DNA from: Crossiella sp. SN42
Lineage (GTDB): Bacteria > Actinomycetota > Actinomycetes > Mycobacteriales > Pseudonocardiaceae
Direction: 5' to 3'
Assembly (NCBI RefSeq): GCF_023897065.1
Contig: NZ_JAMHIV010000001.1
Location: 186,001 to 250,000 of the forward strand
DNA length: 64,000 bases
This document shows positions 1-64,000 of the stretch, one piece after another. The notes under the pieces are model-generated. The model worked only from the letters and a program-made list of their open reading frames with translations, had not been told where the DNA came from and did no database searches. A program made the position numbers and the translations under genes. Each line of letters opens with the position of its first letter. The first letter of the stretch is position 1.

Positions 1-2
1 GG

Positions 3-2003
3 GTGGTGGTCGCGCGCGCGGTCCAGCTGCTGCGCGCCCCCGCCCGGACTACCACCCCGGCGCCGGCGCGCACCCGTCGCCGAGGACGGCTGGCCCGCGC
101 GCTGGCCATCGCCTGCGGCGCGGCCGTGCTCGGCCTGGTGCTGCGGCCCTCGCCGGTGGTGGGCCTCGGCCTGGTGCTGCTGGCCACCGCGGTGATCATC
201 CGGCGCGCCTGGGTGCGGGCCAGGCGGATCCGCGGGGCCTCCGCCGGGGTGCGCCGCCCCTTGCTGCGTATCGTCGGCCGGCACCGGGGCCGGTTCTACC
301 TGGCCACGGTGGTCTCCGCGCTGGGCCAGGTGATGGACCTGGCGCTGTCGGTGTTCATCGGCTGGGTCGCGGTGGTGCTCATCCGTGGCCAGAGCACGCT
401 GCTGGTGCGCATCGGCCTGGTCACCGCCACCGCGCAGCTGTGGCTGCTGGCCGGGCTGGCCGCGCTGGTGTGCGTCGCGGTGGCGGTGCTCTCCTTCAGC
501 TCGGGCCTGCTGTGGCGCAACCTGGCCCACCGGGTCCGGCACGACTGGCGCACCGAGCTGCACCCGCACGTGCAGCGCCTCTCCGCCCAGCACGTCACCA
601 AGGAGCGCGGCAGCCGGATCGCGAAGGTGCTCACCGAGGACATCGAGGCGCTGGGCCGCTTCCTGGCCACCTCCGCGCACGAGATGACCCAGCTGGTGAC
701 CAGCTTCCTGATCACCCTGCCCGCCTTCCTCGTCTTCGCCCCCGGCGTCGCCTGGATCGCCTTCCTGCCGGTGCCGGTCATCGCCGGGCTCTCCCTGCAC
801 TACCAGGAGGACGTGGCGCCGAACTTCGTCACCGCGCGGGAACGCTCGGCCCGGCTGAACAGCCAGGTGGTCAACGCGATCGAGGCCGACGCGACGGTGA
901 AGAGCTTCTGCGCCGAGGACTACGAGATCCGCCGGATCGCCGCGCTCAGCGAGGAGTGCCGCCAGGGTGAGGAACACTCGGACCGGGAGGTCGGCGCCTA
1001 CGCCGAGACCGTGCGCGGCTGCGCCACCGTGTCCCTGGCCGGGATCCTGCTGCTGGGCGGCCGGGCGGTGCTGGCCGGGACGTTGCGCTTCGAGGTCTTC
1101 AGCACCCTGATCAGCCTGCCGCTGCAGGTGCTGTGGAAGCTGCGCACGCTGGGCGACTCGGTGGACCGGTACCAGCGCTCGGTGGTCGCGCTGGACAACA
1201 TCCAGCGGCTGCGCGCCCTGCCCACCGAGCCCAACGGCAGCGGCCGTCCCCTGCCGATCGGCGAGGTTCGCGGCGAGATCCTGTTGCGGGACATCACCTT
1301 CGCCTACCCCGGCCGTCCCCCGGTGCTGGCGAACCTGTCGCTGCGGGTGGCCCCGAACCGGGTCACCGCAATCGTCGGCACCACGGGTTCAGGGAAGACC
1401 ACCATCGCCAGGCTCCTGCTCCGCTTCCAGCAACCGGAGGCGGGCACGATCCTGTTGGACGGCAAGGACATCAGCACCCTGCGCTTGCGCGATCTCCGCC
1501 AGGCCATCGGTTTTGTCGCCCAGGACGCCTTCCTCTTCGACGGCACCATCACCGACAACATCGCCTACGGCACCTTCACCGCCCCGCCCGCCGCGGTCCG
1601 CCGCGCCGCCGAGCAGGCCGAGGCCGCCCCGTTCATCCACGCCCTGCCCGAGCAGTACGCCACCCCGGTCGGCGAACGCGGCGCCACCCTGTCCACCGGC
1701 CAGCGCCAACGTCTGTCCCTGGCCCGCGCGATGCTCAAGGACGCCCCGGTCCTCATCCTGGACGAGGCCACCTCCGCCGTGGACAACGAGACCGAGGCCG
1801 CCATCCAGCGCGCCCTGCGCGAGTTCGCCCGCGACCGCACCCTGCTGGTCATCGCGCACCGGCTGTCCACCATCCGGCACGCCGACCACATCCTGGTGCT
1901 GGACCGGGGCGGCGTAGTGGCCGAGCAGGGCACCCACGACGAGCTCCTGTCCCGCGATGGCCTCTACGCCGCCCTGTGGCGACTCCAGGTGGGCGAGAAC
2001 TGA
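3..2003 (+). CDS. ABC exporter, fused permease-ATPase
   Basis: This encodes a half-transporter of the type that forms homo- or heterodimers and exports lipids, peptides or drugs using ATP. After a basic N-terminal stretch there are hydrophobic segments (about residues 30-70, then the six-helix ABC membrane domain, about 85-390). An ATP-binding domain follows with Walker [10 protein letters not shown], signature [15 protein letters not shown], Walker [13 protein letters not shown] and the H-loop AHRLST. The first visible start is GTG at base 3, so the true start may lie upstream of the window. It converges on the SDR gene with only 5 bases between stops. The substrate cannot be read from the sequence. 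Confidence 0.85.
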
Positions 2004-2008
2004 CCAGC

Positions 2009-2872
2009 TCAGCGAACTTTCTTCCGAACCTTCGCGAACTCTCGCCCGGCCTTGGTGCCACCGTCGACCAGGATGTCGACCCCGGTCAGATAGCCGGGTG
2101 CCTCGCTCGCGCAGAACGCGAGCACCGCCGCGACCTCCGCTGGCTTGCCGAACCGCTTGATCGCCGCGGACTTCACCAGCTCGCCTGCGCCGTGGTTCTC
2201 CTCCAGCCGCCCCATCGCGGTGTCGAAGCTCCCTGGTGACACCGACACGACCCGCGCTCCCCGCTCACCGAACTCGGCCGCGAGGAAACGGCTGTACCAG
2301 TGCACGAACTTCTTGCTGATCGCATAGGCCAGTCCGGGCTTCAGCTTCCGTCCGACGAACCTCGCGCGGCTGACGATCGCCTGCTCGAACTCCTCCGGTC
2401 GTTGCTCGGCCAGCCGGAAAGCACGGAGCCGGGCGAGGAACTGGGGAATGCTGTGTCCGGCGGTGGAGGCCACGTTGACCAGCGCGTCACCGTCCGCGGC
2501 CCGCGCCAGGAATGCCCGCGCGATGTGGACGGTGCCGGTGGCGTTGATCCGCGCGATGCGTTCGGCCGAACCCATGTGCGGACTGATGCCTGCGGCGTGG
2601 ACCACCGCGCGAACGCGGCTTCCCGCCGCCTCCGCACGCTGGAACAGCTGCTCGACGGATGCCTTGTCGGTGATGTCGCAGACCACGCCGCTCGCGTCGA
2701 CTCCGGCGGTGGTCAGCTCGCGCACCGCGTCATCAAGACGCGTCTGGTCGAGGTCTGCCAGCACGATTCGATGGTCGTGGCCCATGAGCCTTGCCGTTGC
2801 CAGTCCCATGCCGCCGGTTCCGCCGGTGATGATCACGGCGGGGTGTGTGGCCGACGTTCGAGCGGTGCGCAC
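2009..2872 (-). CDS. Short-chain dehydrogenase/reductase
   Basis: A classical SDR of 287 aa, predicted to be an NAD(P)-dependent cytosolic oxidoreductase. The N-terminal Rossmann motif is TGGTGGMG, followed by HAAG and the active-site pair in YAISK, with a C-terminal VDGG typical of the family. I place the start at GTG 2872 because it overlaps the upstream MmpL stop as TAGTG, which indicates translational coupling. The open frame runs further upstream, but only as an antisense shadow of the MmpL gene. It is the third gene of the TetR-MmpL-SDR operon. The substrate is unknown; a modified lipid handled with the MmpL protein is only a guess. Confidence 0.85.
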   Translation of the reverse strand: MRTARTSATHPAVIITGGTGGMGLATARLMGHDHRIVLADLDQTRLDDAVRELTTAGVDASGVVCDITDKASVEQLFQRAEAAGSRVRAVVHAAGISPHMGSAERIARINATGTVHIARAFLARAADGDALVNVASTAGHSIPQFLARLRAFRLAEQRPEEFEQAIVSRARFVGRKLKPGLAYAISKKFVHWYSRFLAAEFGERGARVVSVSPGSFDTAMGRLEENHGAGELVKSAAIKRFGKPAEVAAVLAFCASEAPGYLTGVDILVDGGTKAGREFAKVRKKVR

Positions 2873-4992
2873 TACGCGGTCCGGTTCCGTGTGGTGAGCG
2901 TCGCGCCCTCCACGTCCAGCTCGGGCAGCCAGCGCAGCCACTTCGGCAGCCACCACGCCGCGTTGCCGAGCAGGGCCAGGGCCGCGGGGACCAGGACCAT
3001 GCGGACCACGAAGGCGTCGAAGAGGATGCCGATCGCCAGGGCGAAGGCGATGGACTTCACCGTGGGGTCGCCCGCGGGGACGAAGCCGGCGAACACCGAG
3101 AGCATGATCAGCGCCGCGGCCACCACCACGGGGGCCGCCTGCCGGAAGCCGGTGACGATCGCGTCCCTGGCCGAGCCGCCGCGGTGGCGTGCCTCGTGCA
3201 TCCGGGACACCAGGAAGACCTGGTAGTCCATGGCCAGGCCGAACAGGATGCCGATCACCACGATGGGGGTGAGGCTGATCAGTGGTCCGGTGGTGTCCAG
3301 GTTGACCGCCCCGGCCAGCCAGCCCCACTGGAACACCGCGACGGTCGCGCCGAGCGAGGCGCCGACGGTCAGCAGGAACCCGAGCACGCCGACCAGCGGC
3401 ACCAGCAGGGAGCGGAACACCAGCACCAGCAGCACCAGCGCCAGGCCCACCACAACGGCCAGGTACAACGGCAGGGCGGCGTTGAGGGCGGCGCCGACGT
3501 CCACGCCGACCGCGGTCTGGCCGGTCACCGCGGCCGTTCCGCCCAGGTGCGCGCGCAGGTCGGCCACCAGCTTCTCGGTGGCCTCGCTGGTCGGCCCGGA
3601 CTTCGGGAAGACGGTGAGCAACGCGGCACTGCCATCGGCGTTCGGACGGGGCGGGGCGAGGAAGTCGACGTCGTCCAGCCTGCCGATCGTCTCGGCGGCG
3701 CGACCGGCGTTCGCGACCGGGTCACCGCCCTCGAACAGGACCAGCAGCGGGCCGTTGAAGCCCTTGCCGAAACCGTCCGCGAGCAGGGCCTCGGCCCTGG
3801 CCTGGGTGCTGTCCGCGGCGGGGATCTGCACCAGCGTGGTCCGCATGGACAGCACCGGCAACGCGAGCACGCCCAACGCCACCATCCCCAGCAGCAGCGC
3901 GGAGATCCGGCGGCGGAGGACCAGGCCGATCCAGCCGCGGTAAAAGCCGCTCTCCTGCACCTCGGCCGCAGCGGTGCGCTGCTTGCGCGGCAGCGCGCGG
4001 CGGCCGAGGTAGCTCAGCACCGCGGGCACCAGCGTGACGGCGACCAGCACGGAGACCACGATGGTGGCCGCGGCGGCGATGCCCATCTGGGTCAGCAGCG
4101 GGATGCCCGCGACGGCCAGGCCCACCAGGGCGATGACCACGGTGACCCCGGCGGTCACCACCGCCGAGCCCGCGGTGCCCACCGCGACGCCGATGGCGGC
4201 GCCGACCTCCGCGCCACCGCGCAGTTCCTGCCGGTAGCGGTTGATGATGAACAGCGCGTAGTCGATGCCGACCGCGAGACCGAGCATGGTGGCCAGGACC
4301 GGCGTGGTGGACTGGAGCTCCATGAAGCCGGTGGCGATGGTGATGCCGAGCGCGCCGATGCCCACGCCGACGGCCGCGGTCAGCAGGTTCATGCCCGCGG
4401 TGACCAGCGATCCGTAGGTGAGCGCGAGGACCAGCAGCGCGACGATGACGCCGATGGCCTCACTCACGCCGCCGACCTCCGGCGTCGTCATCATGGCCTC
4501 GCCGGTGACCTCGACGGTCAGCCCGCTCGCCCGGGAGCCTGCCACCGCCTCCAGCAACGCGGTCCGCTCCTCGGCGCTCACCTCGCCCATCCTGGCGCGG
4601 TAGGTCACGGTGCTGTAGGCGAGGTCCTGGTCGCGGTTGACCGCGGGCGCGGCCGGGTCGAGCGGGTTGCCGGCCGAGGCGACACCGGGCAGCTTCGCCA
4701 GGTTCGCGACCAGTTCGCCGACCGCCTTGGCGTTCTCCGGCGTGGTCAGCTGCTGACCATCGGGCGCTTTGACGACCACCCGCGCGGTCGCGCCGGTCAT
4801 GCCGAACTCGTCCTTGATCCGGTCCAGGGCGGTGGTGGACTCCTGGCCGGGCATGGACAGGTTGATGGCGGTGGTGCCGGCCAGGGTGGTGGCGCCGAGG
4901 ATGGAGCCGGCCAGCACGAGCAGCCAGAGCAGGACGATGGGGAGCCGGTGCCGGTGGGCAGCCAGGCCCAGGCGGTGCAGCAGACGTGCCAC
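2872..4992 (-). CDS. MmpL/RND-family transporter
   Basis: A 706-aa membrane protein of the MMPL branch of the RND superfamily, driven by the proton gradient and usually exporting lipids or drugs. The first helix is at residues 18-38. A roughly 130-residue extracellular loop follows (conserved start LSMPGQESTTALD), then a bundle of helices with the DYALFIINRYR motif. The second half repeats this plan with DYQVFLVSRMHE, as expected for 2 x 6 helices. The ATG at 4992 lies 5 bases after the TetR stop, so the two genes are cotranscribed. Control by that TetR through the large palindrome at 5597-5642 is the natural reading. Confidence 0.9.
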   Translation of the reverse strand: MARLLHRLGLAAHRHRLPIVLLWLLVLAGSILGATTLAGTTAINLSMPGQESTTALDRIKDEFGMTGATARVVVKAPDGQQLTTPENAKAVGELVANLAKLPGVASAGNPLDPAAPAVNRDQDLAYSTVTYRARMGEVSAEERTALLEAVAGSRASGLTVEVTGEAMMTTPEVGGVSEAIGVIVALLVLALTYGSLVTAGMNLLTAAVGVGIGALGITIATGFMELQSTTPVLATMLGLAVGIDYALFIINRYRQELRGGAEVGAAIGVAVGTAGSAVVTAGVTVVIALVGLAVAGIPLLTQMGIAAAATIVVSVLVAVTLVPAVLSYLGRRALPRKQRTAAAEVQESGFYRGWIGLVLRRRISALLLGMVALGVLALPVLSMRTTLVQIPAADSTQARAEALLADGFGKGFNGPLLVLFEGGDPVANAGRAAETIGRLDDVDFLAPPRPNADGSAALLTVFPKSGPTSEATEKLVADLRAHLGGTAAVTGQTAVGVDVGAALNAALPLYLAVVVGLALVLLVLVFRSLLVPLVGVLGFLLTVGASLGATVAVFQWGWLAGAVNLDTTGPLISLTPIVVIGILFGLAMDYQVFLVSRMHEARHRGGSARDAIVTGFRQAAPVVVAAALIMLSVFAGFVPAGDPTVKSIAFALAIGILFDAFVVRMVLVPAALALLGNAAWWLPKWLRWLPELDVEGATLTTRNRTA

Positions 4993-4997
4993 GGGAC

Positions 4998-5579
4998 TCA
5001 GTCCTCCACTGGTGCGGGCGCTCGGGAGTGACCGATCGCGTCAAGGCAGGTGGTGATGATGTGCGGTCGCCAGGCGGTTCTGTCGCCCTGCTGGTTCGCG
5101 GCCAGGCAGAGCATGGCCAGTGCGCTCAGCGCGCCGATGATCCGGACCAGCCGCTCGGTGTCACCGCTGGTCAGGTCCACGGCGAAGATGCCGAACACGT
5201 GCGACTGGTCGTGCACGACGTGCTCGGGGCCGGTGTCGGCGTCGGGGTTGTCCAGCGCGCGGAAGGCCAGCGAGACCAGGCCGGGGCGGTCCAGCGCCAC
5301 GTCGGTCAGCAGCTCCAGGGCGCGCCGGTCCCGCGCGGGACCGGGTGGCAGCGAGGACACCTGGTCCAGGATGCGCAGGCCGAGCTCGTCGACGAGTCCG
5401 CGGGCCGCCGCGAAAAGCGCTTCCTTGCTCGGGAAGTGGTGCAGCAGACCGGCTTTGGACAGGCCGGCCGCGTCAGCCACGGTCTTCAGCGAGGTGTGCG
5501 CGAAGCCGTGCTGGGCGAACAGGGCCGCGGCGGGCTCAAGGATGCTCTCGCTCGCCTGTTGTCGTTGCGTTCGGGCCAT
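4998..5579 (-). CDS. TetR-family repressor of the MmpL operon
   Basis: A 193-aa TetR-type regulator. Its N-terminal helix-turn-helix is at residues 25-60 (VADAAGLSKAGLLHHFPSKEAL), followed by an all-helical ligand-binding domain. It is the first gene of a three-gene operon with the MmpL transporter and the SDR. A perfect 18-bp inverted repeat lies 18 bases upstream of its start codon (5597-5642). Autoregulation, and repression of the transporter until an inducer binds, is therefore likely. The ligand is unknown. Confidence 0.88.
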   Translation of the reverse strand: MARTQRQQASESILEPAAALFAQHGFAHTSLKTVADAAGLSKAGLLHHFPSKEALFAAARGLVDELGLRILDQVSSLPPGPARDRRALELLTDVALDRPGLVSLAFRALDNPDADTGPEHVVHDQSHVFGIFAVDLTSGDTERLVRIIGALSALAMLCLAANQQGDRTAWRPHIITTCLDAIGHSRAPAPVED

Positions 5580-5596
5580 GCGCTGGACAGTACGGG

Positions 5597-5642
5597 GTCA
5601 CCGACCGATTCGGTAGGTAAACTGACCGAATCGGTCGGTGAC
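5597..5642. promoter_or_regulatory. Perfect 18-bp inverted-repeat operator
   Basis: The arms 5597-5614 (GTCACCGACCGATTCGGT) and 5625-5642 are exact reverse complements separated by 10 bases. Each arm also contains the smaller near-palindrome ACCGAWTCGGT, so two TetR dimers could bind, one per arm, about 28 bp apart. It lies directly upstream of the TetR-MmpL-SDR operon (minus strand) and ends 27 bases from the stop of the OYE gene, so only the minus-strand operon can be its target. Confidence 0.85.
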
Positions 5643-5668
5643 GTGGGTCGCACCTCGGCGTTCCGGGG

Positions 5669-6742
5669 TCAGGCGGGGTACTGGTACGCCGGGTAGGTCA
5701 GGTAGCCCGCGTCGCCGCCCTGGTAGTAGGTGGCCTCGTCCACCGGCGCGATCGGCAGTGCGTTGCGCAGGCGTTCGACCAGGTCCGGGTTGGCGATGAA
5801 GGCGCGGCCGAAGCTGATGAGCTCCGCACCCAGGCCCAGCCAGTGGTCGGCGTTGTCGCGACCGGTCTGCTTGGCACCCAGCGGCAGGACCGGGTTCATG
5901 ATCAGGGTGCCCGGCCAGGCGCGGCGCAGGTCGAGCAACACCTCCTCGTCGGTGGTGGCTTCCAGGTGGACGTAGGCCAAGTCCAGGCGGGCCAGTTCGC
6001 GTAGCAGGGCGGTGTAGAGCTCGGGGATGTCGGTTTCCTGGACGCCCCAGAAGGTCGCGCCCGGGGACAGGCGGATGCCGGTCCGGCTCGCGCCGATGGC
6101 ATCCACGGTGGCAGCGACCGATTCGACGGCGAAGCGGATCCGGTTGGCCACCGAGCCGCCGTAGTGGTCGGTGCGCAGGTTGGCGTTGGCGGAGAGGAAC
6201 TGCGAGATCAGGTAACCGTTGGCGCCGTGCAGTTCCACGCCGTCGAAGCCCGCCTCGACGGCGCGGCGCGCGGCCTCGGCGTAGGACTGGGCGTGTTCGG
6301 GCACTTCGGCGGTGTCCAGGGCGCGCGGGACCGGCGCGGGCTGGCGGCCGCTCGGGGTGAACACCTCACCGACGGCGGGCACGGCGGAAGGGCCGACCGG
6401 CTGTTGGCCGGTGGTGTCCGGGTGCGAGACCCGGCCGCCGTGCATGAGCTGGGCGAACAGGCGGCCGCCGTTGGCGTGCACGGCCTCGGTCACCGGCCGC
6501 CACGAGGCGACCTGCTCGTCGGTGTGCAGGCCCGGCGTGCCCGGGTTGGACTGGCCGATCAGGCTTGGCTGCACGCCCTCGGTCACGATCAGACCGGCCG
6601 TCGCGCGCTGGGCGTAGTAGCTCGCCATCGACGGGGTGGCCAGGCCGCCGGGCGCGGCCCGGGCCCGGGTCATCGGGGCCATCACCACCCGGTTGGGCAG
6701 GACCAGGCCGCCGAGCTGGTAGCGGTCGAAAAGTGTTGGCAC
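5669..6742 (-). CDS. Old Yellow Enzyme family ene-reductase
   Basis: A 357-aa FMN-dependent NADPH ene-reductase of the OYE/NemA group, which reduces activated C=C bonds and nitro compounds in the cytosol. Features seen are the N-terminal LPNRVVMAPMTRARA, the substrate-anion binding pair in HGANGYLISQF, the LSP..FWG segment, and a C-terminal FGRAFIANPDLVERL that binds FMN phosphate. Length is normal. It is transcribed divergently from the MerR gene at 6856. The promoter between them has the long spacer used by MerR activators, so induction by electrophiles through that MerR is likely. Confidence 0.9.
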   Translation of the reverse strand: MPTLFDRYQLGGLVLPNRVVMAPMTRARAAPGGLATPSMASYYAQRATAGLIVTEGVQPSLIGQSNPGTPGLHTDEQVASWRPVTEAVHANGGRLFAQLMHGGRVSHPDTTGQQPVGPSAVPAVGEVFTPSGRQPAPVPRALDTAEVPEHAQSYAEAARRAVEAGFDGVELHGANGYLISQFLSANANLRTDHYGGSVANRIRFAVESVAATVDAIGASRTGIRLSPGATFWGVQETDIPELYTALLRELARLDLAYVHLEATTDEEVLLDLRRAWPGTLIMNPVLPLGAKQTGRDNADHWLGLGAELISFGRAFIANPDLVERLRNALPIAPVDEATYYQGGDAGYLTYPAYQYPA

Positions 6743-6789
6743 GTCAGGGCTCCTCTGTTCCGCGGCACCCGATCCAGGGCGTTGCGGCT

Positions 6790-6821
6790 ACGCTAGAACC
6801 TCACATGGATGTCAGAGGCAA
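6790..6821 (-). promoter_or_regulatory. MerR-type promoter of the OYE gene
   Basis: On the minus strand a -35 TTGCCT (6821-6816) and a -10 TAGCGT (6795-6790) are separated by 20 bases. That is longer than the normal 17 and typical of promoters twisted into shape by MerR activators. The spacer holds an imperfect dyad whose CCTC/GAGG arms are at 6799-6802 and 6815-6818. The divergent MerR gene starts 35 bases away. Confidence 0.65.
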
Positions 6822-6855
6822 AGACGTGTGCCATGGGTCACAGCGGGAGGGTGAA

Positions 6856-7230
6856 GTGCGCATCGGGGAGTTGGCGGCGCGAACCGGGGTCAGCGTCCGG
6901 TCCCTGCGCTACTACGAGGAACAGGGCCTGCTGGTGAGTCGCCGCAGCGCGAGCGGGCAGCGGCACTACACGGAACGGGAGGTCGAGCGGGTCCACTTCA
7001 TCCAGCGGATGTTCGCCGCCGGGCTGTCCAGCCGCACCATCGCCGAGGTGCTGCCCTGCGTGGACTCGCCGAGCGCGGCGAACGTCGACGCCGCGATGGC
7101 CCGCATGGAGCGCGAACGCGACCGGCTCTCCGCGCACATCGCCGAGCTCAGCCGCACCAGGGACGCGCTGGACGAGCTGATGGCCACGAACCGTTCGTAC
7201 CGCGCGACTTTCCGCGCGGCGGCCAGCTGA
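6856..7230 (+). CDS. MerR-family regulator
   Basis: A 124-aa regulator with an N-terminal winged helix (IGELAARTGVSVRSLRYYEEQGLL), a second-wing RHYTEREVERV-like segment and a C-terminal dimerising coiled coil (MERERDRLSAHIAELSRTRD). No cysteines are placed for metal binding. The start is GTG 6856, with GGAGG at 6846-6850 in good spacing; longer upstream reading frame lacks family similarity. It is divergent from the OYE gene and probably activates it through the 20-bp-spacer promoter. The family resemblance is to regulators sensing electrophiles or quinones. Confidence 0.85.
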   Translation: MRIGELAARTGVSVRSLRYYEEQGLLVSRRSASGQRHYTEREVERVHFIQRMFAAGLSSRTIAEVLPCVDSPSAANVDAAMARMERERDRLSAHIAELSRTRDALDELMATNRSYRATFRAAAS

Positions 7231-7237
7231 TCCCGGC

Positions 7238-8146
7238 TCAGAGGTCGACGGCGAGGTGGGCCGACCGGGCGCGGGAAACGCAGCAGTACATCCGGCCGGG
7301 CGGTGCGCCGATGTCGTCGCGGTGCTCCGGTTCGCCGTCGACGAGCGGGATCTCACAGCTGCCGCACACCCCTTCCTGGCAGCCGGACGGGATCCGGAAT
7401 CCGGCGTGGTTCAACGCGTCCAGCAGCGACTCATCCGCGCCGACCTGGATCGTCTGTCCTGATTGGACACAGCGAACCTCGAACGGCGTGTTGGGCGCGA
7501 ACTCCTTGACCTGCGGCCGGAAACGCTCGATGTGCAGTCGCTGAGCGGGAAACGCCGCCTCGGCCGCGGCCAGCATCGAGGCGGGACCGCAGCAGTACAC
7601 CAGCGCCTCCGGGCTCAGCGTGGCCGCCAGCGCGGTGAAGTCGGGCCTGCCCTGCTCCTCGGTGGCGTGCACGCGCACCCGGTCACCGTGCGCGGCGCGG
7701 AGTTCCCCGGCGAAGGGCATGGTGGGCAAGGACCTGCCGACGTAGGTCAGCGTGGCCTTGGCGCCCGACTCGACCGCGGCAGCGAGCATGGGCACGATGG
7801 GGGTGATGCCGATGCCGCCGGCCAGGAACAGGTACTCCGGCGCGGGCAGCAGCGGGAAGTTGTTGCGCGGCAACGAGACCGGCAACCGGTGGCCCGCGCG
7901 GAGGAACAGGTGCAGGTACTCCGAGCCGCCGCGGCTGAGCCGGTCGTGCCGGACGGCGACGCGGTAGGTCTCGCGGTCGGCCGGGTCGCCGCAGAGCGAG
8001 TACTGCCGGATCAGCCAGTTGGGCAAGGTCAGGTCGACGTGCGCGCCCGGTTCCCACGGCGCCAGCGGGCCGTCGGCGCCGCGCAGCACGAGCGAGACGA
8101 CGCCATCGGCGAGCGGCTCCACGCGGTCCAGAACTGTCTGCTGCAT
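7238..8146 (-). CDS. Phthalate-dioxygenase-reductase-like flavin/2Fe-2S reductase
   Basis: A 302-aa electron-transfer protein with three domains in order. They are an FMN/FAD barrel (about 1-95, flavin motif RQYSLCGDP), an NAD(P)H-binding domain (GGIGITPI, YVGRSLP, CCGPASM) and a C-terminal plant-type [2Fe-2S] ferredoxin (CQEGVCGSC plus a later Cys). This is the PDR/VanB architecture that feeds electrons from NAD(P)H to an oxygenase. The ATG at 8146 has a GAGGAG site. It follows the PPOX-type gene by 11 bases. No oxygenase partner is encoded here, so the acceptor is unknown. Confidence 0.88.
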   Translation of the reverse strand: MQQTVLDRVEPLADGVVSLVLRGADGPLAPWEPGAHVDLTLPNWLIRQYSLCGDPADRETYRVAVRHDRLSRGGSEYLHLFLRAGHRLPVSLPRNNFPLLPAPEYLFLAGGIGITPIVPMLAAAVESGAKATLTYVGRSLPTMPFAGELRAAHGDRVRVHATEEQGRPDFTALAATLSPEALVYCCGPASMLAAAEAAFPAQRLHIERFRPQVKEFAPNTPFEVRCVQSGQTIQVGADESLLDALNHAGFRIPSGCQEGVCGSCEIPLVDGEPEHRDDIGAPPGRMYCCVSRARSAHLAVDL

Positions 8147-8157
8147 AGGGAATCTCC

Positions 8158-8787
8158 TCAGTACAGCTTCCGGTAGCCTGCTTCGACACTGGCCGTCAGC
8201 ACCGCCGGATCGAAGTCGATACCCAGCTGCTCGACCGCGATCTCGCCCATGGACGGGATCTCGGCGGCCAGGGCCTGGCTGGCCGGATCCCACAACCGGG
8301 ACCGGATCAGCGCGCGGCCGCAGTGGAAGTAGACCTCGGCCACCTCCACGATCAGCGCCAGCTCGGCGTCCCGGCCCTCGGTGCGCATCCGGGCCAGCAC
8401 GTCCGGTTCGTCGGTGGGATAGGCATGACCGTTGACACGCAACACCTCCCGCAGCCCAGGGATGACGAACAGCAACCCGATCCCGTCGTTCTCGGCCAGG
8501 TTGTGGAAGGAGTCGGCGAGCTTGTTGCCCGGCCGGTCCGGGATGGCGAGGGTGCGCTCGTCCAGCACCTTGACGAACCCCGGGTAGTCGCCGCGCGGTG
8601 AGCAGTCGGGCAGGCCGCTGGCATCCGAGGTGGCCATGGCCAGGAACGGCGAATGCGCGATGAAGCGGTGCGCGTGCCGGTCGACGCGATCCTTGACCTT
8701 GACCCTGGCCATCGGCTCCGGCTGTCCGAGCCTGGCCCGCACCTCCTCGAAGGAGAGCCGCCGCGGGCGAGCATCGCTGCTGGTCAT
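8158..8787 (-). CDS. PPOX-type FMN-dependent flavoprotein
   Basis: A 209-aa protein of the pyridoxamine-phosphate-oxidase fold, resembling the MSMEG_1061-type actinobacterial subgroup. The split-barrel motifs are visible: FLAMATSDASGLPDCSPRGD, then IPDRPGNKLADSFHNL and GIGLLFVIPG, which contact FMN in this family. Such proteins reduce small heterocycles or act as flavin reductases. It is the first gene of a two-gene operon with the flavin/2Fe-2S reductase, which suggests they form one redox unit. The specific reaction is not known. Confidence 0.8.
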   Translation of the reverse strand: MTSSDARPRRLSFEEVRARLGQPEPMARVKVKDRVDRHAHRFIAHSPFLAMATSDASGLPDCSPRGDYPGFVKVLDERTLAIPDRPGNKLADSFHNLAENDGIGLLFVIPGLREVLRVNGHAYPTDEPDVLARMRTEGRDAELALIVEVAEVYFHCGRALIRSRLWDPASQALAAEIPSMGEIAVEQLGIDFDPAVLTASVEAGYRKLY

Positions 8788-8921
8788 CCCGCAATTATGA
8801 GCAATCGTTCAGGTGGCGCGCTACTCGCGTTCAGCCTAGTTCTTCCGGTGTGCGGGGACATCGGGCCGAACCGGCCCGGCAGCACGGTCGCCTTGCGGGT
8901 GCTCGCTTCTCGCGCCGCCTG

Positions 8922-10121
8922 TCAACCGGTTCCGCGCGAACCGCAGCGGAGCTGGAGCCAGCAGGACAACCGGTCGTCCGGGTGGCCGAGCAGGTCCACG
9001 CCGAACAGGTCCTGCACCCGCCGCAGCCGGTACTTCAGCGTGTTCGGGTGCACGGACAGCCGCCGCGCCGCCTCACCGACGTTGCCCGCCGCGTCCAGCC
9101 AGGCGGTGACCGAGTCCGCGTACTGGGTGCGGCGGGTGCGGTCGTGCTCGACCATCGCCTCGATGCCGGGGTGGCGCAGACCGGGGTGGCGGGCCAGCTC
9201 GTCGGCGAGGTGGGTGAGCAGCACGCTGGCGTGCACCTCGCCGAGCGCGGCGACCGGCCGCCCGTCGGGGTCGGCGGTGGTCACCCGGAGGATGTCGTCA
9301 ACCTCGGTGCGCAGGGCGGGCAGCTCGGCGGCCTCCCCGGTGGTACGGCTCAGCGCGCAGCGCACCGGCGCGTCCAGGGTGCTTTCCAGCGCGGCGACCG
9401 CCTGTTCGGCGAGCCTGCGCGCGGTGGCCGGCGGGTCGCTGAACAGCAGGACGTAGACGGTGCGGTTGATGGTGGCGGTGGCCGCCTCGGCGGAGACCGC
9501 GGCCCAGTGCCGGGCCGCGGCGGCGCTCAGCGGCACCTCCGGCGAGGACTCGCGGCGGGCCGGGGCCAGGCCGAGCAGGGTCAGCTGCGGCGGGTCGGGC
9601 AGGCCGAGCCGCACCCGCGCCTCACCAGCGATGTCCTCGCCGACCAGCGCGCTGCGCAGCGCGTTCTCCCGGACCTGCCGGTCGAGCTCGGCGGCCCCGC
9701 GGTGGCGCAGCAGGTGGGTCGCGGCCAGCCGCGCGCCGTCGAGCAGCGCGGACTCCCCCGTCTCCCCCAGCGGCGACTCCCCCTCGATCGCCCAGATGGT
9801 GCCCAGCGGCCGCTCACCGGCCCGGATGGCCACCGCCACCCGGGGCAGTTCGTCGGGGCCCAGCACGGGTAGCCGCACGACACCGTCAGCCGCCAGCACC
9901 TGCCGGTACTGGCCAACCTGCTCGGGCTGGTCGGGGACGCGGCGGTCCAGGATGCCGCGGCGGCGCAGCTCGTCGATGCGCTGCTCGGGCAGTGAGGAGT
10001 AGGCGAGCACGCGGTTGTCCAGGTCCTCGATGGACACCGAACCGCCGATCACCGCGGCCATGGCGTCGGCGAGGGCGTAGAGCTCCTCGCTGGTGCCGCC
10101 CACGTTCGGCGATTCCGACAT
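8922..10121 (-). CDS. PucR-family transcriptional regulator
   Basis: A 399-aa regulator of the PucR/CdaR type. It has an N-terminal GAF-like sensor region (about 15-160), a central GGDEF-like degenerate domain and a C-terminal helix-turn-helix (EAARRLSVHPNTLKYRLRRVQDL, about residues 350-375). The ATG at 10121 (MSESPN) fits the family; a GTG two codons earlier is also possible. It is divergent from the broken amino-acid permease and the D-amino-acid operon and is the obvious candidate to control it. The effector is unknown. Confidence 0.85.
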   Translation of the reverse strand: MSESPNVGGTSEELYALADAMAAVIGGSVSIEDLDNRVLAYSSLPEQRIDELRRRGILDRRVPDQPEQVGQYRQVLAADGVVRLPVLGPDELPRVAVAIRAGERPLGTIWAIEGESPLGETGESALLDGARLAATHLLRHRGAAELDRQVRENALRSALVGEDIAGEARVRLGLPDPPQLTLLGLAPARRESSPEVPLSAAAARHWAAVSAEAATATINRTVYVLLFSDPPATARRLAEQAVAALESTLDAPVRCALSRTTGEAAELPALRTEVDDILRVTTADPDGRPVAALGEVHASVLLTHLADELARHPGLRHPGIEAMVEHDRTRRTQYADSVTAWLDAAGNVGEAARRLSVHPNTLKYRLRRVQDLFGVDLLGHPDDRLSCWLQLRCGSRGTG

Positions 10122-10215
10122 CCGCACCGCGGAAGTATAGGCAGTTCCGCCAACGACTCGGCCGTGCGCCGGAACCCAGAATGGCGGCATCCCCCGGAAA
10201 CGGAATGAGGCCGCC

Positions 10216-11419
10216 TTGCCGAACGGTGTGTCGCTGCGGGAGCAGCTACTGCGGCGAAAACCGGTGCACGCGCTGCTGGGTGACGCCACCGGCGGCCTGC
10301 GCCGCACCATCGGCACCTTCCAGCTCACGATGATCGGCATCGGCGCCACCATCGGCACCGGCATCTTCTTCGCGCTCAGCTCCACCGTGCCCAAGGCCGG
10401 TCCGGCGGTGATCGTCTCCTTCGTGCTCGGCGCGGTCACCGCGGCGCTGACCGCGCTGTGCTACGCCGAGCTGGCCTCCGCCGTGCCGGTCGCCGGGTCC
10501 TCCTACTCCTACGCCTACGCCACCCTCGGCGAGCTGGCCGCGGTCGCGGTCGGCTGGTGCCTGCTGCTGGAGTACGCGGTCTCCGCCGGGGTCATCGCGG
10601 TCACCTGGGGCCAGTACCTCAACGACCTGACCGAGCGGCTCTTCGGCGCGCAGCTGCCCGCGGCGATCACCGCGCCACCCGGCCAGGGCGGCTACGTCAA
10701 CCTGCCCGCGGTGGTCCTGGTGGGGCTGTGCTGCCTGCTGCTGGTCCGGGGCGCGCGCGAGTCGGCGGTGGTCAACACGGTGATGGTGCTGCTCAAGCTC
10801 GGCATCCTGGCGCTGTTCGTGGTCATCGGCGCGTCCGGGTTCGACGCCGGGAACCTGCACCCGTTCGCCCCCCATGGGTTTCGCCGGGGTAGGCGCGGCG
10901 GCGGCCACCGTCTTCTACTCCTTCATCGGCCTGGACGCGGTGTCCACCGCCGGTGAGGAGGTGCGCGACCCGCGCCGCACACTGCCGCTGGCGATCCTGT
11001 TCGCACTGCTGGTGATCACCGCGGTGTACGTGCTGGTCGCGCTGGCCGGCACCGGCACCCCGGTGGTGGGCACCGTGCTGGTGGGCGGTTTTGTCGCGCT
11101 GATCGCCGCGGTCGTGCCGCTGGACCAGCTGGCGAACCTGACCAGCATGGGCGCGCTGGTCGCCTTCGCGGTGGTCTCCCTCGGCGTGATCATCCTGCGG
11201 CGGCGGGAGCCGGAGCTCAAGCGCGGCTTCTCGGTGCCCGGCTACCCGGTGGTGCCGCTGCTGTCCATCGGCTGCTGCGGCTACCTGGTCTACCAGCTCC
11301 CGGCCGGGACCTACCTGCTCTTCGGCGGCTGGCTGCTGCTGGCGCTCGCGGTCTACCTGCTCTACAGCCGCCACCACTCGCGGCTCGGTGCTGACCAAGG
11401 AAGGGAACGCGCACCATGA
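10216..11419 (+). pseudogene. APC-family amino-acid permease, frameshifted and internally deleted
   Basis: The first 219 codons (TTG 10216 start, GIGATIGTGIFF motif, helices 1-6) match CAT-type amino-acid permeases. A run of six C at 10868-10873 then shifts the frame. Dropping one C joins HPFAP to MGFAGVGAAAATVFYSFIG in the second frame, which continues to 11419. In the second part YVLVALA runs straight into GTPVVGTVLVGG. Family members carry roughly 80-100 residues at that point (helices 7-8 and the FAMARDG loop), so a segment is missing as well. The joined product would be about 400 residues instead of about 480-500. Non-functional unless the C-run is a sequencing error, and even then shortened. 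Confidence 0.85.
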
Positions 11420-13344
11420 CGCGCACACCACGGCGGGGTGTGGCGGCCGTGCTGGCCGCCGGGCTCCTGCTGGCCACACCCGCCCCTGCGGTGGCCGCGC
11501 CACCGGAACTGGACGCGATCATCCACGGCGGCAAGGTCTTCGACGGCAGCGGCGCGCCCGGCCGGATCACCGACGTGGGTCTCAAGGACGGGCGCGTGCA
11601 CCGCATCGGCGACCTCAGCCGGGTCCGGGCCCGCGCGCGCTACAACGCCACCGGCCAGTTCGTCACGCCGGGCTTCATCGACGTGCACGCGCACACCGAC
11701 ACCGGCGCGCCACTGGCCTCGGCGAAGAGTTCGCTCACCCAGGGCGTGACCACCGAACTGCTCGGCCCCGACGGCGGCGGCACCTACGAGATCGACAAGC
11801 AGCTCAAGGAGCTGGACGCGGTCGAGAAGGGCATCAACCTCGCCCCCTACGTCGGGTTCAACACCGTGTGGCAGGCCACGATGGGCGAGAAGGACACCCG
11901 CCCCACCGCGGTCCAGTCCGCCCAGATGCGCGCCCGGATCGAGCGCGGCATGCGCCAGGGCGGCTGGGGTGTCTCCGGCGGCCTCGGCTACCCGCCTGCC
12001 TCCTACGCGCGCACCAACGAGGTCGTCGACGTGGTGCGCGGCGCGCGCTCCTGGCGGACCCTGTTCACCGACCACATCCGGGACGAGACCAACCTGGTGG
12101 TCGAGTCCACCGCGGAGGACATCGCGATCGGCAAGGCCGCCGGGCTGATGCCGGAGATCACCCACCTCAAGGTCGCCGGTCCGCGCAACTGGGGCAAGTC
12201 GGCGACCATGCTGCGGCTGCTCCGCGAGGCGCGGGCCGCGGGCACGCACGCCGGTGGCGACGTCTACCCCTACACCGCCGCCTCGACCGCGCTGGAGTTC
12301 TACGTGCCGGGCTGGGCCAAGGACGGTGGCACCGCGGCGATGCTGGCCCGCTTCGCCGATCCCGCGCTGCGCCCGCGCATCGACACCGAGACCAGCGCGT
12401 TCGTGCGCGATGACGTCGGCACGCCGGACAAGGTGGTGCTGCCGGAGCTGGCCAACAGGTCGGTCGCCGACCTCATGGCGGAGTACGGCGGGGTGAGCAT
12501 CGGCGAGGCGATCATGCGAATCCTGGCCGCGCACAACGGATCCATCCTCGCCGTCATGCACATCGGCTCAGAGGAGGACCTGGCCAACTTCATCACCGAC
12601 CCCTTCGTCGCCTTCTCCTCCGACGGCGGCGTCACCGACTCCGCGCACACCCATCCCCGGCACTACGGCAGCTACCCGCGCGTGCTCGGCCGCTACGTCC
12701 GCGAACGCGGCCTGCTGTCCTGGGAGGAAGCCATCCGCAAGATGACCGGCCTGCCCGCGACCATGGTCGGCATGGTCGACCGCGGCTACCTGGCCGAGGG
12801 CATGGCCGCGGACGTCACGGTCTTCGACCCCAAGACCATCGGCGACCGGGCCACCTTCGCGCAGCCGAAGCAGTATTCCGTTGGCGTGCAATGGGTTTTT
12901 GTCAACGGCAAGCTCGCGCTCACCGGCGGCGAACCGACCCGCGCCGCAGCCGGGCAGGCCCTGCGCCGGGCTTCCAGCATGCCCACCCGGCCGCAGAACG
13001 CGGGCCGCGACCTCAAGGCGAACGCGGCGGGCCTGCTGCGACCGCTGGACGGCCGTGGCGCCAGCGTGCTGGCGGCCTCGCTCAGCCAGCGAGCCGGGGA
13101 GCGGACCGCTTCGGGCGCGGTGCTGGTCGCCGGCCCGTTCGGCGTGCTGCGCTCGACCCGCCTGGGCAGGCTGCAGACCTCCGACGGGTGGTTCAGCGTG
13201 ACCGGGATCGGCAAGCTTGCCAACGGCACCGAGCGCGCATTCACCCTGACCGTCGACGAGCAAGACCCGCTGGCCGGACCCGACCGGCGGCGGGCCACGG
13301 TCCGGATCGACGGGACCGGGCTGAGCTACGGGAGCCTGACATGA
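11416..13344 (+). CDS. Secreted D-aminoacylase-like amidohydrolase
   Basis: A 642-aa member of the N-acyl-D-amino-acid deacylase branch of the amidohydrolase superfamily, predicted to hydrolyse N-acyl or N-carbamoyl amino acids outside the membrane. It has a signal peptide (residues 1-28, ending AVAA), an N-terminal beta-sandwich strand pair and metal ligands in DVHAHTD. GDVYPYTA, ITHLKV and SDGG appear downstream in the usual order. The GNCG metal-ligand cysteine of classical D-aminoacylases is replaced by a GPDGGG segment. About 120 extra C-terminal residues form an unassigned domain. Its stop overlaps the GNAT start (ATGA). It is the first intact gene of the operon. Confidence 0.82.
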   Translation: MTRTPRRGVAAVLAAGLLLATPAPAVAAPPELDAIIHGGKVFDGSGAPGRITDVGLKDGRVHRIGDLSRVRARARYNATGQFVTPGFIDVHAHTDTGAPLASAKSSLTQGVTTELLGPDGGGTYEIDKQLKELDAVEKGINLAPYVGFNTVWQATMGEKDTRPTAVQSAQMRARIERGMRQGGWGVSGGLGYPPASYARTNEVVDVVRGARSWRTLFTDHIRDETNLVVESTAEDIAIGKAAGLMPEITHLKVAGPRNWGKSATMLRLLREARAAGTHAGGDVYPYTAASTALEFYVPGWAKDGGTAAMLARFADPALRPRIDTETSAFVRDDVGTPDKVVLPELANRSVADLMAEYGGVSIGEAIMRILAAHNGSILAVMHIGSEEDLANFITDPFVAFSSDGGVTDSAHTHPRHYGSYPRVLGRYVRERGLLSWEEAIRKMTGLPATMVGMVDRGYLAEGMAADVTVFDPKTIGDRATFAQPKQYSVGVQWVFVNGKLALTGGEPTRAAAGQALRRASSMPTRPQNAGRDLKANAAGLLRPLDGRGASVLAASLSQRAGERTASGAVLVAGPFGVLRSTRLGRLQTSDGWFSVTGIGKLANGTERAFTLTVDEQDPLAGPDRRRATVRIDGTGLSYGSLT

Positions 13345-14138
13345 CGAGCAAGACCGAGCCCAGCTTGGCCGGGGTGACCGTGCGAGAGTTGCGCACCACC
13401 GAGGAGTGCGTGGCGGCTGAGGCGCTGCTCGCGCAGGTGTGGGGCACTCCCCCGCACACGCCGCCGATCCCGGCCGACCTGCTGACCAGCCTGCTGCACA
13501 GCGGCGGCTGCGTGCTCGGGGCCTTCGCCGGGGAGGCGGTCGTGGGGCTCACCGTGGGCGTGGCCGGCGCGCCAGGCTCCGACAGCCTGTACTCGATGGT
13601 CGCCGCGGTCGCCGCCACGCACGCCGGTCGCGGCATCGGCCTGGCGCTCAAGCAGACCCAACGACTGTGGGCGCTGGAGCGCGGCGCTGCCACCATGGTG
13701 TGGACCTTCGACCCGCTGGTGCGGCGCAACGCGCACTTCAACCTCAACCGGCTCGGCGCCCGCGTCACCGACTACCGGAAGGACTTCTACCCGCCCATGA
13801 ACGACCTGGTGAACCGAGCCGACCACACCGACCGGCTCGTCGTGATCTGGCACCTCGACGACCCCGCACCCCTTGCCGCACCTGAGGATTCAGGACCGCG
13901 CGTGCTCGACCAGGACGCCCAGGGCGAGCCGCTGGTCACCGGCGCGCCTGCCGATCCGGTCTTGCTGGCCTGGGTGCCACCGGACATCGAGACCATGCGC
14001 CGCGAGGATCCCGCCAAGGCGCGGCGCTGGCGGCTGGCCTCGCGCACGGTGCTGGCCCGCGGCTGGACCGCCGGGTACCGCCCGGCCGGGATCACCGCCG
14101 AGGGCTGCTACCTGCTGTGCCAGGAGCAGGCGGCATGA
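13341..14138 (+). CDS. GNAT N-acyltransferase (possible amino-acid N-succinyltransferase)
   Basis: A 265-aa acetyltransferase-fold protein with the acyl-CoA-binding signature THAGRGIGLALK near residue 95 and a following helix. The rest (WTFDPLVRRNAHFNLNRLGA) is typical of the long actinobacterial GNATs found beside N-acylamino-acid racemases. The ATG at 13341 overlaps the amidohydrolase stop, and its own stop overlaps the racemase start, so the three are translationally coupled. In the known Geobacillus-type pathway a GNAT succinylates D-amino acids before racemisation. Assigning that role here rests on context, not on substrate-specific residues. Confidence 0.78.
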   Translation: MTSKTEPSLAGVTVRELRTTEECVAAEALLAQVWGTPPHTPPIPADLLTSLLHSGGCVLGAFAGEAVVGLTVGVAGAPGSDSLYSMVAAVAATHAGRGIGLALKQTQRLWALERGAATMVWTFDPLVRRNAHFNLNRLGARVTDYRKDFYPPMNDLVNRADHTDRLVVIWHLDDPAPLAAPEDSGPRVLDQDAQGEPLVTGAPADPVLLAWVPPDIETMRREDPAKARRWRLASRTVLARGWTAGYRPAGITAEGCYLLCQEQAA

Positions 14139-15253
14139 CCGGCACCCGGATCGAGCTGCGCACCGTGCACATGCCCCTGGTCCGTCCTTTTAGGACATCA
14201 AAGGGCGTGGAGACCGAGCGGGAAGTGTTGCTGCTGCGCTGGATCGGACCGGCAGGGGAAGGCTGGAGCGAGTGCGCCGCCGGTCCCGAACCGGTCTTCT
14301 TCGCCGAGTACCTCAAGGGCGCGCAGCACGTCATCGAACACGTGCTGCTGCCGCTGCTGCCCACCGGCGAACCGGTCACCGCCGCCCGCGCGCAGCAGCT
14401 GATGCGCCGGGTGCCGGGCAACGTGCTGGCCAAGGCCGCCGTGGAGACCGCCATCCTGGACGCCGAGCTGCGCGCCCGCGGCATGCCGCTGGTGGACTAC
14501 CTGGGCGGCGTGCGCGAGCGGATCGAGGTCGGCGTCTCGGTCGGCATCGCCGCTGACCTCGCCCAGCTGCTGGCCTGGGTCGAGGGCTACCTCGCGGAGG
14601 GCTACCGCCGGATCAAGCTGAAGATCGAGCCCGGCTGGGACGTCGAGCCGGTGGCCGCGGTGCGCCGCGCCTTCGGCGACGACCTGCTGCTCCAGGTCGA
14701 CGCCAACCAGGCCTACGGCAGCGCGGACACCCAGGTGCTGCTCGCGCTGGACGAGTTCGGCCTGCTGCTGCTGGAACAGCCGTTCCCGGCCGACGAGCTG
14801 GTCGCGCACGCCCGGCTGGCCGAGCGGATCACCACCCCGATCTGCCTGGACGAGTCGATCACCGGCCTGCAAAGCGCGACCACCGCCCTGGCGCTGGGTG
14901 CGGCCGACGTGATCAACATCAAGCCGGCCAGGGTCGGCGGCTACCTGGAAGCACGGGCCATCCACGACCTGTGCCGCACGCACAACATCCCCGTGTTCTG
15001 CGGCGGGGTACTGGAAACCGGCATCGGCCGGGCGGCCAACCTGGCCCTGGCCGCGCTGCCCGGGTTCACCCTGCCCGCCGACATCTCGGCCACCAGCCGC
15101 TACTACACCAACGACATCACCCAGTCCTTCGAGCTGGTGGACGGCTGCCTGGCGGTCCCGGCGGGACCGGGCAGCGGCGCCGTCATCAACCACGACGCGC
15201 TCGACTCGGTCACCACCGGGGTGCGGGCGATCGACCTCAAGGAGGCACCATGA
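14135..15253 (+). CDS. N-acylamino-acid racemase (NSAR/OSBS family)
   Basis: A 372-aa enolase-superfamily enzyme closely resembling the Amycolatopsis N-acylamino-acid racemase. The catalytic Lys pair is K161 and K163 (IKLKIEPGWDVEPV). The Mg2+ ligands are D189 (VDANQAY), E214 (LLEQPF) and D239 (CLDESI), and the second acid/base is K263 (INIKPARVGG). These positions match the characterised family numbering. It interconverts N-succinyl (or N-acyl) D- and L-amino acids in the cytosol. Many relatives also have o-succinylbenzoate synthase activity, but there are no menaquinone genes here. The tight operon with a GNAT and an amidohydrolase favours amino-acid racemisation. Confidence 0.9.
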   Translation: MTGTRIELRTVHMPLVRPFRTSKGVETEREVLLLRWIGPAGEGWSECAAGPEPVFFAEYLKGAQHVIEHVLLPLLPTGEPVTAARAQQLMRRVPGNVLAKAAVETAILDAELRARGMPLVDYLGGVRERIEVGVSVGIAADLAQLLAWVEGYLAEGYRRIKLKIEPGWDVEPVAAVRRAFGDDLLLQVDANQAYGSADTQVLLALDEFGLLLLEQPFPADELVAHARLAERITTPICLDESITGLQSATTALALGAADVINIKPARVGGYLEARAIHDLCRTHNIPVFCGGVLETGIGRAANLALAALPGFTLPADISATSRYYTNDITQSFELVDGCLAVPAGPGSGAVINHDALDSVTTGVRAIDLKEAP

Positions 15254-16419
15254 GCGGCCGGTTCCGGCACTGCGCTCTCATCCTGGCCCTCGCCATGGCC
15301 AGCGTCCTGCCCACACCCGCGGCCGCGGCGCCGGAGCGGGACTTCGCCAAGAAGATGAACGAGGCCCTGACGCAGGCCGCCGCGGCCTTCGGTGACGCGG
15401 GAGTCCAGGCCGTGGCGCTGCGCAACGGCCGGGTGCTGTGGTCGGGCACCCGCGGCGCGGCGATCAACGAGCCGCGGCAGCCGGTCACCGAGGGCACCAT
15501 GTTCGCCTACGCCAGCCTCAGCAAGCTGATGCTGACCACGTTCGTGCTGCACCAGGTCGAGCAGGGCGCGCTGGCCCTGGACAAGCCGATCTCGGCCTAC
15601 GTCGGCGACGAGGTGGCAGGCTCCCGGGTGGTCAACCTCCGCATGCTGCTCACCCACACCAGCGGCTACCCGGACCTGTACTCGGACCCGGCCACCGCGC
15701 CGCTGTTCCCGCCCAGCGCGAAGTACGACCCGAACCGGCCCTACACCTTCGAGCAGCTCAAGGCCGGCATCCGCGAACCGGTCGAGCCAGGGGCGCGCTT
15801 CGCCTACTCCAACACCGGCTACATCGTGCTGGGCCACGTGCTGACCAGGACCACCGGCGGCGACCACGGACTCCGCCGCGCCTACCAGCACTTCCTCCAG
15901 CGCGCGGGCACCCGGCAGACGCCGATGACCGAGCACCTGGTCACCATGGACCGCTCCCCGCAGGCCCTGCACCGCTTCGCACACGGCTACAGCCGCCAGG
16001 AAGACGGCTCGCTGCAGGACTTCTTCACCGCCTACGGCGCCAAGGGCATCCCGACCGACCTGTACGGCCTGCCGTTCACCGACGGCGCGCTGGCCGGCAC
16101 CGCCCTGGGCGCCGGCCTGGTCCTGGACGCGGTGTTCGCCCGCGGCAACCTGCTCCGCCCGGACACCGTGCGCCGCATGACCACCCCGTCCCCGCAGTCG
16201 GCCGCGAACCCCGACGGCGACCGCACCTACGGCATGGGCACCTCCCGCACGAAGTCCGGCGGCCGCACCTGGCAGGGACACGGCGGCAGCTACATCGGGT
16301 TCACCTCGATGGCCGGGACCGACATGGCCCGCGGGGTCACCATCGCGGTGGTGGTCAACCGGTTCCAGTCGCAGCACCCGGCGGAGACGATCTGGCGCAA
16401 GCTCACCGAAGTGGCGTGA
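15250..16419 (+). CDS. Secreted beta-lactamase-fold serine hydrolase
   Basis: A 389-aa exported protein with a signal peptide (1-26, PTPAAAA), then a class C beta-lactamase/DD-peptidase fold. The nucleophile motif is S89-L-S-K92, the tyrosine motif is YSNTGY, and a C-terminal GHGGSYIGF replaces the KTG triad. Such proteins act as D-aminopeptidases, DD-carboxypeptidases or esterases. The ATG at 15250 overlaps the racemase stop. Its placement fits release of D-amino acids or D-peptides outside the cell, to be processed by the same operon. The substrate is not proven. Confidence 0.82.
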   Translation: MSGRFRHCALILALAMASVLPTPAAAAPERDFAKKMNEALTQAAAAFGDAGVQAVALRNGRVLWSGTRGAAINEPRQPVTEGTMFAYASLSKLMLTTFVLHQVEQGALALDKPISAYVGDEVAGSRVVNLRMLLTHTSGYPDLYSDPATAPLFPPSAKYDPNRPYTFEQLKAGIREPVEPGARFAYSNTGYIVLGHVLTRTTGGDHGLRRAYQHFLQRAGTRQTPMTEHLVTMDRSPQALHRFAHGYSRQEDGSLQDFFTAYGAKGIPTDLYGLPFTDGALAGTALGAGLVLDAVFARGNLLRPDTVRRMTTPSPQSAANPDGDRTYGMGTSRTKSGGRTWQGHGGSYIGFTSMAGTDMARGVTIAVVVNRFQSQHPAETIWRKLTEVA

Positions 16420-16442
16420 ACCGGCACCACTCCGCTAGGCTG

Positions 16443-16456
16443 ACTAAAATTTCAGT
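16443..16456. promoter_or_regulatory. AT-rich near-palindrome upstream of the deiminase gene
   Basis: ACTAAAATTTCAGT is a 14-bp dyad with one mismatched pair, standing out in about 70 % G+C DNA. It lies 36 bases before the GTG start of the agmatine-deiminase-like gene and 24 bases after the preceding stop. It may be an operator giving this gene separate control. Confidence 0.45.
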
Positions 16457-16491
16457 AAATGGTCGCCGTCAGCCTGCCGTGGAGTGAACTC

Positions 16492-17637
16492 GTGCCGCCC
16501 AACCCGCTGTCCCGCCGAACCGTGCTGCACGGCCTCACCGGGCTGAGCGCGCTCGCCCTCACCACGGCGTGCACAGCCCGGGACTCCCCTGCTCCGGCGA
16601 CCTCCCCCGCCACCTCGCCGGAGCAGGCAGCGGCTCCTGCCCGGCGGTTCGGGGCCGAGTGGGAACCGCACGCCCGGACCTTCCTGTCCTGGCCGGCCGC
16701 CACCGCGATCTGGGGCACGGACCTGAGCGGGGTTCGCGCCGACATCGCACGGCTGGCACAGGCGATCGCCGGGTTCGAACCGGTGGTGCTGCTGGCCCGG
16801 CCGGAGCAGGCCGAGGCGGCGCAGCGGGCCTGCGGCAAGGACGTGGAGGTGGTGCCGATCCCGGTGGACGACCTGTGGGCGCGGGACACCGTGCCGGTGT
16901 TCGTCGAGGAGGGCGGCACGGTCGCCGGGGTGGACTTCCACTTCAACGGGTGGGGCCGCAAGCAGCAGCACGACCGGGACGGCAAGGTCGCCGCCGCGGT
17001 GCTGGCCAGGTACGGGATCCCCGGCGTGGCCACGCCCCTGGTCGGTGAGGGCGGCTCGTTCGAGACCGACGGGCAGGGCACGCTGCTGGTCACCGAGAGC
17101 TCGATGGTCAACGACAACCGCAATCCCGGGCTGAGCCGGGACCGGGTCGAGGCGGAGCTGAAGAAGGCGCTCGGGGTGCGCAAGGTGATCTGGTTCGCCG
17201 GGGTGCGCGGCGAGGACATCACCGACGCGCATGTGGACTCACTGGTCCGCTGCACCCCGTCCGGCACGGTGCTGCTGGACCAGGCCGCCCCTGGCACCCC
17301 ACCGGACTCCTGGTCCCGGGCCGCCGCCCAGGCCAAGGAGGTGCTGCGGGAGGCCACCGACGCCGACGGCAAGCCGTTGCAGGTGGTCGAGCTGACCCAG
17401 CCGGACCCGGACCTGGTGGCCGGGTACCGGGACACCAGCGTCATCTCCTACGTCAACTTCTACGTCGCCAACGGCGCGCTGTTCCTGCCCCGCTTCGGCG
17501 ACCGGCAGGCCGACGACCGGGCCCAGCAGGTGTTACGCGAGCACTTCCCCGGACGGGAGATGGTGCCGGTGGCGATCAACGCGATCGCCACCGGCGGAGG
17601 CGGCATCCACTGCGCCACCCACGACCAGCCCCGCTAA
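16492..17637 (+). CDS. Agmatine deiminase-family lipoprotein
   Basis: A member of the PAD_porph/agmatine deiminase family (guanidino-group modifying fold), 381 aa from GTG 16492, which has GGAG at 16481-16484. The N-terminus SRRTVLHGLTGLSALALTTAC carries twin arginines and a lipobox, so the enzyme is probably exported and lipid-anchored, unlike cytosolic AguA. Catalytic features are present: DDLWARDTVP, an EGGSFETDG segment, DAHVDSLVR, and the nucleophile C374 in GGGGIHCATHDQP. It would hydrolyse agmatine or peptidyl-arginine to citrulline-type products and ammonia. Its stop overlaps the convergent serine hydrolase gene by 3 bases. Confidence 0.83.
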   Translation: MPPNPLSRRTVLHGLTGLSALALTTACTARDSPAPATSPATSPEQAAAPARRFGAEWEPHARTFLSWPAATAIWGTDLSGVRADIARLAQAIAGFEPVVLLARPEQAEAAQRACGKDVEVVPIPVDDLWARDTVPVFVEEGGTVAGVDFHFNGWGRKQQHDRDGKVAAAVLARYGIPGVATPLVGEGGSFETDGQGTLLVTESSMVNDNRNPGLSRDRVEAELKKALGVRKVIWFAGVRGEDITDAHVDSLVRCTPSGTVLLDQAAPGTPPDSWSRAAAQAKEVLREATDADGKPLQVVELTQPDPDLVAGYRDTSVISYVNFYVANGALFLPRFGDRQADDRAQQVLREHFPGREMVPVAINAIATGGGGIHCATHDQPR

Positions 17638-18809
17638 CGCAGGTCGGGCGGGGTGAGTGGCGCGGCGGTGCGGGGCACCGGGCCGGGGCACAGGGCGGCG
17701 GTCAGGACCTGGTTGAGCATGGCCAGACGCGCGGCGGGCGGTGCGGTGAGGTCCATGCTCATGCCCGCGCTGATCTGGCGGTCGGCGGCCCTGGTGTGCA
17801 TGCTCCAGGTGTTGAAGCCCGCGAAGTCGCCGCCGTGGCCCCACCAGTCCGGTCCGCCGCACGGGTTGGCCACCGTCATCAGGCCGAGGCCATAACCGAA
17901 GGGGCCCAGTGCGCCGGGACGGGCGGTGGTCATCTCGCGCAGTTGCGGCGCCGGCAGCAGGTCCCCGGCGAACAGGGCGGCGAAGAAGCGGTTGAGGTCG
18001 CGGGCGGAGCTGATCAGGTTGCCGGAGGCCCAGACCCGGGACATGACGTAGGTCGTCACGTCGGTGGGCGGCTTGTCCGGGTAGAGCTGCTCGTAGCCGC
18101 GGGCCGCCGGGCGGAGCAGGAACGGCTGCTGCGCGGGGAACTCGGTGTCCCGCAGGCCGAGCGGCACCGTGATCCGGCGGGCCAGCTCGACCGCGAACGG
18201 ACGGCCGGTGAGCTTCTCGGCCAGCAGGCCCAGCACCGTATAGCCCGTGTTGGAGTAGGAGAAGGAGGTGCCGGGAGCGAACAGCAGCGGTTTGCCGGTG
18301 GTCGACTCGCGCACCAGCTGCTCGGGGCTGAACCGCTGGAAGCGCAAGGTGTCCACCTCGGCCGGCGTGGTCCAGTGCGTGATGTCGCGGGGCAAGCCGC
18401 TGGTGTGGCCGAGCAGCTGGCGCACGGTGATCGGCTCCGGGTACGGCAGCAGTCCGGGCAGGTGCTGGGCCACCGGGTCGTCCAGCCCCAGCTTGCCCTC
18501 GCCCACCAGTTGCAGCACCACGGTGGCGACGAAGGTCTTGGTCACACTGGCCACCCGGAACCGACCGTTCGGATTCGGCGGCCGTGGCTGTCCCAGCTCC
18601 GCGGCCCCGGCCACACCGCGCTCGGCCCGGCCTCCGGTCACCGCCTCGGCGTAGCTGGCAGGCACGCCCGCCGCGACGACCGCGCGTAGTGCGGGATCAA
18701 GGCGGGACGGGTCGGCGGTGGCGATGGCGGCGGGCGTGATCACGCTGACCGCCAGGGCGCAGACGCCGAGCACGGTCAGCGTCCTTCTTCTTCTACCTGA
18801 CAACACCAT
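17634..18809 (-). CDS. DD-carboxypeptidase-like serine hydrolase (R61 type)
   Basis: A 391-aa secreted beta-lactamase-fold protein close to Streptomyces R61 D-Ala-D-Ala carboxypeptidase. It has a signal peptide (about 1-33 from ATG 18809), S88-V-T-K91, YSNTGY and the C-terminal WWGHGGDFAGF. The start at MVLSGRRRRTL is chosen because it puts the signal sequence at the N-terminus; an in-frame extension to 18938 adds no recognisable sequence. It is divergent from the HTH_38-MarR regulator at 18926, a plausible controller. Likely substrates are D-Ala-D-Ala peptides or related esters/amides. Confidence 0.82.
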   Translation of the reverse strand: MVLSGRRRRTLTVLGVCALAVSVITPAAIATADPSRLDPALRAVVAAGVPASYAEAVTGGRAERGVAGAAELGQPRPPNPNGRFRVASVTKTFVATVVLQLVGEGKLGLDDPVAQHLPGLLPYPEPITVRQLLGHTSGLPRDITHWTTPAEVDTLRFQRFSPEQLVRESTTGKPLLFAPGTSFSYSNTGYTVLGLLAEKLTGRPFAVELARRITVPLGLRDTEFPAQQPFLLRPAARGYEQLYPDKPPTDVTTYVMSRVWASGNLISSARDLNRFFAALFAGDLLPAPQLREMTTARPGALGPFGYGLGLMTVANPCGGPDWWGHGGDFAGFNTWSMHTRAADRQISAGMSMDLTAPPAARLAMLNQVLTAALCPGPVPRTAAPLTPPDLR

Positions 18810-18925
18810 GCGGCCAGGATGTCCGCCGAGGTGGTCACCCCACCAGTGCCGCCTATCACGGCTGGCCGTGACTTCTGTCAGCTGATCTTCAGCGCAGCCC
18901 GAAGAACTCATTGCATACTCGTGCC

Positions 18926-19666
18926 ATGCCAGGAGCACGGCTGACCCACCAGGACCGCCAGGAGATCGCCGAGGGCCTGCGCGAGGGCCTCACCTTCGCC
19001 GAGATCGCCAAGCGGCTGGACCGCCCGGCCTCCACCATCACCCGCGAGGTCGCCCGCAACGGCGGCGCCGCGGGCTACCGCCCCAACGCGGCCCAGCTGG
19101 CCACCACCCGCCGCGCCCGCCGCCGCCCCGTCCACCGCCTGACGACGCCACCGGAGACCAAACCCGCGCCTGGCCAAGACCTGGTGCGGGAGTTCGAGGA
19201 GCGCTTCACCGACCAGCTGGTGCGCAACGGCGTGCCGCGGATGATGGCCAGGGTCCTGACCTGCCTGCACACCACCGACTCAGGCAGCCTCACCTCAGCC
19301 GACCTGGTCCACCGCCTCCAGGTGAGCCCAGCCTCGATCTCCGCGGCGGTGAAGTTCCTGGAGGAACAGGAGCTGATCACCCGGGACCGGGACGGCAACG
19401 CCCGCCGGGACCGCTACTTCATCGGCGACGACGTCTGGTACCGCGCGATGCTGGCCAGCGCCCAGCTCAACCGGAAGCTGGGCGACACCGCGCAGGAAGG
19501 CGCGCAGCTGTTCGGCACGGACAGTCCGGCCGGCCAGCGGCTGCGGGATGTCAGCGTGTTCCTGGAGCGGGTGCACGACAACCTGGTGCTGGCAGCCGAG
19601 GAATGGCGCGCGGTGCGGGCGGCCGGCCAGCCCAACGACACAAGCTCGCCCGCGACCGCACCGTAG
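18926..19666 (+). CDS. HTH_38-MarR fusion transcriptional regulator
   Basis: A 246-aa DNA-binding protein with two different helix-turn-helix units. Residues 5-55 (LTFAEIAKRLDRPASTITREVARNG) look like the HTH_38 domain found at the N-terminus of IS30 transposases. Residues about 85-200 form a MarR/GbsR winged helix (SADLVHRLQVSPASISAAVKFLEEQELI, then DRDGNARRDRYFIGDD). No DDE catalytic domain is present, so it is a regulator rather than a transposase remnant. It is divergent from the DD-carboxypeptidase-like gene. The start ATG 18926 is preferred over the upstream TTG 18911. Confidence 0.8.
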   Translation: MPGARLTHQDRQEIAEGLREGLTFAEIAKRLDRPASTITREVARNGGAAGYRPNAAQLATTRRARRRPVHRLTTPPETKPAPGQDLVREFEERFTDQLVRNGVPRMMARVLTCLHTTDSGSLTSADLVHRLQVSPASISAAVKFLEEQELITRDRDGNARRDRYFIGDDVWYRAMLASAQLNRKLGDTAQEGAQLFGTDSPAGQRLRDVSVFLERVHDNLVLAAEEWRAVRAAGQPNDTSSPATAP

Positions 19667-19701
19667 TCGCCTTGGCCCCGCGCCGGCATTGGCGTTGGTG
19701 G

Positions 19702-20634
19702 CTAGGCGTTCGCTCGGCGGAGGCGCTCGGCTGCCTGCGCGCGGAGGGCGTCACCGGACCCCGGGGGATCGCCGTGCAGCGCTTCCCAACGGACGTCGTG
19801 CGCGGCCGGCCACAGGCTGGCCGCCCAGGCGACCTCCAGCTCCGCCGCGGTGAACCGGCGCCCCCGAAGATCCTGATAGGCCACCAGGAACGCCTCGGAA
19901 CTGTCGATCGGCGGCAGGGTGGCCGGCCCGGTCTTGGGAAACACCGCACTCGCCGCTCCCACCAGCGCCGCCTCTGGCTGCCACGCCAGGCTGTCCCAGT
20001 CGTGCACCGCCCACACCTGGCCGTCCCGCCAGCGGAGGTTCTGCGCCTCGAAGTCGGCGTGGCCGAGCACGCACGGCAGGTCGGCGGCCAGCATCCGCTC
20101 GCGGGCCCGCTCGGCCGTGTCGACGACGTACCCGGGCACGGCGCTCTGGTCCCGTTCGTCAAGGAACCTGATCGCCGGCCACACCCCGGATTCCGGGTGG
20201 TCCCAACGCACCCAGCGCGGATTCGGCAGCGGAGGCGCGAGCGTCACATCGACCAGTTCGGCCATCAGCCAGGCGAACACCGCCGCGTAGCGCACGGCAA
20301 CCTCCGGCGAGTCGCCGTGCAGCAGCTCACCGCCGGGCCGGTACTCCTCAGCGTGCACGGCCAGCGCACCGGCAGCGTCATCAACACTGACCGCCGACGT
20401 GAGCGGCCGGGCACAGGGAAACCCCCGCTCCGCCAACTGCGCCTGCGCGGCAACACACGAGGTGGCCCGGCCGTCGTCCTCCCGCGCCTTCACCACGACA
20501 TTCCGTCCAGCGGCCAGCCGCAGCCCGAACACCGCCGATATCGACCGCACCTCGAACAGCACGCCGACCGGCTCGTCCCCCAACTGGTCCACACACCAGA
20601 CCGGCAGCCAGTCCGGCAGATCCTTCAACGGCAC
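19702..20634 (-). CDS. Aminoglycoside phosphotransferase-family kinase
   Basis: A 310-aa protein-kinase-like phosphotransferase. Visible motifs are VVVKARED (ATP-binding Lys), the catalytic loop LGHADFEAQNL and the metal-binding VHDWDSLAWQPE. The usual HGD of the catalytic loop reads HAD, which still keeps the catalytic Asp. Such genes often phosphorylate small molecules other than antibiotics. It stands alone, with convergent and unrelated genes around it. The substrate is unknown. Confidence 0.75.
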   Translation of the reverse strand: MPLKDLPDWLPVWCVDQLGDEPVGVLFEVRSISAVFGLRLAAGRNVVVKAREDDGRATSCVAAQAQLAERGFPCARPLTSAVSVDDAAGALAVHAEEYRPGGELLHGDSPEVAVRYAAVFAWLMAELVDVTLAPPLPNPRWVRWDHPESGVWPAIRFLDERDQSAVPGYVVDTAERARERMLAADLPCVLGHADFEAQNLRWRDGQVWAVHDWDSLAWQPEAALVGAASAVFPKTGPATLPPIDSSEAFLVAYQDLRGRRFTAAELEVAWAASLWPAAHDVRWEALHGDPPGSGDALRAQAAERLRRANA

Positions 20635-20690
20635 GGTGACGACTGTGCCACATGCGCCGGAGGCGATCCGGCCGCGTCGGCAACGGTCAT

Positions 20691-20731
20691 CCCTGCTGCC
20701 AAGCAGCGGTGATTCGCTTACGGCAGCAGGG
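20691..20731. terminator. Hairpin downstream of the TetR gene
   Basis: CCCTGCTGCC (20691-20700) and GGCAGCAGGG (20722-20731) form a perfect 10-bp stem with a 21-base loop. It lies 13 bases beyond the stop of the TetR gene at 20744 (minus strand). A factor-independent terminator is likely, although no U-tract follows. Confidence 0.5.
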
Positions 20732-20743
20732 AATCCGGGTCGG

Positions 20744-21406
20744 CTAGGCCTGGTCCGGGTGCAGCGCGTTCAGGATCAGCTCAAGGCCGAAGTCGAACTC
20801 GTCGGCGTGCTGGTAGTCCGGGCGCAGCGCGTGGCCGGCGATGAGCTCGGCCAAGTGCGGGTAGGCGTCGGCCGGCAGCTCGCTCAGGATCTCCCCCGCG
20901 ACCTCGTCCAACTCAGCGCGGTTGCTGAACGGCAGGCTCGACTCCTGGAGGACAAACCCGTAGAGGTAGCTGTCGATCACCGAGAAGGCGTGTGCGGCCA
21001 GCGCCACGGAGAACCCGCCCGCGCGCAGTGCGCCCAGCACGGCGTTGTGGTGGCGCAGGGTGGCTGGGCCGGGCCGGCGGCGGGAGTCCAGGAGGCTGAC
21101 GGCCCAGGGGTGGCGGCGCAGGACCGCGCGGGCGGTGGTGGCGCGTTCGCGCATGGCCTGTTTCCAGTCGATGTCTGCCGCTGGTAGGTCGATCTCGGCG
21201 AAGACCGCGTCGACCATGCCGTTGAGGATGTCCTCGCGCCCGGCGACGTGGTTGTACAGCGACATCGCCTCCACGCCCAGCTGACCGGCGATCGCGCGCA
21301 TGGTCACCCCGGCCGCGCCCTTCTCATCGGCCAGCGCCAGGGCGGCGGCGACCACCCGTTCCCGGCTCAGCGGCGCCCGCTTCGGTTTCGCGCCGCGTTC
21401 GCCCAT
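20744..21406 (-). CDS. TetR-family repressor (TetR class)
   Basis: A 220-aa regulator of the TetR(class)-like subgroup. The recognition helix region is MRAIAGQLGVEAMSLYNHV (about residues 36-54), followed by the TetR_C-type ligand domain (RRHPWAVSLLDSRRRPGPATL). It is divergent from the NAD(P)-binding protein gene at 21498. Two consecutive palindromes of the CTTAC-N3-GTAAG type lie in the 91-base gap, so it most likely represses itself and that gene. The inducer is unknown. Confidence 0.87.
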   Translation of the reverse strand: MGERGAKPKRAPLSRERVVAAALALADEKGAAGVTMRAIAGQLGVEAMSLYNHVAGREDILNGMVDAVFAEIDLPAADIDWKQAMRERATTARAVLRRHPWAVSLLDSRRRPGPATLRHHNAVLGALRAGGFSVALAAHAFSVIDSYLYGFVLQESSLPFSNRAELDEVAGEILSELPADAYPHLAELIAGHALRPDYQHADEFDFGLELILNALHPDQA

Positions 21407-21429
21407 GGCTCCTCCTGCCGGTTGACGGA

Positions 21430-21465
21430 CTTACATAGTAAGCCTAGCGTGACTTACAACGTAAG
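21430..21465. promoter_or_regulatory. Two tandem TetR operators, CTTAC-N3-GTAAG
   Basis: Palindromes CTTACATAGTAAG (21430-21442) and CTTACAACGTAAG (21453-21465) have identical arms and centres 23 bp apart. They lie between the divergent TetR and NAD(P)-binding protein genes. The near two-turn spacing puts two dimers on about the same DNA face. Confidence 0.85.
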
Positions 21466-21497
21466 TTCGGTGGGACACGAGTGGTGGGAGCGGGAAG

Positions 21498-22205
<708 letters not shown>

Positions 22206-22211
22206 CCGCGC

Positions 22212-22850
22212 TCACTCCGCCAGCAGCGCGGCCAGCTCCTCGGCGAAGAGCAGGTCGGGATCGAACCCCATCCCGGCGAAGTGACCGGCGAGCTCCAGCG
22301 AGAGCACGCCGTGCAGGCGGGTCCAGAAGGACAGCGCGCGGTGCAGGGCGGCGGCCGGGGCCGGGTGGCCGCCCGCCCAGTCGCGGTGTCCCTCCAGGTG
22401 GGTGTCGAACGGGGTCGGCGGCCGGTCCGAAGGCAGTGCGGCGCAGGCCTCCATCAGCACTGTCATGACCTCCGAGGAGATCGCGGTGGTGTCCGCGGGC
22501 GCGTGGTAGCCGGGCACCGGCGTGCCGTAGATGAGGAAGTACCGCTGCGGGTCGGCGCGCGCCCACTCCCGCATCACGGCGGCCAGCCCGGCCAGGTCGG
22601 CGCCGCCGTCGAAGGCCGCGCGGACGGTGTCGGCCAGGCTGCGGTAGGCGTCCCGGATGAGCGCGGTGATCAGCTCGTCCCGGCTGGCGAAGTACCGGTA
22701 CAGGGCGGGGCCGCTCAGGCCCACCTGCTTGGCGATCGCGTTGAGCGACAAGGCCGGCACCCCGGCCGCGGCGATCTGCTCCCACGCGCGCTCCTTGATC
22801 TGCTCACGCACCTGGGCCCGGTAGCGCTCCCTCGGGCTCTGCTCCGTCAC
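22212..22850 (-). CDS. TetR-family regulator (WHG-type C-terminal domain)
   Basis: A 212-aa regulator. Its HTH is at about residues 25-60 (LNAIAKQVGLSGPALYRYFASRDELITALIRDAY), followed by a WHG-type C-terminal domain (PQRYFLIYGTPVPGYHAP). It converges on the NAD(P)-binding gene and is divergent from the small membrane protein at 22989. That promoter has a palindrome between its -35 and -10 boxes, so this regulator is the likely repressor of that gene. Confidence 0.85.
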   Translation of the reverse strand: MTEQSPRERYRAQVREQIKERAWEQIAAAGVPALSLNAIAKQVGLSGPALYRYFASRDELITALIRDAYRSLADTVRAAFDGGADLAGLAAVMREWARADPQRYFLIYGTPVPGYHAPADTTAISSEVMTVLMEACAALPSDRPPTPFDTHLEGHRDWAGGHPAPAAALHRALSFWTRLHGVLSLELAGHFAGMGFDPDLLFAEELAALLAE

Positions 22851-22913
22851 CGGTCACTCCCTCATCGTGGTCTGACACCATCGAAGTCTAGTTAGACCCT
22901 CTCACTTTCGCTA

Positions 22914-22941
22914 TTGACACCTCAATCGACTGAGTTATAGC
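22914..22941 (+). promoter_or_regulatory. Promoter with palindrome in its spacer
   Basis: TTGACA (22914-22919) and TATAGC (22936-22941) are separated by 16 bases. The spacer contains CTCAATCGACTGAG (22921-22934), a 14-bp palindrome with one mismatched pair. Such a site would block RNA polymerase when a TetR dimer is bound. It points toward the small membrane protein gene. Confidence 0.7.
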
Positions 22942-22988
22942 TTCTAACCAACGCAAGAAGCATTCACCACCCAGTCGGGAGCACCGCC

Positions 22989-23333
22989 ATGACCACCACC
23001 CCGCAGCACACCCGCGCCCACCGCCCCGCACTGGCCGTGCCTATCGCGGCCTGGGCCTTCCCCGTCTTCGTGCTCGGCGGCTTCGGCCTGCTCTCCGGCA
23101 TCCCCGTGCTCGTCCTGCTGATCGGCACCCTGCGCGATCCCCGGCTGCGCGCCCTGCGCTGGTGGAGCGCGGCGAGCGCGGTCGCCTACGCCACCCCGCT
23201 GGCGTTCTGGCTGCTGGGGTCCAGTGACGCGCCGAGCCTGACCAAGTTCATGAACCCGCTGGTGACCGGGATCGTGATCACGGTCGGCGTGGTGGTGGCC
23301 ATCGCGCATTTGGCGCACCGACGGCAGAATTGA
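22989..23333 (+). CDS. Small membrane protein, about three helices
   Basis: A 114-aa hydrophobic protein of unknown function with predicted transmembrane helices at about residues 17-48, 62-78 and 88-110. It is not recognised beyond general similarity to small actinobacterial integral membrane proteins. A strong-looking promoter with an operator-like spacer palindrome lies about 50 bases upstream, and the divergent TetR gene is its probable regulator. Confidence 0.7.
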   Translation: MTTTPQHTRAHRPALAVPIAAWAFPVFVLGGFGLLSGIPVLVLLIGTLRDPRLRALRWWSAASAVAYATPLAFWLLGSSDAPSLTKFMNPLVTGIVITVGVVVAIAHLAHRRQN

Positions 23334-23344
23334 CTAGGTGCGTC

Positions 23345-23389
23345 CGAATGACCTAATTCTTTTCTGGCTTGACAGGAACCGGTCATTCG
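23345..23389. repeat. Inverted repeat CGAATGACC / GGTCATTCG
   Basis: Perfect 9-bp arms at 23345-23353 and 23381-23389, 27 bases apart with centres 36 bp apart, lie in the promoter region of the DUF2690 gene. A TTGACA sequence (23369-23374) sits between the arms. The wide spacing suits a regulator bridging two half-sites better than a terminator. Confidence 0.5.
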
Positions 23390-23465
23390 ATTCCGGCTGA
23401 CACTGGACTGGCTAGCCTTTAGTGGTCCGCAGCACATGAACGGTGTCAATCGGAAGGTTTCTGAA

Positions 23466-23867
23466 ATGGGTATTCGCAACGTACTTCTCGGCGCCCTCGC
23501 CACCGCGGGACTCGCTGGAGCCATGCTCACCGCGGTGACGCCGGGCGCGGCCCAGGCCGCCGAAGGCTGCACCACCAAGTACCCCAAGACGGCGGCGGTC
23601 GTGACGCTCAGATCCCGCGCGATCGAACTGCGCTACAACAGCCAGGGCTGTGCGTGGGGCCGGATCTTGCGAGGGTCCCCTGGCGACCTGATCTGGGTCG
23701 ACCGCAGCTTCGACCGCGGCCGGACCTGGCAGCCGCACCTCGGTATCAGGCAGATCGACACGGGCGGCAGCCAGCACACCGAACCGTTCAACAACAAGGG
23801 CAATCTCATCCGCGCCTGCGGCAAGGTCAGCAACTACCCCGAGGTGCACTGCACCACTTGGCGGTAA
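23466..23867 (+). CDS. Secreted DUF2690-family protein
   Basis: A 133-aa exported protein with a clear signal peptide (residues 1-29, TPGAAQA). The mature part begins with CTTKYPKTAAVVTLRS and then IELRYNSQGCAWGRI, the pattern of the actinobacterial DUF2690 family. Four cysteines in the mature domain could make two disulphides. The start ATG 23466 gives a normal signal sequence. Function is unknown in the family. It stands alone and is followed by a strong terminator. Confidence 0.75.
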   Translation: MGIRNVLLGALATAGLAGAMLTAVTPGAAQAAEGCTTKYPKTAAVVTLRSRAIELRYNSQGCAWGRILRGSPGDLIWVDRSFDRGRTWQPHLGIRQIDTGGSQHTEPFNNKGNLIRACGKVSNYPEVHCTTWR

Positions 23868-23920
23868 CCGGGGATGAGCACCGGTGACCGAACTCCACAT
23901 CGGTGCTGATTCGCAAATGG

Positions 23921-23947
23921 TCCGTGGTGCTGCCGCAGCACCACGGA
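23921..23947 (+). terminator. Factor-independent terminator after the DUF2690 gene
   Basis: TCCGTGGTGCTG (23921-23932) pairs perfectly with CAGCACCACGGA (23936-23947) around a 3-base loop. A short T-rich stretch (ATTTT) follows at 23951-23955. Confidence 0.85.
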
Positions 23948-24012
23948 TCCATTTTCTCCGCGGCATGACCGTCACCATGCGGATCAACCGATGCGGACAT
24001 TAAGCTCGATAC

Positions 24013-24585
24013 ATGTCTGTTCAGCACGTTCTGCTGGGCGCGCTCGAAGCCCGGCCGATGAGCGGCTACGAGCTGACCCAGCTGTTCAGCGCCGCCACCC
24101 ACTGGGTCTGGTCCGCGCCGCAGAGCCAGATCTACCCGGCGCTGAAGACCATGGCGGACGCGGGCCTGATCGAGGGCACGCAGCACCAGACCGGCGGCCG
24201 GACCAGGACGGTCTACTCGCTCACCAAGGCCGGGCTGCGCGAGCTGCGGGAGTGGGTCGGCACCCCGCACGCCAGCCCGCCGAGCCGGGACGCGCTGGAC
24301 GTGCAGGCGCTCTACTTCGACCTGGTGGAGCCGGCGGCGGCGAAGCGGGTGCTGACCGAGTTCATCGCCGAGCAGGAGGCGGTGGCCGAGCACGCGGCGG
24401 CGCACAGCGCCCGGCTGCTGGCCAAGGACACCGAGCTGGTCAAGGAACGCCTCAGCCACCGGCCCACGAGCGAGCACGACCGGATGGCCAAGCTGAAGGC
24501 GCACGTGTTCGCCGGACAGGCGGCCGTGGCCAGAACCAGGATCGCCTGGGCCCAGGACGGACTACGGCTGCTCGACGAGGCCTGA
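24013..24585 (+). CDS. PadR-family regulator
   Basis: A 190-aa repressor-type protein. The PadR winged helix occupies residues 1-80 ([19 protein letters not shown], then [15 protein letters not shown] and the wing [15 protein letters not shown]). A C-terminal helical dimerisation domain follows. A -10-like TAAGCT at 24001-24006 ends 6 bases before the ATG, so the mRNA may be leaderless. Two direct copies of ATGCGGA lie 14 bp apart at about 23977 and 23991. The downstream hydratase gene, now broken, may have been its target. Confidence 0.83.
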
Positions 24586-24628
24586 CCCGGCACCTCCCGG
24601 CCGACCACCACACGTTCAGGAGGTTCCC

Positions 24629-25569
24629 GTGAACGCCGTCATCGTCACCGCGGCCGAGGCCCTGGCCGAAGCGGCCCGCGCCGGTGTCCCCTGCCCGCCG
24701 GTGCGCACCCTGTTCGCCACCGGCGACCTCACCTCCGCCTACGCCGTGCAGCGCCGCAACCTGGCCGCCGCGGTGGCCGCGGGGCGGCGGATCGTCGGCC
24801 GCAAGATCGGCCTGACCAACCCGGCCGTGCAGCGGCGGCTGGGCGCGGACCAGCCGGACTTCGGCGCGTTGTTCGCCGACGCCTAGTGTCCTGAGTCGGA
24901 GGTTCGGTGGTGGTATCGGCGGTCCAGGTTTCCGCTGGGCGTGCCGCAGGGAAGCCCTCGTACCGGGTTGTACGTGGGCTTTCCGGCGGTGCGGTCAGCG
25001 GGAAGCTGGGCCGTCGAGACCGCTGGCGAACTTCCGGCTCAGGGCACTAGGTCCCCGACCGCGGCGAGATCAAGCCCGGCAGGCTGTTGCAGCCCAAGGT
25101 GGAGGCGGAGATCGCGCTCATCCTGGACCGCGACCTGCCCGACGGCGACTACCGGCCCTCGGACCTCCGCCAGGCCATCCGGTGCGTGCTGCCCGCGCTG
25201 GAGATCGTGGACAGCCGGGTCGCCGGGTGGGACATCGGCGTCGTGGACACCGTGGCCGACAACGCCTCCGCCGGTCTCTACGTCCTCGGCGCACCGGTTC
25301 CGCTGAACGAGCTGGACCTGCGCACGGTGCCGATGTCCCTGCGCCGCAACGGCGAGGTGGTCTCCACCGGCACCGGCGCGGACTGCCTCGGCGACCCACT
25401 GCTGGCCGCGGCCTGGCTGGCCAACACCCTGACCGCGCTGGGCGACCCGGTGCGCTCGGGCGACCTGCTGCTCACCGGCGCGCTGGGCCTGGTGGTCGAC
25501 GCCGTGCCCGGCGACCACTTCACCGCGGAGTTCACCGGTCTCGGCCGCGCGACTGTCCATTTCGGATAG
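24629..25569 (+). pseudogene. 2-oxopent-4-enoate hydratase/FAH-family gene, disrupted
   Basis: The N-terminal 85 codons (GTG 24629 with AGGAGG at 24618-24623; [18 protein letters not shown], then FGALFAD) and a later segment from 25051 (VPDRGEIKPG, LLQPKVEAEI, then GADCLGDPLLAAAWLANTL) together match the MhpD-type hydratase. That enzyme adds water to 2-hydroxypenta-2,4-dienoates in meta-cleavage pathways. A 160-bp foldback element interrupts the frame at 24883-25050, bringing an in-frame TAG at 24884. Either piece alone lacks half the fold, so the gene is almost certainly inactive. Confidence 0.88.
24883..25050. mobile_element. MITE-like foldback element with CTAG target repeats
   Basis: The element (24887-25046) is bounded by CTAG on both sides (24883-24886, 25047-25050). 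It has 20-bp terminal inverted repeats, TGTCCTGAGTCGGAGGTTCG against TGCCCTGAGCCGGAAGTTCG (17 of 20 matched). A hairpin with a GTAC-ended stem (24950-24963 with 24970-24984) sits at its exact centre, so most of the element can fold on itself. No ORF long enough for a transposase exists. A 4-bp YTAR target is typical of IS5-group elements, so it may be mobilised by one elsewhere in the genome. Confidence 0.8.
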
Positions 25570-25646
25570 TCCACTTCGTCGACCTGACCCCGACAGCCAG
25601 TTCCCGCGGCCTTGCGCACCAGTTCCTTGGTCACGATCGCACCCGC

Positions 25647-25701
25647 TTGCCGAAGTAGACAGACCTGTCTATGGTCGAACCGGACTGAACAGACCTGTCT
25701 A
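25647..25701 (+). promoter_or_regulatory. MFS/TetR operon promoter with TAGACAG operators
   Basis: A -35 TTGCCG (25647-25652) and a -10 TATGGT (25670-25675) are 17 bases apart. The spacer and -10 carry the perfect inverted repeat TAGACAG-AC-CTGTCTA (25656-25671). A second partial copy sharing CAGACCTGTCTA starts at 25690, exactly 30 bp downstream of the first. This is a TetR-type operator pair, probably bound by the regulator encoded at 26969. Confidence 0.82.
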
Positions 25702-25722
25702 CTCAATCTGGAGGTGCCCGGC

Positions 25723-26931
25723 ATGGCCCGGACCCCGCGGCTGCCGGACTCGGCGGCGCTGTACCTGCTCGCCTCGCTGGTCGTCTCGCTGCTCGCCTCC
25801 TCCAGCGCACCGACCCCGCTGTACGCCCTCTACCAGCAGCAATGGGGTTTCTCGCCGATCACCACCACCATCGTGTTCGGCGTGTACGCGGTGTCCGTGC
25901 TGGCCGCCCTGCTGGTGCTGGGCAAGCTCTCCGACCACCTGGGCCGCAAGCCGGTGCTGCTGGTCGCGCTGGTCGTGCAGGCGGCCGCGATGCTGGTCTT
26001 CGCCACCGCCGACGGGGTGACCGCGCTGCTGGTCGCCAGGGTTGTGCAGGGGGTCGCCACCGGGGCCGCGATCGGGGCGCTCGGGGCGGGCATGCTTGAC
26101 CTGGACGCCCAGCGCGGGCAGCTGGCCAACGCGGTCGCGCCCGGCATCGGCACCGCGGTGGGCGCGCTGTTCTCCGCCCTGCTGGTGAGCTACCTGCCCG
26201 CGCCCACCGAGCTGGTCTACCTGGTCCTGCTGGTGGTGTTCCTGGTGCAGGGACTGGGCATCACCCTGATGCGGGAGACGGTCAGCCGGGCCCCCGGCGC
26301 GCTGGCCAGCCTGCGACCGGAGATCACCCTGCCCAGGGCGGTGCGGGCGCGGGTGCTGACCGCCGCGCCGGTGCTGTTCGCGGTGTGGGCGCTGGCCGGG
26401 CTCTACGGCGCGCTCGGCCCGGCGCTGGTGACCAGGCTCGGCGGCGGCGGATCACCGGTGCTGGGCGGGCTGAGCCTGTTCACCATGGCCGGGGTGGCGG
26501 CGCTGACCACGGTCGTGCTGCGCGCGCAGTCCCCCGGCCGGACCATGCGCACCGGGGTGGTCGCGTTGATCATCGGCGTGGCGGTCACCCTGGCCGGGCT
26601 GGAGGCCGGGTCGCTGCCGGTGTTCTTCCTGGGCACCGCGATCGCCGGGATCGGCTTCGGCGCGGGCTTCCAGGGCGGCCTCCGCACCTCGGTGCCGCAG
26701 GCCGCGCCGCACGAGCGGGCCGGGGTGCTCTCGCTGCTGTTCGTGGTGTCCTACCTCGGTTTTGGGGTGCCCGCGGTCGGCGCGGGGGTGCTCGTCGTGC
26801 ACGGTCCCGGCCTGGTGGGCGCGACGCTGATCTACGGCGGCGTGCTGATCGCGCTGGCGCTGCTGGCCCTGGTCCGGCTGCTCACCCCGGTGCGGGCGAG
26901 TGATCCCGGACCGGTGCCGGTGCGGCTGTAA
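25723..26931 (+). CDS. MFS efflux transporter
   Basis: A 402-aa major facilitator with 12 predicted helices. The motif-A loop is GKLSDHLGRKPVLL, and GVATGAAIGALGAGMLDLD falls in helix 5. It resembles drug/proton antiporters of the DHA1-like group. The start ATG 25723 has GGAG at 25710-25713. A TetR gene follows 37 bases downstream on the same strand, and TAGACAG operators overlap the promoter. The pair therefore looks like a self-regulated efflux unit. The substrate is unknown. Confidence 0.87.
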   Translation: MARTPRLPDSAALYLLASLVVSLLASSSAPTPLYALYQQQWGFSPITTTIVFGVYAVSVLAALLVLGKLSDHLGRKPVLLVALVVQAAAMLVFATADGVTALLVARVVQGVATGAAIGALGAGMLDLDAQRGQLANAVAPGIGTAVGALFSALLVSYLPAPTELVYLVLLVVFLVQGLGITLMRETVSRAPGALASLRPEITLPRAVRARVLTAAPVLFAVWALAGLYGALGPALVTRLGGGGSPVLGGLSLFTMAGVAALTTVVLRAQSPGRTMRTGVVALIIGVAVTLAGLEAGSLPVFFLGTAIAGIGFGAGFQGGLRTSVPQAAPHERAGVLSLLFVVSYLGFGVPAVGAGVLVVHGPGLVGATLIYGGVLIALALLALVRLLTPVRASDPGPVPVRL

Positions 26932-26968
26932 CCTGTGGGTTCGTCCGGTTCGAAGGAGTGTGGCGAGG

Positions 26969-27538
26969 ATGGCTACCGCGGCCAGGATGTCCGCCCGGGA
27001 GCGCTTGCTCAGCGCCGCCGACGAGCTGTTCTACACCGAGGGCGTGCGCTCGGTGGGCATCGACCGGGTGATCGAGCACGCCGGGGTGGCCAAGGCCTCG
27101 CTGTACAACACCTTCGGCAGCAAGGACGAGCTGATCCACGCCTACCTCAAAGGCAGGCAGGACCGGATGGCCGCGCGCATCCGGTCCGCGGTCGACGCGG
27201 CCGGGACACCGGAGGCGAAGGTGCTCGCGGTCTTCGAGGCCCAGGCCGCGCTGTACGCCGAAAGCGGCTACCGGGGCTGCGCTTTCCACCGCGCCAGCGC
27301 GGAGTCCCGGCCCGGCGACCGGGTGGAGCAGGCCACCAGGGAGTACCGGGCCTGGGTGCGCGGGCTGTTCGCCGAGCTCGCCGAACAGGCCGGGGCCAAG
27401 GACCCCGCGGCACTCGCGCACCAGCTGCACCTGGTCTACGACGGCACCGGGCACGCCACCCGCACCGACCGCGATCCGGGCGCGAGCGCGGTGGCCCGGG
27501 CCGCGGCGAGCGCGCTGCTGGCGGCGGCGCTGGCCTGA
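26969..27538 (+). CDS. TetR-family regulator of the MFS gene
   Basis: A 189-aa regulator. Its HTH is at about residues 14-50 (IDRVIEHAGVAKASLYNTFGSKDELIHAYL), resembling the LmrA/YxaF/NemR subgroup, and it has a cysteine in the ligand domain (GYRGCAFHRASAE). The upstream operators TAGACAGACCTGTCTA are similar in style to those bound by this subgroup. Cotranscription with the MFS gene suggests that it represses its own operon. The start ATG 26969 fits the family length. Confidence 0.85.
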   Translation: MATAARMSARERLLSAADELFYTEGVRSVGIDRVIEHAGVAKASLYNTFGSKDELIHAYLKGRQDRMAARIRSAVDAAGTPEAKVLAVFEAQAALYAESGYRGCAFHRASAESRPGDRVEQATREYRAWVRGLFAELAEQAGAKDPAALAHQLHLVYDGTGHATRTDRDPGASAVARAAASALLAAALA

Positions 27539-27573
27539 TCGACTCCTCGCCGGGCCGTGGTTAGGGCCTTGCG

Positions 27574-27589
27574 TTAGAGCGCGCTCTAA
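27574..27589. promoter_or_regulatory. Perfect 16-bp palindrome TTAGAGCGCGCTCTAA
   Basis: A perfect 16-bp palindrome lies 18 bases before the ATG of the tandem CMD gene. TTAGGG (27561-27566) and TCTAAT (27585-27590), 18 bases apart, could be the -35 and -10 boxes, so the palindrome would sit over the -10. The style is that of TetR operators. The arms differ from the TAGACAG site of the neighbouring MFS/TetR operon, so a regulator outside this window may bind it. Confidence 0.75.
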
Positions 27590-27606
27590 TTCCTACCGTC
27601 ATCGGC

Positions 27607-28497
27607 ATGACGAACACAGATCGCAACCCGACCGCCAACCGCCGGAGCATCCTGGCCAAGGGCGCGCTGCTCGGTGCCGGTGCCCTCGGTGCCACGGTGG
27701 GAGCGGCGGTGCCGGCCTCGGCGGAGACCGACCGTTACGCCCGCGGCTTGGTGGCCCTGCGCCGGATCGCCGGCGAGCGCGGCACCGAGGTCATCGAGTC
27801 GCTGCGGGACATCGCCCCGGACCTGGGCCGCTACATCGTCGAGTTCGCCTTCGGCGACATCTACCACCGGCGGGGGCTGGACGCCCAGCAACGACAGCTG
27901 CTGACCATCGGCGCGCTGGCCGCGCAGGGCGACACCAAGCCGCAGCTGAACTTCCACCTCGACGCGGCGTTGCGCGTCGGTGTGAGTCCCGTGGAGATCA
28001 TGGAGGCGCTGTTCCAGCTCGTTCCGTTCACGGGTTTTCCCAGGGCGCTCAACGCGGTGGCCGTTGCCAGGGAGGTCTTCGCCAAGCGCGGGATCACCTT
28101 CACCCCGCCCGTGCAGACCGACCAGCGCGACCGTTACGAACGCGGCAGGGAGAAGCTGGTGGAGATCGACGGGCAGCACGGGCTGGACGTGATCGAGTCG
28201 CTGCGGGACATCGCCCCGGATCTCGGCCGCTTCATCGTCGAGTTCGCCTTCGGCGACATCTACTACCGGCCGTGGCTGAGCCCGCAGCGGCGACAGCTGG
28301 TGACCGTTGGCGCGCTGACCGCCTTCGGTGACGCCGCATCCCCGCTCCGGGTGCATCTGAACGCCGCACTCAACGTCGGGCTCAGCCGCGCCCAGGTGAT
28401 CGAAGCCCTCATCCACATCGTGTCCTACGCCGGCTTTCCCCGGGTGCTCAACGCCATCACCGTGGCCAGGGAGGTGTTCGAGAAACGGCAGGGTTGA
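27607..28497 (+). CDS. Exported protein with two carboxymuconolactone-decarboxylase domains
   Basis: A 296-aa protein with a twin-arginine-like signal (NRRSILAKGALLGAGALG, cleavage near ASA at about residue 40), followed by two copies of a gamma-CMD domain. Both copies contain nearly the same block, EVIESLRDIAPDLGR(Y/F)IVEFAFGDIY (about residues 60-85 and 195-220). This points to internal duplication. The CxxC pair of AhpD-like relatives is absent, as in PcaC-type domains. Catalysis is unproven. A perfect palindrome precedes the gene. Confidence 0.8.
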   Translation: MTNTDRNPTANRRSILAKGALLGAGALGATVGAAVPASAETDRYARGLVALRRIAGERGTEVIESLRDIAPDLGRYIVEFAFGDIYHRRGLDAQQRQLLTIGALAAQGDTKPQLNFHLDAALRVGVSPVEIMEALFQLVPFTGFPRALNAVAVAREVFAKRGITFTPPVQTDQRDRYERGREKLVEIDGQHGLDVIESLRDIAPDLGRFIVEFAFGDIYYRPWLSPQRRQLVTVGALTAFGDAASPLRVHLNAALNVGLSRAQVIEALIHIVSYAGFPRVLNAITVAREVFEKRQG

Positions 28498-28530
28498 CCC
28501 GCGGTGGCCTCCGCCGCCTACGGTCATGGC

Positions 28531-28911
28531 ATGAACGACACGGGCACGCGGTCCATCGCGGAGACGGCAGAGCTGACCGGGCTGACCGCGCACACGTTGC
28601 GGTACTACGAACGGATCGGCCTGCTTGATCCGGTCGACCGCGGCCCGGACGGCCGCCGCCGTTTCCGGGACACCGACCTGGCCTGGCTCAGTTTCCTGAC
28701 CCGCCTGCGTGACACCGGCATGCCCATCCGGGAGATGCGGGAGTTCGCCGAACTGCGCCGGGCCGGTGACGTGACCGCATCGGCCCGCCTGGAGCTGCTG
28801 AGCCGCCACCGGGACGGCGTGCGCCGCCGGATCGCCGACCTCGCCGACTGCCTGGACGCGCTGGACAACAAGATCGACCACTACCGGAGACTGACCTCCA
28901 CAGGTACGTAA
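28531..28911 (+). CDS. MerR-family regulator
   Basis: A 126-aa regulator with the winged helix AETAELTGLTAHTLRYYERIGLL near the N-terminus, RRRFRDTDLAWLSFLTRLRDTGMP as wing and linker, and a C-terminal coiled coil. It starts at ATG 28531, 33 bases after the CMD gene on the same strand, and may share its transcript. The subgroup resembles regulators of aldo/keto reductases. No metal-binding cysteines are in place. Confidence 0.83.
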   Translation: MNDTGTRSIAETAELTGLTAHTLRYYERIGLLDPVDRGPDGRRRFRDTDLAWLSFLTRLRDTGMPIREMREFAELRRAGDVTASARLELLSRHRDGVRRRIADLADCLDALDNKIDHYRRLTSTGT

Positions 28912-28944
28912 CCGGTCGGAAACCCGATAGGAACCGCCAGCAAC

Positions 28945-28960
28945 CTGGAAGCGCTCCCAG
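28945..28960. promoter_or_regulatory. CebR-type operator upstream of the LacI gene
   Basis: CTGGAAGCGCTCCCAG is a 16-bp palindrome with one mismatched pair, 40 bases before the LacI start. It differs by a single base from the perfect operators at 37563 and 37718. This fits autoregulation by the same repressor. Confidence 0.8.
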
Positions 28961-28999
28961 ATTTCGCTAGCCTGGACCGGGTGGACTGACGCGGATGGG

Positions 29000-30037
29000 G
29001 TGGTTGATGTGACGGTCCAAGGTGAGATGCGGCCGACGCTGGAGGATGTCGCCGCCTACGCCGGGGTTTCCCGCTCGACCGCGTCCAGGGCGCTCAACGC
29101 CGAGGTCTACGTCAGCCCCGATGCCCGGGAGAAGGTCTTGGTCGCGGCCCAGGCGCTCGGCTACTCCCCCAACCAGGCGGCCCGTTCGCTGGTCACCCGC
29201 CGCACCAACGCCATCGCCCTGGTCCTGTCCGAGCCGGAGCCCAAGGTGCTGGAGGACCCCTACTTCGCCGAGATCGTCCGCGGCGCCTTCCGCGAGCTGT
29301 CCGGGCGCGGCAGCCAGATGCTGATGATGCTGGTGGACAGCAGGGAGGACGTGCCGGGCACGTTGCGCTTCCTGGAGGGCGGCCACGTCGACGGCGCCCT
29401 GGTCTTCGCCTCCCACCAGGCCGACCCCCTGCCCACCGCGCTGCGCCTGCTCCGGTTGCCGATGGTCTTCGGCGGCGGCAGGCCGGGCAGTGGCACCCGG
29501 GGCCTGCACCTGGTCGACTTCGACAACGAGGGCGGCGCGAAGCTCGCCGTGGAACACCTGCTGTCCTTGGGGCGCAAGCGGATCGGCACCGTGGCCGGTC
29601 CGCAGGACCAGCGCGCGGCAATCGACCGCTGCGCGGGCTGGCGCACCACCCTCGGCCTGGACGACCGCGCCACCGCCCGCCTGTCCGAGGAAGGCGACTT
29701 CAGCTCCGAGAGCGGTGAGCGGGCGATGGCCCGGTTGCTGAAACGGGTGCCCAGGCTGGACGCGGTGTTCGTGGCCAACGACCCGATGGCCGCTGGCGCG
29801 TTGCGCGCGCTGCGGGCCGCGGGGCGGCGGGTGCCGCAGGACGTTGCCGTGGTGGGCTTCGACGACCACCGCGGGCTGGCCGAGTCCACCCAGCCACCGC
29901 TGACCACCATTCACCAGGACCCGCGCGGGCAGGTCCGGCAGATGGTGGACACCCTGTTCCAGCTCATCGACGGAGCGGGCCCGCCGCCAGGCAGGCAGGT
30001 GCTCCCGGTGAGCCTGGTCCGCCGGGACTCCGCGTGA
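29000..30037 (+). CDS. LacI-family repressor, CebR-like
   Basis: A 345-aa repressor. The N-terminal LacI HTH is PTLEDVAAYAGVSRSTASRALN, with the hinge GYSPNQAARSLVTRRTNAIALV, and a periplasmic-binding-like sugar sensor follows (FDDHRGLAESTQPPLTTIHQDP). The sequence style and the near-perfect TGGGAGCGCTCCCA site upstream match CebR, the cello-oligosaccharide repressor of Streptomyces. The divergent GH9 and GH44 cellulase genes 8 kb away have perfect copies of the site. GTG 29000 is the likely start; GTG 29009 is possible. Confidence 0.87.
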   Translation: MVDVTVQGEMRPTLEDVAAYAGVSRSTASRALNAEVYVSPDAREKVLVAAQALGYSPNQAARSLVTRRTNAIALVLSEPEPKVLEDPYFAEIVRGAFRELSGRGSQMLMMLVDSREDVPGTLRFLEGGHVDGALVFASHQADPLPTALRLLRLPMVFGGGRPGSGTRGLHLVDFDNEGGAKLAVEHLLSLGRKRIGTVAGPQDQRAAIDRCAGWRTTLGLDDRATARLSEEGDFSSESGERAMARLLKRVPRLDAVFVANDPMAAGALRALRAAGRRVPQDVAVVGFDDHRGLAESTQPPLTTIHQDPRGQVRQMVDTLFQLIDGAGPPPGRQVLPVSLVRRDSA

Positions 30038-30048
30038 CCCGGTGAGCC

Positions 30049-32460
30049 TCAGGTCTGTACGCCGGTTGCCCGGTAGGTGCGGCCTGCCACGGCGGTGAAG
30101 GTGACCCGGTCGCCGTCGCGGGCGCCGCGGACGAACTGCCCCGTCGCGGTGTCGATGAGCGTGTACCGCCCGGTGAAGATCGTGCTGCGCAGGGTCAGGC
30201 TGCCCGAGACCGCCGGTTTCGCGGTGAAGTCCAGGCCGCCCGCGGTGGTCCAGGCCGCGTTCACGGTGATGTTGCCGCGCGCCTTGAGGCCGGTCACCGA
30301 GCCCGAGGTCCACCCGCTGGGCTTGGCGGGCAGGACGTGGACGTCGCCGTTTTGGCTCTGCAGCAGCATTTCGGTCATGCCCGCGGTCGCGCCGAAGTTG
30401 CCGTCGATCTGGAACGGCGGGTGGGTGTCGAACAGGTTGGCCAGGGTGGAGTTCTTGAGCAGCTCGGCGAGCATCTTGTGGGAGTGGTCGCCGTCCAGCA
30501 GCCGGGCCCAGAAGTTGATCTTCCAGGCCTTGCTCCACCCGGTTCCGCCGTCGCCGCGCGCGGTCAGCGAGACCTTGGCCGCCGCACCGAAAGCGGAGCC
30601 TGCCGCGATCTGCCTGCCGGGGTGCAGGGCGTACAGGTGCGAGACGTGCCGGTGCTCGTTGGTCTGGCTGTCCAGATCGGCTTTCCACTCCTGCAACTGC
30701 CCCCAGGAGCCGATCCGCAGGCCGGGGTCGAGCCGGTCCAGCGCGCCCCGCACTCGCGCGCGGAACGCGGCGTCCACGCCGAGGGTGCCCGCGGCGGCGA
30801 TGGTGTCCTGGAACAGGCCCTGCACGATCTGCTGGGCCATCGAGCCGCCCGCGGTGAAGTCGCCGTGTTCGGGCGAGTACGACGGCGTGGCGACCAGCTT
30901 GCCGTCCCGGGGGTCGGTGCGCAGGTTCGCCAGCCAGAACTCGCTCGCGCCCTTGAGCAGCGGGTAGACCCTGCGCAACAGCGCGGGATCCAGGCTGAAC
31001 CGGTAGAGGTCATAGAGCTGGGATGCGAGCCAGCCGTTGGCCTCGGGGAACCAGAACGCCGTCGCCCAGTCGTGCACACCGGTGAAGCCGAACGGGTTGG
31101 TCTCGTTCTGCACCACCCACCCGCGGGTGTCGAAGATGTTGGCGGCGCTCCGCTCGCCGGGGGCCTTGAGCTGCTCCACGAACCGGACGTACGGTTCCGC
31201 GGTCTCACCGAGGTTCGCCTGCGCCGCGTGCCAGTAGTTCATCTGGACGTTGATGTTGGTGTGGTAGTCCGAGGCCCACGGTGGCGAGGTCGACTGGTTC
31301 CACACCCCTTGCAGGTTGGCCGGTAGCGACCCGGGGCGGGAGGACGCGATGAGCAGGTACCGGCCGTACTGGTAGTACAGGGCCTCCAGCGCGCGGTCGG
31401 CCGCCGAAGCGCCACCGGTGTAGGCGGCGCGCAGGTCGTCGGTGGGCTTGTCCGGCACCGCCTGGCCGATGTTCAGCCGCACCCGGTCGAACAGGGACTT
31501 GTGGTCGGCGATGTGCTCCGACCGCAGCCTCGCGTACGACTTCGCCGCCGCGGCGTCCACCGCGGCCGTGACCGCGCGCCTGGGGTCGGCGCCACGGTAG
31601 GTCGGGTAGGTGTCGGCGTAGTTCGTACCGGCGCTGACGAGGAAGGTCGCGCTGTTGGCCCCCGACACCGTCACCGTGCCGCCGCTGCTGGTGACCGTGC
31701 CGCCGTCGGCGAGCACGCGAATCTGCGATTCGAAGATCATCCCGTTGTCGGCCAGCTGGCCGCGGATGGTCAGCCTGCCGTTCGCCGCGGAGGCGGTGAA
31801 GTCGGCCCGTGGCGAGGTGTACCGCAGGCTGAACGACACCTTGCCCGGCTGGTTCGCGCCCAGGCGCCCGGCGATCACCTTGCCGCGGTGGCTGGCAAAG
31901 TACTCGCGGTCGTGCACCACACCGCCCTGGGTGTAGCCCACCCTGGCGATGGCGTTGCCGATGTTCAGCTCGCGGCGGTACCCGGTGACGGCGCTGGACT
32001 GACCGGTCAGGTCCAGGTGCAGGTCACCGAAGGTCTGGTAGGCGCCGAACCCGGACTTGCGCTGGCCGAGCTTGCCCGCCACCCAGCTCGGGTCGGCCTT
32101 GCCGTCCCGGCCGATGGCGTCGACGACCTCGCGCAGTGCCCCCGGCCGCGGCGAGGTCCAGTTGCCGAAGTTGTACCCCGGCGAGCCGGGGCCGCCGGTC
32201 CACAGCGACTTCTCGTTGAACTGCAACCGTTCCGAGGGCACACTGCCGAACACCATCGCGCCCAGCGCGCCGTTGCCGATGGGCAGCGCGCGGCTCTCCC
32301 AGTCGGTGGCGGGCTCGTCGTACCACAGGGTGTTGCCGTCCGGAACGGCCTGCGCCGTCGCGGACGGGACACCAGAGTCCCGCGGCGCCATGCCCGTCGA
32401 GGCCACCACCACAGTGGCGGCCACAGCCACCAGGCGGGCACCCGGCCTGAGCCTGCTCAC
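30049..32460 (-). CDS. Secreted GH95 alpha-L-fucosidase
   Basis: An 803-aa glycoside hydrolase family 95 enzyme, an inverting alpha-1,2-L-fucosidase or related alpha-L-galactosidase. A signal peptide (1-39) is followed by the N-terminal beta domain ([20 protein letters not shown]) and the (alpha/alpha)6 barrel. The barrel carries [12 protein letters not shown] (the Asn pair that activates water), the acid E531 in SPEHGDF and the conserved D686 in [16 protein letters not shown]. The GTG at 32460 has AAGGAGG. It follows the GH29-lectin gene by 28 bases in one operon, so the two fucosidases would act together on fucosylated glycans outside the cell. Confidence 0.9.
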
Positions 32461-32488
32461 ATCGCCTCCTTGCGGCAGACCGGATGAC

Positions 32489-34420
32489 CTAGGACGGGAT
32501 GAGCTGCCACTGCTGCTGCGGCGCGTGGTGGTAGTCCCACTGGTCGAGGACCGTGCCGTCCGCGGTCGAGGCGTCGGGGACGTTGAGCACGCGCTGGCTG
32601 AGCCGGTTGGTGAGGATGAAGAAACCCTCGCCGACCGGGGTGACCGCCCAGTGCTGCTGGTGCAGGCTCGCGCCACCCCGGATGTTCATCTTTCCGCCGT
32701 TGCCCCGCGCCAGGCCACCGACCTCCAGCAGCTTTCCGCTGTTCTGGTCACGGATCCTGAAGTACCCGTCCCCGGTGGAGATGAAGGTCCACTTCTGCCC
32801 CGCGTTGTCCTGGCGGCTCCACTGCTGCACCGGGGTGCCGTCGGCCGTGGCGGAGTTCTGCACGTGCAGCACCTTGCCGCTGTGCCGGGCCTGGATGCGG
32901 TAGACGGTGTGCGCGAGCGGGAAGCGGGAGACCAGCCGGGGGCGCGCGAGCCGCCCGCCGAGGTGGATCCCGCTGATGTTGACGTAGCCACCGGTGGCGG
33001 CCGTGACGTGGATGCGCACGAAGCCCACGTCGCGGCCGGCCCACTCGGCGAGCTTGAACTGCTGGCCAGCCGCCCAGTCGACCGCGGCCACCTTGGTGAA
33101 GTCGACCCCGTTGGTACTGGTGGAGATCGTGGCCGCGGTGATGTCGCCGTTGGTGTTCGTGCTGTCCCGGTGCCACTGCTTGGGCAGGTACTCCAGCGTG
33201 GACACGTTGCTCCACACGCCGCCCAGGTCGATCGTGATCGTCTGCGGCAGGGTCCGGCCGCCACCCCAGGTGGACCAGCAGCTCTCGAACCGGACGTCGC
33301 TGCGGTTGTCGATCGCGTGGTAGGCGAACTCGCCGCTGTTGAAGGACGAGGCGTAGGCCGTTACCGGGTTCACCGGCCACTCCACGCGCAAGGGCTGGGC
33401 AGGCAGTGGCGGGCGCGAGTGGTTCGGGCTCCAGGCCGCGCCGACCTCGGCGAGCCGGGTGACGATGTTGGCGTCGAGCCTGCCGTCGCGGTTGGGCGGG
33501 CAGTTGAGCAGGTACGAGGTGTACTTCGGTTCCAGGTCCTTGAGGTCGGCCAGGATCGCGTCGCGGGCGCGCGGGTTCGTGGTGGGGGTGCTGGGATGCC
33601 AGAACCAGCCGTTGCTGATCGTCTCGCCCTGGACGCCCGCGTAGGTGTTCCCCTCGGGGGCCCGGACGCCCAGCGGCGCCTCGAAGAAGATCGCGTCGCT
33701 GAGCCAGGGCTGCGACAACCCGCCGATGTCGATGATCACGCAGTTGGGCTGCAAGGACTTCACCAGGTTATGGACCTCCTGGTAGGGGATCTGCTGCTGA
33801 CCCATCTGCCAGGACCAGCCGTCGGTGACCAGCATGTCGATGGCGCCGTAGTTCGTCAGCAGCTCGCGGATCTGGCCGAGCACCACGGTCATGTCGCCCG
33901 GTTCGATGGTCTGCGTCTGGTCGCTGACGTGACCGCCGAGGGCCTGGATGGTGTGGGTGCGGTCCCAGATCGAGTAGTACAGCCCGACCTTCAGTCCCCG
34001 GGCGCGGAACGCGTTCACGTACTGGCGCACCACATCCCGCCGGTAGCCCGAGTACGCCACGTTCTGCTTGCCGAAGGCCGTGGGCCACAGCGCGAACCCG
34101 TCATGGTGCTTCGTGGTCAGCACGCCGTAGCTCATCTTCGCGGCCGCGGCCGCGGCCGCCCACTGTGCACAGTCCACTGAGGACGGTGCGAACAGCGAAG
34201 GGCTCTGGCCACCCGCCGCCCACTCCTCGTCGGTGAAGGTGCCGAGGTTGAAGTGGTTGAACATGCCGAAGCGGAGGTCGACCAGCTTGGCCAGGTTCGT
34301 CCGGGCCTCCGCCGCGGAAGCCCCGAGCGGCTGGCCCACGAGGCCCGGCAGCACCGTCGCGGCGGCCGCGACACCCGTTGCCGCCAGAAAGCCGCGGCGG
34401 GACATTCCTGATGTCGTCAT
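32489..34420 (-). CDS. Secreted GH29 alpha-L-fucosidase with discoidin and ricin lectin domains
   Basis: A 643-aa enzyme with a Tat signal ([19 protein letters not shown]), a GH29 barrel (about 45-330), an F5/8C-type carbohydrate-binding module (about 340-495) and a C-terminal RICIN beta-trefoil (about 510-643, repeated Q-x-W motifs). In the GH29 barrel [13 protein letters not shown] is present and the likely nucleophile is D200 in [12 protein letters not shown]29 enzymes retain configuration and remove alpha-L-fucose. ATG 34420 has GGGAG. A promoter fit is TTTCAG (34553-34548) with TAGCCT (34530-34525), spacing 17. It is first in the operon with the GH95 gene. Confidence 0.88.
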
Positions 34421-34524
34421 CAACGCTCCCACTGTTCGCGCCGCAACACCGCGGCCTTCGATCGGGACATCACCGTCCCGGCCCGGTTTCACCACAGGCG
34501 AGCCGCATGATCAGTGACAGCAGA

Positions 34525-34553
34525 AGGCTAGCAATACATCCCATCTCCTGAAA
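34525..34553 (-). promoter_or_regulatory. Candidate promoter of the fucosidase operon
   Basis: On the minus strand TTTCAG (34553-34548) and TAGCCT (34530-34525) are 17 bases apart, with the GH29 start 105 bases downstream. The surrounding 34500-34707 is AT-richer than the coding DNA. I see no CebR-type operator there, so the two fucosidases may be regulated separately from the cellulases. Confidence 0.45.
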
Positions 34554-34707
34554 GGGGTCAGCGAATCTTGTTGAACCGTCAATCGAGTGAAAACTACGCC
34601 TCAACAGCGGTTTTTCCGTATTCGACATCGAATTCGACAACTTGATCTAGACGCGACGTCGGCAAACTTCTCGCAGCCCTCCGATGTATGACCTGGGTTA
34701 GGCCTGT

Positions 34708-35436
34708 TCAGCGTTGGGTGAACTGCAGGTTCGTGGACTGGGCAACGCCCGGCCGGACCGGCAGCGAGTCGCTGACCAGTCGCTGCCCGTAGATGTCGGT
34801 GATCGCGATGGCACCGCCACAGCCGGCGCCGTCCTCGGACAGGAAGTAGTTGTAGTCGGTTCGCCGCAGCTGCTTCCACCCGCCGCCGGCCCGCACTTCC
34901 AGCCGCGCCACCGGGTTGCGGTGGTTGACCACCTGGATCCCGCACCACCACTGGCTGGACCCGTCCTTGTAGCGCAAGGAGATCCCGCTCGACATGCCAG
35001 GGCTGAGCAGCTTCCAGGTCACCGAGATCTCGCCGACCATCGGGTCGGCCAGGCGGGCGAAGGCTTCCTTGGTCAGGTCGAGCTGACCGACCCGGCACGG
35101 CGACGGGCAGAGGTTGTTGACCCGCACCCGCAGGGTCCTGCCGTTGGACGCCCGCACCTCCAGGTGCGCACCGCAGGCCTTGGACGTCTCGTAGTCCGTC
35201 TGGTTCATCGCGACGGTCATCGCATCGGGGCTGGGACCGAACAGGCACGCGCCGTCACCGTCGCTGTCGTACCACGTCGCCGGGCCTTTGTAGCTGACCC
35301 CGGGCTTGATCCTCCCGGCCAGTGGCGCGTCGGCGGCGACCGCGCCGCTCGCGCCGGCGGTCATCACCAGTCCGGCGACCACGGACCCGATCAGCCAGCG
35401 CAGGAACCCACGACCCCGGCAACTCGACACGATCAT
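34708..35436 (-). CDS. Secreted expansin-like protein (EXLX1 type)
   Basis: A 242-aa exported protein with a signal peptide (about 1-36), then a double-psi beta-barrel domain (TWYDSDGDGACLFGP, VRVNNLCPSPC, GQLDLTKEAFARLADP) and a C-terminal beta-sandwich binding module (QWWCGIQVVNHRNPVARLEV). This is the two-domain bacterial expansin layout. Expansins loosen cellulose without hydrolysis and help cellulases. It lies downstream of the GH9 cellulase gene on the same strand, separated by a strong hairpin and a long palindrome, so it probably has its own promoter. Confidence 0.87.
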   Translation of the reverse strand: MIVSSCRGRGFLRWLIGSVVAGLVMTAGASGAVAADAPLAGRIKPGVSYKGPATWYDSDGDGACLFGPSPDAMTVAMNQTDYETSKACGAHLEVRASNGRTLRVRVNNLCPSPCRVGQLDLTKEAFARLADPMVGEISVTWKLLSPGMSSGISLRYKDGSSQWWCGIQVVNHRNPVARLEVRAGGGWKQLRRTDYNYFLSEDGAGCGGAIAITDIYGQRLVSDSLPVRPGVAQSTNLQFTQR

Positions 35437-35525
35437 CGAAACCCCTTTCCACCGCTGGAAACTTCGTGCGCGCAGCGAAGAGGGGGGCGATCGTGGCACA
35501 GATCCGGTTGTTCGGGAACCACGCC

Positions 35526-35546
35526 GTCGAATCGACTCGATTCGAC
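35526..35546. promoter_or_regulatory. Palindrome GTCGAATCG-ACT-CGATTCGAC upstream of the expansin gene
   Basis: Perfect 9-bp arms (35526-35534 and 35538-35546) with a 3-base centre lie 90 bases upstream of the expansin start codon and beyond the GH9 terminator. They could be an operator for the expansin gene. The sequence differs from the CebR-type sites. Confidence 0.55.
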
Positions 35547-35559
35547 ACAGCTGGTGGAA

Positions 35560-35594
35560 CCGGCGCGGGGCGCACGCCGTACGCCCCGCGCCGG
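35560..35594 (-). terminator. Terminator after the GH9 cellulase gene
   Basis: CCGGCGCGGGGCG (35560-35572) pairs perfectly with CGCCCCGCGCCGG (35582-35594) around a 9-base loop, giving a 13-bp stem that begins 5 bases after the GH9 stop at 35599. It would end GH9 transcription before the expansin gene. Confidence 0.75.
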
Positions 35595-35598
35595 CGTT

Positions 35599-37701
<2,103 letters not shown>

Positions 37702-37717
37702 TTACAGTCCCCCTTAT

Positions 37718-37733
37718 CTGGGAGCGCTCCCAG
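37718..37733. promoter_or_regulatory. CebR-type operator of the GH44 gene
   Basis: A second perfect copy of CTGGGAGCGCTCCCAG, 33 bases before the GH44 start codon and 155 bp (centre to centre) from the GH9 operator. Both cellulase genes would therefore be silenced together until cello-oligosaccharides appear. Confidence 0.9.
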
Positions 37734-37766
37734 TCCAGTTCCGGCAACGATGCTGCGAGGGCCTTC

Positions 37767-39692
37767 ATGCGACCAAGAAGTCTGGTGCGAGGCGGATCAG
37801 CCCTCGCGGTGCTCACGCTCACCGCGATGCTCACCGGCCACGCGGCCACCAGCGCCGCGGCGGCGGCCACGGGGCCCGCGCTGTCGGTGGACGTCTCCGC
37901 CGCCCGGCACACGATCAGCCCCGACATCTACGGCCTCAACGGCGGCGATCCGGCGTTCAACGCCGAGATCGGCCAGTCGGTGGCGCGCTGGGGCGGCAAC
38001 GCGAGCAGCCGCTACAACTTCAAGAACCGCACCTACAACACCGGCAGTGACTGGTTCTTCGAGAACATCGTCGCCGACCAGGAACGCTCCGTCGAGGGCA
38101 TGGTCAAGTCCAACCTCGACCGCGGCATCAAGCCGGTCGTCACCGTGCCCCTGATCGGCTGGGTGGCCAAGGACTCGCCGTCGGTGCACCCGTTCAACTG
38201 TGGCTTCCCGGCGACCCGGTTCCCGCAGCAGGACAAGTTCGACGAGTGGGACCCCAACTGCGGCAACGGCCAGCTGGACCAGAAGAACCTCACCGGCGTG
38301 CCCGCCGACACCTCGATCAAGGCGGACGCGGCCTTCGCCGGGGAGATGGTGGCGCACCTGGCGAACAGGTTCGGCCCGGCGGCCCGGGGTGGCGTGCCGA
38401 TCTACCAGCTCGACAACGAGCCGGTGCTGTGGGCCCACACGCACCGCGACGTGCACCCCGAGCCGGTCTCCTACGACGAGCTGGGTGGCAAGGGCACCGC
38501 GACCGCCGCGGCGATCAAGGCCGCCGACCCCAGCGCCAAGGTGCTCGGCCCGTCCGGCTGGGGGTACTGCGAGTGGGTCGCCTCCGGGGTGGACGGCTGC
38601 GCACCGGGCGCCGACTCGGCCGCGCACGGCGGGCTCAACCTCTCCCAGTGGTACCTGAAGAACATGAAGGACTACAGCGATGCCCATGGCGGGCAACGCT
38701 TCCTGGACTACTTCGACCAGCACTTCTACCCGCAGATCAGCGGTGACAAGGACCCCGCGGCCAACGCGTTGCGGCTGCGGTCCACCCGGTCGTTGTGGGA
38801 CCCGACCTACGTCGAGGAGAACTGGATCGGCCCCGGCGGGGTCAACGCGCCGCCGCTGCAGTTCATCCGCACGATGAAGTCGTGGATCGCCCAGCACAAC
38901 CCCGGCACCAAGACCGCGATCACCGAGTACAACTGGGGCGCGCTGGACCACATCAACGGCGCGCTGGCGCAAGCCGACGTCCTGGGCATCTTCGGACGCG
39001 AGGGCCTCGACCTGGCCACCATGTGGGGCGAGCCCAAGCCGACCGATCCGGGCGCCTACGCGTTCCGGATGTACCGCAACTACGACGGCGCGGGCAGCCG
39101 CTTCGGTGACGTCAGCGTGTCGGCGACCGCCGCCGACCAGGGCAGGCTGGCGGTCTACGCGGCGCAGCGCTCCGCCGACAAGGCGGTGACCGTGATGGTC
39201 GTCAACAAGACCGGCGGCGAGCTGACCTCGCCGCTGTCGGTGGCCGGGTTCGACAGCGCCGGTGCGGCGCAGCGGTTCACCTACGGCGAGGCCAACCTGG
39301 GCGGCATCGTGCGCGGCGACGACCTCCAGGTGAGCAACGGTCAGGTCAACGCGACCTACCCGGCGAACTCCATCACGCTGCTGGTCCTGCCCGCGGCCGG
39401 GTGCTCGGCCAGCCTGCACGTCAACGGCGACTGGGGCACCGGGCACGCCGCGACGGTGACCGTCACCAACGACCGCCGCACGGCGATGACCGGGTGGCGG
39501 GTCAGCTGGACCTGGCCCGGCAACCAGCAGGTCACCAAGTCCTGGAACACCACCCTGAAGCAGGATGCCGCCGCCGTGGTCGCCACAGACGCCGGGTGGA
39601 ACGGCTCGATCGGTGCCGGCGGCAGCACCACCTTCGGGTTCCAGGCCACCGGAAGGGCAGCGCCACCGACACTGACCTGTACCCCAGCCTGA
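37767..39692 (+). CDS. Secreted GH44 endoglucanase/xyloglucanase with CBM2
   Basis: A 641-aa enzyme with a signal peptide (about 1-33), a GH44 barrel plus beta-sandwich (about 36-535) and a C-terminal CBM2 (about 540-635). The barrel shows YGLNGGDPAFN at its start, the acid/base E218 in YQLDNEPVLW and the nucleophile E387 in AITEYNWG. The CBM2 carries conserved tryptophans in WGTGHAATVTV and TGWRVSWTWPG. GH44 enzymes cut carboxymethylcellulose, beta-glucan and xyloglucan. It is divergent from the GH9 gene, with a perfect CebR-type operator 33 bases upstream and a strong terminator after the stop. Confidence 0.92.
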   Translation: MRPRSLVRGGSALAVLTLTAMLTGHAATSAAAAATGPALSVDVSAARHTISPDIYGLNGGDPAFNAEIGQSVARWGGNASSRYNFKNRTYNTGSDWFFENIVADQERSVEGMVKSNLDRGIKPVVTVPLIGWVAKDSPSVHPFNCGFPATRFPQQDKFDEWDPNCGNGQLDQKNLTGVPADTSIKADAAFAGEMVAHLANRFGPAARGGVPIYQLDNEPVLWAHTHRDVHPEPVSYDELGGKGTATAAAIKAADPSAKVLGPSGWGYCEWVASGVDGCAPGADSAAHGGLNLSQWYLKNMKDYSDAHGGQRFLDYFDQHFYPQISGDKDPAANALRLRSTRSLWDPTYVEENWIGPGGVNAPPLQFIRTMKSWIAQHNPGTKTAITEYNWGALDHINGALAQADVLGIFGREGLDLATMWGEPKPTDPGAYAFRMYRNYDGAGSRFGDVSVSATAADQGRLAVYAAQRSADKAVTVMVVNKTGGELTSPLSVAGFDSAGAAQRFTYGEANLGGIVRGDDLQVSNGQVNATYPANSITLLVLPAAGCSASLHVNGDWGTGHAATVTVTNDRRTAMTGWRVSWTWPGNQQVTKSWNTTLKQDAAAVVATDAGWNGSIGAGGSTTFGFQATGRAAPPTLTCTPA

Positions 39693-39701
39693 GCACACCC
39701 G

Positions 39702-39741
39702 CGCGGTTGGCGGGCCAGCCGCAGTCGGCCCGCCAACCGCG
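39702..39741 (+). terminator. Terminator after the GH44 gene
   Basis: CGCGGTTGGCGGGCC (39702-39716) pairs perfectly with GGCCCGCCAACCGCG (39727-39741) around a 10-base loop, 9 bases after the stop codon. It also insulates the following ABC-F leader region. Confidence 0.85.
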
Positions 39742-39757
39742 ACAGCCGGTAATTCGG

Positions 39758-39786
39758 TTGGTCCCCTCCGGTGGCCTGACTAGCCT
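39758..39786 (+). promoter_or_regulatory. Promoter of the ABC-F leader
   Basis: TTGGTC (39758-39763) and TAGCCT (39781-39786) with a 17-base spacer. Transcription would begin about 7-8 bases downstream, at or next to the ATG of the leader ORF (39794). Confidence 0.6.
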
Positions 39787-39793
39787 GGCCGCC

Positions 39794-39856
39794 ATGCACT
39801 ACAGCGCCGGCTTCGCCGCGATGAGCGCGGTCATGCCGCCCAACTCCGCCGCCTGA
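39794..39856 (+). CDS. Leader peptide of the ABC-F gene (20 codons)
   Basis: A 20-codon ORF (begins [10 protein letters not shown], ends PPNSAA, TGA stop) starts where transcription from the promoter at 39758-39786 is expected, so it would be translated leaderless. Stable hairpins lie between it and the ABC-F start at 39957, including one at its own stop codon. Short translated leaders of this sort control many ABC-F antibiotic-resistance genes by ribosome stalling. The stalling drug and mechanism here are inferred, not shown. Confidence 0.6.
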
Positions 39857-39902
39857 CGGCGGCGCACCGAGACCTTTCTCCCTGCCCGCCGTTCCGGCCA
39901 TC

Positions 39903-39930
39903 GCCGGGCGGCGTGTTCGTGCTGCCCGGC
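39903..39930 (+). promoter_or_regulatory. Attenuator hairpin before the ABC-F gene
   Basis: GCCGGGCGGC (39903-39912) pairs with GCTGCCCGGC (39921-39930), 9 of 10 matched, around an 8-base loop, 26 bases before the ABC-F start. With the leader ORF it could act as a transcription attenuator or hide the start site. No U-run follows, so either mode is possible. Confidence 0.5.
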
Positions 39931-39956
39931 TCCCACCAGAGCTGCGGAGCATTTCC

Positions 39957-41537
39957 TTGTCCATCACCCCTCATCTGCGCGCCACCGATGTCTCGGTCAC
40001 CCTGGGCGGGCGCGTGCTGCTCACCGACGTCTCCGTCACCGTCTCGGCTCGGTCCCGGCTGGCCATCGTCGGCGAGAACGGCCGGGGCAAGACCACCCTG
40101 CTGCACGTGCTCGCCGGGCTGCGCGTCCCCGACCGGGGTTCGGTGCACCGCGCGGGCACCTTCGGCCTGTCCCAGCAGGCCCTGCCCGCCCAGCCCGGGG
40201 CCACCGTCGGCTCGCTGACCGACGAGGCCCTGCACAGCGCCCGCGCCGCGCTGCGCGCCCTTGAGGCCGCCACCGACGGCCTGACCAGGGGCGAGGACGG
40301 CGCGGACGAGCGCTACGCCCGCGCCCTGGACGCGGCCACCCGCCTGGACGCCTGGGACGCCGAGCGGCGGCTCGACGTGGCCCTGGCCGGACTGGACGCC
40401 TGCACCGACCGCGAGCGCGAGCTGCGCACGCTGTCGGTCGGGCAGCGGTACCGGGTGCGGCTGGCCTGCCTGCTCAGCGCGGGGCACGACATCCTGCTGC
40501 TGGACGAGCCCAGCAACCACCTCGACGCCGGTGGGCTGACCTTCCTCACCGAGCGGCTGCGGGCGCACCGGGGCGGGCTGGCGCTGGTCAGCCACGACCG
40601 CACGCTGCTGCGCGAGGTGACCCGCGAGTTCCTCGACCTCGATCCCAGTCAGGACGGCAGGCCGCGGTGGTACGCCGGGGGTTACGCGGCCTGGCTGGAA
40701 GGCCGCCGGCGGGACCGGGCGCGGTGGGTGCAGGAGTACGAGGAGCAGCAGGCCGAACAGCGTGGCCTGGCCGTCGCCCTCGACCAGGCCAGGTCGCGGC
40801 TGAGCACCGGGTGGCGGCCGGACAAGGGCACCGGCAAGCACCAGCGGCAGTCCCGCGCGCCGGGTGTGGTGCAGGCGCTCAACCGGGCGCAGGAGGCACT
40901 GGAGGCGCACCGGGTCACCGTGCCCGCGCCGCCGCTGACCCTGCGCTGGCCGGAGCCGAGCACCCGCGCCGGAGTTGGGCTGTTGCGCGCCCACGGCGTG
41001 AAGGTGACCGGTCGTCTTGAGGAGGAGGTGACGCTCACGGTGAACGGCGGCGACCGGTTGCTGATCACCGGCGGGAACGGGACCGGGAAGTCGACCCTGC
41101 TCGCGGTGCTGGTCGGGGAGCTGGCGCCGACCAGCGGCGAGGTGCGGCGGCTGGCCGGCGCGCGGATCGCGTTGATCGCCCAGGAGGTGCCGGACTGGCC
41201 GGGTGAGCTGACCGCACGCCAGCTGTTCGAGCGGGCGGCCCTGCCCGGCTCGCCGACCGCCTCCGGCCTGCTCGACCGGGAGGCCGCGCGCACCCCGGTG
41301 GCCCGCCTGTCCCTCGGCCAGCAACGGCGGCTGGACCTGGCCATGAAGCTGGCCACCCGCCCGGACCTGGTGATCTTCGACGAGCCCACCAACCACCTCT
41401 CCCCCGCCCTGGTCGACGAGCTGACCGAGGCGATCGCCGGCACCAGCGCCGCCGTGGTCGTGGCCACCCACGACCGCGGCCTGCTGACCGAGCTCGCACA
41501 GTGGCCCCGGCTGGCGCTGCGCGGAAAGGCAGGATGA
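39957..41537 (+). CDS. ABC-F family ribosome-protection protein
   Basis: A 526-aa cytosolic protein with two ATP-binding cassettes and no membrane helices. NBD1 has Walker [10 protein letters not shown], signature [12 protein letters not shown] and Walker [13 protein letters not shown]. An interdomain linker follows (about 240-310, [20 protein letters not shown]). NBD2 has [21 protein letters not shown] and [12 protein letters not shown]. This resembles actinomycete antibiotic-resistance ABC-F proteins of the Vga/Msr/OleB/TlrC sort, which displace macrolides, lincosamides or pleuromutilins from the ribosome. The start is TTG 39957. Its stop overlaps the methyltransferase start (ATGA). The drug specificity cannot be read from the sequence. 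Confidence 0.88.
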
Positions 41538-42277
41538 CAACCATGGAGCAGGACAGAGACCGGCAGGCCCGCTCGTTCGGCGCGGCCGCGGACACCTACG
41601 AACGCGGCCGCCCCGGCTACCCACCGGAAGCCGTGACCTGGCTGGTGCCCTGGGACGCCCGCACCGTGGTCGACCTGGGCGCGGGCACCGGCAAGCTCAC
41701 CCGCGCGCTGCGCGCCCCGGACCGCGAGGTCATCGCGGTGGAGCCCTCGGACGGCATGCGCGAGCAGTTCGCCCAGGTGCTCCCGGAGGTCCGGGTGCTG
41801 GCAGGCAGCGGCGAGTCCATTCCGTTGCCGGACAACAGCGTGGACGTCCTGGTCTGCGCGCAGGCCTGGCACTGGGTGGACCCGGCGCTCGCGGTCCCGG
41901 AGGCCGCCAGGGTGTTGCGCCCCGGCGGGTGGCTGGGCCTGGTGTGGAACGTGCGCGACGTGTCGGTGCCCTGGGTCGCCGAGCTGGAACGGATACTGCG
42001 CGACTACGGCCCGGCCACCAACGAGGAGCGGCAGGACAACCAGGTCGGTGAGCCGTTCGGCCCGGTCGAGCGGCAGGACGTCCGCTGGCGGCAGCCGATC
42101 ACCACGGCCGAGGCGCTGGACATGGTCGCCTCGCGCAGTTACGTGATCACCCTGCCGACCGCGACCAGGGAGGAGTTGCTGGGGCGGGTGCGCGCGCTGC
42201 TGGCCGACCGGCGGCCGACGGAGATGCCGTATGTGACCGAGTGCTACCGGATGCGGCTTCCGTTGACGGACAGGTAG
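41534..42277 (+). CDS. Class I SAM-dependent methyltransferase
   Basis: A 247-aa methyltransferase of the UbiE/type-11 group. Motif I is [12 protein letters not shown], the acidic motif II is [10 protein letters not shown], and [13 protein letters not shown] forms motif III. ATG 41534 overlaps the ABC-F stop, so the two are cotranslated. A link to resistance is possible, but the sequence resembles small-molecule methyltransferases rather than Erm or other rRNA enzymes. The substrate is unknown. Confidence 0.82.
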
Positions 42278-42293
42278 AAACACTCAGGACAAG

Positions 42294-43088
42294 GTGGCGG
42301 TGGCACGGTTGGCTGCCAACGTGCGTACTTCCCGTCTTGTTCCCGCCGTCGGCGCGGTGCTGGCGCTGACCGCGTGTGCCCATCCCGGCGACTCGGAAAC
42401 CGACCGCCAGGCCGACACGCTGGCCACCGCGATCAGCCATCCGCCGCAGCCGGACGCGGCGGGGTTCGCGCGGGCCGCGCTGGCCACCACGCTGGGCAAG
42501 TCGGAGAGCTTCGCGGTGCTGGTGGCGCGGGAGGTGCCGCACGGGGTCCACGCCGCGGAGCAGACGGCCCACCTGGTGATCCGCATTCATCAGCCGGCCT
42601 TGGAGCCCAGAGGGGTTTTCGGCAAGTCGAGGCCAGCGCGGGATGTCTGTTACGAGATGAACTTCAACTACTACGGGATCATGGGCAAGCCGGAGCGGAC
42701 GGCCTGCCCGAAGGATGCCACGCCCTACACGCCGCCGCCGCTGCCGGTGTACTGGAAGCTCCCGCACGACGCGGGTGACAAGCTCGTGGCGTTGTTGCGC
42801 GGCCTGCCTTCCGCGCCGGTGCAGGAGGAGGTGCTGGCCGCGGTGCGCGAGGAGATCGGGTTTCCGCAGCCGGATCCGGCCGGCAAGACGCCGTGGGAAG
42901 GGGCGCGGGTGGTAGTGGCCGGGGCTGATGTCGGGGTGGCGGTGTGGGCTGGGCGCGGGGAGTCCAGGGACTGTGTGATGGCGGCACGCAAGGCCGGGAA
43001 CGTGCGCACGTACGGGTTGTCCTGGCGGGAGACCCAGGCCGGTGAGAGCGGGCCGGGGTGCAGTCCGGAGACCGCGCTGCGGGGCTGA
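42294..43088 (+). CDS. Putative lipoprotein of unknown function
   Basis: A 264-aa protein with a lipoprotein signal (LVPAVGAVLALTAC, lipobox cysteine at about residue 28) and a mature part not recognised. It holds a CYEMNFNYYG segment, a central proline-rich stretch (YTPPPLPVYW) and further cysteines that may form disulphides. It starts at GTG 42294, 16 bases after the methyltransferase stop, and may be in the same transcript. A 12-bp hairpin overlaps its stop codon. Confidence 0.65.
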   Translation: MAVARLAANVRTSRLVPAVGAVLALTACAHPGDSETDRQADTLATAISHPPQPDAAGFARAALATTLGKSESFAVLVAREVPHGVHAAEQTAHLVIRIHQPALEPRGVFGKSRPARDVCYEMNFNYYGIMGKPERTACPKDATPYTPPPLPVYWKLPHDAGDKLVALLRGLPSAPVQEEVLAAVREEIGFPQPDPAGKTPWEGARVVVAGADVGVAVWAGRGESRDCVMAARKAGNVRTYGLSWRETQAGESGPGCSPETALRG

Positions 43089-43103
43089 GCGGCCCCGCAG
43101 CGC
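43074..43103. terminator. Terminator hairpin overlapping the lipoprotein stop
   Basis: GCGCTGCGGGGC (43074-43085) pairs perfectly with GCCCCGCAGCGC (43092-43103). The loop contains the TGA stop of the lipoprotein gene. It lies between convergent genes and could serve both. Confidence 0.75.
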
Positions 43104-43109
43104 AGCCGG

Positions 43110-44342
43110 TCAGGCCGAGCGGCGGGGCATCGCGCGGCCGTTGTGCAGGAAGCGGGCTTGGCCGTGGCCGTTGTCGCCGAGGAAGTGGTGGATGCGGTGC
43201 AGGCCCTGCTCCGGCGCGGCGGTGATCAGAGCATTCTCGCCGTGTGGCAGGAGCCGGACGCCGTCGGCCCGGACCTCGCCGGTGTGGTCCTGAGTGATCG
43301 TGGTGGCGGCGAGGGAGTTGCCGTAGGTGCCGAGGTAGCGGGTCGCGTCGATCGGGCCTGGGGCCGGTGCCGGGGGCGCGGGTAGGTCGATGCCGGCCAG
43401 GTCGCGGAGCAGGTGGGTGAGGAGTTTCTGGTGCAGGGCTTCGGCTTCACCGCCGTTGGTGAGCAGGGCGATGGCGAGGTCCAGCTCCGGGATCAGGCGC
43501 AGGAACGCGGCTTGGCCGATGGTGTTTCCGTTGTGGCCGTACATGGTGTGCTCGCCGAGGTGGAAGACCTCCCAGCCCAGTGCCCAGGCGTTGCCGTGCG
43601 CGGTGATGGGCGCGATGCGCACCTGTTCGGCCCGCATGGCTTGACTGACTTCGCCGGTGAAGTGGCTGCGGGCGAAGGAAAGCAGGTCGCGGGCGCTCAT
43701 GGTGAGCACCGAGCCCGCCGCCGCGAGGGAGCGGGGCAGGGCCCAGACCGTGGTGGGCTGGGGTGGGTCCTCGGGGCTGGGTTGGAGGTGGCCGACCGCG
43801 GCGCGGTGCAGGATGGCCTGGTCCGCGTCGGTGGCGGTGTGGGTGAGGTTCAGCGGTCGGATGAGGTGGTCGGTGAGGCACTGGACGAACGGCTTGCCGT
43901 GCAGGGCTTCGATGATCTGGCCGAGGACGCAGTAGCCTGCGTTGTTGTAGGAGAACAGCTCGCCCGGTTCGAACAGCTGGGCTGCCTCGCTGAGGTTGTA
44001 CTCGTCACCGTCGAAACCCGCGGTGTGGCAGAGGAGCTGGCGGGTGGTGATCACCGCGGCGGCTGACTCGTCCGCGAGCCGGAAGTCCGGCAGGTAGGCG
44101 CGGACCGGGCGGTCGAGGTCGAGCTTTCCCTTGTGCGCCAGCTGCATGGCCAGGGTGGCGGTCCAGACCTTGCTGACCGAGCCGATCTGGAACAGCGAGT
44201 CGGTGGTGACCGGGACGCCGGTGCGGGTGTTGAGCAACCCGGCGGCGTGTTCCCGGTGCTCGCCGTTGGCGTACACGCCCAGGACCGCGCCGGGCACCCG
44301 GTGTTCGGCGATCAGCTCGGCCAGCGCGTTGTGGATGCTCAT
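43110..44342 (-). CDS. Beta-lactamase-fold serine hydrolase
   Basis: A 410-aa class C beta-lactamase-like protein without a signal peptide. It has an N-terminal AVLGVYANGEHREHA strand pair, the nucleophile motif SVSK in FQIGSVSKVWTA, and YNNAGY as the Tyr motif. A YGHNGNTIG segment stands where KTG/HGG normally is, and a C-terminal lipocalin-like extension (about 320-410) follows. It probably acts as an esterase, amidase or D-aminopeptidase in the cytosol. ATG 44342 overlaps the stop of the preceding serine hydrolase. The substrate is unknown. Confidence 0.8.
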   Translation of the reverse strand: MSIHNALAELIAEHRVPGAVLGVYANGEHREHAAGLLNTRTGVPVTTDSLFQIGSVSKVWTATLAMQLAHKGKLDLDRPVRAYLPDFRLADESAAAVITTRQLLCHTAGFDGDEYNLSEAAQLFEPGELFSYNNAGYCVLGQIIEALHGKPFVQCLTDHLIRPLNLTHTATDADQAILHRAAVGHLQPSPEDPPQPTTVWALPRSLAAAGSVLTMSARDLLSFARSHFTGEVSQAMRAEQVRIAPITAHGNAWALGWEVFHLGEHTMYGHNGNTIGQAAFLRLIPELDLAIALLTNGGEAEALHQKLLTHLLRDLAGIDLPAPPAPAPGPIDATRYLGTYGNSLAATTITQDHTGEVRADGVRLLPHGENALITAAPEQGLHRIHHFLGDNGHGQARFLHNGRAMPRRSA

Positions 44343-45460
44343 GAGCCGAAGACCGCCTCGAAGATCTGGTAGCAGGCCAGGTACCAGTTCCAGTCGCCGT
44401 TGAGGTGCATCGCGACCAGCCGCTCGCCGTCGGGGGTGCCCATGGCCAGGGTGACGCTGCCGCCCTCCACGCCGGAGAGCACGTGCACCACCTGGCCGTC
44501 GGCCAGCGTCCACTGGCTGACGCCGGTGCCGTAGCGGGCGTTGGGCAGCCAGTCGGCGGTGGGGACGGTGTGCCACATGGTGTTGTGCTGGGCCTGCGGC
44601 AGCAGGGAGCCGGTGATCAGCGCGGATGCCAGCCGGAGCAGGTCGCCGGTGGTGGAGACCAGGCCACCGGCGGCCCAGCCGGAGTAGGTGCGGTCGGTGA
44701 CGTCGGCCGGGTCGGTTTCCGGGCCTGCCAGCAGCGAGGCGTAGTTGTCCACGGTGAGGCTGGCCGGATCGACGTCGTCCCGGATGAACATCCGGCTGTA
44801 GGCCTTGGGATGCGGGCCGCGGAACCGCTGTTCGGCCAGGCCGCGCACGTAGGTGCCGGTCAGGCCGAGCGGCTCGATCACCGTGCGGGTTACCTCGTCT
44901 TCGTAGCTGCGGCCGGTCGCCTTCTCGATGATCGCGCCCGCGAGGTGGTAGCCGCCGTTGGCGTAGGCGAACCCCTCCCCCGGCTTGTGCCGCGGCGGGA
45001 CGGCCAGCTGGAGCCGGATCAGTTCGTCCACAGTGGACACGTCGTAGCGGTGTGCGGCGAAGCCGGCCCTGGTGTGGTACTTGCGCACGATCTCCGGGCT
45101 CAGGCCGGTGATGCCCAGGCCGCTGGTGTGGGTGAGCAGCTGCCGGATGGTGATCTCGCGGCCGTCGTTGCCGTTGCCGCGGACCACGCCGGGCAGCCAG
45201 GTCTCCACCGTGTCGTCCAGGCTCAGCCGTCCCTCGGCCTCCAGGGTCAGCAGCGCGGTGGCGGTGCAGGCCTTGCCGACGCTGCCGGTGTGGAACTGCT
45301 CCCCCGGTTCGCGGCGGCGGCCGGTGCTCAGGTCGGCAACTCCGGCCGAGCCGAACCAGGTGCCGTGCTCGTCCCGGATCTCCGCGACCGCGCCGGGGGT
45401 GCTCTGTTCGGCCACCACCCGGTCCAGCGCGTCCTGCACCCTCTGGTGTGTGTTGGTCAT
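44339..45460 (-). CDS. Beta-lactamase-fold serine hydrolase
   Basis: A 373-aa serine hydrolase of the class C beta-lactamase/DD-peptidase fold with no signal peptide. The nucleophile motif is SVGK in FHTGSVGKACTA; others are YANGGY as the Tyr motif and a VLSGVEGGSVTLA stretch near the C-terminus in place of HGG. ATG 45460 is preferred; GTG 45469 is possible. It lies 58 bases after the AfsR-like regulator gene and overlaps the next hydrolase, so all three probably form one operon. It is homologous to its downstream neighbour, perhaps by old duplication. Confidence 0.8.
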   Translation of the reverse strand: MTNTHQRVQDALDRVVAEQSTPGAVAEIRDEHGTWFGSAGVADLSTGRRREPGEQFHTGSVGKACTATALLTLEAEGRLSLDDTVETWLPGVVRGNGNDGREITIRQLLTHTSGLGITGLSPEIVRKYHTRAGFAAHRYDVSTVDELIRLQLAVPPRHKPGEGFAYANGGYHLAGAIIEKATGRSYEDEVTRTVIEPLGLTGTYVRGLAEQRFRGPHPKAYSRMFIRDDVDPASLTVDNYASLLAGPETDPADVTDRTYSGWAAGGLVSTTGDLLRLASALITGSLLPQAQHNTMWHTVPTADWLPNARYGTGVSQWTLADGQVVHVLSGVEGGSVTLAMGTPDGERLVAMHLNGDWNWYLACYQIFEAVFGS

Positions 45461-45518
45461 GGTGATCACGCTGGCCGGAGGCGCTGACAGCGGTCTGACA
45501 CGGGCCTGACGAGCGCGG

Positions 45519-48500
45519 TCAGAGCGTGTGCAGCCGTTGCCGCGCTTGGTCTCTCGACAGTCCCGCGCCCCGGCCGAATGCCAGCGCGAAGGCCGGGCCG
45601 AGCTGGGCGGTGAGCTCGTCGGTCAGCGCGCGCAGCTCCGGGTCACCCCGGTCGACGGCGCCGCGAATGGCCTGGCTGAGGCCGAGCGCGAAGGCCGCCT
45701 CAGCCGGTGGCAGCAGCCGGGCCAGCAGTTCCGCGGCCCGTGCCGGAGCCACCGCGGCGACCAGGGGCAGCGGTTCTCGCGCGGCCGGGTCGCCGGTGTC
45801 GATGCGGGTGGCCATCCGGACCGGGGCGATGAGCATCGCGGCGGCCTGCTCCGCGCCGGGCAGGCCGTGCACCGAGGCTTCCAGGCCGTCCAGCAGCTCG
45901 TGGGCGCGGCCCGGGTCGCCGGTGCGGCGGTGCAGGTCGGCCAGGGCGACCAGGGGTTCGATCCGCAGGTGTGGCTCGCCGCGCTCGACCGCCTGGCGCA
46001 GTGCGGTGTCCAGCTCCCGCCGTGCCCCCGCCGGATCGCCCGCCCGGGTCCGCTGGACGCCGAGTTTGGCGCGGTAGGCGGTCTCCTCCGCCCAGCCGGG
46101 CCCGGCCACCAGCGCCACGCTCCGCGCGAGCGCGGCCAGGGCCTGCTGCTGCTCCCCCGCGATGGCGTGGTCCTGGGCCACCGCGGCCAGGGTGTGTGCC
46201 AGCACGAGCCGGTCGCCGCACTCCTCGAACCCGCGCAGCGCCTGCCGTCGCAGCGCCGCCGCGCCCGGCCAGTCGCCCTGGTCCTCGCGGAAGAACGCCC
46301 GCAGCAGGTTCCCGCCCGCGGCCGCCCACGGGTCTCCGGCCTCGCGCAGCTGCTGCTCGGCCAGGTCGTGGAGCCCGGCGAGGTAGGCCGAGGGAGCGGT
46401 CGCGATCAGCAGGGTCGGGTGGCGGGTCAGCGCGCCGGTGGCCAGGCAGTCCTCGACGAGCGCGCGCACCCGGTCGGGGCCGGGGAAGGTGACCTCGGCG
46501 GTGAGCTCGTGCAGCGCGGTCAGCCCGGCCCGGCTGTGGCTGGGCAGGGCGTCACCGAAAGCGAGCACCTCGGCCACAAAGCCCTCGGCCCTGGCGTCCA
46601 AGCGGAACATCTTCCAGTACCAGGTCAGCGCGGCGACCAACCGCGCCGCCGCGTCGGCTTGGCCGTCGGCGATGGCGACGCGCAGGGCGTGCACCAGGTT
46701 GTCGTGCTCGGTGTCGAGCAGGCGCGACGCGTCGAGCTGGTCCCGGTTGCGCAGCCGGGGTTCCTGCTCCTCGGCCAGGGCCAGGAAATGGCGCACGAAC
46801 CGGTCAGCGAGGGGTTCGCGGTCGGCCAGCCGGTCGGCGGCGTAGGCGCGGATGGTGGCCAGCATCCGGTACCGCTGCCCGTCCCACTGCACCAGGGACT
46901 TCTCCACCAGCGCGCCGAGCAGGTACACGAGGTCCTCGGCCGGCAGTGTCTCGTCGGCGCAGACCGCTTCCACCGCAACCGTTCCCGCCCCGCCGGGGAA
47001 GATCGACAGCCGGGCGGCCAGCAGCCGTTCCGGTTCGGTGAGCAGGTCCCAGCTCCACTCGACCACCGCGTGCAGCGTGCGGTGCCGGGGCAGCGCGCTC
47101 CGGCTACCGGAGGTGAGCAGCCGGAAGCGGTCGTCCAGGCGGGCCGCGATCTGCTCGGCGGTCATCGAGCGCAGCCGGGCCGCGGCCAGTTCCAGGGCCA
47201 GCGGCAGGCCGTCCAGGCGGCGGCAGATGTCCGCGACCGTCTCATCCACCGCGAATCCCGGCCGCACCGCCCGTGCCCGGTCGAGGAACAGCCGCACCGC
47301 GTCGGGCTGGGCCAGCGGCTCCAGACGGCACAGCGCCTCGCCGGTGATGGCCAGGGGTTCCCGGCTGGTGGCCAGGATCCGCAGTCCTGGCAGGCGGGTC
47401 AGCAGCTCCTCGGTGAACTTGGCCGCGGAGTCCACCAGGTGTTCGCAGTTGTCCAGCACCAGCAGCGCGTCCTCGGGTCCGATCAGCTCCGCGAGCTGGT
47501 CGAGCACCGGCTGCCGCGCCCCGCCCAGCCGCACCCTGGCGGCGCTGAGCACCCCCAGCACCGCCTCGGCGACCTCCGCCGCCCCGGCCAGCGGCACGAA
47601 CCACACCCGTGCGGGCACCGGCTGCCGGGCCGCCGCCTCGATGGCCAGCCTCGTCTTGCCCACCCCGCCCGGTCCGACAATGGTGACCAGTCGGGCGGCC
47701 GCGAGCTGGCCGGTGAGCAGGTCCAGTTCCGTCTCGCGTCCGGTGAAGCTGGTCAGCTGCGCGGGCAGCCGCCCCGCCGCCGGTTGTGGCCGCGCGGCCA
47801 GCGGTTCGAGCTCACCGCGCAGCACGGCCAGGTGCACCTGCCGCAGCTCGGCCCCTGGATCAACCCCCAGCTGCTCGGCCAGCGCGCGGCGCACCTGCTC
47901 GTACACCGCCAGCGCCTCCGCCTGCCGCCCCGCCTCGTACAGCGCCCTCATCCGCAACGCGGCCAGTCGCTCCCGCAACGGATGCGCTTCCGCCGGCTCG
48001 GCCAGCACCTCCTCGGGCCTGCCCAGTCGCAGCGCCGCTTCGGCCCGGTCCTCCACCGCCGCCAGCCGGGCCTCGGCCAGCCGACCGGCCGCCGCCCGGA
48101 CGAACTCCGCATCGGGCAGATCGCTCAGCGCCGCCCCGGTCCACAGCCCCAGGGCCGCGTCCAGGCTGGCGATCGCGGCGGCGGGATCACCCGCGGCCAG
48201 CTCCCGGCGGCCGCGCGCGGCCAGCTCCTCGAACCGCGGCGCGTCCACCTCCGCCACCAGCCGGTAGCCGCCACTGGCCGACTCCACCGCCGCCGCGCCC
48301 ACCGCCTTGCGCAGCCGGGAGACCAAGGCCTGCAAGGTGTTGGTGGCGTCGGCCAGCGAGTCCGCGCCCCACAGGTCGTCGATCAGCACCTCGGCGGGCA
48401 CCTGGCGGCCGCGGGCCAGCGCCAGCCGGGCCAGCAGCAACCGCACCCGCGCGCCCGGAATCGCGATCGGCGACCCGTCAGTCTGGGCGCGGACCGGTCC

Positions 48501-48536
48501 CAGCACCGCCACCCAAGTCCCGCTGCCTTCGCGCAC
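45519..48536 (-). CDS. AfsR/SARP-type transcriptional regulator with NB-ARC ATPase
   Basis: A 1005-aa regulator with an OmpR-type winged helix (about 1-90, RVRLLLARLALARGRQVPAE), a BTAD helical domain (about 95-240), a STAND/NB-ARC ATPase (about 255-560, P-loop GPGGVGKTRLA, Walker B LLVLDNCEHL) and a long C-terminal helical-repeat region. SARPs bind direct repeats and activate pathway genes; the ATPase usually gates activity. The adjacent operon holds two serine hydrolases, not a biosynthetic cluster, so the target may lie elsewhere. Confidence 0.88.
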   Translation of the reverse strand: MREGSGTWVAVLGPVRAQTDGSPIAIPGARVRLLLARLALARGRQVPAEVLIDDLWGADSLADATNTLQALVSRLRKAVGAAAVESASGGYRLVAEVDAPRFEELAARGRRELAAGDPAAAIASLDAALGLWTGAALSDLPDAEFVRAAAGRLAEARLAAVEDRAEAALRLGRPEEVLAEPAEAHPLRERLAALRMRALYEAGRQAEALAVYEQVRRALAEQLGVDPGAELRQVHLAVLRGELEPLAARPQPAAGRLPAQLTSFTGRETELDLLTGQLAAARLVTIVGPGGVGKTRLAIEAAARQPVPARVWFVPLAGAAEVAEAVLGVLSAARVRLGGARQPVLDQLAELIGPEDALLVLDNCEHLVDSAAKFTEELLTRLPGLRILATSREPLAITGEALCRLEPLAQPDAVRLFLDRARAVRPGFAVDETVADICRRLDGLPLALELAAARLRSMTAEQIAARLDDRFRLLTSGSRSALPRHRTLHAVVEWSWDLLTEPERLLAARLSIFPGGAGTVAVEAVCADETLPAEDLVYLLGALVEKSLVQWDGQRYRMLATIRAYAADRLADREPLADRFVRHFLALAEEQEPRLRNRDQLDASRLLDTEHDNLVHALRVAIADGQADAAARLVAALTWYWKMFRLDARAEGFVAEVLAFGDALPSHSRAGLTALHELTAEVTFPGPDRVRALVEDCLATGALTRHPTLLIATAPSAYLAGLHDLAEQQLREAGDPWAAAGGNLLRAFFREDQGDWPGAAALRRQALRGFEECGDRLVLAHTLAAVAQDHAIAGEQQQALAALARSVALVAGPGWAEETAYRAKLGVQRTRAGDPAGARRELDTALRQAVERGEPHLRIEPLVALADLHRRTGDPGRAHELLDGLEASVHGLPGAEQAAAMLIAPVRMATRIDTGDPAAREPLPLVAAVAPARAAELLARLLPPAEAAFALGLSQAIRGAVDRGDPELRALTDELTAQLGPAFALAFGRGAGLSRDQARQRLHTL

Positions 48537-48552
48537 TCCCCATTGTTACCGG

Positions 48553-49395
48553 TCAGCGCGGCGCGGTCCTGGTGTCCACGCCGATGGTGAGCTTCGCCGC
48601 GTATCCGGTGCGCACGTCACCGGTCACCGTGGCCAGCTGCGTTCCACCGGTGTCGTCGCGGAACACCGAGTCGCGGGCCAGGCTGACCCGCTGGAAGTTC
48701 GGGCCGGAGGACTCGTAGCCGGGCTGGGCGTAGACCGCCTCGGACACCTCCTTGGGCAGCGCGAGCTGGGAGGTGGCGATCACCTTGGCCACCTCGGTGA
48801 TGCTGCCGCCGTCGGGGTAGACCTCGAAGTGCACGTGCGGCCAGCGGCCGGGGTAGCAGGCGGGGAAGACGCTGCGGAAGCGCACCCGGCCCTCGGCGTC
48901 GGCGAGCTGCACCCCGCGCAGGTAGTTCGCGTTCTCCGCGCCCGCGGAGTACATCGAGTAGCGACCCTGGGCATCGCACTGCCAGACGTAGACCGCCGCG
49001 CCCTGGAACGGCTTGCCGCCGGCCAGGTCCAGCACGGTCAGCTCCATGGTCATCGGCACGCCGGTCGCGGCGCCGGTGGCGGAGCCGAAGCTGGCGCGGA
49101 TGTCCTCGCGCACGATCCCGCTCTGGGCAAGGACATCCGGGCCGTTGGAGCCGTCACCGGGGTAGGGACCGGCGGTCTCCTCGGGGATCTCGGCCACGGC
49201 TCCGGTGGTGGCCGGGGCGGAGGTGGCCGCCGGGGTGCAGGCGGCCAGCGCCACCCCGGCGCCGAGGCCGAGCAGGCCCAGCACGCGGCGGCGGCTGAAC
49301 AGGGTGCCCAGGTCGAAGCCCAGGCCCTGGTCGACCAGTTCGTCCTGCGGCCGGGGCAGCGGGCGGCCCTGGTAGGTGCGGTTGTCCTTCGGCAT
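48553..49395 (-). CDS. Exported intradiol-dioxygenase-like lipoprotein
   Basis: A protein with the intradiol ring-cleavage dioxygenase fold carrying RRRVLGLLGLGAGVALAACTPA, a twin-arginine lipoprotein signal. Metal-ligand candidates are Tyr in VYVWQCDAQGRYSMY and the Tyr/His set in CYPGRWPHVHFEVY, as in Streptomyces extracellular dioxygenases. Such enzymes open catechol-type rings with Fe(III), and secreted forms attack lignin-derived catechols. From ATG 49395 the product is 280 aa; an in-frame extension to 49548 is possible. It is divergent from the PL7-GH16 gene. Confidence 0.78.
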   Translation of the reverse strand: MPKDNRTYQGRPLPRPQDELVDQGLGFDLGTLFSRRRVLGLLGLGAGVALAACTPAATSAPATTGAVAEIPEETAGPYPGDGSNGPDVLAQSGIVREDIRASFGSATGAATGVPMTMELTVLDLAGGKPFQGAAVYVWQCDAQGRYSMYSAGAENANYLRGVQLADAEGRVRFRSVFPACYPGRWPHVHFEVYPDGGSITEVAKVIATSQLALPKEVSEAVYAQPGYESSGPNFQRVSLARDSVFRDDTGGTQLATVTGDVRTGYAAKLTIGVDTRTAPR

Positions 49396-49533
49396 GCCGT
49401 CCACGATGCTGACCAGGACTGTCGGCGAGCTGTGCGGTGGCTGTCGCAATCCTGAAGATGTCGTCTGGGACCGATCCCGGCGCGGGCTGGCAGGCTGCCC
49501 GGCGGTAGTCCGTCCAGATGAATTGAGGTTGCG

Positions 49534-51417
49534 ATGCGGTTGACTCATCGTGCTTCCCGCGCATTACTGGTGGGGGCGCTGGCGGTCGGGGTCTGCGGGG
49601 TGCCCCTGTCCGCCGCCGCGGCGGCGGGTTCTCCGTTGCCCGTCAGCGGGGTCAGGGCGCTCTCCGACGACGGCAACGTCGCCGCCAACACCCTCGACCG
49701 CGATCCGGCCACCCGCTGGTCCGGTCAGGGTGACGGGGTGTGGATCGAGTACGACCTCGGCTCACCCCAGACCGTGGGATCGGTGTCACTGGCCTGGCAC
49801 AAGGGCGACACCCGGCAGGACACCTTCGACGTGCAGCTGTCCCAGGACGCCGCGTCCTGGACCACCGTGCTGGCGCGCAAGACCAGCAGTGGCAGCACGG
49901 TCGCGCCGCAGGTCTACGACTTCGCCGACGCCTCGGCCCGGTACCTGCGCGTGGTCGGGCACGGCAACACGGTCAACAACTGGACCAGCATCACCGAGAC
50001 CGTGATCAACGGGGCCGATGGCGGCGGCGGGGGCGAGTGCCGCTACCCGGCCGACGTGCTGGACCTGAGCAACTGGTACATCGGCCTGCCGATCGGCGCG
50101 AGTGAGAAGCCGAAGAACGTCGAGCAGCCGGAGCTGGCCACCTACGCCATCGACCCGTGGTTCCGCGCCACCGAGGACTGCGCCGCGGTCCAGTTCCGGG
50201 CCGCGGTCAACGGGGTCACCACCAGCGGCTCGAACTACCCGCGCTCCGAGCTGCGCGAGATGAACGGCCGGAACAAGGCCAGCTGGTCCTCGACCTCGGG
50301 CACGCACGAGATGGTGATCGACCAGGCCATCACCGCGGCGCCGAAGGGCCGGCCGAACGTGGTCGCCGGGCAGATCCACGACGGCTCCGACGACGTCTCG
50401 GTCTTCCGGCTCGAAGGCAGCAAGCTCTACATCACCGATGGCGACAGCAAGCACACGCTGATCACCGACAGCTACCGGCTGGGCACCAGGTTCCAGGCCA
50501 GGTTCGTGGTCAGCGACGGCAAGATCAAGGCCTATTACAACGGTGAGCTGAAGGCCACGCTGTCGAAGAAGTTCAGCGGCGGCTACTTCAAGGCAGGCGC
50601 CTACACCCAGGCCAACTGCGGCAACGCCTCGCCCTGCGACAGCGGCAACTACGGCGAGGTGAAGATCTACGGCCTGCGCGTCAACCACGGCCAGGACCAG
50701 CCCGCCGACCAGACCCAGGCCGCGGTGCGCAACAACTGGGGCACCCCGCTGCCCATCTCCGACGAGTTCGACTACACCGGCCCGGTGGACCCGGCGAAGT
50801 GGGCGGTGCCCTCCGGCAACGTCGGCGGCACCCCGGGCTGCTGGGAGGGCCACGCCAAGAACGGCCGCCGCTGCGCCAAGAACAGCACGGTGGCCGACGG
50901 CATGATGACCATGCGCGGTGAGGCCAACGGCGACACCGGCTGGCTGCGGCAGAAGCGGGACGAGCAGTACGGCAAGTGGGAGATCCGCTCCCGCTCGCGC
51001 AACATCGGCCCCAGCGGCGGGCTCTACCACCCGCTGCACCTGATCTGGCCCACCGCGGGCAACCGGCTGGAGAACGGCGAGTACGACTGGGTGGAGTACT
51101 CGAACCCGGACGCCCAGTGCCTGACCGCGTTCCTGCACTACCCGAAGAGCCCGACCGACAAGAAGGAACGCAAGGACCTGTGCCCGCTGGACATGACCCA
51201 GTGGCACAACTTCGCCTTCGAGTGGACCTCGCAGGCGCTGGTCGGCTACGTGGACGGGGTCGAGTGGTTCCGCTACTCCGGCGGCGCGGGCGCCGATCGG
51301 GGCGACATCCAGGCGATGCCCTCCGGGCACCTGAACATCCAGCTGGACAACTTCACCGGCGCCGGTGGCCTGCGTCCCGCGGTGTTCGAGGTGGACTGGG
51401 TGCGGGTGTACCAGTGA
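49534..51417 (+). CDS. Secreted F5/8C-PL7-GH16 multidomain polysaccharidase
   Basis: A 627-aa exported enzyme, start ATG 49534 with GAGG. Its parts in order are a signal peptide (1-31), an F5/8C or CBM32-like module (about 35-165), a Gly linker, a PL7 alginate-lyase domain (about 170-390) and a GH16-like jelly roll (about 400-627). The PL7 domain shows YPRSELREM, GQIHDGSDD and YFKAGAYTQ, which hold the Arg, His and Tyr of the active site. The GH16-like part has E516-Y-D518-W-V-E521, matching the ExDxxE catalytic signature. It could cut uronate-containing gels by both lyase and hydrolase chemistry. Confidence 0.85.
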   Translation: MRLTHRASRALLVGALAVGVCGVPLSAAAAAGSPLPVSGVRALSDDGNVAANTLDRDPATRWSGQGDGVWIEYDLGSPQTVGSVSLAWHKGDTRQDTFDVQLSQDAASWTTVLARKTSSGSTVAPQVYDFADASARYLRVVGHGNTVNNWTSITETVINGADGGGGGECRYPADVLDLSNWYIGLPIGASEKPKNVEQPELATYAIDPWFRATEDCAAVQFRAAVNGVTTSGSNYPRSELREMNGRNKASWSSTSGTHEMVIDQAITAAPKGRPNVVAGQIHDGSDDVSVFRLEGSKLYITDGDSKHTLITDSYRLGTRFQARFVVSDGKIKAYYNGELKATLSKKFSGGYFKAGAYTQANCGNASPCDSGNYGEVKIYGLRVNHGQDQPADQTQAAVRNNWGTPLPISDEFDYTGPVDPAKWAVPSGNVGGTPGCWEGHAKNGRRCAKNSTVADGMMTMRGEANGDTGWLRQKRDEQYGKWEIRSRSRNIGPSGGLYHPLHLIWPTAGNRLENGEYDWVEYSNPDAQCLTAFLHYPKSPTDKKERKDLCPLDMTQWHNFAFEWTSQALVGYVDGVEWFRYSGGAGADRGDIQAMPSGHLNIQLDNFTGAGGLRPAVFEVDWVRVYQ

Positions 51418-51420
51418 CGC

Positions 51421-53172
51421 CTACTTGGGCTCACGGCCCGCGCGGCGCACCACCTCCTTGACGTAGTCCAGGGTGGGCCTGCCCGCATCCAGCAGGACCC
51501 GTTCGTTGTTGAAGTTCCAGGCGAACACGCGGTGCCGGGCGAGATCGGCGATCGACTGCGGGGACAGCAGTTCCCGCATGTCCCGGTCGACGATCTCGCT
51601 CGGCGTCCTGCTTTTGCCGTAGGAGGCCACCATGACCGGGCCGTAGGCGCTGAGCACGCGCACCGACTGCCGGATGTCGTCCACGTTGCCGTCGGGCTCG
51701 GTGGCCAGCACCGACTGGAAGTCCGAAGCCCGCAGCACCTCGGCGAAGTGGCCGAACATGGACCGGCCGCCACCGGTCCTCGGCTCGTCCCGCCCGCCCT
51801 GCCAGGCGTCCCAGCCCATCGCGACCTTCGCGTTGGGCGCTTCCTGCTTGAAGATCTCCTTGACCTCCAGGTACCGGTCCATCAGCGCCCGGTAGTACGC
51901 CGTGGTCTGCGGATCGACGGCGTAGGCGCCGTCCACGCAGGCGAACTTGTTGACCTCCTGGAACATCGTGACGTAGAGCGGCGGCCCGTTGGCCGCGCCG
52001 GCGAAGGCGCGGGCCAGCGCGCGCATGTGCCGGGGGAAGTCGGCGGAGAGCGGGTGCATCCGGCCGCAGGCGGGGCCGTACTTGGTCTGCACCGGCAGCT
52101 CGGGATCGTCGGTCTCCCAGACGGAGACCTTCAGGTGCAGCGCGTAGCCCTGGGCGTAGGCGTCGGCCACCAGGGTCTCCCGCCAGGTCGCCAGCCGGTT
52201 CAGGTCGCCGGGCTTGTGGTAGTTCGTGGTGAGCATCCGGACCGGGGTCTCCCGGACCAGCTCGGTGGCCAGCACCGAGTTGAGCTGGTCGCCGACGCCG
52301 AACAGCAACGAGCCCGAACCGTCGGCGGGCTGCACGGCGGTGCCCGGCGCCGGGGTCGCCTTCCCGGGCTCCGGTCCGGCCGAGGTGAGCGCGAAGGCCG
52401 TGCCCAGCACCGCGACCACGCCGAGCGCGGTGGCCGCCAGCGCGCGCCGGGAGATCCGCCGCGCGTCGTAGGTCCGCAGCTGCTGCGCGGCCTTGTCCGC
52501 GGCAGGCCTGCGGGCCGGGTCCTCCTCGGTCAGCGCGGCCAGCACGCCGGTCAGCCGGTTGTCCGCCTGCGGGTGGCCCTCGACCGCCGCGGACAGCGCC
52601 ACGCCGAGGGCGTAGACGTCGGAGGCCGGGGTGGCGCGCAGGCCCGCGAGCACCTCGGGGGCCAGGTAGCCGGGGGTGCCTGCGCTGCGCGCGGTCCCGG
52701 TCAGCGTGACGTGGTGCCAGCTGGCGATGCCGAGGTCGGTCAGCTTCGCGGTGCCGTCCTCGGCCACCAGGATGTTGGCCGGTTTGATGTCCCGGTGCAC
52801 CATGCCCTTGGCGTGCATGGCGGAGAGGGCGGTGGCGATCTGCGCGCCGATCCGGGCCACCCGGTCCGGCGCCAGCGGGCCCTCTTCCTGGCAGAGCTCG
52901 GCCAGGCTGCGCGAGGGCAGGTACTCCATCACCAGCCAGCGCCGCTCGTCCTCGGTGACCACGTCGAAGACCGAGATCACGTTGGGGTGGTGCACACCCG
53001 CGCCGATCCTGGCCTCCCGGCGCGTCTCCTCACTGTCGCCGGTGCTGGTCAGCTTGACCGCCACCACCCGGCGTAGTTCCAGGTCGGTGGCTCGCCACAC
53101 TTGGCCCATGCCACCCGCTCCGACCGGTTCCTCGAGCTGGTACCGGCCGGCGATGATGTCCCCGATACGCAC
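51421..53172 (-). CDS. Ser/Thr protein kinase with extracellular glycosidase-like domain
   Basis: A 583-aa receptor-type kinase. The cytoplasmic kinase domain is at about residues 10-225 (P-loop GAGGMGQV, K40, HRDIKPAN, DLG in place of DFG, APE). A transmembrane helix follows at about 243-262 and a roughly 310-residue extracellular domain after it. That domain (KVSVWETDDPELPVQ, LYVTMFQEVNKFACVDG, KVAMGWDAWQGG) looks like a TIM-barrel glycosidase. It lacks the usual PASTA repeats. It is surrounded by polysaccharide-degrading genes, so sugar sensing is plausible. Whether the outer domain is catalytic is unknown. Confidence 0.85.
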   Translation of the reverse strand: MRIGDIIAGRYQLEEPVGAGGMGQVWRATDLELRRVVAVKLTSTGDSEETRREARIGAGVHHPNVISVFDVVTEDERRWLVMEYLPSRSLAELCQEEGPLAPDRVARIGAQIATALSAMHAKGMVHRDIKPANILVAEDGTAKLTDLGIASWHHVTLTGTARSAGTPGYLAPEVLAGLRATPASDVYALGVALSAAVEGHPQADNRLTGVLAALTEEDPARRPAADKAAQQLRTYDARRISRRALAATALGVVAVLGTAFALTSAGPEPGKATPAPGTAVQPADGSGSLLFGVGDQLNSVLATELVRETPVRMLTTNYHKPGDLNRLATWRETLVADAYAQGYALHLKVSVWETDDPELPVQTKYGPACGRMHPLSADFPRHMRALARAFAGAANGPPLYVTMFQEVNKFACVDGAYAVDPQTTAYYRALMDRYLEVKEIFKQEAPNAKVAMGWDAWQGGRDEPRTGGGRSMFGHFAEVLRASDFQSVLATEPDGNVDDIRQSVRVLSAYGPVMVASYGKSRTPSEIVDRDMRELLSPQSIADLARHRVFAWNFNNERVLLDAGRPTLDYVKEVVRRAGREPK

Positions 53173-53202
53173 GGGGACAGCTTAGTCACGTTCGGCGACC
53201 TG

Positions 53203-53424
53203 TCATTCGGCCTGCGCGGTACGACGAGCGGCGCGGGACTTGGCGGTGTAGGGCAATGCGAACAGGTACAGGCCGCTGAACAGCAGCAGCGCCAACGGGA
53301 ACAGCGGCAGGTAGCTCAGCCAGATGGCAGGTTCCTGCTGTGCCAGCCCGATCGTGGTGATGATGATGGTGACAGTGAAGGCGATGGCCAGCCAGCGGTG
53401 AAACTGCCGGATGCGCTTGCTCAT
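53203..53424 (-). CDS. Small two-helix membrane protein
   Basis: A 73-aa protein with predicted helices at about residues 11-30 and 38-58, and basic residues at both ends. It is not recognised as any family. It stands 30 bases upstream of the kinase start on the same strand, so it may be in the kinase transcript. Confidence 0.6.
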   Translation of the reverse strand: MSKRIRQFHRWLAIAFTVTIIITTIGLAQQEPAIWLSYLPLFPLALLLFSGLYLFALPYTAKSRAARRTAQAE

Positions 53425-53517
53425 GGGGGTCTCCAGAGTGCTCGCGTCTTGCGGACAACGAGCACGCTAGGCGCGGTCCGTGGCCTGCTGCTTCTCGATT
53501 CCTGACCGGTCTTGGCG

Positions 53518-54516
53518 TCAGCGGGTCAGCGATTCGGGGAGCGCTCCCGGCGCGGGCCAGGTGTTGTCCACCAAGCGCCGGAGCCGCGACTGCCGGTCCT
53601 GGTCCGGTGGGTTCACCAGGAGGTCGCGGACGGTGTAGGCCAGACCGTAGAGCCGCAGCCGGGTCGCGGGGTGCGGGCCGGTGAAGGCCGCCGGGTAGTC
53701 CGGCTCCAGCCAGCGCAGCACGGCCGGGTGGGTGTCGACGCCGGTCAGCGCGTCGGTGTCGGCGTGGTCGCAGAGCCGTTGCAGGTCCAGCAGGGGTGGG
53801 CCGAAGCGGGTCCACTCGAAGTCCAGCATGGTCAGCTCGCCCTGTTCGGACCAGAGCAGGTTGCCCAGCTGGAGGTCGCCGTGGATCAGGCCGTGAGCGG
53901 CCGGGTCGTCCACCGGCTGGTCGGCCGGGGCCAGCTGGACCAGCAGTTCGGCGGCGGCGCGCAGCAGGCCGGGGTCTTGTTCCGGCTGGCCAGCGGCATA
54001 TCGAGCCAGCTCGACCGCCCGGTCGATCGGGAGTGGGGTGAGGTCCGCGCCGAGCAGGGCGGTGATCCGGTCCGGTGGCTGGTAGGGGCGAGCCAGCAGC
54101 AGGTCGGTGAGCTCCGGTGGCGGGGTCCACCGGTGCAGCGCTTGCAGCATGGCGGCCAGCTGGGACACCGCGGATCGGCGCTGACCGGCCGGGAGGTGGG
54201 GCCAGCACTCCGCCAGTGACCGGCCAGGGGCCAGGCGGGTCAGGGAGTAGGCCAGCTCACCGGTCACGCCGTGGCCGAGGACCTCTGGGTAGCGGACCTC
54301 GGCGGGCAGCTGGGCGGCCACGGCGATCTCGCGGCCGATCCGGGCGGTGTCGCCGCGCCAGGAGACCCGCAGCACCACCTCGCCGAGCCGTTCGTCCCGG
54401 ACCGCCCAGGTGTCGTTGGAGTGGCTGAGGATGCGCCGGGGCGGCTTGGCCGGACGCAGCCCGGCAGTGACGCGCACCTGGTCGAACCGGGCTGAGGGCG
54501 GCGGGATGGTGGTCAC
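53518..54516 (-). CDS. APH-family phosphotransferase
   Basis: A 332-aa protein-kinase-like phosphotransferase with the catalytic loop LIHGDLQLGNLLW and the metal-binding LDFEWTRFGPP, both intact. N-terminal ILSHSNDTWAVRD and VVLRVSWRGD form the ATP-binding lobe. It likely phosphorylates a small metabolite or antibiotic. It is divergent from the aldehyde dehydrogenase gene, with a promoter region containing GTATAC repeats between them. The substrate is unknown. Confidence 0.78.
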   Translation of the reverse strand: MTTIPPPSARFDQVRVTAGLRPAKPPRRILSHSNDTWAVRDERLGEVVLRVSWRGDTARIGREIAVAAQLPAEVRYPEVLGHGVTGELAYSLTRLAPGRSLAECWPHLPAGQRRSAVSQLAAMLQALHRWTPPPELTDLLLARPYQPPDRITALLGADLTPLPIDRAVELARYAAGQPEQDPGLLRAAAELLVQLAPADQPVDDPAAHGLIHGDLQLGNLLWSEQGELTMLDFEWTRFGPPLLDLQRLCDHADTDALTGVDTHPAVLRWLEPDYPAAFTGPHPATRLRLYGLAYTVRDLLVNPPDQDRQSRLRRLVDNTWPAPGALPESLTR

Positions 54517-54566
54517 CTGGTGATCCTGCCACCCGGCCGGTGTGGCAGAGACAACCGGTCGCAGTG

Positions 54567-54593
54567 GTATACAGCGGTCTGCATACGGTATAC
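54567..54593. promoter_or_regulatory. GTATAC operator-like repeats upstream of the aldehyde dehydrogenase
   Basis: GTATAC occurs at 54567-54572 and 54588-54593 (centres 21 bp apart). The first also forms an inverted repeat, GTATACAG-N4-CTGCATAC (54567-54586, 7 of 8 arm bases matched). This is the style of GntR-type operators. It lies 42 bases before the ALDH start. Confidence 0.6.
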
Positions 54594-54634
54594 GTTAAAT
54601 CTCTCATCGCGTGGCGAACGGAGGCTGGCGTCGC

Positions 54635-55996
54635 ATGTACACGGTCACCAACCCGGCTACGGGCGAAGTGCTCGAGCAGGTCCCGAACGCGACCGACGAG
54701 GAGGTGCGCGCCGACATCGAGCGGGTTCACCGCGGCTTCGCGCACTGGCGGCTCCGGCCGGTGCAGGAGCGAGCCGCGATCGTGCTGCGGGCGGCGGAGC
54801 TGTTCGCCGAGCGGGCAGGCGAACTGGCCGAGATCATGACGCTGGAGATGGGCAAGCGGATCAGCGAGGGCCGCGGCGAGATCGGCGTGGTCGCCGACAT
54901 CTTCACCTACTACGGCGAGCAGGGTCCCGCGCTCGTCGCCGATGAGCCGCTGAAGATCCGGGGCGGCCAGGCGGTGATCACCAAGGAGCCGCTGGGCGCG
55001 CTGCTGGGTGTCATGCCGTGGAACTTCCCCTGCTACCAGGTGGCCCGGTTCGTCGCGCCGAACCTGGTGCTGGGCAACACCATCCTGCTCAAGCACGCCT
55101 CCATCTGCCCGCGGTCGGCGCGGGCCATCGAGCAGGTCCTGCGGGACGCGGGCGTCCCGGACGACGTGTACGTCAACACCCTGGCATCCAGCAGGCAGGT
55201 GCCCTCGATCCTGGCCGACCCGCGGATCCAGGGCGTGTCCCTGACCGGCAGTGAGGCGGCGGGCATCTCGGTGGCCGCGGAGGCAGGCCGGAACCTGAAG
55301 AAGGCGGTGCTGGAGCTGGGCGGCTCCGACCCACTGATCGTGCTGGACACCGACGACCTGGACGCGACCGTGCAGGCCACCGCCACGGCCCGGATGCGCA
55401 ACTGCGGCCAGTCCTGCAACGCGCCCAAGCGCATGATCGTCATGGCCGATATCTACGAGGACTTCGTGGACCGGATGACCAAGCGGGTGGCCGAGTTCTA
55501 CCTGCCGGGCGATCCGGCGGACCCGGCCACCAAGCTGCCGCCGCTGGCCTCGGTGGCCGCGGCGGACGAGGTGGCCGAGCAGGTCGAGCGGGCGGTCCGG
55601 CAGGGCGCCACGCTGCGCACCGGCGGCCGCCGGGTGGACGGGCCGGGCGCCTACCTGGAGGCGACCGTGCTGACCGATGTCACGCCGGAGATGGACGCCT
55701 ACCGGGAGGAGATCTTCGGCCCGGTGGTGCTGGTGTTCAAGGCCGGGACCGAGGAGGAGGCGATCGCGATCGCCAACGACTCGCCGTTCGGCCTGGGCGC
55801 GAGCGTGTGGGGCACCGATCCGGAGCGGTTGCGCCGGGTGGCCGCGCGGATCGAGGCCGGCATGGTCTACCTCAACAGCGCCGGTGGGTCGCAGGCGGAC
55901 CTGCCCTTCGGTGGCATCAAGCGGTCCGGGATGGGCCGCGAGCTGGGGCCGGCCGGGATCGAGGAGTTCATGAACAAGAAGTCGATCCGGCTGTAG
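54635..55996 (+). CDS. Aldehyde dehydrogenase, succinate-semialdehyde-type
   Basis: A 453-aa NAD(P)-dependent aldehyde dehydrogenase. It has the early MPWNFP motif, the catalytic Glu in [11 protein letters not shown], the nucleophile C261 in GQSCNAPKR and the C-terminal [10 protein letters not shown]. The sequence is closest in style to bacterial succinate-semialdehyde dehydrogenases of the NAD-dependent type, but the substrate range is broad in the family. The start ATG 54635 gives normal length. A strong hairpin follows the gene. The physiological substrate is not fixed by context. Confidence 0.86.
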
Positions 55997-56002
55997 TGCG
56001 GC

Positions 56003-56037
56003 CCGTCGCCGGGCGGGCGGTGCTCGCCCGGCGACGG
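56003..56037. terminator. Bidirectional terminator between ALDH and GH29 genes
   Basis: CCGTCGCCGGGCG (56003-56015) pairs perfectly with CGCCCGGCGACGG (56025-56037) around a 9-base loop, between the convergent ALDH and GH29 genes. Confidence 0.8.
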
Positions 56038-56044
56038 TGCCCGC

Positions 56045-57889
56045 TCATCCTCTCGGCTTGAGCCAGGCCGCCGGGATGACCTGCTGGCCGAGGTACGGAC
56101 TGGCCCACAACAGTTTCATCGCCGCGATGCCGCTGTTCTGCTTGTGCTCCAAGGTGATCTGGTGCGCGGTACCGGCGGTCAGGTGGATCCGGCCGAGGCG
56201 GACGTAGGAGTTGGGCACGGTCTGCTTGTAGCTCTTCTCGTACCTGGTCTGCGCGCCGATCAGCTCGGTGCCGTTGACGGTCAGGCGGACCGCGTCCGGG
56301 GAGACCGCGATGAACTCGTAGGTCGCGGTGGTGGGCACGGTGATGGTGCCGCTCCAGCGGGCGGAGTGGGTCCCTGCCGGGATCTCCGGCGCGGGTGAGC
56401 CGAGCAGCCGCCAGTCGTAGTTGACCGACGGGTCGGTCCGGGTGACCGCGGGTGCGCCGTGCAGGTCGGGGTTGGTCCAGAACTCGGCGGTCAGGCCGGT
56501 GCCGTCGCCGGGCTGGCTGGTCGCGGGCTGTTCGATGGTGAGCTCGACGACCGTGGCGATGGGGTTGGTCTGCTTGCCGGTTGGCGTGATCCGCAGGCGG
56601 TCGCCGGTGTCGGTCACGGTGACCGGCTGGGCGCTGCCGAGGACCCTGGCGCTGGTGACCGAGAACGGGGCGGCCTTGGTCAGTTCGAGCGCGCTGCCCG
56701 CGGCGGGCCAGTCCCGGACGGCGGCGTAGAGCAGGTTCTCCGCGCGGGTGACCGTGCCCCAGGCCGGTCTGGCGACCAGGCCGGTGCCGCCCGCGCCGTA
56801 GATGGCCCTGCTGTGGCCCTTGCCCTGGATCCACTGGCCCACCTCGGTGAGCCGGGCGGCCGCGGCGGCCGGGATGCGGCCGTTGGCGTCGGGGCCGACG
56901 TTGAGCAGGTAGTTGCCGCCCTGGCTGGTCGCGGTGAGCAGGTGCCGGGTCAGCTCGCTGGCGGGCTTGAAGTCGGTGTCGTTCTTCGAGTAGCCCCAGG
57001 TTCCGTTGATGGACATGCAGGTCTCGGCGGGGACGCCGGTGACCGGCTGGTCCGGCAGGGTGTTCTCCGGGGTGGTGAAGTCACCGTCCAAATAGGACTG
57101 GGTGCCGCGGGCCCGGTTGTTGATGAGCAGCTTGGGGTCGAGCTCACGCAGGTAGGGTTCGATGACCAGGCCGTCCTGTTCGGTCCAGCCGGAGTTGCTG
57201 CGGCCCGAGCCGTCCAGCCAGAGCATCTTGGGCCGGTAGCCGGTGACGAGTTCCTTGAGCTGGGCCTTCATTCGCTCCAGGTACTTCGGCCGGGTGGCCG
57301 GATCGGCGTAGTCGGGGTCGTGCAGGTCCCAGGCGCCGTAGTACAGGGCGAGGTCCAGGCCGTGTTTTTCGGTGGCCTGCTTGAGTTCGGCGATCAGGTC
57401 GCGGGTGCGGTCGAAGGCGGACATCTCGCGCAGGTTGAAGGTGTTCACCTTGGTGGGCCACATCGCGTAGCCGTCGTGGTGCTTGGCGGTGAAGACCACG
57501 TAGCGCTGTCCGGCCGCCTTGGCCAGCCGCACGATCGCGTCCGCGTCGAACCCGGCCGGGTTGAACTTGCGGGCGTGTTCCTCGTAGACCTCGGTGGACA
57601 GGCCGCACTTGTTCCAGATGTGCTCGGCGTGGTCGGGTTCGCAGGTGCTGCCGTCGGGGAAGGTGTGCACGCCCTCGAACTGGGTGTAGGCGCCCAGGTG
57701 CAGGAACAGGCCGAAGCGGTCGGTCCGCCACCACCGGGCGCGCAGCGAGGTGAACGGGTCGTCGACCACGAAGTTGGTGCCTGGCCCCGGTTGCGCGGCC
57801 GGGCGGGCCTGTGCGGGGGCGCTGAGCACGGTGAGGACGGCGGCGAGGGCGAGCGCGGCGGCCGACCACCGGTGCGGGCTCCTGCTCAT
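56045..57889 (-). CDS. Secreted GH29 alpha-L-fucosidase with PA14 module
   Basis: A 614-aa exported enzyme with a signal peptide (about 1-29), a GH29 barrel (about 45-340) and a C-terminal PA14-like beta-barrel (about 470-614). The barrel shows RFGLFLHLGAY near the substrate pocket, FTAKHHDGYAMWP and the nucleophile D226 in MLWLDGSG. PA14 domains bind glycans. It differs from the GH29 at 32489, which has lectin rather than PA14 modules. ATG 57889 overlaps the MFS stop, so it is cotranslated with the transporter in an operon that starts with a sulfatase. Confidence 0.88.
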   Translation of the reverse strand: MSRSPHRWSAAALALAAVLTVLSAPAQARPAAQPGPGTNFVVDDPFTSLRARWWRTDRFGLFLHLGAYTQFEGVHTFPDGSTCEPDHAEHIWNKCGLSTEVYEEHARKFNPAGFDADAIVRLAKAAGQRYVVFTAKHHDGYAMWPTKVNTFNLREMSAFDRTRDLIAELKQATEKHGLDLALYYGAWDLHDPDYADPATRPKYLERMKAQLKELVTGYRPKMLWLDGSGRSNSGWTEQDGLVIEPYLRELDPKLLINNRARGTQSYLDGDFTTPENTLPDQPVTGVPAETCMSINGTWGYSKNDTDFKPASELTRHLLTATSQGGNYLLNVGPDANGRIPAAAAARLTEVGQWIQGKGHSRAIYGAGGTGLVARPAWGTVTRAENLLYAAVRDWPAAGSALELTKAAPFSVTSARVLGSAQPVTVTDTGDRLRITPTGKQTNPIATVVELTIEQPATSQPGDGTGLTAEFWTNPDLHGAPAVTRTDPSVNYDWRLLGSPAPEIPAGTHSARWSGTITVPTTATYEFIAVSPDAVRLTVNGTELIGAQTRYEKSYKQTVPNSYVRLGRIHLTAGTAHQITLEHKQNSGIAAMKLLWASPYLGQQVIPAAWLKPRG

Positions 57890-59133
57890 GGTTGTCTCCT
57901 GGTCAGTTCGGCCTCGATGGACTCAAGGCTGCGGTTGCGGGTTTCCGGGATCTTGAGCAGCAGGCCGAGGATCAGGCCCGCGGTCATCACGGCGGCCAGC
58001 AGCAGGGTCATGTCCCGCCAGCCGAGCGCGGCCAGCAGCGGCGGGAAGGCCAGCACCGCGAGGAAGCCGCCCGCCTTGCCGCTGGCCGAGGACAGGCTCT
58101 GCGCGGTGCCGCGCACCAGGGTCGGGAACGGCTCCACCGACAGCGCGAACAGCGCCATCGCCAGCACTTGCAGCGGCAGCGCGGACACCATGATCATGAC
58201 GAACATGGTGGTGGCCTGGCCGTCGCTGATCGCGGCCAGCGCGAAAGTCAGCACGGTGGGGATCGCCCAGCACCACAGGATGATCGGGCGCCGGCCGATC
58301 CGGTCCAGGTAGCGCACCCCGGCCAGCGCGGCCAGCGTGTTGACCACGTTCACCGCGGTGCTCAGCCACAATGAGACGGTCACCCCGGACAGGCCGATCT
58401 CGTTGAGAAACGTTGGCGTGTAGAGGTTGTAGCCCGCGCCGCGCACGGTGACCAGGAACCAGAACAGGCAGGAGAACACCAGCGCGGCCCGGATGCCCGG
58501 CGACAGTAAGGTGCGCAGCGGCCGGGTGGCGGCGGCGGGTCGCTGGGCGGCGACCCAGGAGGTGCTCTCCGGGATGCGCCGCCGCATGATCAGCACCACC
58601 ACGGCGAGCACGATCGCGCTGCCCAGCATCCACCGCCAGGAGTCCGCGCCGAACAAGGCGTACAGGCCGATCCCGGCCAGTCCGGAGGCCGCGGCCCCGG
58701 CGAACCAGAACACCTGCATCAGCCCGGTCAGCGCGCCCCGCCGGTGCGCGGGCGCGGACTCGGCGATCAGCGTGGTGCTGACCGGCAGGTCCGCGCCGAT
58801 GCCGAGGCCGACGATCGCGCGACCGGCGATGAGCATCAACGGGGTGACCGCCAGCGCGGAGACCAGCGAGCCGATCACGAACAGCACCAGCACGAAGGTG
58901 AACGCGCCCGCCCGGCCGATCCGGTCGGTGAGCCTGCCGAAGACCAGCGAGCCGGCCACCATGCCGGCGAAGGCGATCGCGCCGACCCAGCCGATCTGCG
59001 CGGCGGAGAGCTGGAGCTCGACCTTGATGAACAGCAGCGCACCCGAGATGATCATCAGGTCGTAGCCGTCCAGGAACGCGCCGAGCAGGGCCACCAGGAT
59101 GGTGTAGTTGCGGCGCGGCGGGTCAGCAGTCAC
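57886..59133 (-). CDS. MFS sugar-type transporter
   Basis: A 415-aa major facilitator, start GTG 59133 with GGAGG, overlapping the sulfatase end by 11 bases. The sugar-porter signature loops are visible: GRLTDRIGRAG, a GADLPVSTTLIAE segment in helix 5, and the C-terminal PETRNRSLESIE, which resembles the PETKG motif of sugar transporters. Twelve helices are predicted. Its position between a sulfatase and a fucosidase gene suggests uptake of fucose or a sulfated fucose-containing sugar. Confidence 0.85.
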   Translation of the reverse strand: MTADPPRRNYTILVALLGAFLDGYDLMIISGALLFIKVELQLSAAQIGWVGAIAFAGMVAGSLVFGRLTDRIGRAGAFTFVLVLFVIGSLVSALAVTPLMLIAGRAIVGLGIGADLPVSTTLIAESAPAHRRGALTGLMQVFWFAGAAASGLAGIGLYALFGADSWRWMLGSAIVLAVVVLIMRRRIPESTSWVAAQRPAAATRPLRTLLSPGIRAALVFSCLFWFLVTVRGAGYNLYTPTFLNEIGLSGVTVSLWLSTAVNVVNTLAALAGVRYLDRIGRRPIILWCWAIPTVLTFALAAISDGQATTMFVMIMVSALPLQVLAMALFALSVEPFPTLVRGTAQSLSSASGKAGGFLAVLAFPPLLAALGWRDMTLLLAAVMTAGLILGLLLKIPETRNRSLESIEAELTRRQP

Positions 59134-60514
59134 GAATGGACCTCCGGTCTTGTTCCACGTCCTCGAACCAGGCGCCGAGTTCCGCTTCCATCCGGACGAC
59201 GAGCGCGGGGTGCCGGGCGGCCAGGTCGTGTTCCTCGCCGGGGTCGGCGAGCAGGTCGAACAGCTGCGGGCGCGGGGGTTCGCCGCAGTCGGGCGGTTCG
59301 GGCAGGGCAGCCTCCAGCGCATGGGGATATCGCTCCGGATGTCGTTTGAGGTCGGCGTCGAGGTCGAGCTCGCTGGCGGGCAGGCCCATCGCGGCAGCCA
59401 GCGCGGGCCGCACGAGCTTCCAGCGCCCGTCCCGCATGGCCGCGTTGCAGTGCCCCAGTGGCCGCAACCGGTTCCACTGCCAGAACCGGGCGGGCTGGTC
59501 GGCCACAGCCTGCCCGCGCAACGAATCGGCGAGGTCGATCCCGTCCAGCCGCACGCCCTCGGGCAGCTGTGCCCCGGCCAGCGCGACCAGGGTCGGGAAC
59601 CAGTCGGTGAAGTGCGCGAACACATCCGACCGCACCCCGCCGGGCAGGCCGTCCGGCCAGCTGAGCAGCAGGGGCACCCGGATACCGCCCTCGTGCACCG
59701 ACTCCTTGGCCCCGGCCAGGCCGCAGTTGTGCCGCCGGGTGGACTCCTCGCCGACGCCGTCGAGCTGCGGGCCGTTGTCGCTGGAGAACAGGAAGATCGT
59801 GTTGTCCGCGAGGCCGAGCGTGCTCAGCTCCTCGCGCAGGGTGGCGATGCCGTGGTCGAGCTGGTGGATCATCGCGTAGATGGTGGCCACCGCTCGGCTG
59901 CGGCCCGGCTGGGTGAACTGCTCGACGAGGGGTTGCGGGGCCTGGAACGGGAAGTGCGGGGCGTTGTAGGCCACGTGCAGGAAGAACGGTTCGCCGCGGT
60001 GGCGGCGCAGGAAGCTGATTGCTTCGGCGGTGATCACGTCGGTGAGGTGCCTGCCGTCAGCGGTGAACGGGACGCCGTTGCGTTCCAGCCGCCACTGCCA
60101 GTAGTCCTGCCAGCCGCCGCGGAAGCCGGTGAACTCGGCGAAACCGCGCCGGTTCGGGTGGTAGCGCTCGTCCAGCGCGCCGTTGTGCCACTTGCCGACC
60201 AGGCCGGTGCGGTAGCCCGCCGCGGCCAGCGAGTCGGCCAGGGTGCGCTCGCGCAGGGCCAGCCGGTCCAGGCCGCGCAGTTCCAGGGTGTCGATCGCGC
60301 CGGTGCGGTGCGGGTACCGACCGGTCAGCAGAGCGGCCCTGGCGGGCGCGCACACCGGGGCGGCCGAGTAGTGCTGGGTGAGCGCGATGCCCTCGGCGCA
60401 CAGCTGGTCCAGCGCGGTGGTGCGGGAGGCGTGGCCGTTGCAGTGGCCGAGGTCGCCGTAACCGAGGTCGTCGGCCAGGACCAGGACGATGTTGGGGCGC
60501 TGCGCTGCGGGCAT
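59123..60514 (-). CDS. Type I formylglycine-dependent sulfatase
   Basis: A 463-aa alkaline-phosphatase-superfamily sulfatase. Metal ligands are in VLADDLGYGDLG, the signature is C55-A-P-A-R59, and FSSDNGPQ and KWHNGALDERYHPNRRGF lie downstream. The CxPxR cysteine must be oxidised to formylglycine to work, and a genuine formylglycine-generating enzyme gene lies nearby at 61780. It removes sulfate esters from sugars or aryl compounds. No signal peptide is evident, so it may act on imported oligosaccharides in the cytosol. It is the first gene of the operon. Confidence 0.92.
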   Translation of the reverse strand: MPAAQRPNIVLVLADDLGYGDLGHCNGHASRTTALDQLCAEGIALTQHYSAAPVCAPARAALLTGRYPHRTGAIDTLELRGLDRLALRERTLADSLAAAGYRTGLVGKWHNGALDERYHPNRRGFAEFTGFRGGWQDYWQWRLERNGVPFTADGRHLTDVITAEAISFLRRHRGEPFFLHVAYNAPHFPFQAPQPLVEQFTQPGRSRAVATIYAMIHQLDHGIATLREELSTLGLADNTIFLFSSDNGPQLDGVGEESTRRHNCGLAGAKESVHEGGIRVPLLLSWPDGLPGGVRSDVFAHFTDWFPTLVALAGAQLPEGVRLDGIDLADSLRGQAVADQPARFWQWNRLRPLGHCNAAMRDGRWKLVRPALAAAMGLPASELDLDADLKRHPERYPHALEAALPEPPDCGEPPRPQLFDLLADPGEEHDLAARHPALVVRMEAELGAWFEDVEQDRRSIRDC

Positions 60515-60568
60515 GGCGGAAGGCTAGGAACAACACCGGGCGGTGGCTACCGGCCCCGTGCTCTGGTT

Positions 60569-60587
60569 CGATAGGTGTCGCCTATGG
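60569..60587. promoter_or_regulatory. LysR-type operator of the sulfatase/FGE divergent promoter
   Basis: CGATAGGTGTCGCCTATGG contains the dyad ATAGG-N5-CCTAT (60571-60585). It lies between the divergent sulfatase and GHL15-FGE genes. The same sequence, with 16 of 19 bases matching, occurs at the start of the LysR gene at 63430. Two further direct copies of ATAGG follow at 60598 and 60619. Confidence 0.75.
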
Positions 60588-60658
60588 ACGGTCGGTGATA
60601 GGCGGCGGCGATCCAACGATAGGAGCCGGTCCGGCCGGGAAAAGTTACCCTCGCCTGC

Positions 60659-61783
60659 ATGTTGAGTCGCCGCACTCTGCTCAAGGCCGGCGCGTTCGCC
60701 CTGGCCTACCCCGGCCCGGCCCTGGCCTCGGCGCACTGGCGGACCGTGCCGGTGTACGGCCACCTCGGCAAGCGCACCGACTTCACCGCCGAGGACATCA
60801 GCTTCCTGGTCCGGCGGTACTCGGTGATCACCATCGAGAAGACCCAGGGCGCCAGCGTGCGCCAGGCCGCGGAACAGGCCAGCGCTCGTGCGCTGAACCA
60901 GCTCAAACAGCGGGAGCCGGCCCCGAAGGTCTACTACTACTGGAACAGCGCGGTGGCCTACCCGGAACACTATGCGGCACTGGCGGATCTGCCCCCGGCC
61001 TGGACCCTGAAGCAGACCGACGGACAGCCCTGGCAGCCGATCGCGAACAATGCGGACGCACTGGCCTACGACTTGTCCAGAAAGGACGTTCGGGACTGGT
61101 GGGTCGAGCAAGCGGTGACCCAGGTCAAGCGGGGCTATGACGGGATCTTCGTCGACGGCGTCAAGCGGTTCGCCATGGGCACGACCCGGCTGGCGAAGAT
61201 CGTCGGCGCGGAGAAGCAGCAGGCGGTCACCGCTGGCATCGGCAAGCTGGTCCCGGCCCTGCGCGCGGCCCTGCCCGCCGGAAAAGTGCTGCTGTGCAAC
61301 GGGGTCGAGCACCAGCCGAACGCCTGGCCGGACAGCGGGAAGAGCTTCCTCACGCACGCCGACGCCACCATGCTGGAGCACTTCGGCATCACCGGCCCCA
61401 AGCCCAACACGGCCGCGGAGATGGCCGCTCAGCTCGACCTTCTGTCCACAGTGGACTCCCAGTACGGGAAGTTCATCGCCTTCTGCGGCTGGCCGGACTC
61501 CGGCCGGTCGGCACCGCTGCCGTTGCAGGCGGGGATCACCTTCCCGCTGGCCTGTTTCCTGGTCGCCGCCGGTGCGCACAGCTACTTCCGCTACGGCAGC
61601 GGGTGGCGGGCCGAGGACGGTCCACTGGAGCCGTTCCCGGAGCTGGAGCGACCGCTCGGCCCGCCACAGGGACCCGCCGTGCGCGACGGCTACACCTACA
61701 CCCGGACCTTCGAGCACGCGCACGTCACGGTGGATCTGGCCGCGGTGACCGGCCGGATCGCCTGGACGCAGCCGCCGAGATGA
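60659..61783 (+). CDS. Secreted GHL15-like putative glycoside hydrolase
   Basis: A 374-aa protein with a Tat signal (LSRRTLLKAGAFALAYPGPALA) and a TIM-barrel-like domain resembling the hypothetical glycosidase family GHL15. Features are YYYWNSAVAYPEHYAAL, YDGIFVDGVKRFAMG (an Asp at a barrel strand end) and MLEHFGITGPKPN (a Glu candidate for catalysis). No biochemical activity is established for the family. Its stop overlaps the FGE start (ATGA). Its role in a sulfated-polysaccharide locus fits an outer glycosidase. Confidence 0.75.
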   Translation: MLSRRTLLKAGAFALAYPGPALASAHWRTVPVYGHLGKRTDFTAEDISFLVRRYSVITIEKTQGASVRQAAEQASARALNQLKQREPAPKVYYYWNSAVAYPEHYAALADLPPAWTLKQTDGQPWQPIANNADALAYDLSRKDVRDWWVEQAVTQVKRGYDGIFVDGVKRFAMGTTRLAKIVGAEKQQAVTAGIGKLVPALRAALPAGKVLLCNGVEHQPNAWPDSGKSFLTHADATMLEHFGITGPKPNTAAEMAAQLDLLSTVDSQYGKFIAFCGWPDSGRSAPLPLQAGITFPLACFLVAAGAHSYFRYGSGWRAEDGPLEPFPELERPLGPPQGPAVRDGYTYTRTFEHAHVTVDLAAVTGRIAWTQPPR

Positions 61784-62553
61784 CCATGGTCGAGCTGCCC
61801 GGCGGCCTGTTCTGGATGGGCGCTGAGGACGAAAACAGCAACCCGGTCCGCCAGGTCCGCCTGTCCCCCTTCGCCATCGACGCGCATCCGGTCACCAACG
61901 ACCAGTACGCCGAGTTCGCCGCCGCCACCGGCCATGTCACCGAGGCCGAACACTTCGGCTGGTCCTACGTCTTCGCCGGGTTCCTGCCGCACGCCGAGAC
62001 TCCGCGGGTCGCGGACGCCCCGTGGTGGCTCGCGGTCGAGCGGGCGTCCTGGCGCGCACCCGAGGGACCGGGCAGCGGACTGGCCGGGCGCGGCGACCAC
62101 CCGGTGGTGCACGTGTCCTGGCGGGACGCCGGGGCCTACGCCCGCTGGGCCGGCAAACGCCTGCCCACCGAGGCCGAATGGGAGTACGCGGCCCGCGGCG
62201 GACTCGACCGCCGCCGCTACCCGTGGGGCGATGAGCTGACCCCGGACGGCGTGCACCGCTGCAACATCTGGCAGGGCCGGTTCCCGGAGCACAACACCGC
62301 CGAGGACGGCTACCGCGGCACCTCCCCCGTGTTCGCCTTTCCGCCCAACGGTTTTGGGCTCTACGACACGGTCGGCAACGTGTGGGAGTGGTGCGCGGAC
62401 CAGTGGGCGGACGGCCGGGTCCTGCGCGGCGGCTCGCACCTGTGCCACCGCAGCTACTGCAACCGCTACCGGGTGGCCGCGCGCACCCGCAACACCCCGG
62501 ACAGCAGCTCCGGCCACCTCGGTTTCCGCTGCGCCCGCGACCGGGTCAGCTGA
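61780..62553 (+). CDS. Formylglycine-generating enzyme (sulfatase activator)
   Basis: A 257-aa FGE/SUMF1-family enzyme. The decisive motif is LCHRSYCNRYRVAARTRNT, with the active-site copper-binding cysteines C222 and C227 and the neighbouring serine intact. These are lost in the many FGE-fold proteins of other function. It also has PGGLFWMGAEDENSNP, LPTEAEWEYAARGG and GNVWEWCADQW. It oxidises the Cys of CxPxR in sulfatases to formylglycine, using oxygen and a copper ion. The sulfatase at 59123 has CAPAR and is the natural client. It is in one operon with the GHL15-like gene; its end overlaps the LysR gene end by 8 bases. Confidence 0.92.
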   Translation: MTMVELPGGLFWMGAEDENSNPVRQVRLSPFAIDAHPVTNDQYAEFAAATGHVTEAEHFGWSYVFAGFLPHAETPRVADAPWWLAVERASWRAPEGPGSGLAGRGDHPVVHVSWRDAGAYARWAGKRLPTEAEWEYAARGGLDRRRYPWGDELTPDGVHRCNIWQGRFPEHNTAEDGYRGTSPVFAFPPNGFGLYDTVGNVWEWCADQWADGRVLRGGSHLCHRSYCNRYRVAARTRNTPDSSSGHLGFRCARDRVS

Positions 62554-63430
62554 ACCGGGGCAGGCAGGCCAGGAAGGCGTCCACCACCGGGGTGTCGTGG
62601 TGCCAGTGCCGGTAGGCCAGGTGCAGCTGCGCGGTGATGTCGCTGGGGCGCAACGGAACCACCGTGGTGCCCTCCCGGCGCAGGGTGGCGTTGGACAGCG
62701 CCTGCACGCACACGCCCACCCCGGCGGCGACCAGTGCGAGCTGGGCCACCAGGCTGTCGCCGAGGCCCTCGATGGCCGGGGTGAACCCGTGCTGGTGGCA
62801 GGCGTCGGTGACCAGGTCGTGGAAGGACGGGCCGAGGTGGCGGGGCCAGCTGACGAAGGTCTCCTCGGCCAGCTCGGCCAGCCGCAGCTCGGCACGTCCG
62901 GCGAAGCGGTGGTCCGACGGCAGGTAGACCAGGAACGGCTCGGTGAGCAGCTGCCGGGTGACGATCGCGCGGTCCCCGGCGACCTGGCGCAGCACCGCGA
63001 TGTCCAGGGTGCCGTCCAGCAAACCGCGTTCCTGCGAGGCGCTGTCGCTGAACTGGCGCAGCTCCACGGTCACCTTGTCGTTGGCCTGCCGCAGCCGCCG
63101 GATGACGCCGGGCAGCGGGCCGTTGAGCCCGGCGCCCAGTGATCCGATGACCAGACGACCCAGTCGCCCCGCCTTCAGGTCGTGCACCGCGTCCACCGCG
63201 CGCTCAGCCTCGGCCAGCGTGCGGTGCGCGCCGCGCAGCAGCAGCTCGCCCGCCTCGGTGAGGGTGACGTGCCTGCTGGTCCGGTGCACCAGCGTGGTGG
63301 CCAGCTCGGTCTCCAGCTGTTGCAACTGCTGGCTCAGCGAGGGCTGGGCGATGCCGAGCCGGGCCGCCGCCCGGCCGAAGTGCAGCTCCTCGGCCAGCAC
63401 CACGAAGGACCGCAACTGACGAAATTCCAT
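62546..63430 (-). CDS. LysR-family regulator
   Basis: A 294-aa regulator. The N-terminal LysR HTH is RQLRSFVVLAEELHFGRAAARLG and SLSQQLQQLE, followed by the substrate-binding domain (LGRLVIGSLGAGLNGPLP, LLDGTLDIAVL, VAAGVGVCVQAL). It converges on the FGE gene. Its start codon lies inside a palindrome that repeats at the sulfatase/GHL15 divergent promoter. It therefore probably controls the whole sulfatase/FGE locus and itself. The effector is unknown; fucose or a sulfated sugar is a guess. Confidence 0.87.
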   Translation of the reverse strand: MEFRQLRSFVVLAEELHFGRAAARLGIAQPSLSQQLQQLETELATTLVHRTSRHVTLTEAGELLLRGAHRTLAEAERAVDAVHDLKAGRLGRLVIGSLGAGLNGPLPGVIRRLRQANDKVTVELRQFSDSASQERGLLDGTLDIAVLRQVAGDRAIVTRQLLTEPFLVYLPSDHRFAGRAELRLAELAEETFVSWPRHLGPSFHDLVTDACHQHGFTPAIEGLGDSLVAQLALVAAGVGVCVQALSNATLRREGTTVVPLRPSDITAQLHLAYRHWHHDTPVVDAFLACLPRFS

Positions 63431-63446
63431 AGGGAGCACCTATCGG
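63428..63446. promoter_or_regulatory. LysR-type operator overlapping the LysR start
   Basis: On the minus strand CGATAGGTGCTCCCTATGG contains ATAGG-N5-CCTAT (63443-63429) and overlaps the ATG of the LysR gene. It matches the site at 60569-60587 at 16 of 19 positions, with only the three central bases differing. Confidence 0.75.
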
Positions 63447-63520
63447 TTCACGGGTGCCGAATAGTAGACGCGACAGCTGTCCAAAGCCCAGACCCCATTT
63501 CGCGTGCTTGCCTGGTCCGC

Positions 63521-64000
63521 ATGCGAACCAGATCGTCCCTGCTCGTGCTCGCGCTGGGCGCCACGCTGCTCGGCACGGCCCCGGCGAGCGCGAACCAGCC
63601 CGCCGTCCTCGAACAGCGGGTCTACGTTGAGTCCACAGTGGACAGTGATCGGAACGGGAGGCCGGACCGGATCGCGATCGACATCGCCCGGCCATCCGGC
63701 TCCGCGAAGGTGCCGGTGATCTTCGAGCACAGCCCGTACCGCTCCGGCCTCGGCAAGGTGCCGTTCCACCCGGTCAACGTGGACCGGCTACCCCAAGAGG
63801 GCCTGTTCCCGGCTACCCGGTCGGACGCGGATCCGTTGGTGCGCAAGGCCGTGCCGGACCTGCCCGGCTGGTTCGACGACTACTTCGTGCCGCGCGGCTA
63901 CGCCGTGGCGCTGGGCCACAGCATCGGCACCGGCGCCTCCGAGGGCTGCCCGACCAGCGGCGACCAGCAGGAGGCGTTGAGCACCCGCGCGGTGGTCGAC
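63521..64000 (+). CDS. Secreted S15/X-Pro dipeptidyl-peptidase-like hydrolase, partial
   Basis: This is the 5' part of a gene that runs off the window (160 codons visible). The signal peptide (about 1-25, ending PASA) is followed by QRVYVESTVDSDRNGRPDRI and VIFEHSPYRSGLG, as in actinobacterial Xaa-Pro dipeptidyl-peptidases of family S15. GHSIGTGASEGCPTSGD carries the GxSxGxx-like stretch where the catalytic serine sits. The downstream Asp/His residues are outside the window. It would release X-Pro dipeptides outside the cell. Confidence 0.8.
   Translation, partial: MRTRSSLLVLALGATLLGTAPASANQPAVLEQRVYVESTVDSDRNGRPDRIAIDIARPSGSAKVPVIFEHSPYRSGLGKVPFHPVNVDRLPQEGLFPATRSDADPLVRKAVPDLPGWFDDYFVPRGYAVALGHSIGTGASEGCPTSGDQQEALSTRAVVD

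Follow-up and report, generated by a model that had tools for sequence, protein, structure and literature searches.

Six adjoining genes in the window (the whole 64,000-nucleotide stretch of DNA analysed) probably form a catabolic locus under LysR control that acts on a sulfated polymer containing α-L-fucose. In the proposed pathway, a Tat-exported GH168 endo-fucanase would cut the polymer outside the cell, and a Sec-exported GH29-PA14 fucosidase would take off terminal fucose. An MFS permease would bring in sulfated mono- or short oligosaccharides, the co-encoded formylglycine-generating enzyme (FGE) would convert Cys55 of the sulfatase to formylglycine, and the cytosolic S1 sulfatase would remove the sulfate. 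LysR would bind a T-N11-A palindrome at two places: in the divergent promoter, to switch on both operons, and over its own start codon, to control itself (autoregulation). The sequence itself shows which genes and families are present, their catalytic residues, the palindromes, the conservation of the locus in a second genome, leaders recognised by eye and a LysR-sulfatase coupling in another family; from these we infer the substrate, the order of the steps and the sugars carried by the permease.

The region 56045-63439 is filled by six intact frames (Table 1), and open reading frames, Pfam profiles and motifs bear out all six genes of the preliminary description: GH29-PA14, MFS, S1 sulfatase, GHL15, FGE and LysR. 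The MFS gene has a GTG start that overlaps the sulfatase stop, and the GHL15 and FGE genes are joined by an ATGA overlap. The longest LysR frame reaches 63439, the ATG at 63430 being the most likely start. A GC content of 71%, the genome size of 9.72 Mb and the best plasmid matches of a neighbouring dehydrogenase, in Arthrobacter and Rhodococcus, agree with an actinomycete host. All six genes recur, with their order unchanged, in a second genome labelled as the same species; identity is 86-99%, except for one 76-residue MFS piece at 83%. Between the two genomes dN/dS is 0.17-0.32 for five of the six genes, MFS being left out because it reads frameshifted in the second genome. GH168 shows 86% identity and a dS of 0.25, against 0.07-0.14 for the other genes; because dS is raised too, the faster change of GH168 between the strains need not reflect selection. 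A scan for sigma-70-type promoters found none, and terminator-like sites number 2 against 2.3 expected. The plasmid search gave no match, and plasmid carriage was rejected. Viral contigs gave 112 pattern matches, with no relative among them.

Table 1. Genes and candidate operators of the locus, in window positions.
Feature	Position	Strand	Basis
GH29 alpha-L-fucosidase with C-terminal PA14	56045..57889	-	Pfam, PDB match, motif
MFS transporter, Sugar_tr/MFS_1	57886..59133	-	ORF, Pfam, NCBIfam
S1-type sulfatase, formylglycine site C55 (CAPAR)	59123..60514	-	Pfam, PDB matches, motif
Candidate LysR operator ATAGGTGTCGCCTAT, a T-N11-A site with perfect arms	60571..60585	.	Divergent sulfatase/GH168 promoter region
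GH168-family glycoside hydrolase (Pfam GHL15)	60659..61783	+	Pfam, PDB, alignment, tree, predicted fold
Formylglycine-generating enzyme, C222/C227	61780..62553	+	Pfam, PDB matches, motif
LysR-type regulator	62546..63430	-	Pfam, NCBIfam
Second candidate operator ATAGGGAGCACCTAT	63429..63443	.	Overlaps lysR start codon

The protein first described as a GHL15-like putative glycosidase (Pfam 1.1e-30), the sole GHL15 protein in the genome, belongs, judged by sequence similarity and its modelled TIM-barrel fold, to CAZy GH168, the endo-α-L-fucanase family. With E values of up to 10 admitted, ten PDB sequences match it, the best at 5.3e-48; seven of them are labelled GH168 or Fun168 (9nhf, 9jom, 9jos, 8ya6, 9jp3, 9joc, 9jof). 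The other three, 8rg5, 8rg3 and 9f9v, carry no family label, and the two of these included in the tree group within the GH168 rows. With the AlphaFold model (pLDDT 85.1, pTM 0.85), Foldseek ranks 1-17 are chains of the same PDB-matched GH168 proteins (TMq 0.77-0.83), followed by GH191 at 0.50. The catalytic Asp nucleophile D166 and Glu acid/base E240 are both kept and invariant in the alignments. They align with D167/E237 of MeGH168 (PMC12210190), whose equivalents D206/E264 in FunA are described as essential by mutation in an excerpt of PMC7401878. A Tat-like leader, SRRTLLK, was recognised by eye. GH187 was also considered as the CAZy home of GHL15 and rejected, the literature assigning it to GH168. 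This identity strengthens the fucan reading, and the sulfated-fucan type locus with its own FGE proposed in the preliminary description is supported. Its suggestion that the GHL15 member could be a new fucan-active enzyme is not supported: GHL15/GH168 is an already described fucanase family.

The sulfatase (Sulfatase Pfam 2.2e-63) is the sole PF00884 match in the host genome and combines this profile with the C-x-P-x-R motif of formylglycine-dependent S1 sulfatases, the CAPAR signature noted earlier lying at C55. Its eight best PDB matches include 9hh3 (S1-19) and 9fo1 (S1_16). The sulfatase has no signal peptide; the polymer is therefore likely to be cut outside the cell, and its products imported before they are desulfated inside. 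All parts of the set earlier said to free, desulfate and import the sugars are present, but desulfation should follow import. The FGE (FGE-sulfatase Pfam 2.1e-81) is genuine, as described, with both active-site cysteines of the C-x4-C pair (CHRSYC, C222/C227); its best PDB matches are FGEs (5nxl, 2e-104; 6s07, 2.9e-104), and by eye it lacks a signal peptide. Three PF03781 proteins occur in the genome and only that of the locus has the Cys pair; the sole sulfatase and sole Cys-pair FGE of the genome are hence co-located. The pairing of a sulfatase with an FGE is seen again in genome G308, where a more distant sulfatase (40-44%) adjoins an FGE (48%). Near the sulfatases of three genus relatives (34-36%), by contrast, neither FGE nor GH29 is matched; a second, weak PF00884 match occurs in G001. 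Around three sulfatase relatives elsewhere (53-59%), regions of 16-20 kb lack any GH168, GH29 or FGE match. Because the class search with the sulfatase scored no more than four candidates in each genome, it may have overlooked closer relatives.

The fucosidase combines Alpha_L_fucos (1.1e-73) and PA14 (1.1e-16) profiles and matches 6gn6 in the PDB (1e-53). It keeps the family's nucleophile Asp (D226, in a WLD motif), and E289, picked by eye and conserved in two PDB alignments, is the candidate acid/base; a Sec-like leader was also seen by eye. The earlier label of a sugar-type MFS agrees with the Sugar_tr Pfam match (5.6e-54), but the permease passes the cut-off of none of the best 25 of the 40 NCBIfam models matched.

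The GH168 enzyme is strongly diverged. Among 44 columns identical in all 47 other GH168 rows, 35 are kept here and nine are changed, including R→E (217), K→C (276), K→A (252) and W→S (314); some PDB chains are near-duplicates of loci, so these rows are not independent. They comprise 43 loci and 4 PDB chains, set beside the host and second-genome sequences; ahead of tree building and the column count, L051, L068, L084 and L087 were dropped as short, L088 gave no usable match and L052 was left out by the program. At 170, a column conserved in 46 of 47 rows shows Q→R. Positions 217 and 170 correspond to Arg216 and Gln171, +1-subsite residues of MeGH168 (PMC12210190). The nine changes concern specificity residues otherwise fixed, which do not define the family, as membership rests on sequence similarity. 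Replacement of residues fixed elsewhere suggests that specificity is probably altered; the enzyme may not cut known fucans, and its action on ordinary marine fucan is uncertain. According to an excerpt of PMC7401878, 13 FunA homologs were soluble, and 8 of these showed no activity on the fucans tested there. Identity to 27 aligned GH168 loci of other phyla is 31-42%. In the tree the host sequence joins Elainella, but the join is flagged with a long-branch warning and its bootstrap is unsettled; no donor is drawn from it.

We consider it unlikely, though not to be neglected, that the locus targets a different polymer, sulfated or not (e.g., a polysaccharide of plant, fungal, animal or bacterial origin that contains fucose or galactose), with a re-purposed GH168 and a sulfatase acting on galactose-type sulfate. 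The nine replacements, basic and aromatic residues among them, agree with this, as does the long GH168 stem (2.87 changes per column, with a long-branch warning). So does the finding that, by E-value, its five closest GH168 relatives come from a cyanobacterium, three Lentisphaerae MAGs and one Planctomycetota MAG and not from marine Bacteroidota. The nearest solved sulfatase relatives point the same way: they are named carrageenan and N-acetylgalactosamine sulfatases (PDB), and the best are carrageenan 4S-type enzymes by title. However, GH29 is kept beside GH168, and the seven active-site residues that a passage of PMC10778895 describes as highly conserved across GH168 are identical here by our alignment mapping (E60, K61, Y94, N96, D166, N214, E240), which takes D194 of that source as the catalytic Asp.

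No strong GH168 match in any other actinomycete species was met in the searches run. Among 397 genomes of the order, the host alone has a strong match, seven more having partial matches of 20-33 bits. PF14885 occurs in two of five genus genomes, both of the same species, and in 14 of 394 class genomes, 12 of them over the cut-off. Only the same-species region among these 12 matched locus proteins (1e-4), and the two places below the cut-off gave no such match (1e-8). Sharing of the locus with other actinomycete GHL15 proteins was rejected, the regions compared matching no locus proteins. A single-protein scan of genome contigs for GH168 found none, and an alignment scan with two peptide patterns retrieved 49 GH168 loci, none titled as actinomycete. 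The preliminary description would have taken GHL15 homologues lying consistently away from sulfatases as a refutation. GH168 loci of other phyla do not, having an S1 sulfatase match nearby in 39/49, GH29 in 37/49 and FGE in 12/49, the first two being raw, uncontrolled counts and several loci being cut by contig ends. The other actinomycete GHL15 proteins do, the locus sulfatase being matched in 0 of 11 regions (1e-4). The arrangement was also called unusual in an actinomycete; the GH168 searches agree, but a review excerpt (PMC11943901) mentions a fucoidanase produced by a Streptomyces, giving no gene or family. Fucoidan breakdown by an actinomycete is thus not unprecedented.

The regulator matches LysR_substrate (2.1e-37) and HTH_1 (9.8e-21). 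In genomes G148 and G221, from another actinomycete family, a LysR relative (53-55%; next-best 36-39%) lies beside a sulfatase relative (57-59%), which indicates an ortholog beside an orthologous sulfatase. A T-N11-A palindrome is a hallmark of LysR-type regulation, and one is found at both the target and the LysR promoter. The search pattern derives from the first site; at up to one mismatch the window holds one further match, on the lysR start (0.09 expected; two or more in 0/100 shuffles). The 9.72 Mb contain three exact copies, two at the locus and one elsewhere, and the second genome has, at the same places, one exact copy and one with 1 mismatch. A reversed control pattern has 0, 2, 1, 0 and 1 copies in five genomes; roughly one copy in each is thus what chance would give. 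That LysR binds these sites, and answers a signal there, we infer. Alternatively, LysR and sulfatase may be a sulfate-ester module for sulfate shortage, the glycosidases only exposing sulfated sugars. We find such sulfur scavenging improbable: the pair does occur in two genomes of another family with no match to GH168, GH29 or FGE around it, but there it adjoins more sulfatase matches and, by eye, ABC-permease-like frames, which also resembles sugar use, and three of the six genes here are two glycosidases and a Sugar_tr permease. That the genes are chance neighbours with separate roles, as their restriction to one species might hint, is scarcely credible and already disfavoured by the conserved order, the overlapping genes, the palindrome common to both promoters and the single place of the sole sulfatase and Cys-pair FGE.

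The preferred reading, a sulfated-fucan locus, has its closest counterparts in the GH168 endo-fucanases (FunA/Fun168A, Fun168E, Fun168D, FWf5; MeGH168 by structure), which share the fold, the catalytic Asp and Glu and the company of GH29 and S1 sulfatases. In contrast to these, the host enzyme differs at nine fixed columns, including +1-subsite positions, has a Tat-like leader and sits in a probable actinomycete. Bacteroidota, Planctomycetota and Verrucomicrobiota have fucoidan utilisation loci that likewise unite endo-fucanase, fucosidase and S1 sulfatase. Here, by contrast, the six genes include a single sulfatase, which has no export signal, and lack SusC/SusD; import would be by the MFS permease and control by LysR, and the FGE lies in the fucanase operon. 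The modules of G148 and G221 also place LysR and sulfatase side by side; unlike the present locus, they have LysR divergent from the sulfatase, more sulfatases following, and no GH168, GH29 or FGE match.

As a type, a fucan-active GHL15 protein is already known. The novel features are a GH168 in a probable actinomycete, its altered fixed residues, a sole sulfatase together with its FGE, the lack of an export signal on that sulfatase, and the LysR ortholog coupling with paired palindromes. Tentatively, an actinomycete may have joined a native LysR-sulfatase module and FGE with an acquired, re-tooled GH168, relying on MFS import of sulfated sugars and cytosolic desulfation; this GH168 could found a new specificity branch (altered +1 subsite) on a fucose polymer new as a substrate, perhaps non-marine. 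If the fucan reading is true, the GH168 fucanase family would extend into a bacterial group where no other strong match was met, and the host would have a minimal six-gene system with one sulfatase depending on one FGE. The palindrome predicts a regulon. The naturally exchanged residues, fixed elsewhere in the family, open GH168 specificity to direct tests, and they may hint at a sulfated fucose polymer so far unrecognised.

The six frames reported in the preliminary description are intact at the positions given there, with Pfam scores far over the cut-off; the gene names are family assignments. The leftward operon reads sulfatase, MFS, GH29-PA14, every gene overlapping its successor, and in the rightward operon GHL15 is followed by FGE, the two sharing an ATGA overlap; the LysR gene is convergent with the FGE gene. 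The source genome comprises 9.72 Mb in 82 contigs; its size and GC, like the plasmid matches of a neighboring gene, fit an actinomycete host. In the second genome of the species, the MFS gene (L028 11847-13093) is frameshifted relative to the window copy.

Features of the window considered here
Feature	Position	Strand
LacI regulator, GH95 and GH29-F5/8C-ricin-lectin frames	29000-34495	
GH9-CBM3 and GH44-CBM2 genes	35599-39692	divergent
F5/8C-PL7-GH16 protein	49534-51417	+
Ser/Thr protein kinase	51421-53172	-
GH29-PA14	56045..57889	-
MFS	57886..59133	-
S1 sulfatase	59123..60514	-
Palindrome, first site	60571..60585	
GHL15 (GH168) protein	60659..61783	+
FGE	61780..62553	+
LysR	62546..63430	-
Palindrome, second site	63429..63443	

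The GHL15 protein is placed in GH168 by its sequence and predicted model. A PDB sequence search returns ten matches, seven of them labelled GH168 or Fun168 (structure titles; passages of PMC12210190 and PMC11943901); 8rg5, 8rg3 and 9f9v bear no family label, and in the tree two of them, 8rg5 and 9f9v, fall within the GH168 rows. In a structure search with the predicted model (pLDDT 85.1, pTM 0.85), chains of the same PDB proteins take ranks 1-17, followed by GH191 at a much lower TM-score. By alignment, D166 corresponds to the nucleophile and E240 to the acid/base of MeGH168; in FunA, D206 and E264 are both essential (passage of PMC7401878). Family match, fold and catalytic pair thus favor the fucan activity proposed earlier for this protein, but not the novelty of its family, GH168 being already known.

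Comparison with 47 other GH168 rows (43 loci and 4 PDB chains, some near-duplicates) yields 44 columns identical in all 47. The locus protein retains 35 of these, including the catalytic pair. The other nine (206, 217, 252, 253, 276, 314, 316, 326, 345) are changed in both strains, as is position 170, conserved in 46/47 rows. Positions 217 and 170 align with Arg216 and Gln171 of MeGH168, which a passage of PMC12210190 puts at the +1 subsite. The seven residues described in an excerpt of PMC10778895 as highly conserved among distant GH168 members correspond, in our mapping, to identical residues here. Between the two strains, dN/dS is 0.32 for GH168 vs. 0.17-0.25 for the four other measured locus genes, and its dS is likewise raised, a pattern that indicates purifying selection with faster change.

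The locus sulfatase is the only PF00884 protein of the genome. The FGE proves genuine, as previously claimed: it matches solved FGEs (PDB, 2e-104 and 2.9e-104) and is the only one of three PF03781 proteins in the genome to possess the cysteine pair. Such pairing is not unique to the source genome, since in another actinomycete (G308) a 40-44% sulfatase adjoins a 48% FGE on a 5 kb contig (L134). The sulfatase has no export signal, its catalytic domain starting at once (RPNIVLVLADD from residue 6 of the longest frame). By eye, the GHL15 protein begins with SRRTLLK, a Tat-like motif, and GH29 with a Sec-like leader. These termini suggest that the polymer would be cut outside the cell, followed by import and then by desulfation inside. 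The order proposed earlier (freeing, desulfation, import) is thus revised, because a sulfatase lacking an export signal would place desulfation after import.

A 53-59% sulfatase relative occurs in 3/394 class genomes (G148, G221, G213; at most four candidates scored per genome). In G148 and G221, the adjoining LysR is 53-55% identical to that of the locus and the best of the whole genome (next 36-39%). The top LysR of G213 reaches 38% and is located away from the sulfatase relative. The regulator and the sulfatase therefore belong together. A perfect palindrome, ATAGG-N5-CCTAT, lies between the divergent operons, its T-N11-A spacing presumably representing a LysR box. A second copy lies on the lysR start codon, and both sites have CATAGGNNNCACCTATCG in common. 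The pattern was derived from the first site, the second serving as test; 0.09 matches are expected in the window, and two were found in 0/100 shuffles. Three exact copies exist genome-wide, two of them at the locus, and the second strain has, at the same places, one exact copy and one with a single mismatch. Three genus relatives without the locus contain 0, 1, and 0 copies; a reversed control pattern gives 0, 2, 1, 0, and 1 in five genomes. The third exact copy (L145 6065; G000 C13:183064), also found in the second genome, lies just upstream of an isopropylmalate/tartrate dehydrogenase-like frame (by eye) and ~1.6 kb from a LysR-like frame.

An alignment-based scan of GTDB contigs recovered 49 GH168 loci, none actinomycete-titled; because it relied on no more than two peptide patterns, it may have passed over distant members. 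In these loci of other phyla, several cut short by contig ends, tblastn with the locus proteins (1e-6) detects an S1 sulfatase in 39 loci, a GH29 protein in 37 and an FGE in 12, as raw counts rather than enrichment over random windows of the same genomes. The same proteins have no match (1e-4) in the 11 PF14885 regions of class genomes outside the species, and none in two sub-cut-off PF14885 places. GHL15 at large in actinomycetes therefore stands apart from such sulfatases, whereas GH168 does not. PF14885 is present in 14/394 genomes of the class and 2/5 of the genus, both of the same species. Across the order, a strong GH168 match occurs in 1/397 genomes, the source itself, and partial matches (20-33 bits) in seven more. 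The 97 FunA homologs span seven bacterial phyla, Actinobacteria being absent from those given in the passage (PMC7401878). Literature titles retrieved for GH168, fucanase, fucoidan, fucoidanase and sulfatase in actinobacteria/actinomycetes include none on such an enzyme; a fucoidanase produced with a Streptomyces, in a passage giving neither gene nor family (PMC11943901), counts against a claim of first in actinomycetes.

The window holds further polysaccharide genes. A secreted-looking protein encoded 4.6 kb from the locus (94% in the second genome) joins a CBM32-like F5/8C domain, a PL7 alginate lyase (PDB 1uai, 1.6e-87) and a C-terminal GH16 that matches a laminarinase weakly (3iln, 1.5e-4). 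One chain is predicted to act on alginate and perhaps also on beta-1,3-glucan, and alginate, laminarin and fucan could all be targets of this region. The LacI regulator with its adjoining GH95 and GH29 frames forms a second fucosidase locus, and the GH9 and GH44 genes are cellulase-type. The kinase has a C-terminal domain of ~290 residues with no match in Pfam, or in PDB at 0.01; its likeness to a glycosidase-type barrel is an impression at most.

The fucan reading is, on sequence grounds, better founded than first described, for a known family and a putative substrate. What is new is the group to which the host belongs, the change in specificity residues, a design with one sulfatase that lacks an export signal and, as a prediction, the LysR circuit.
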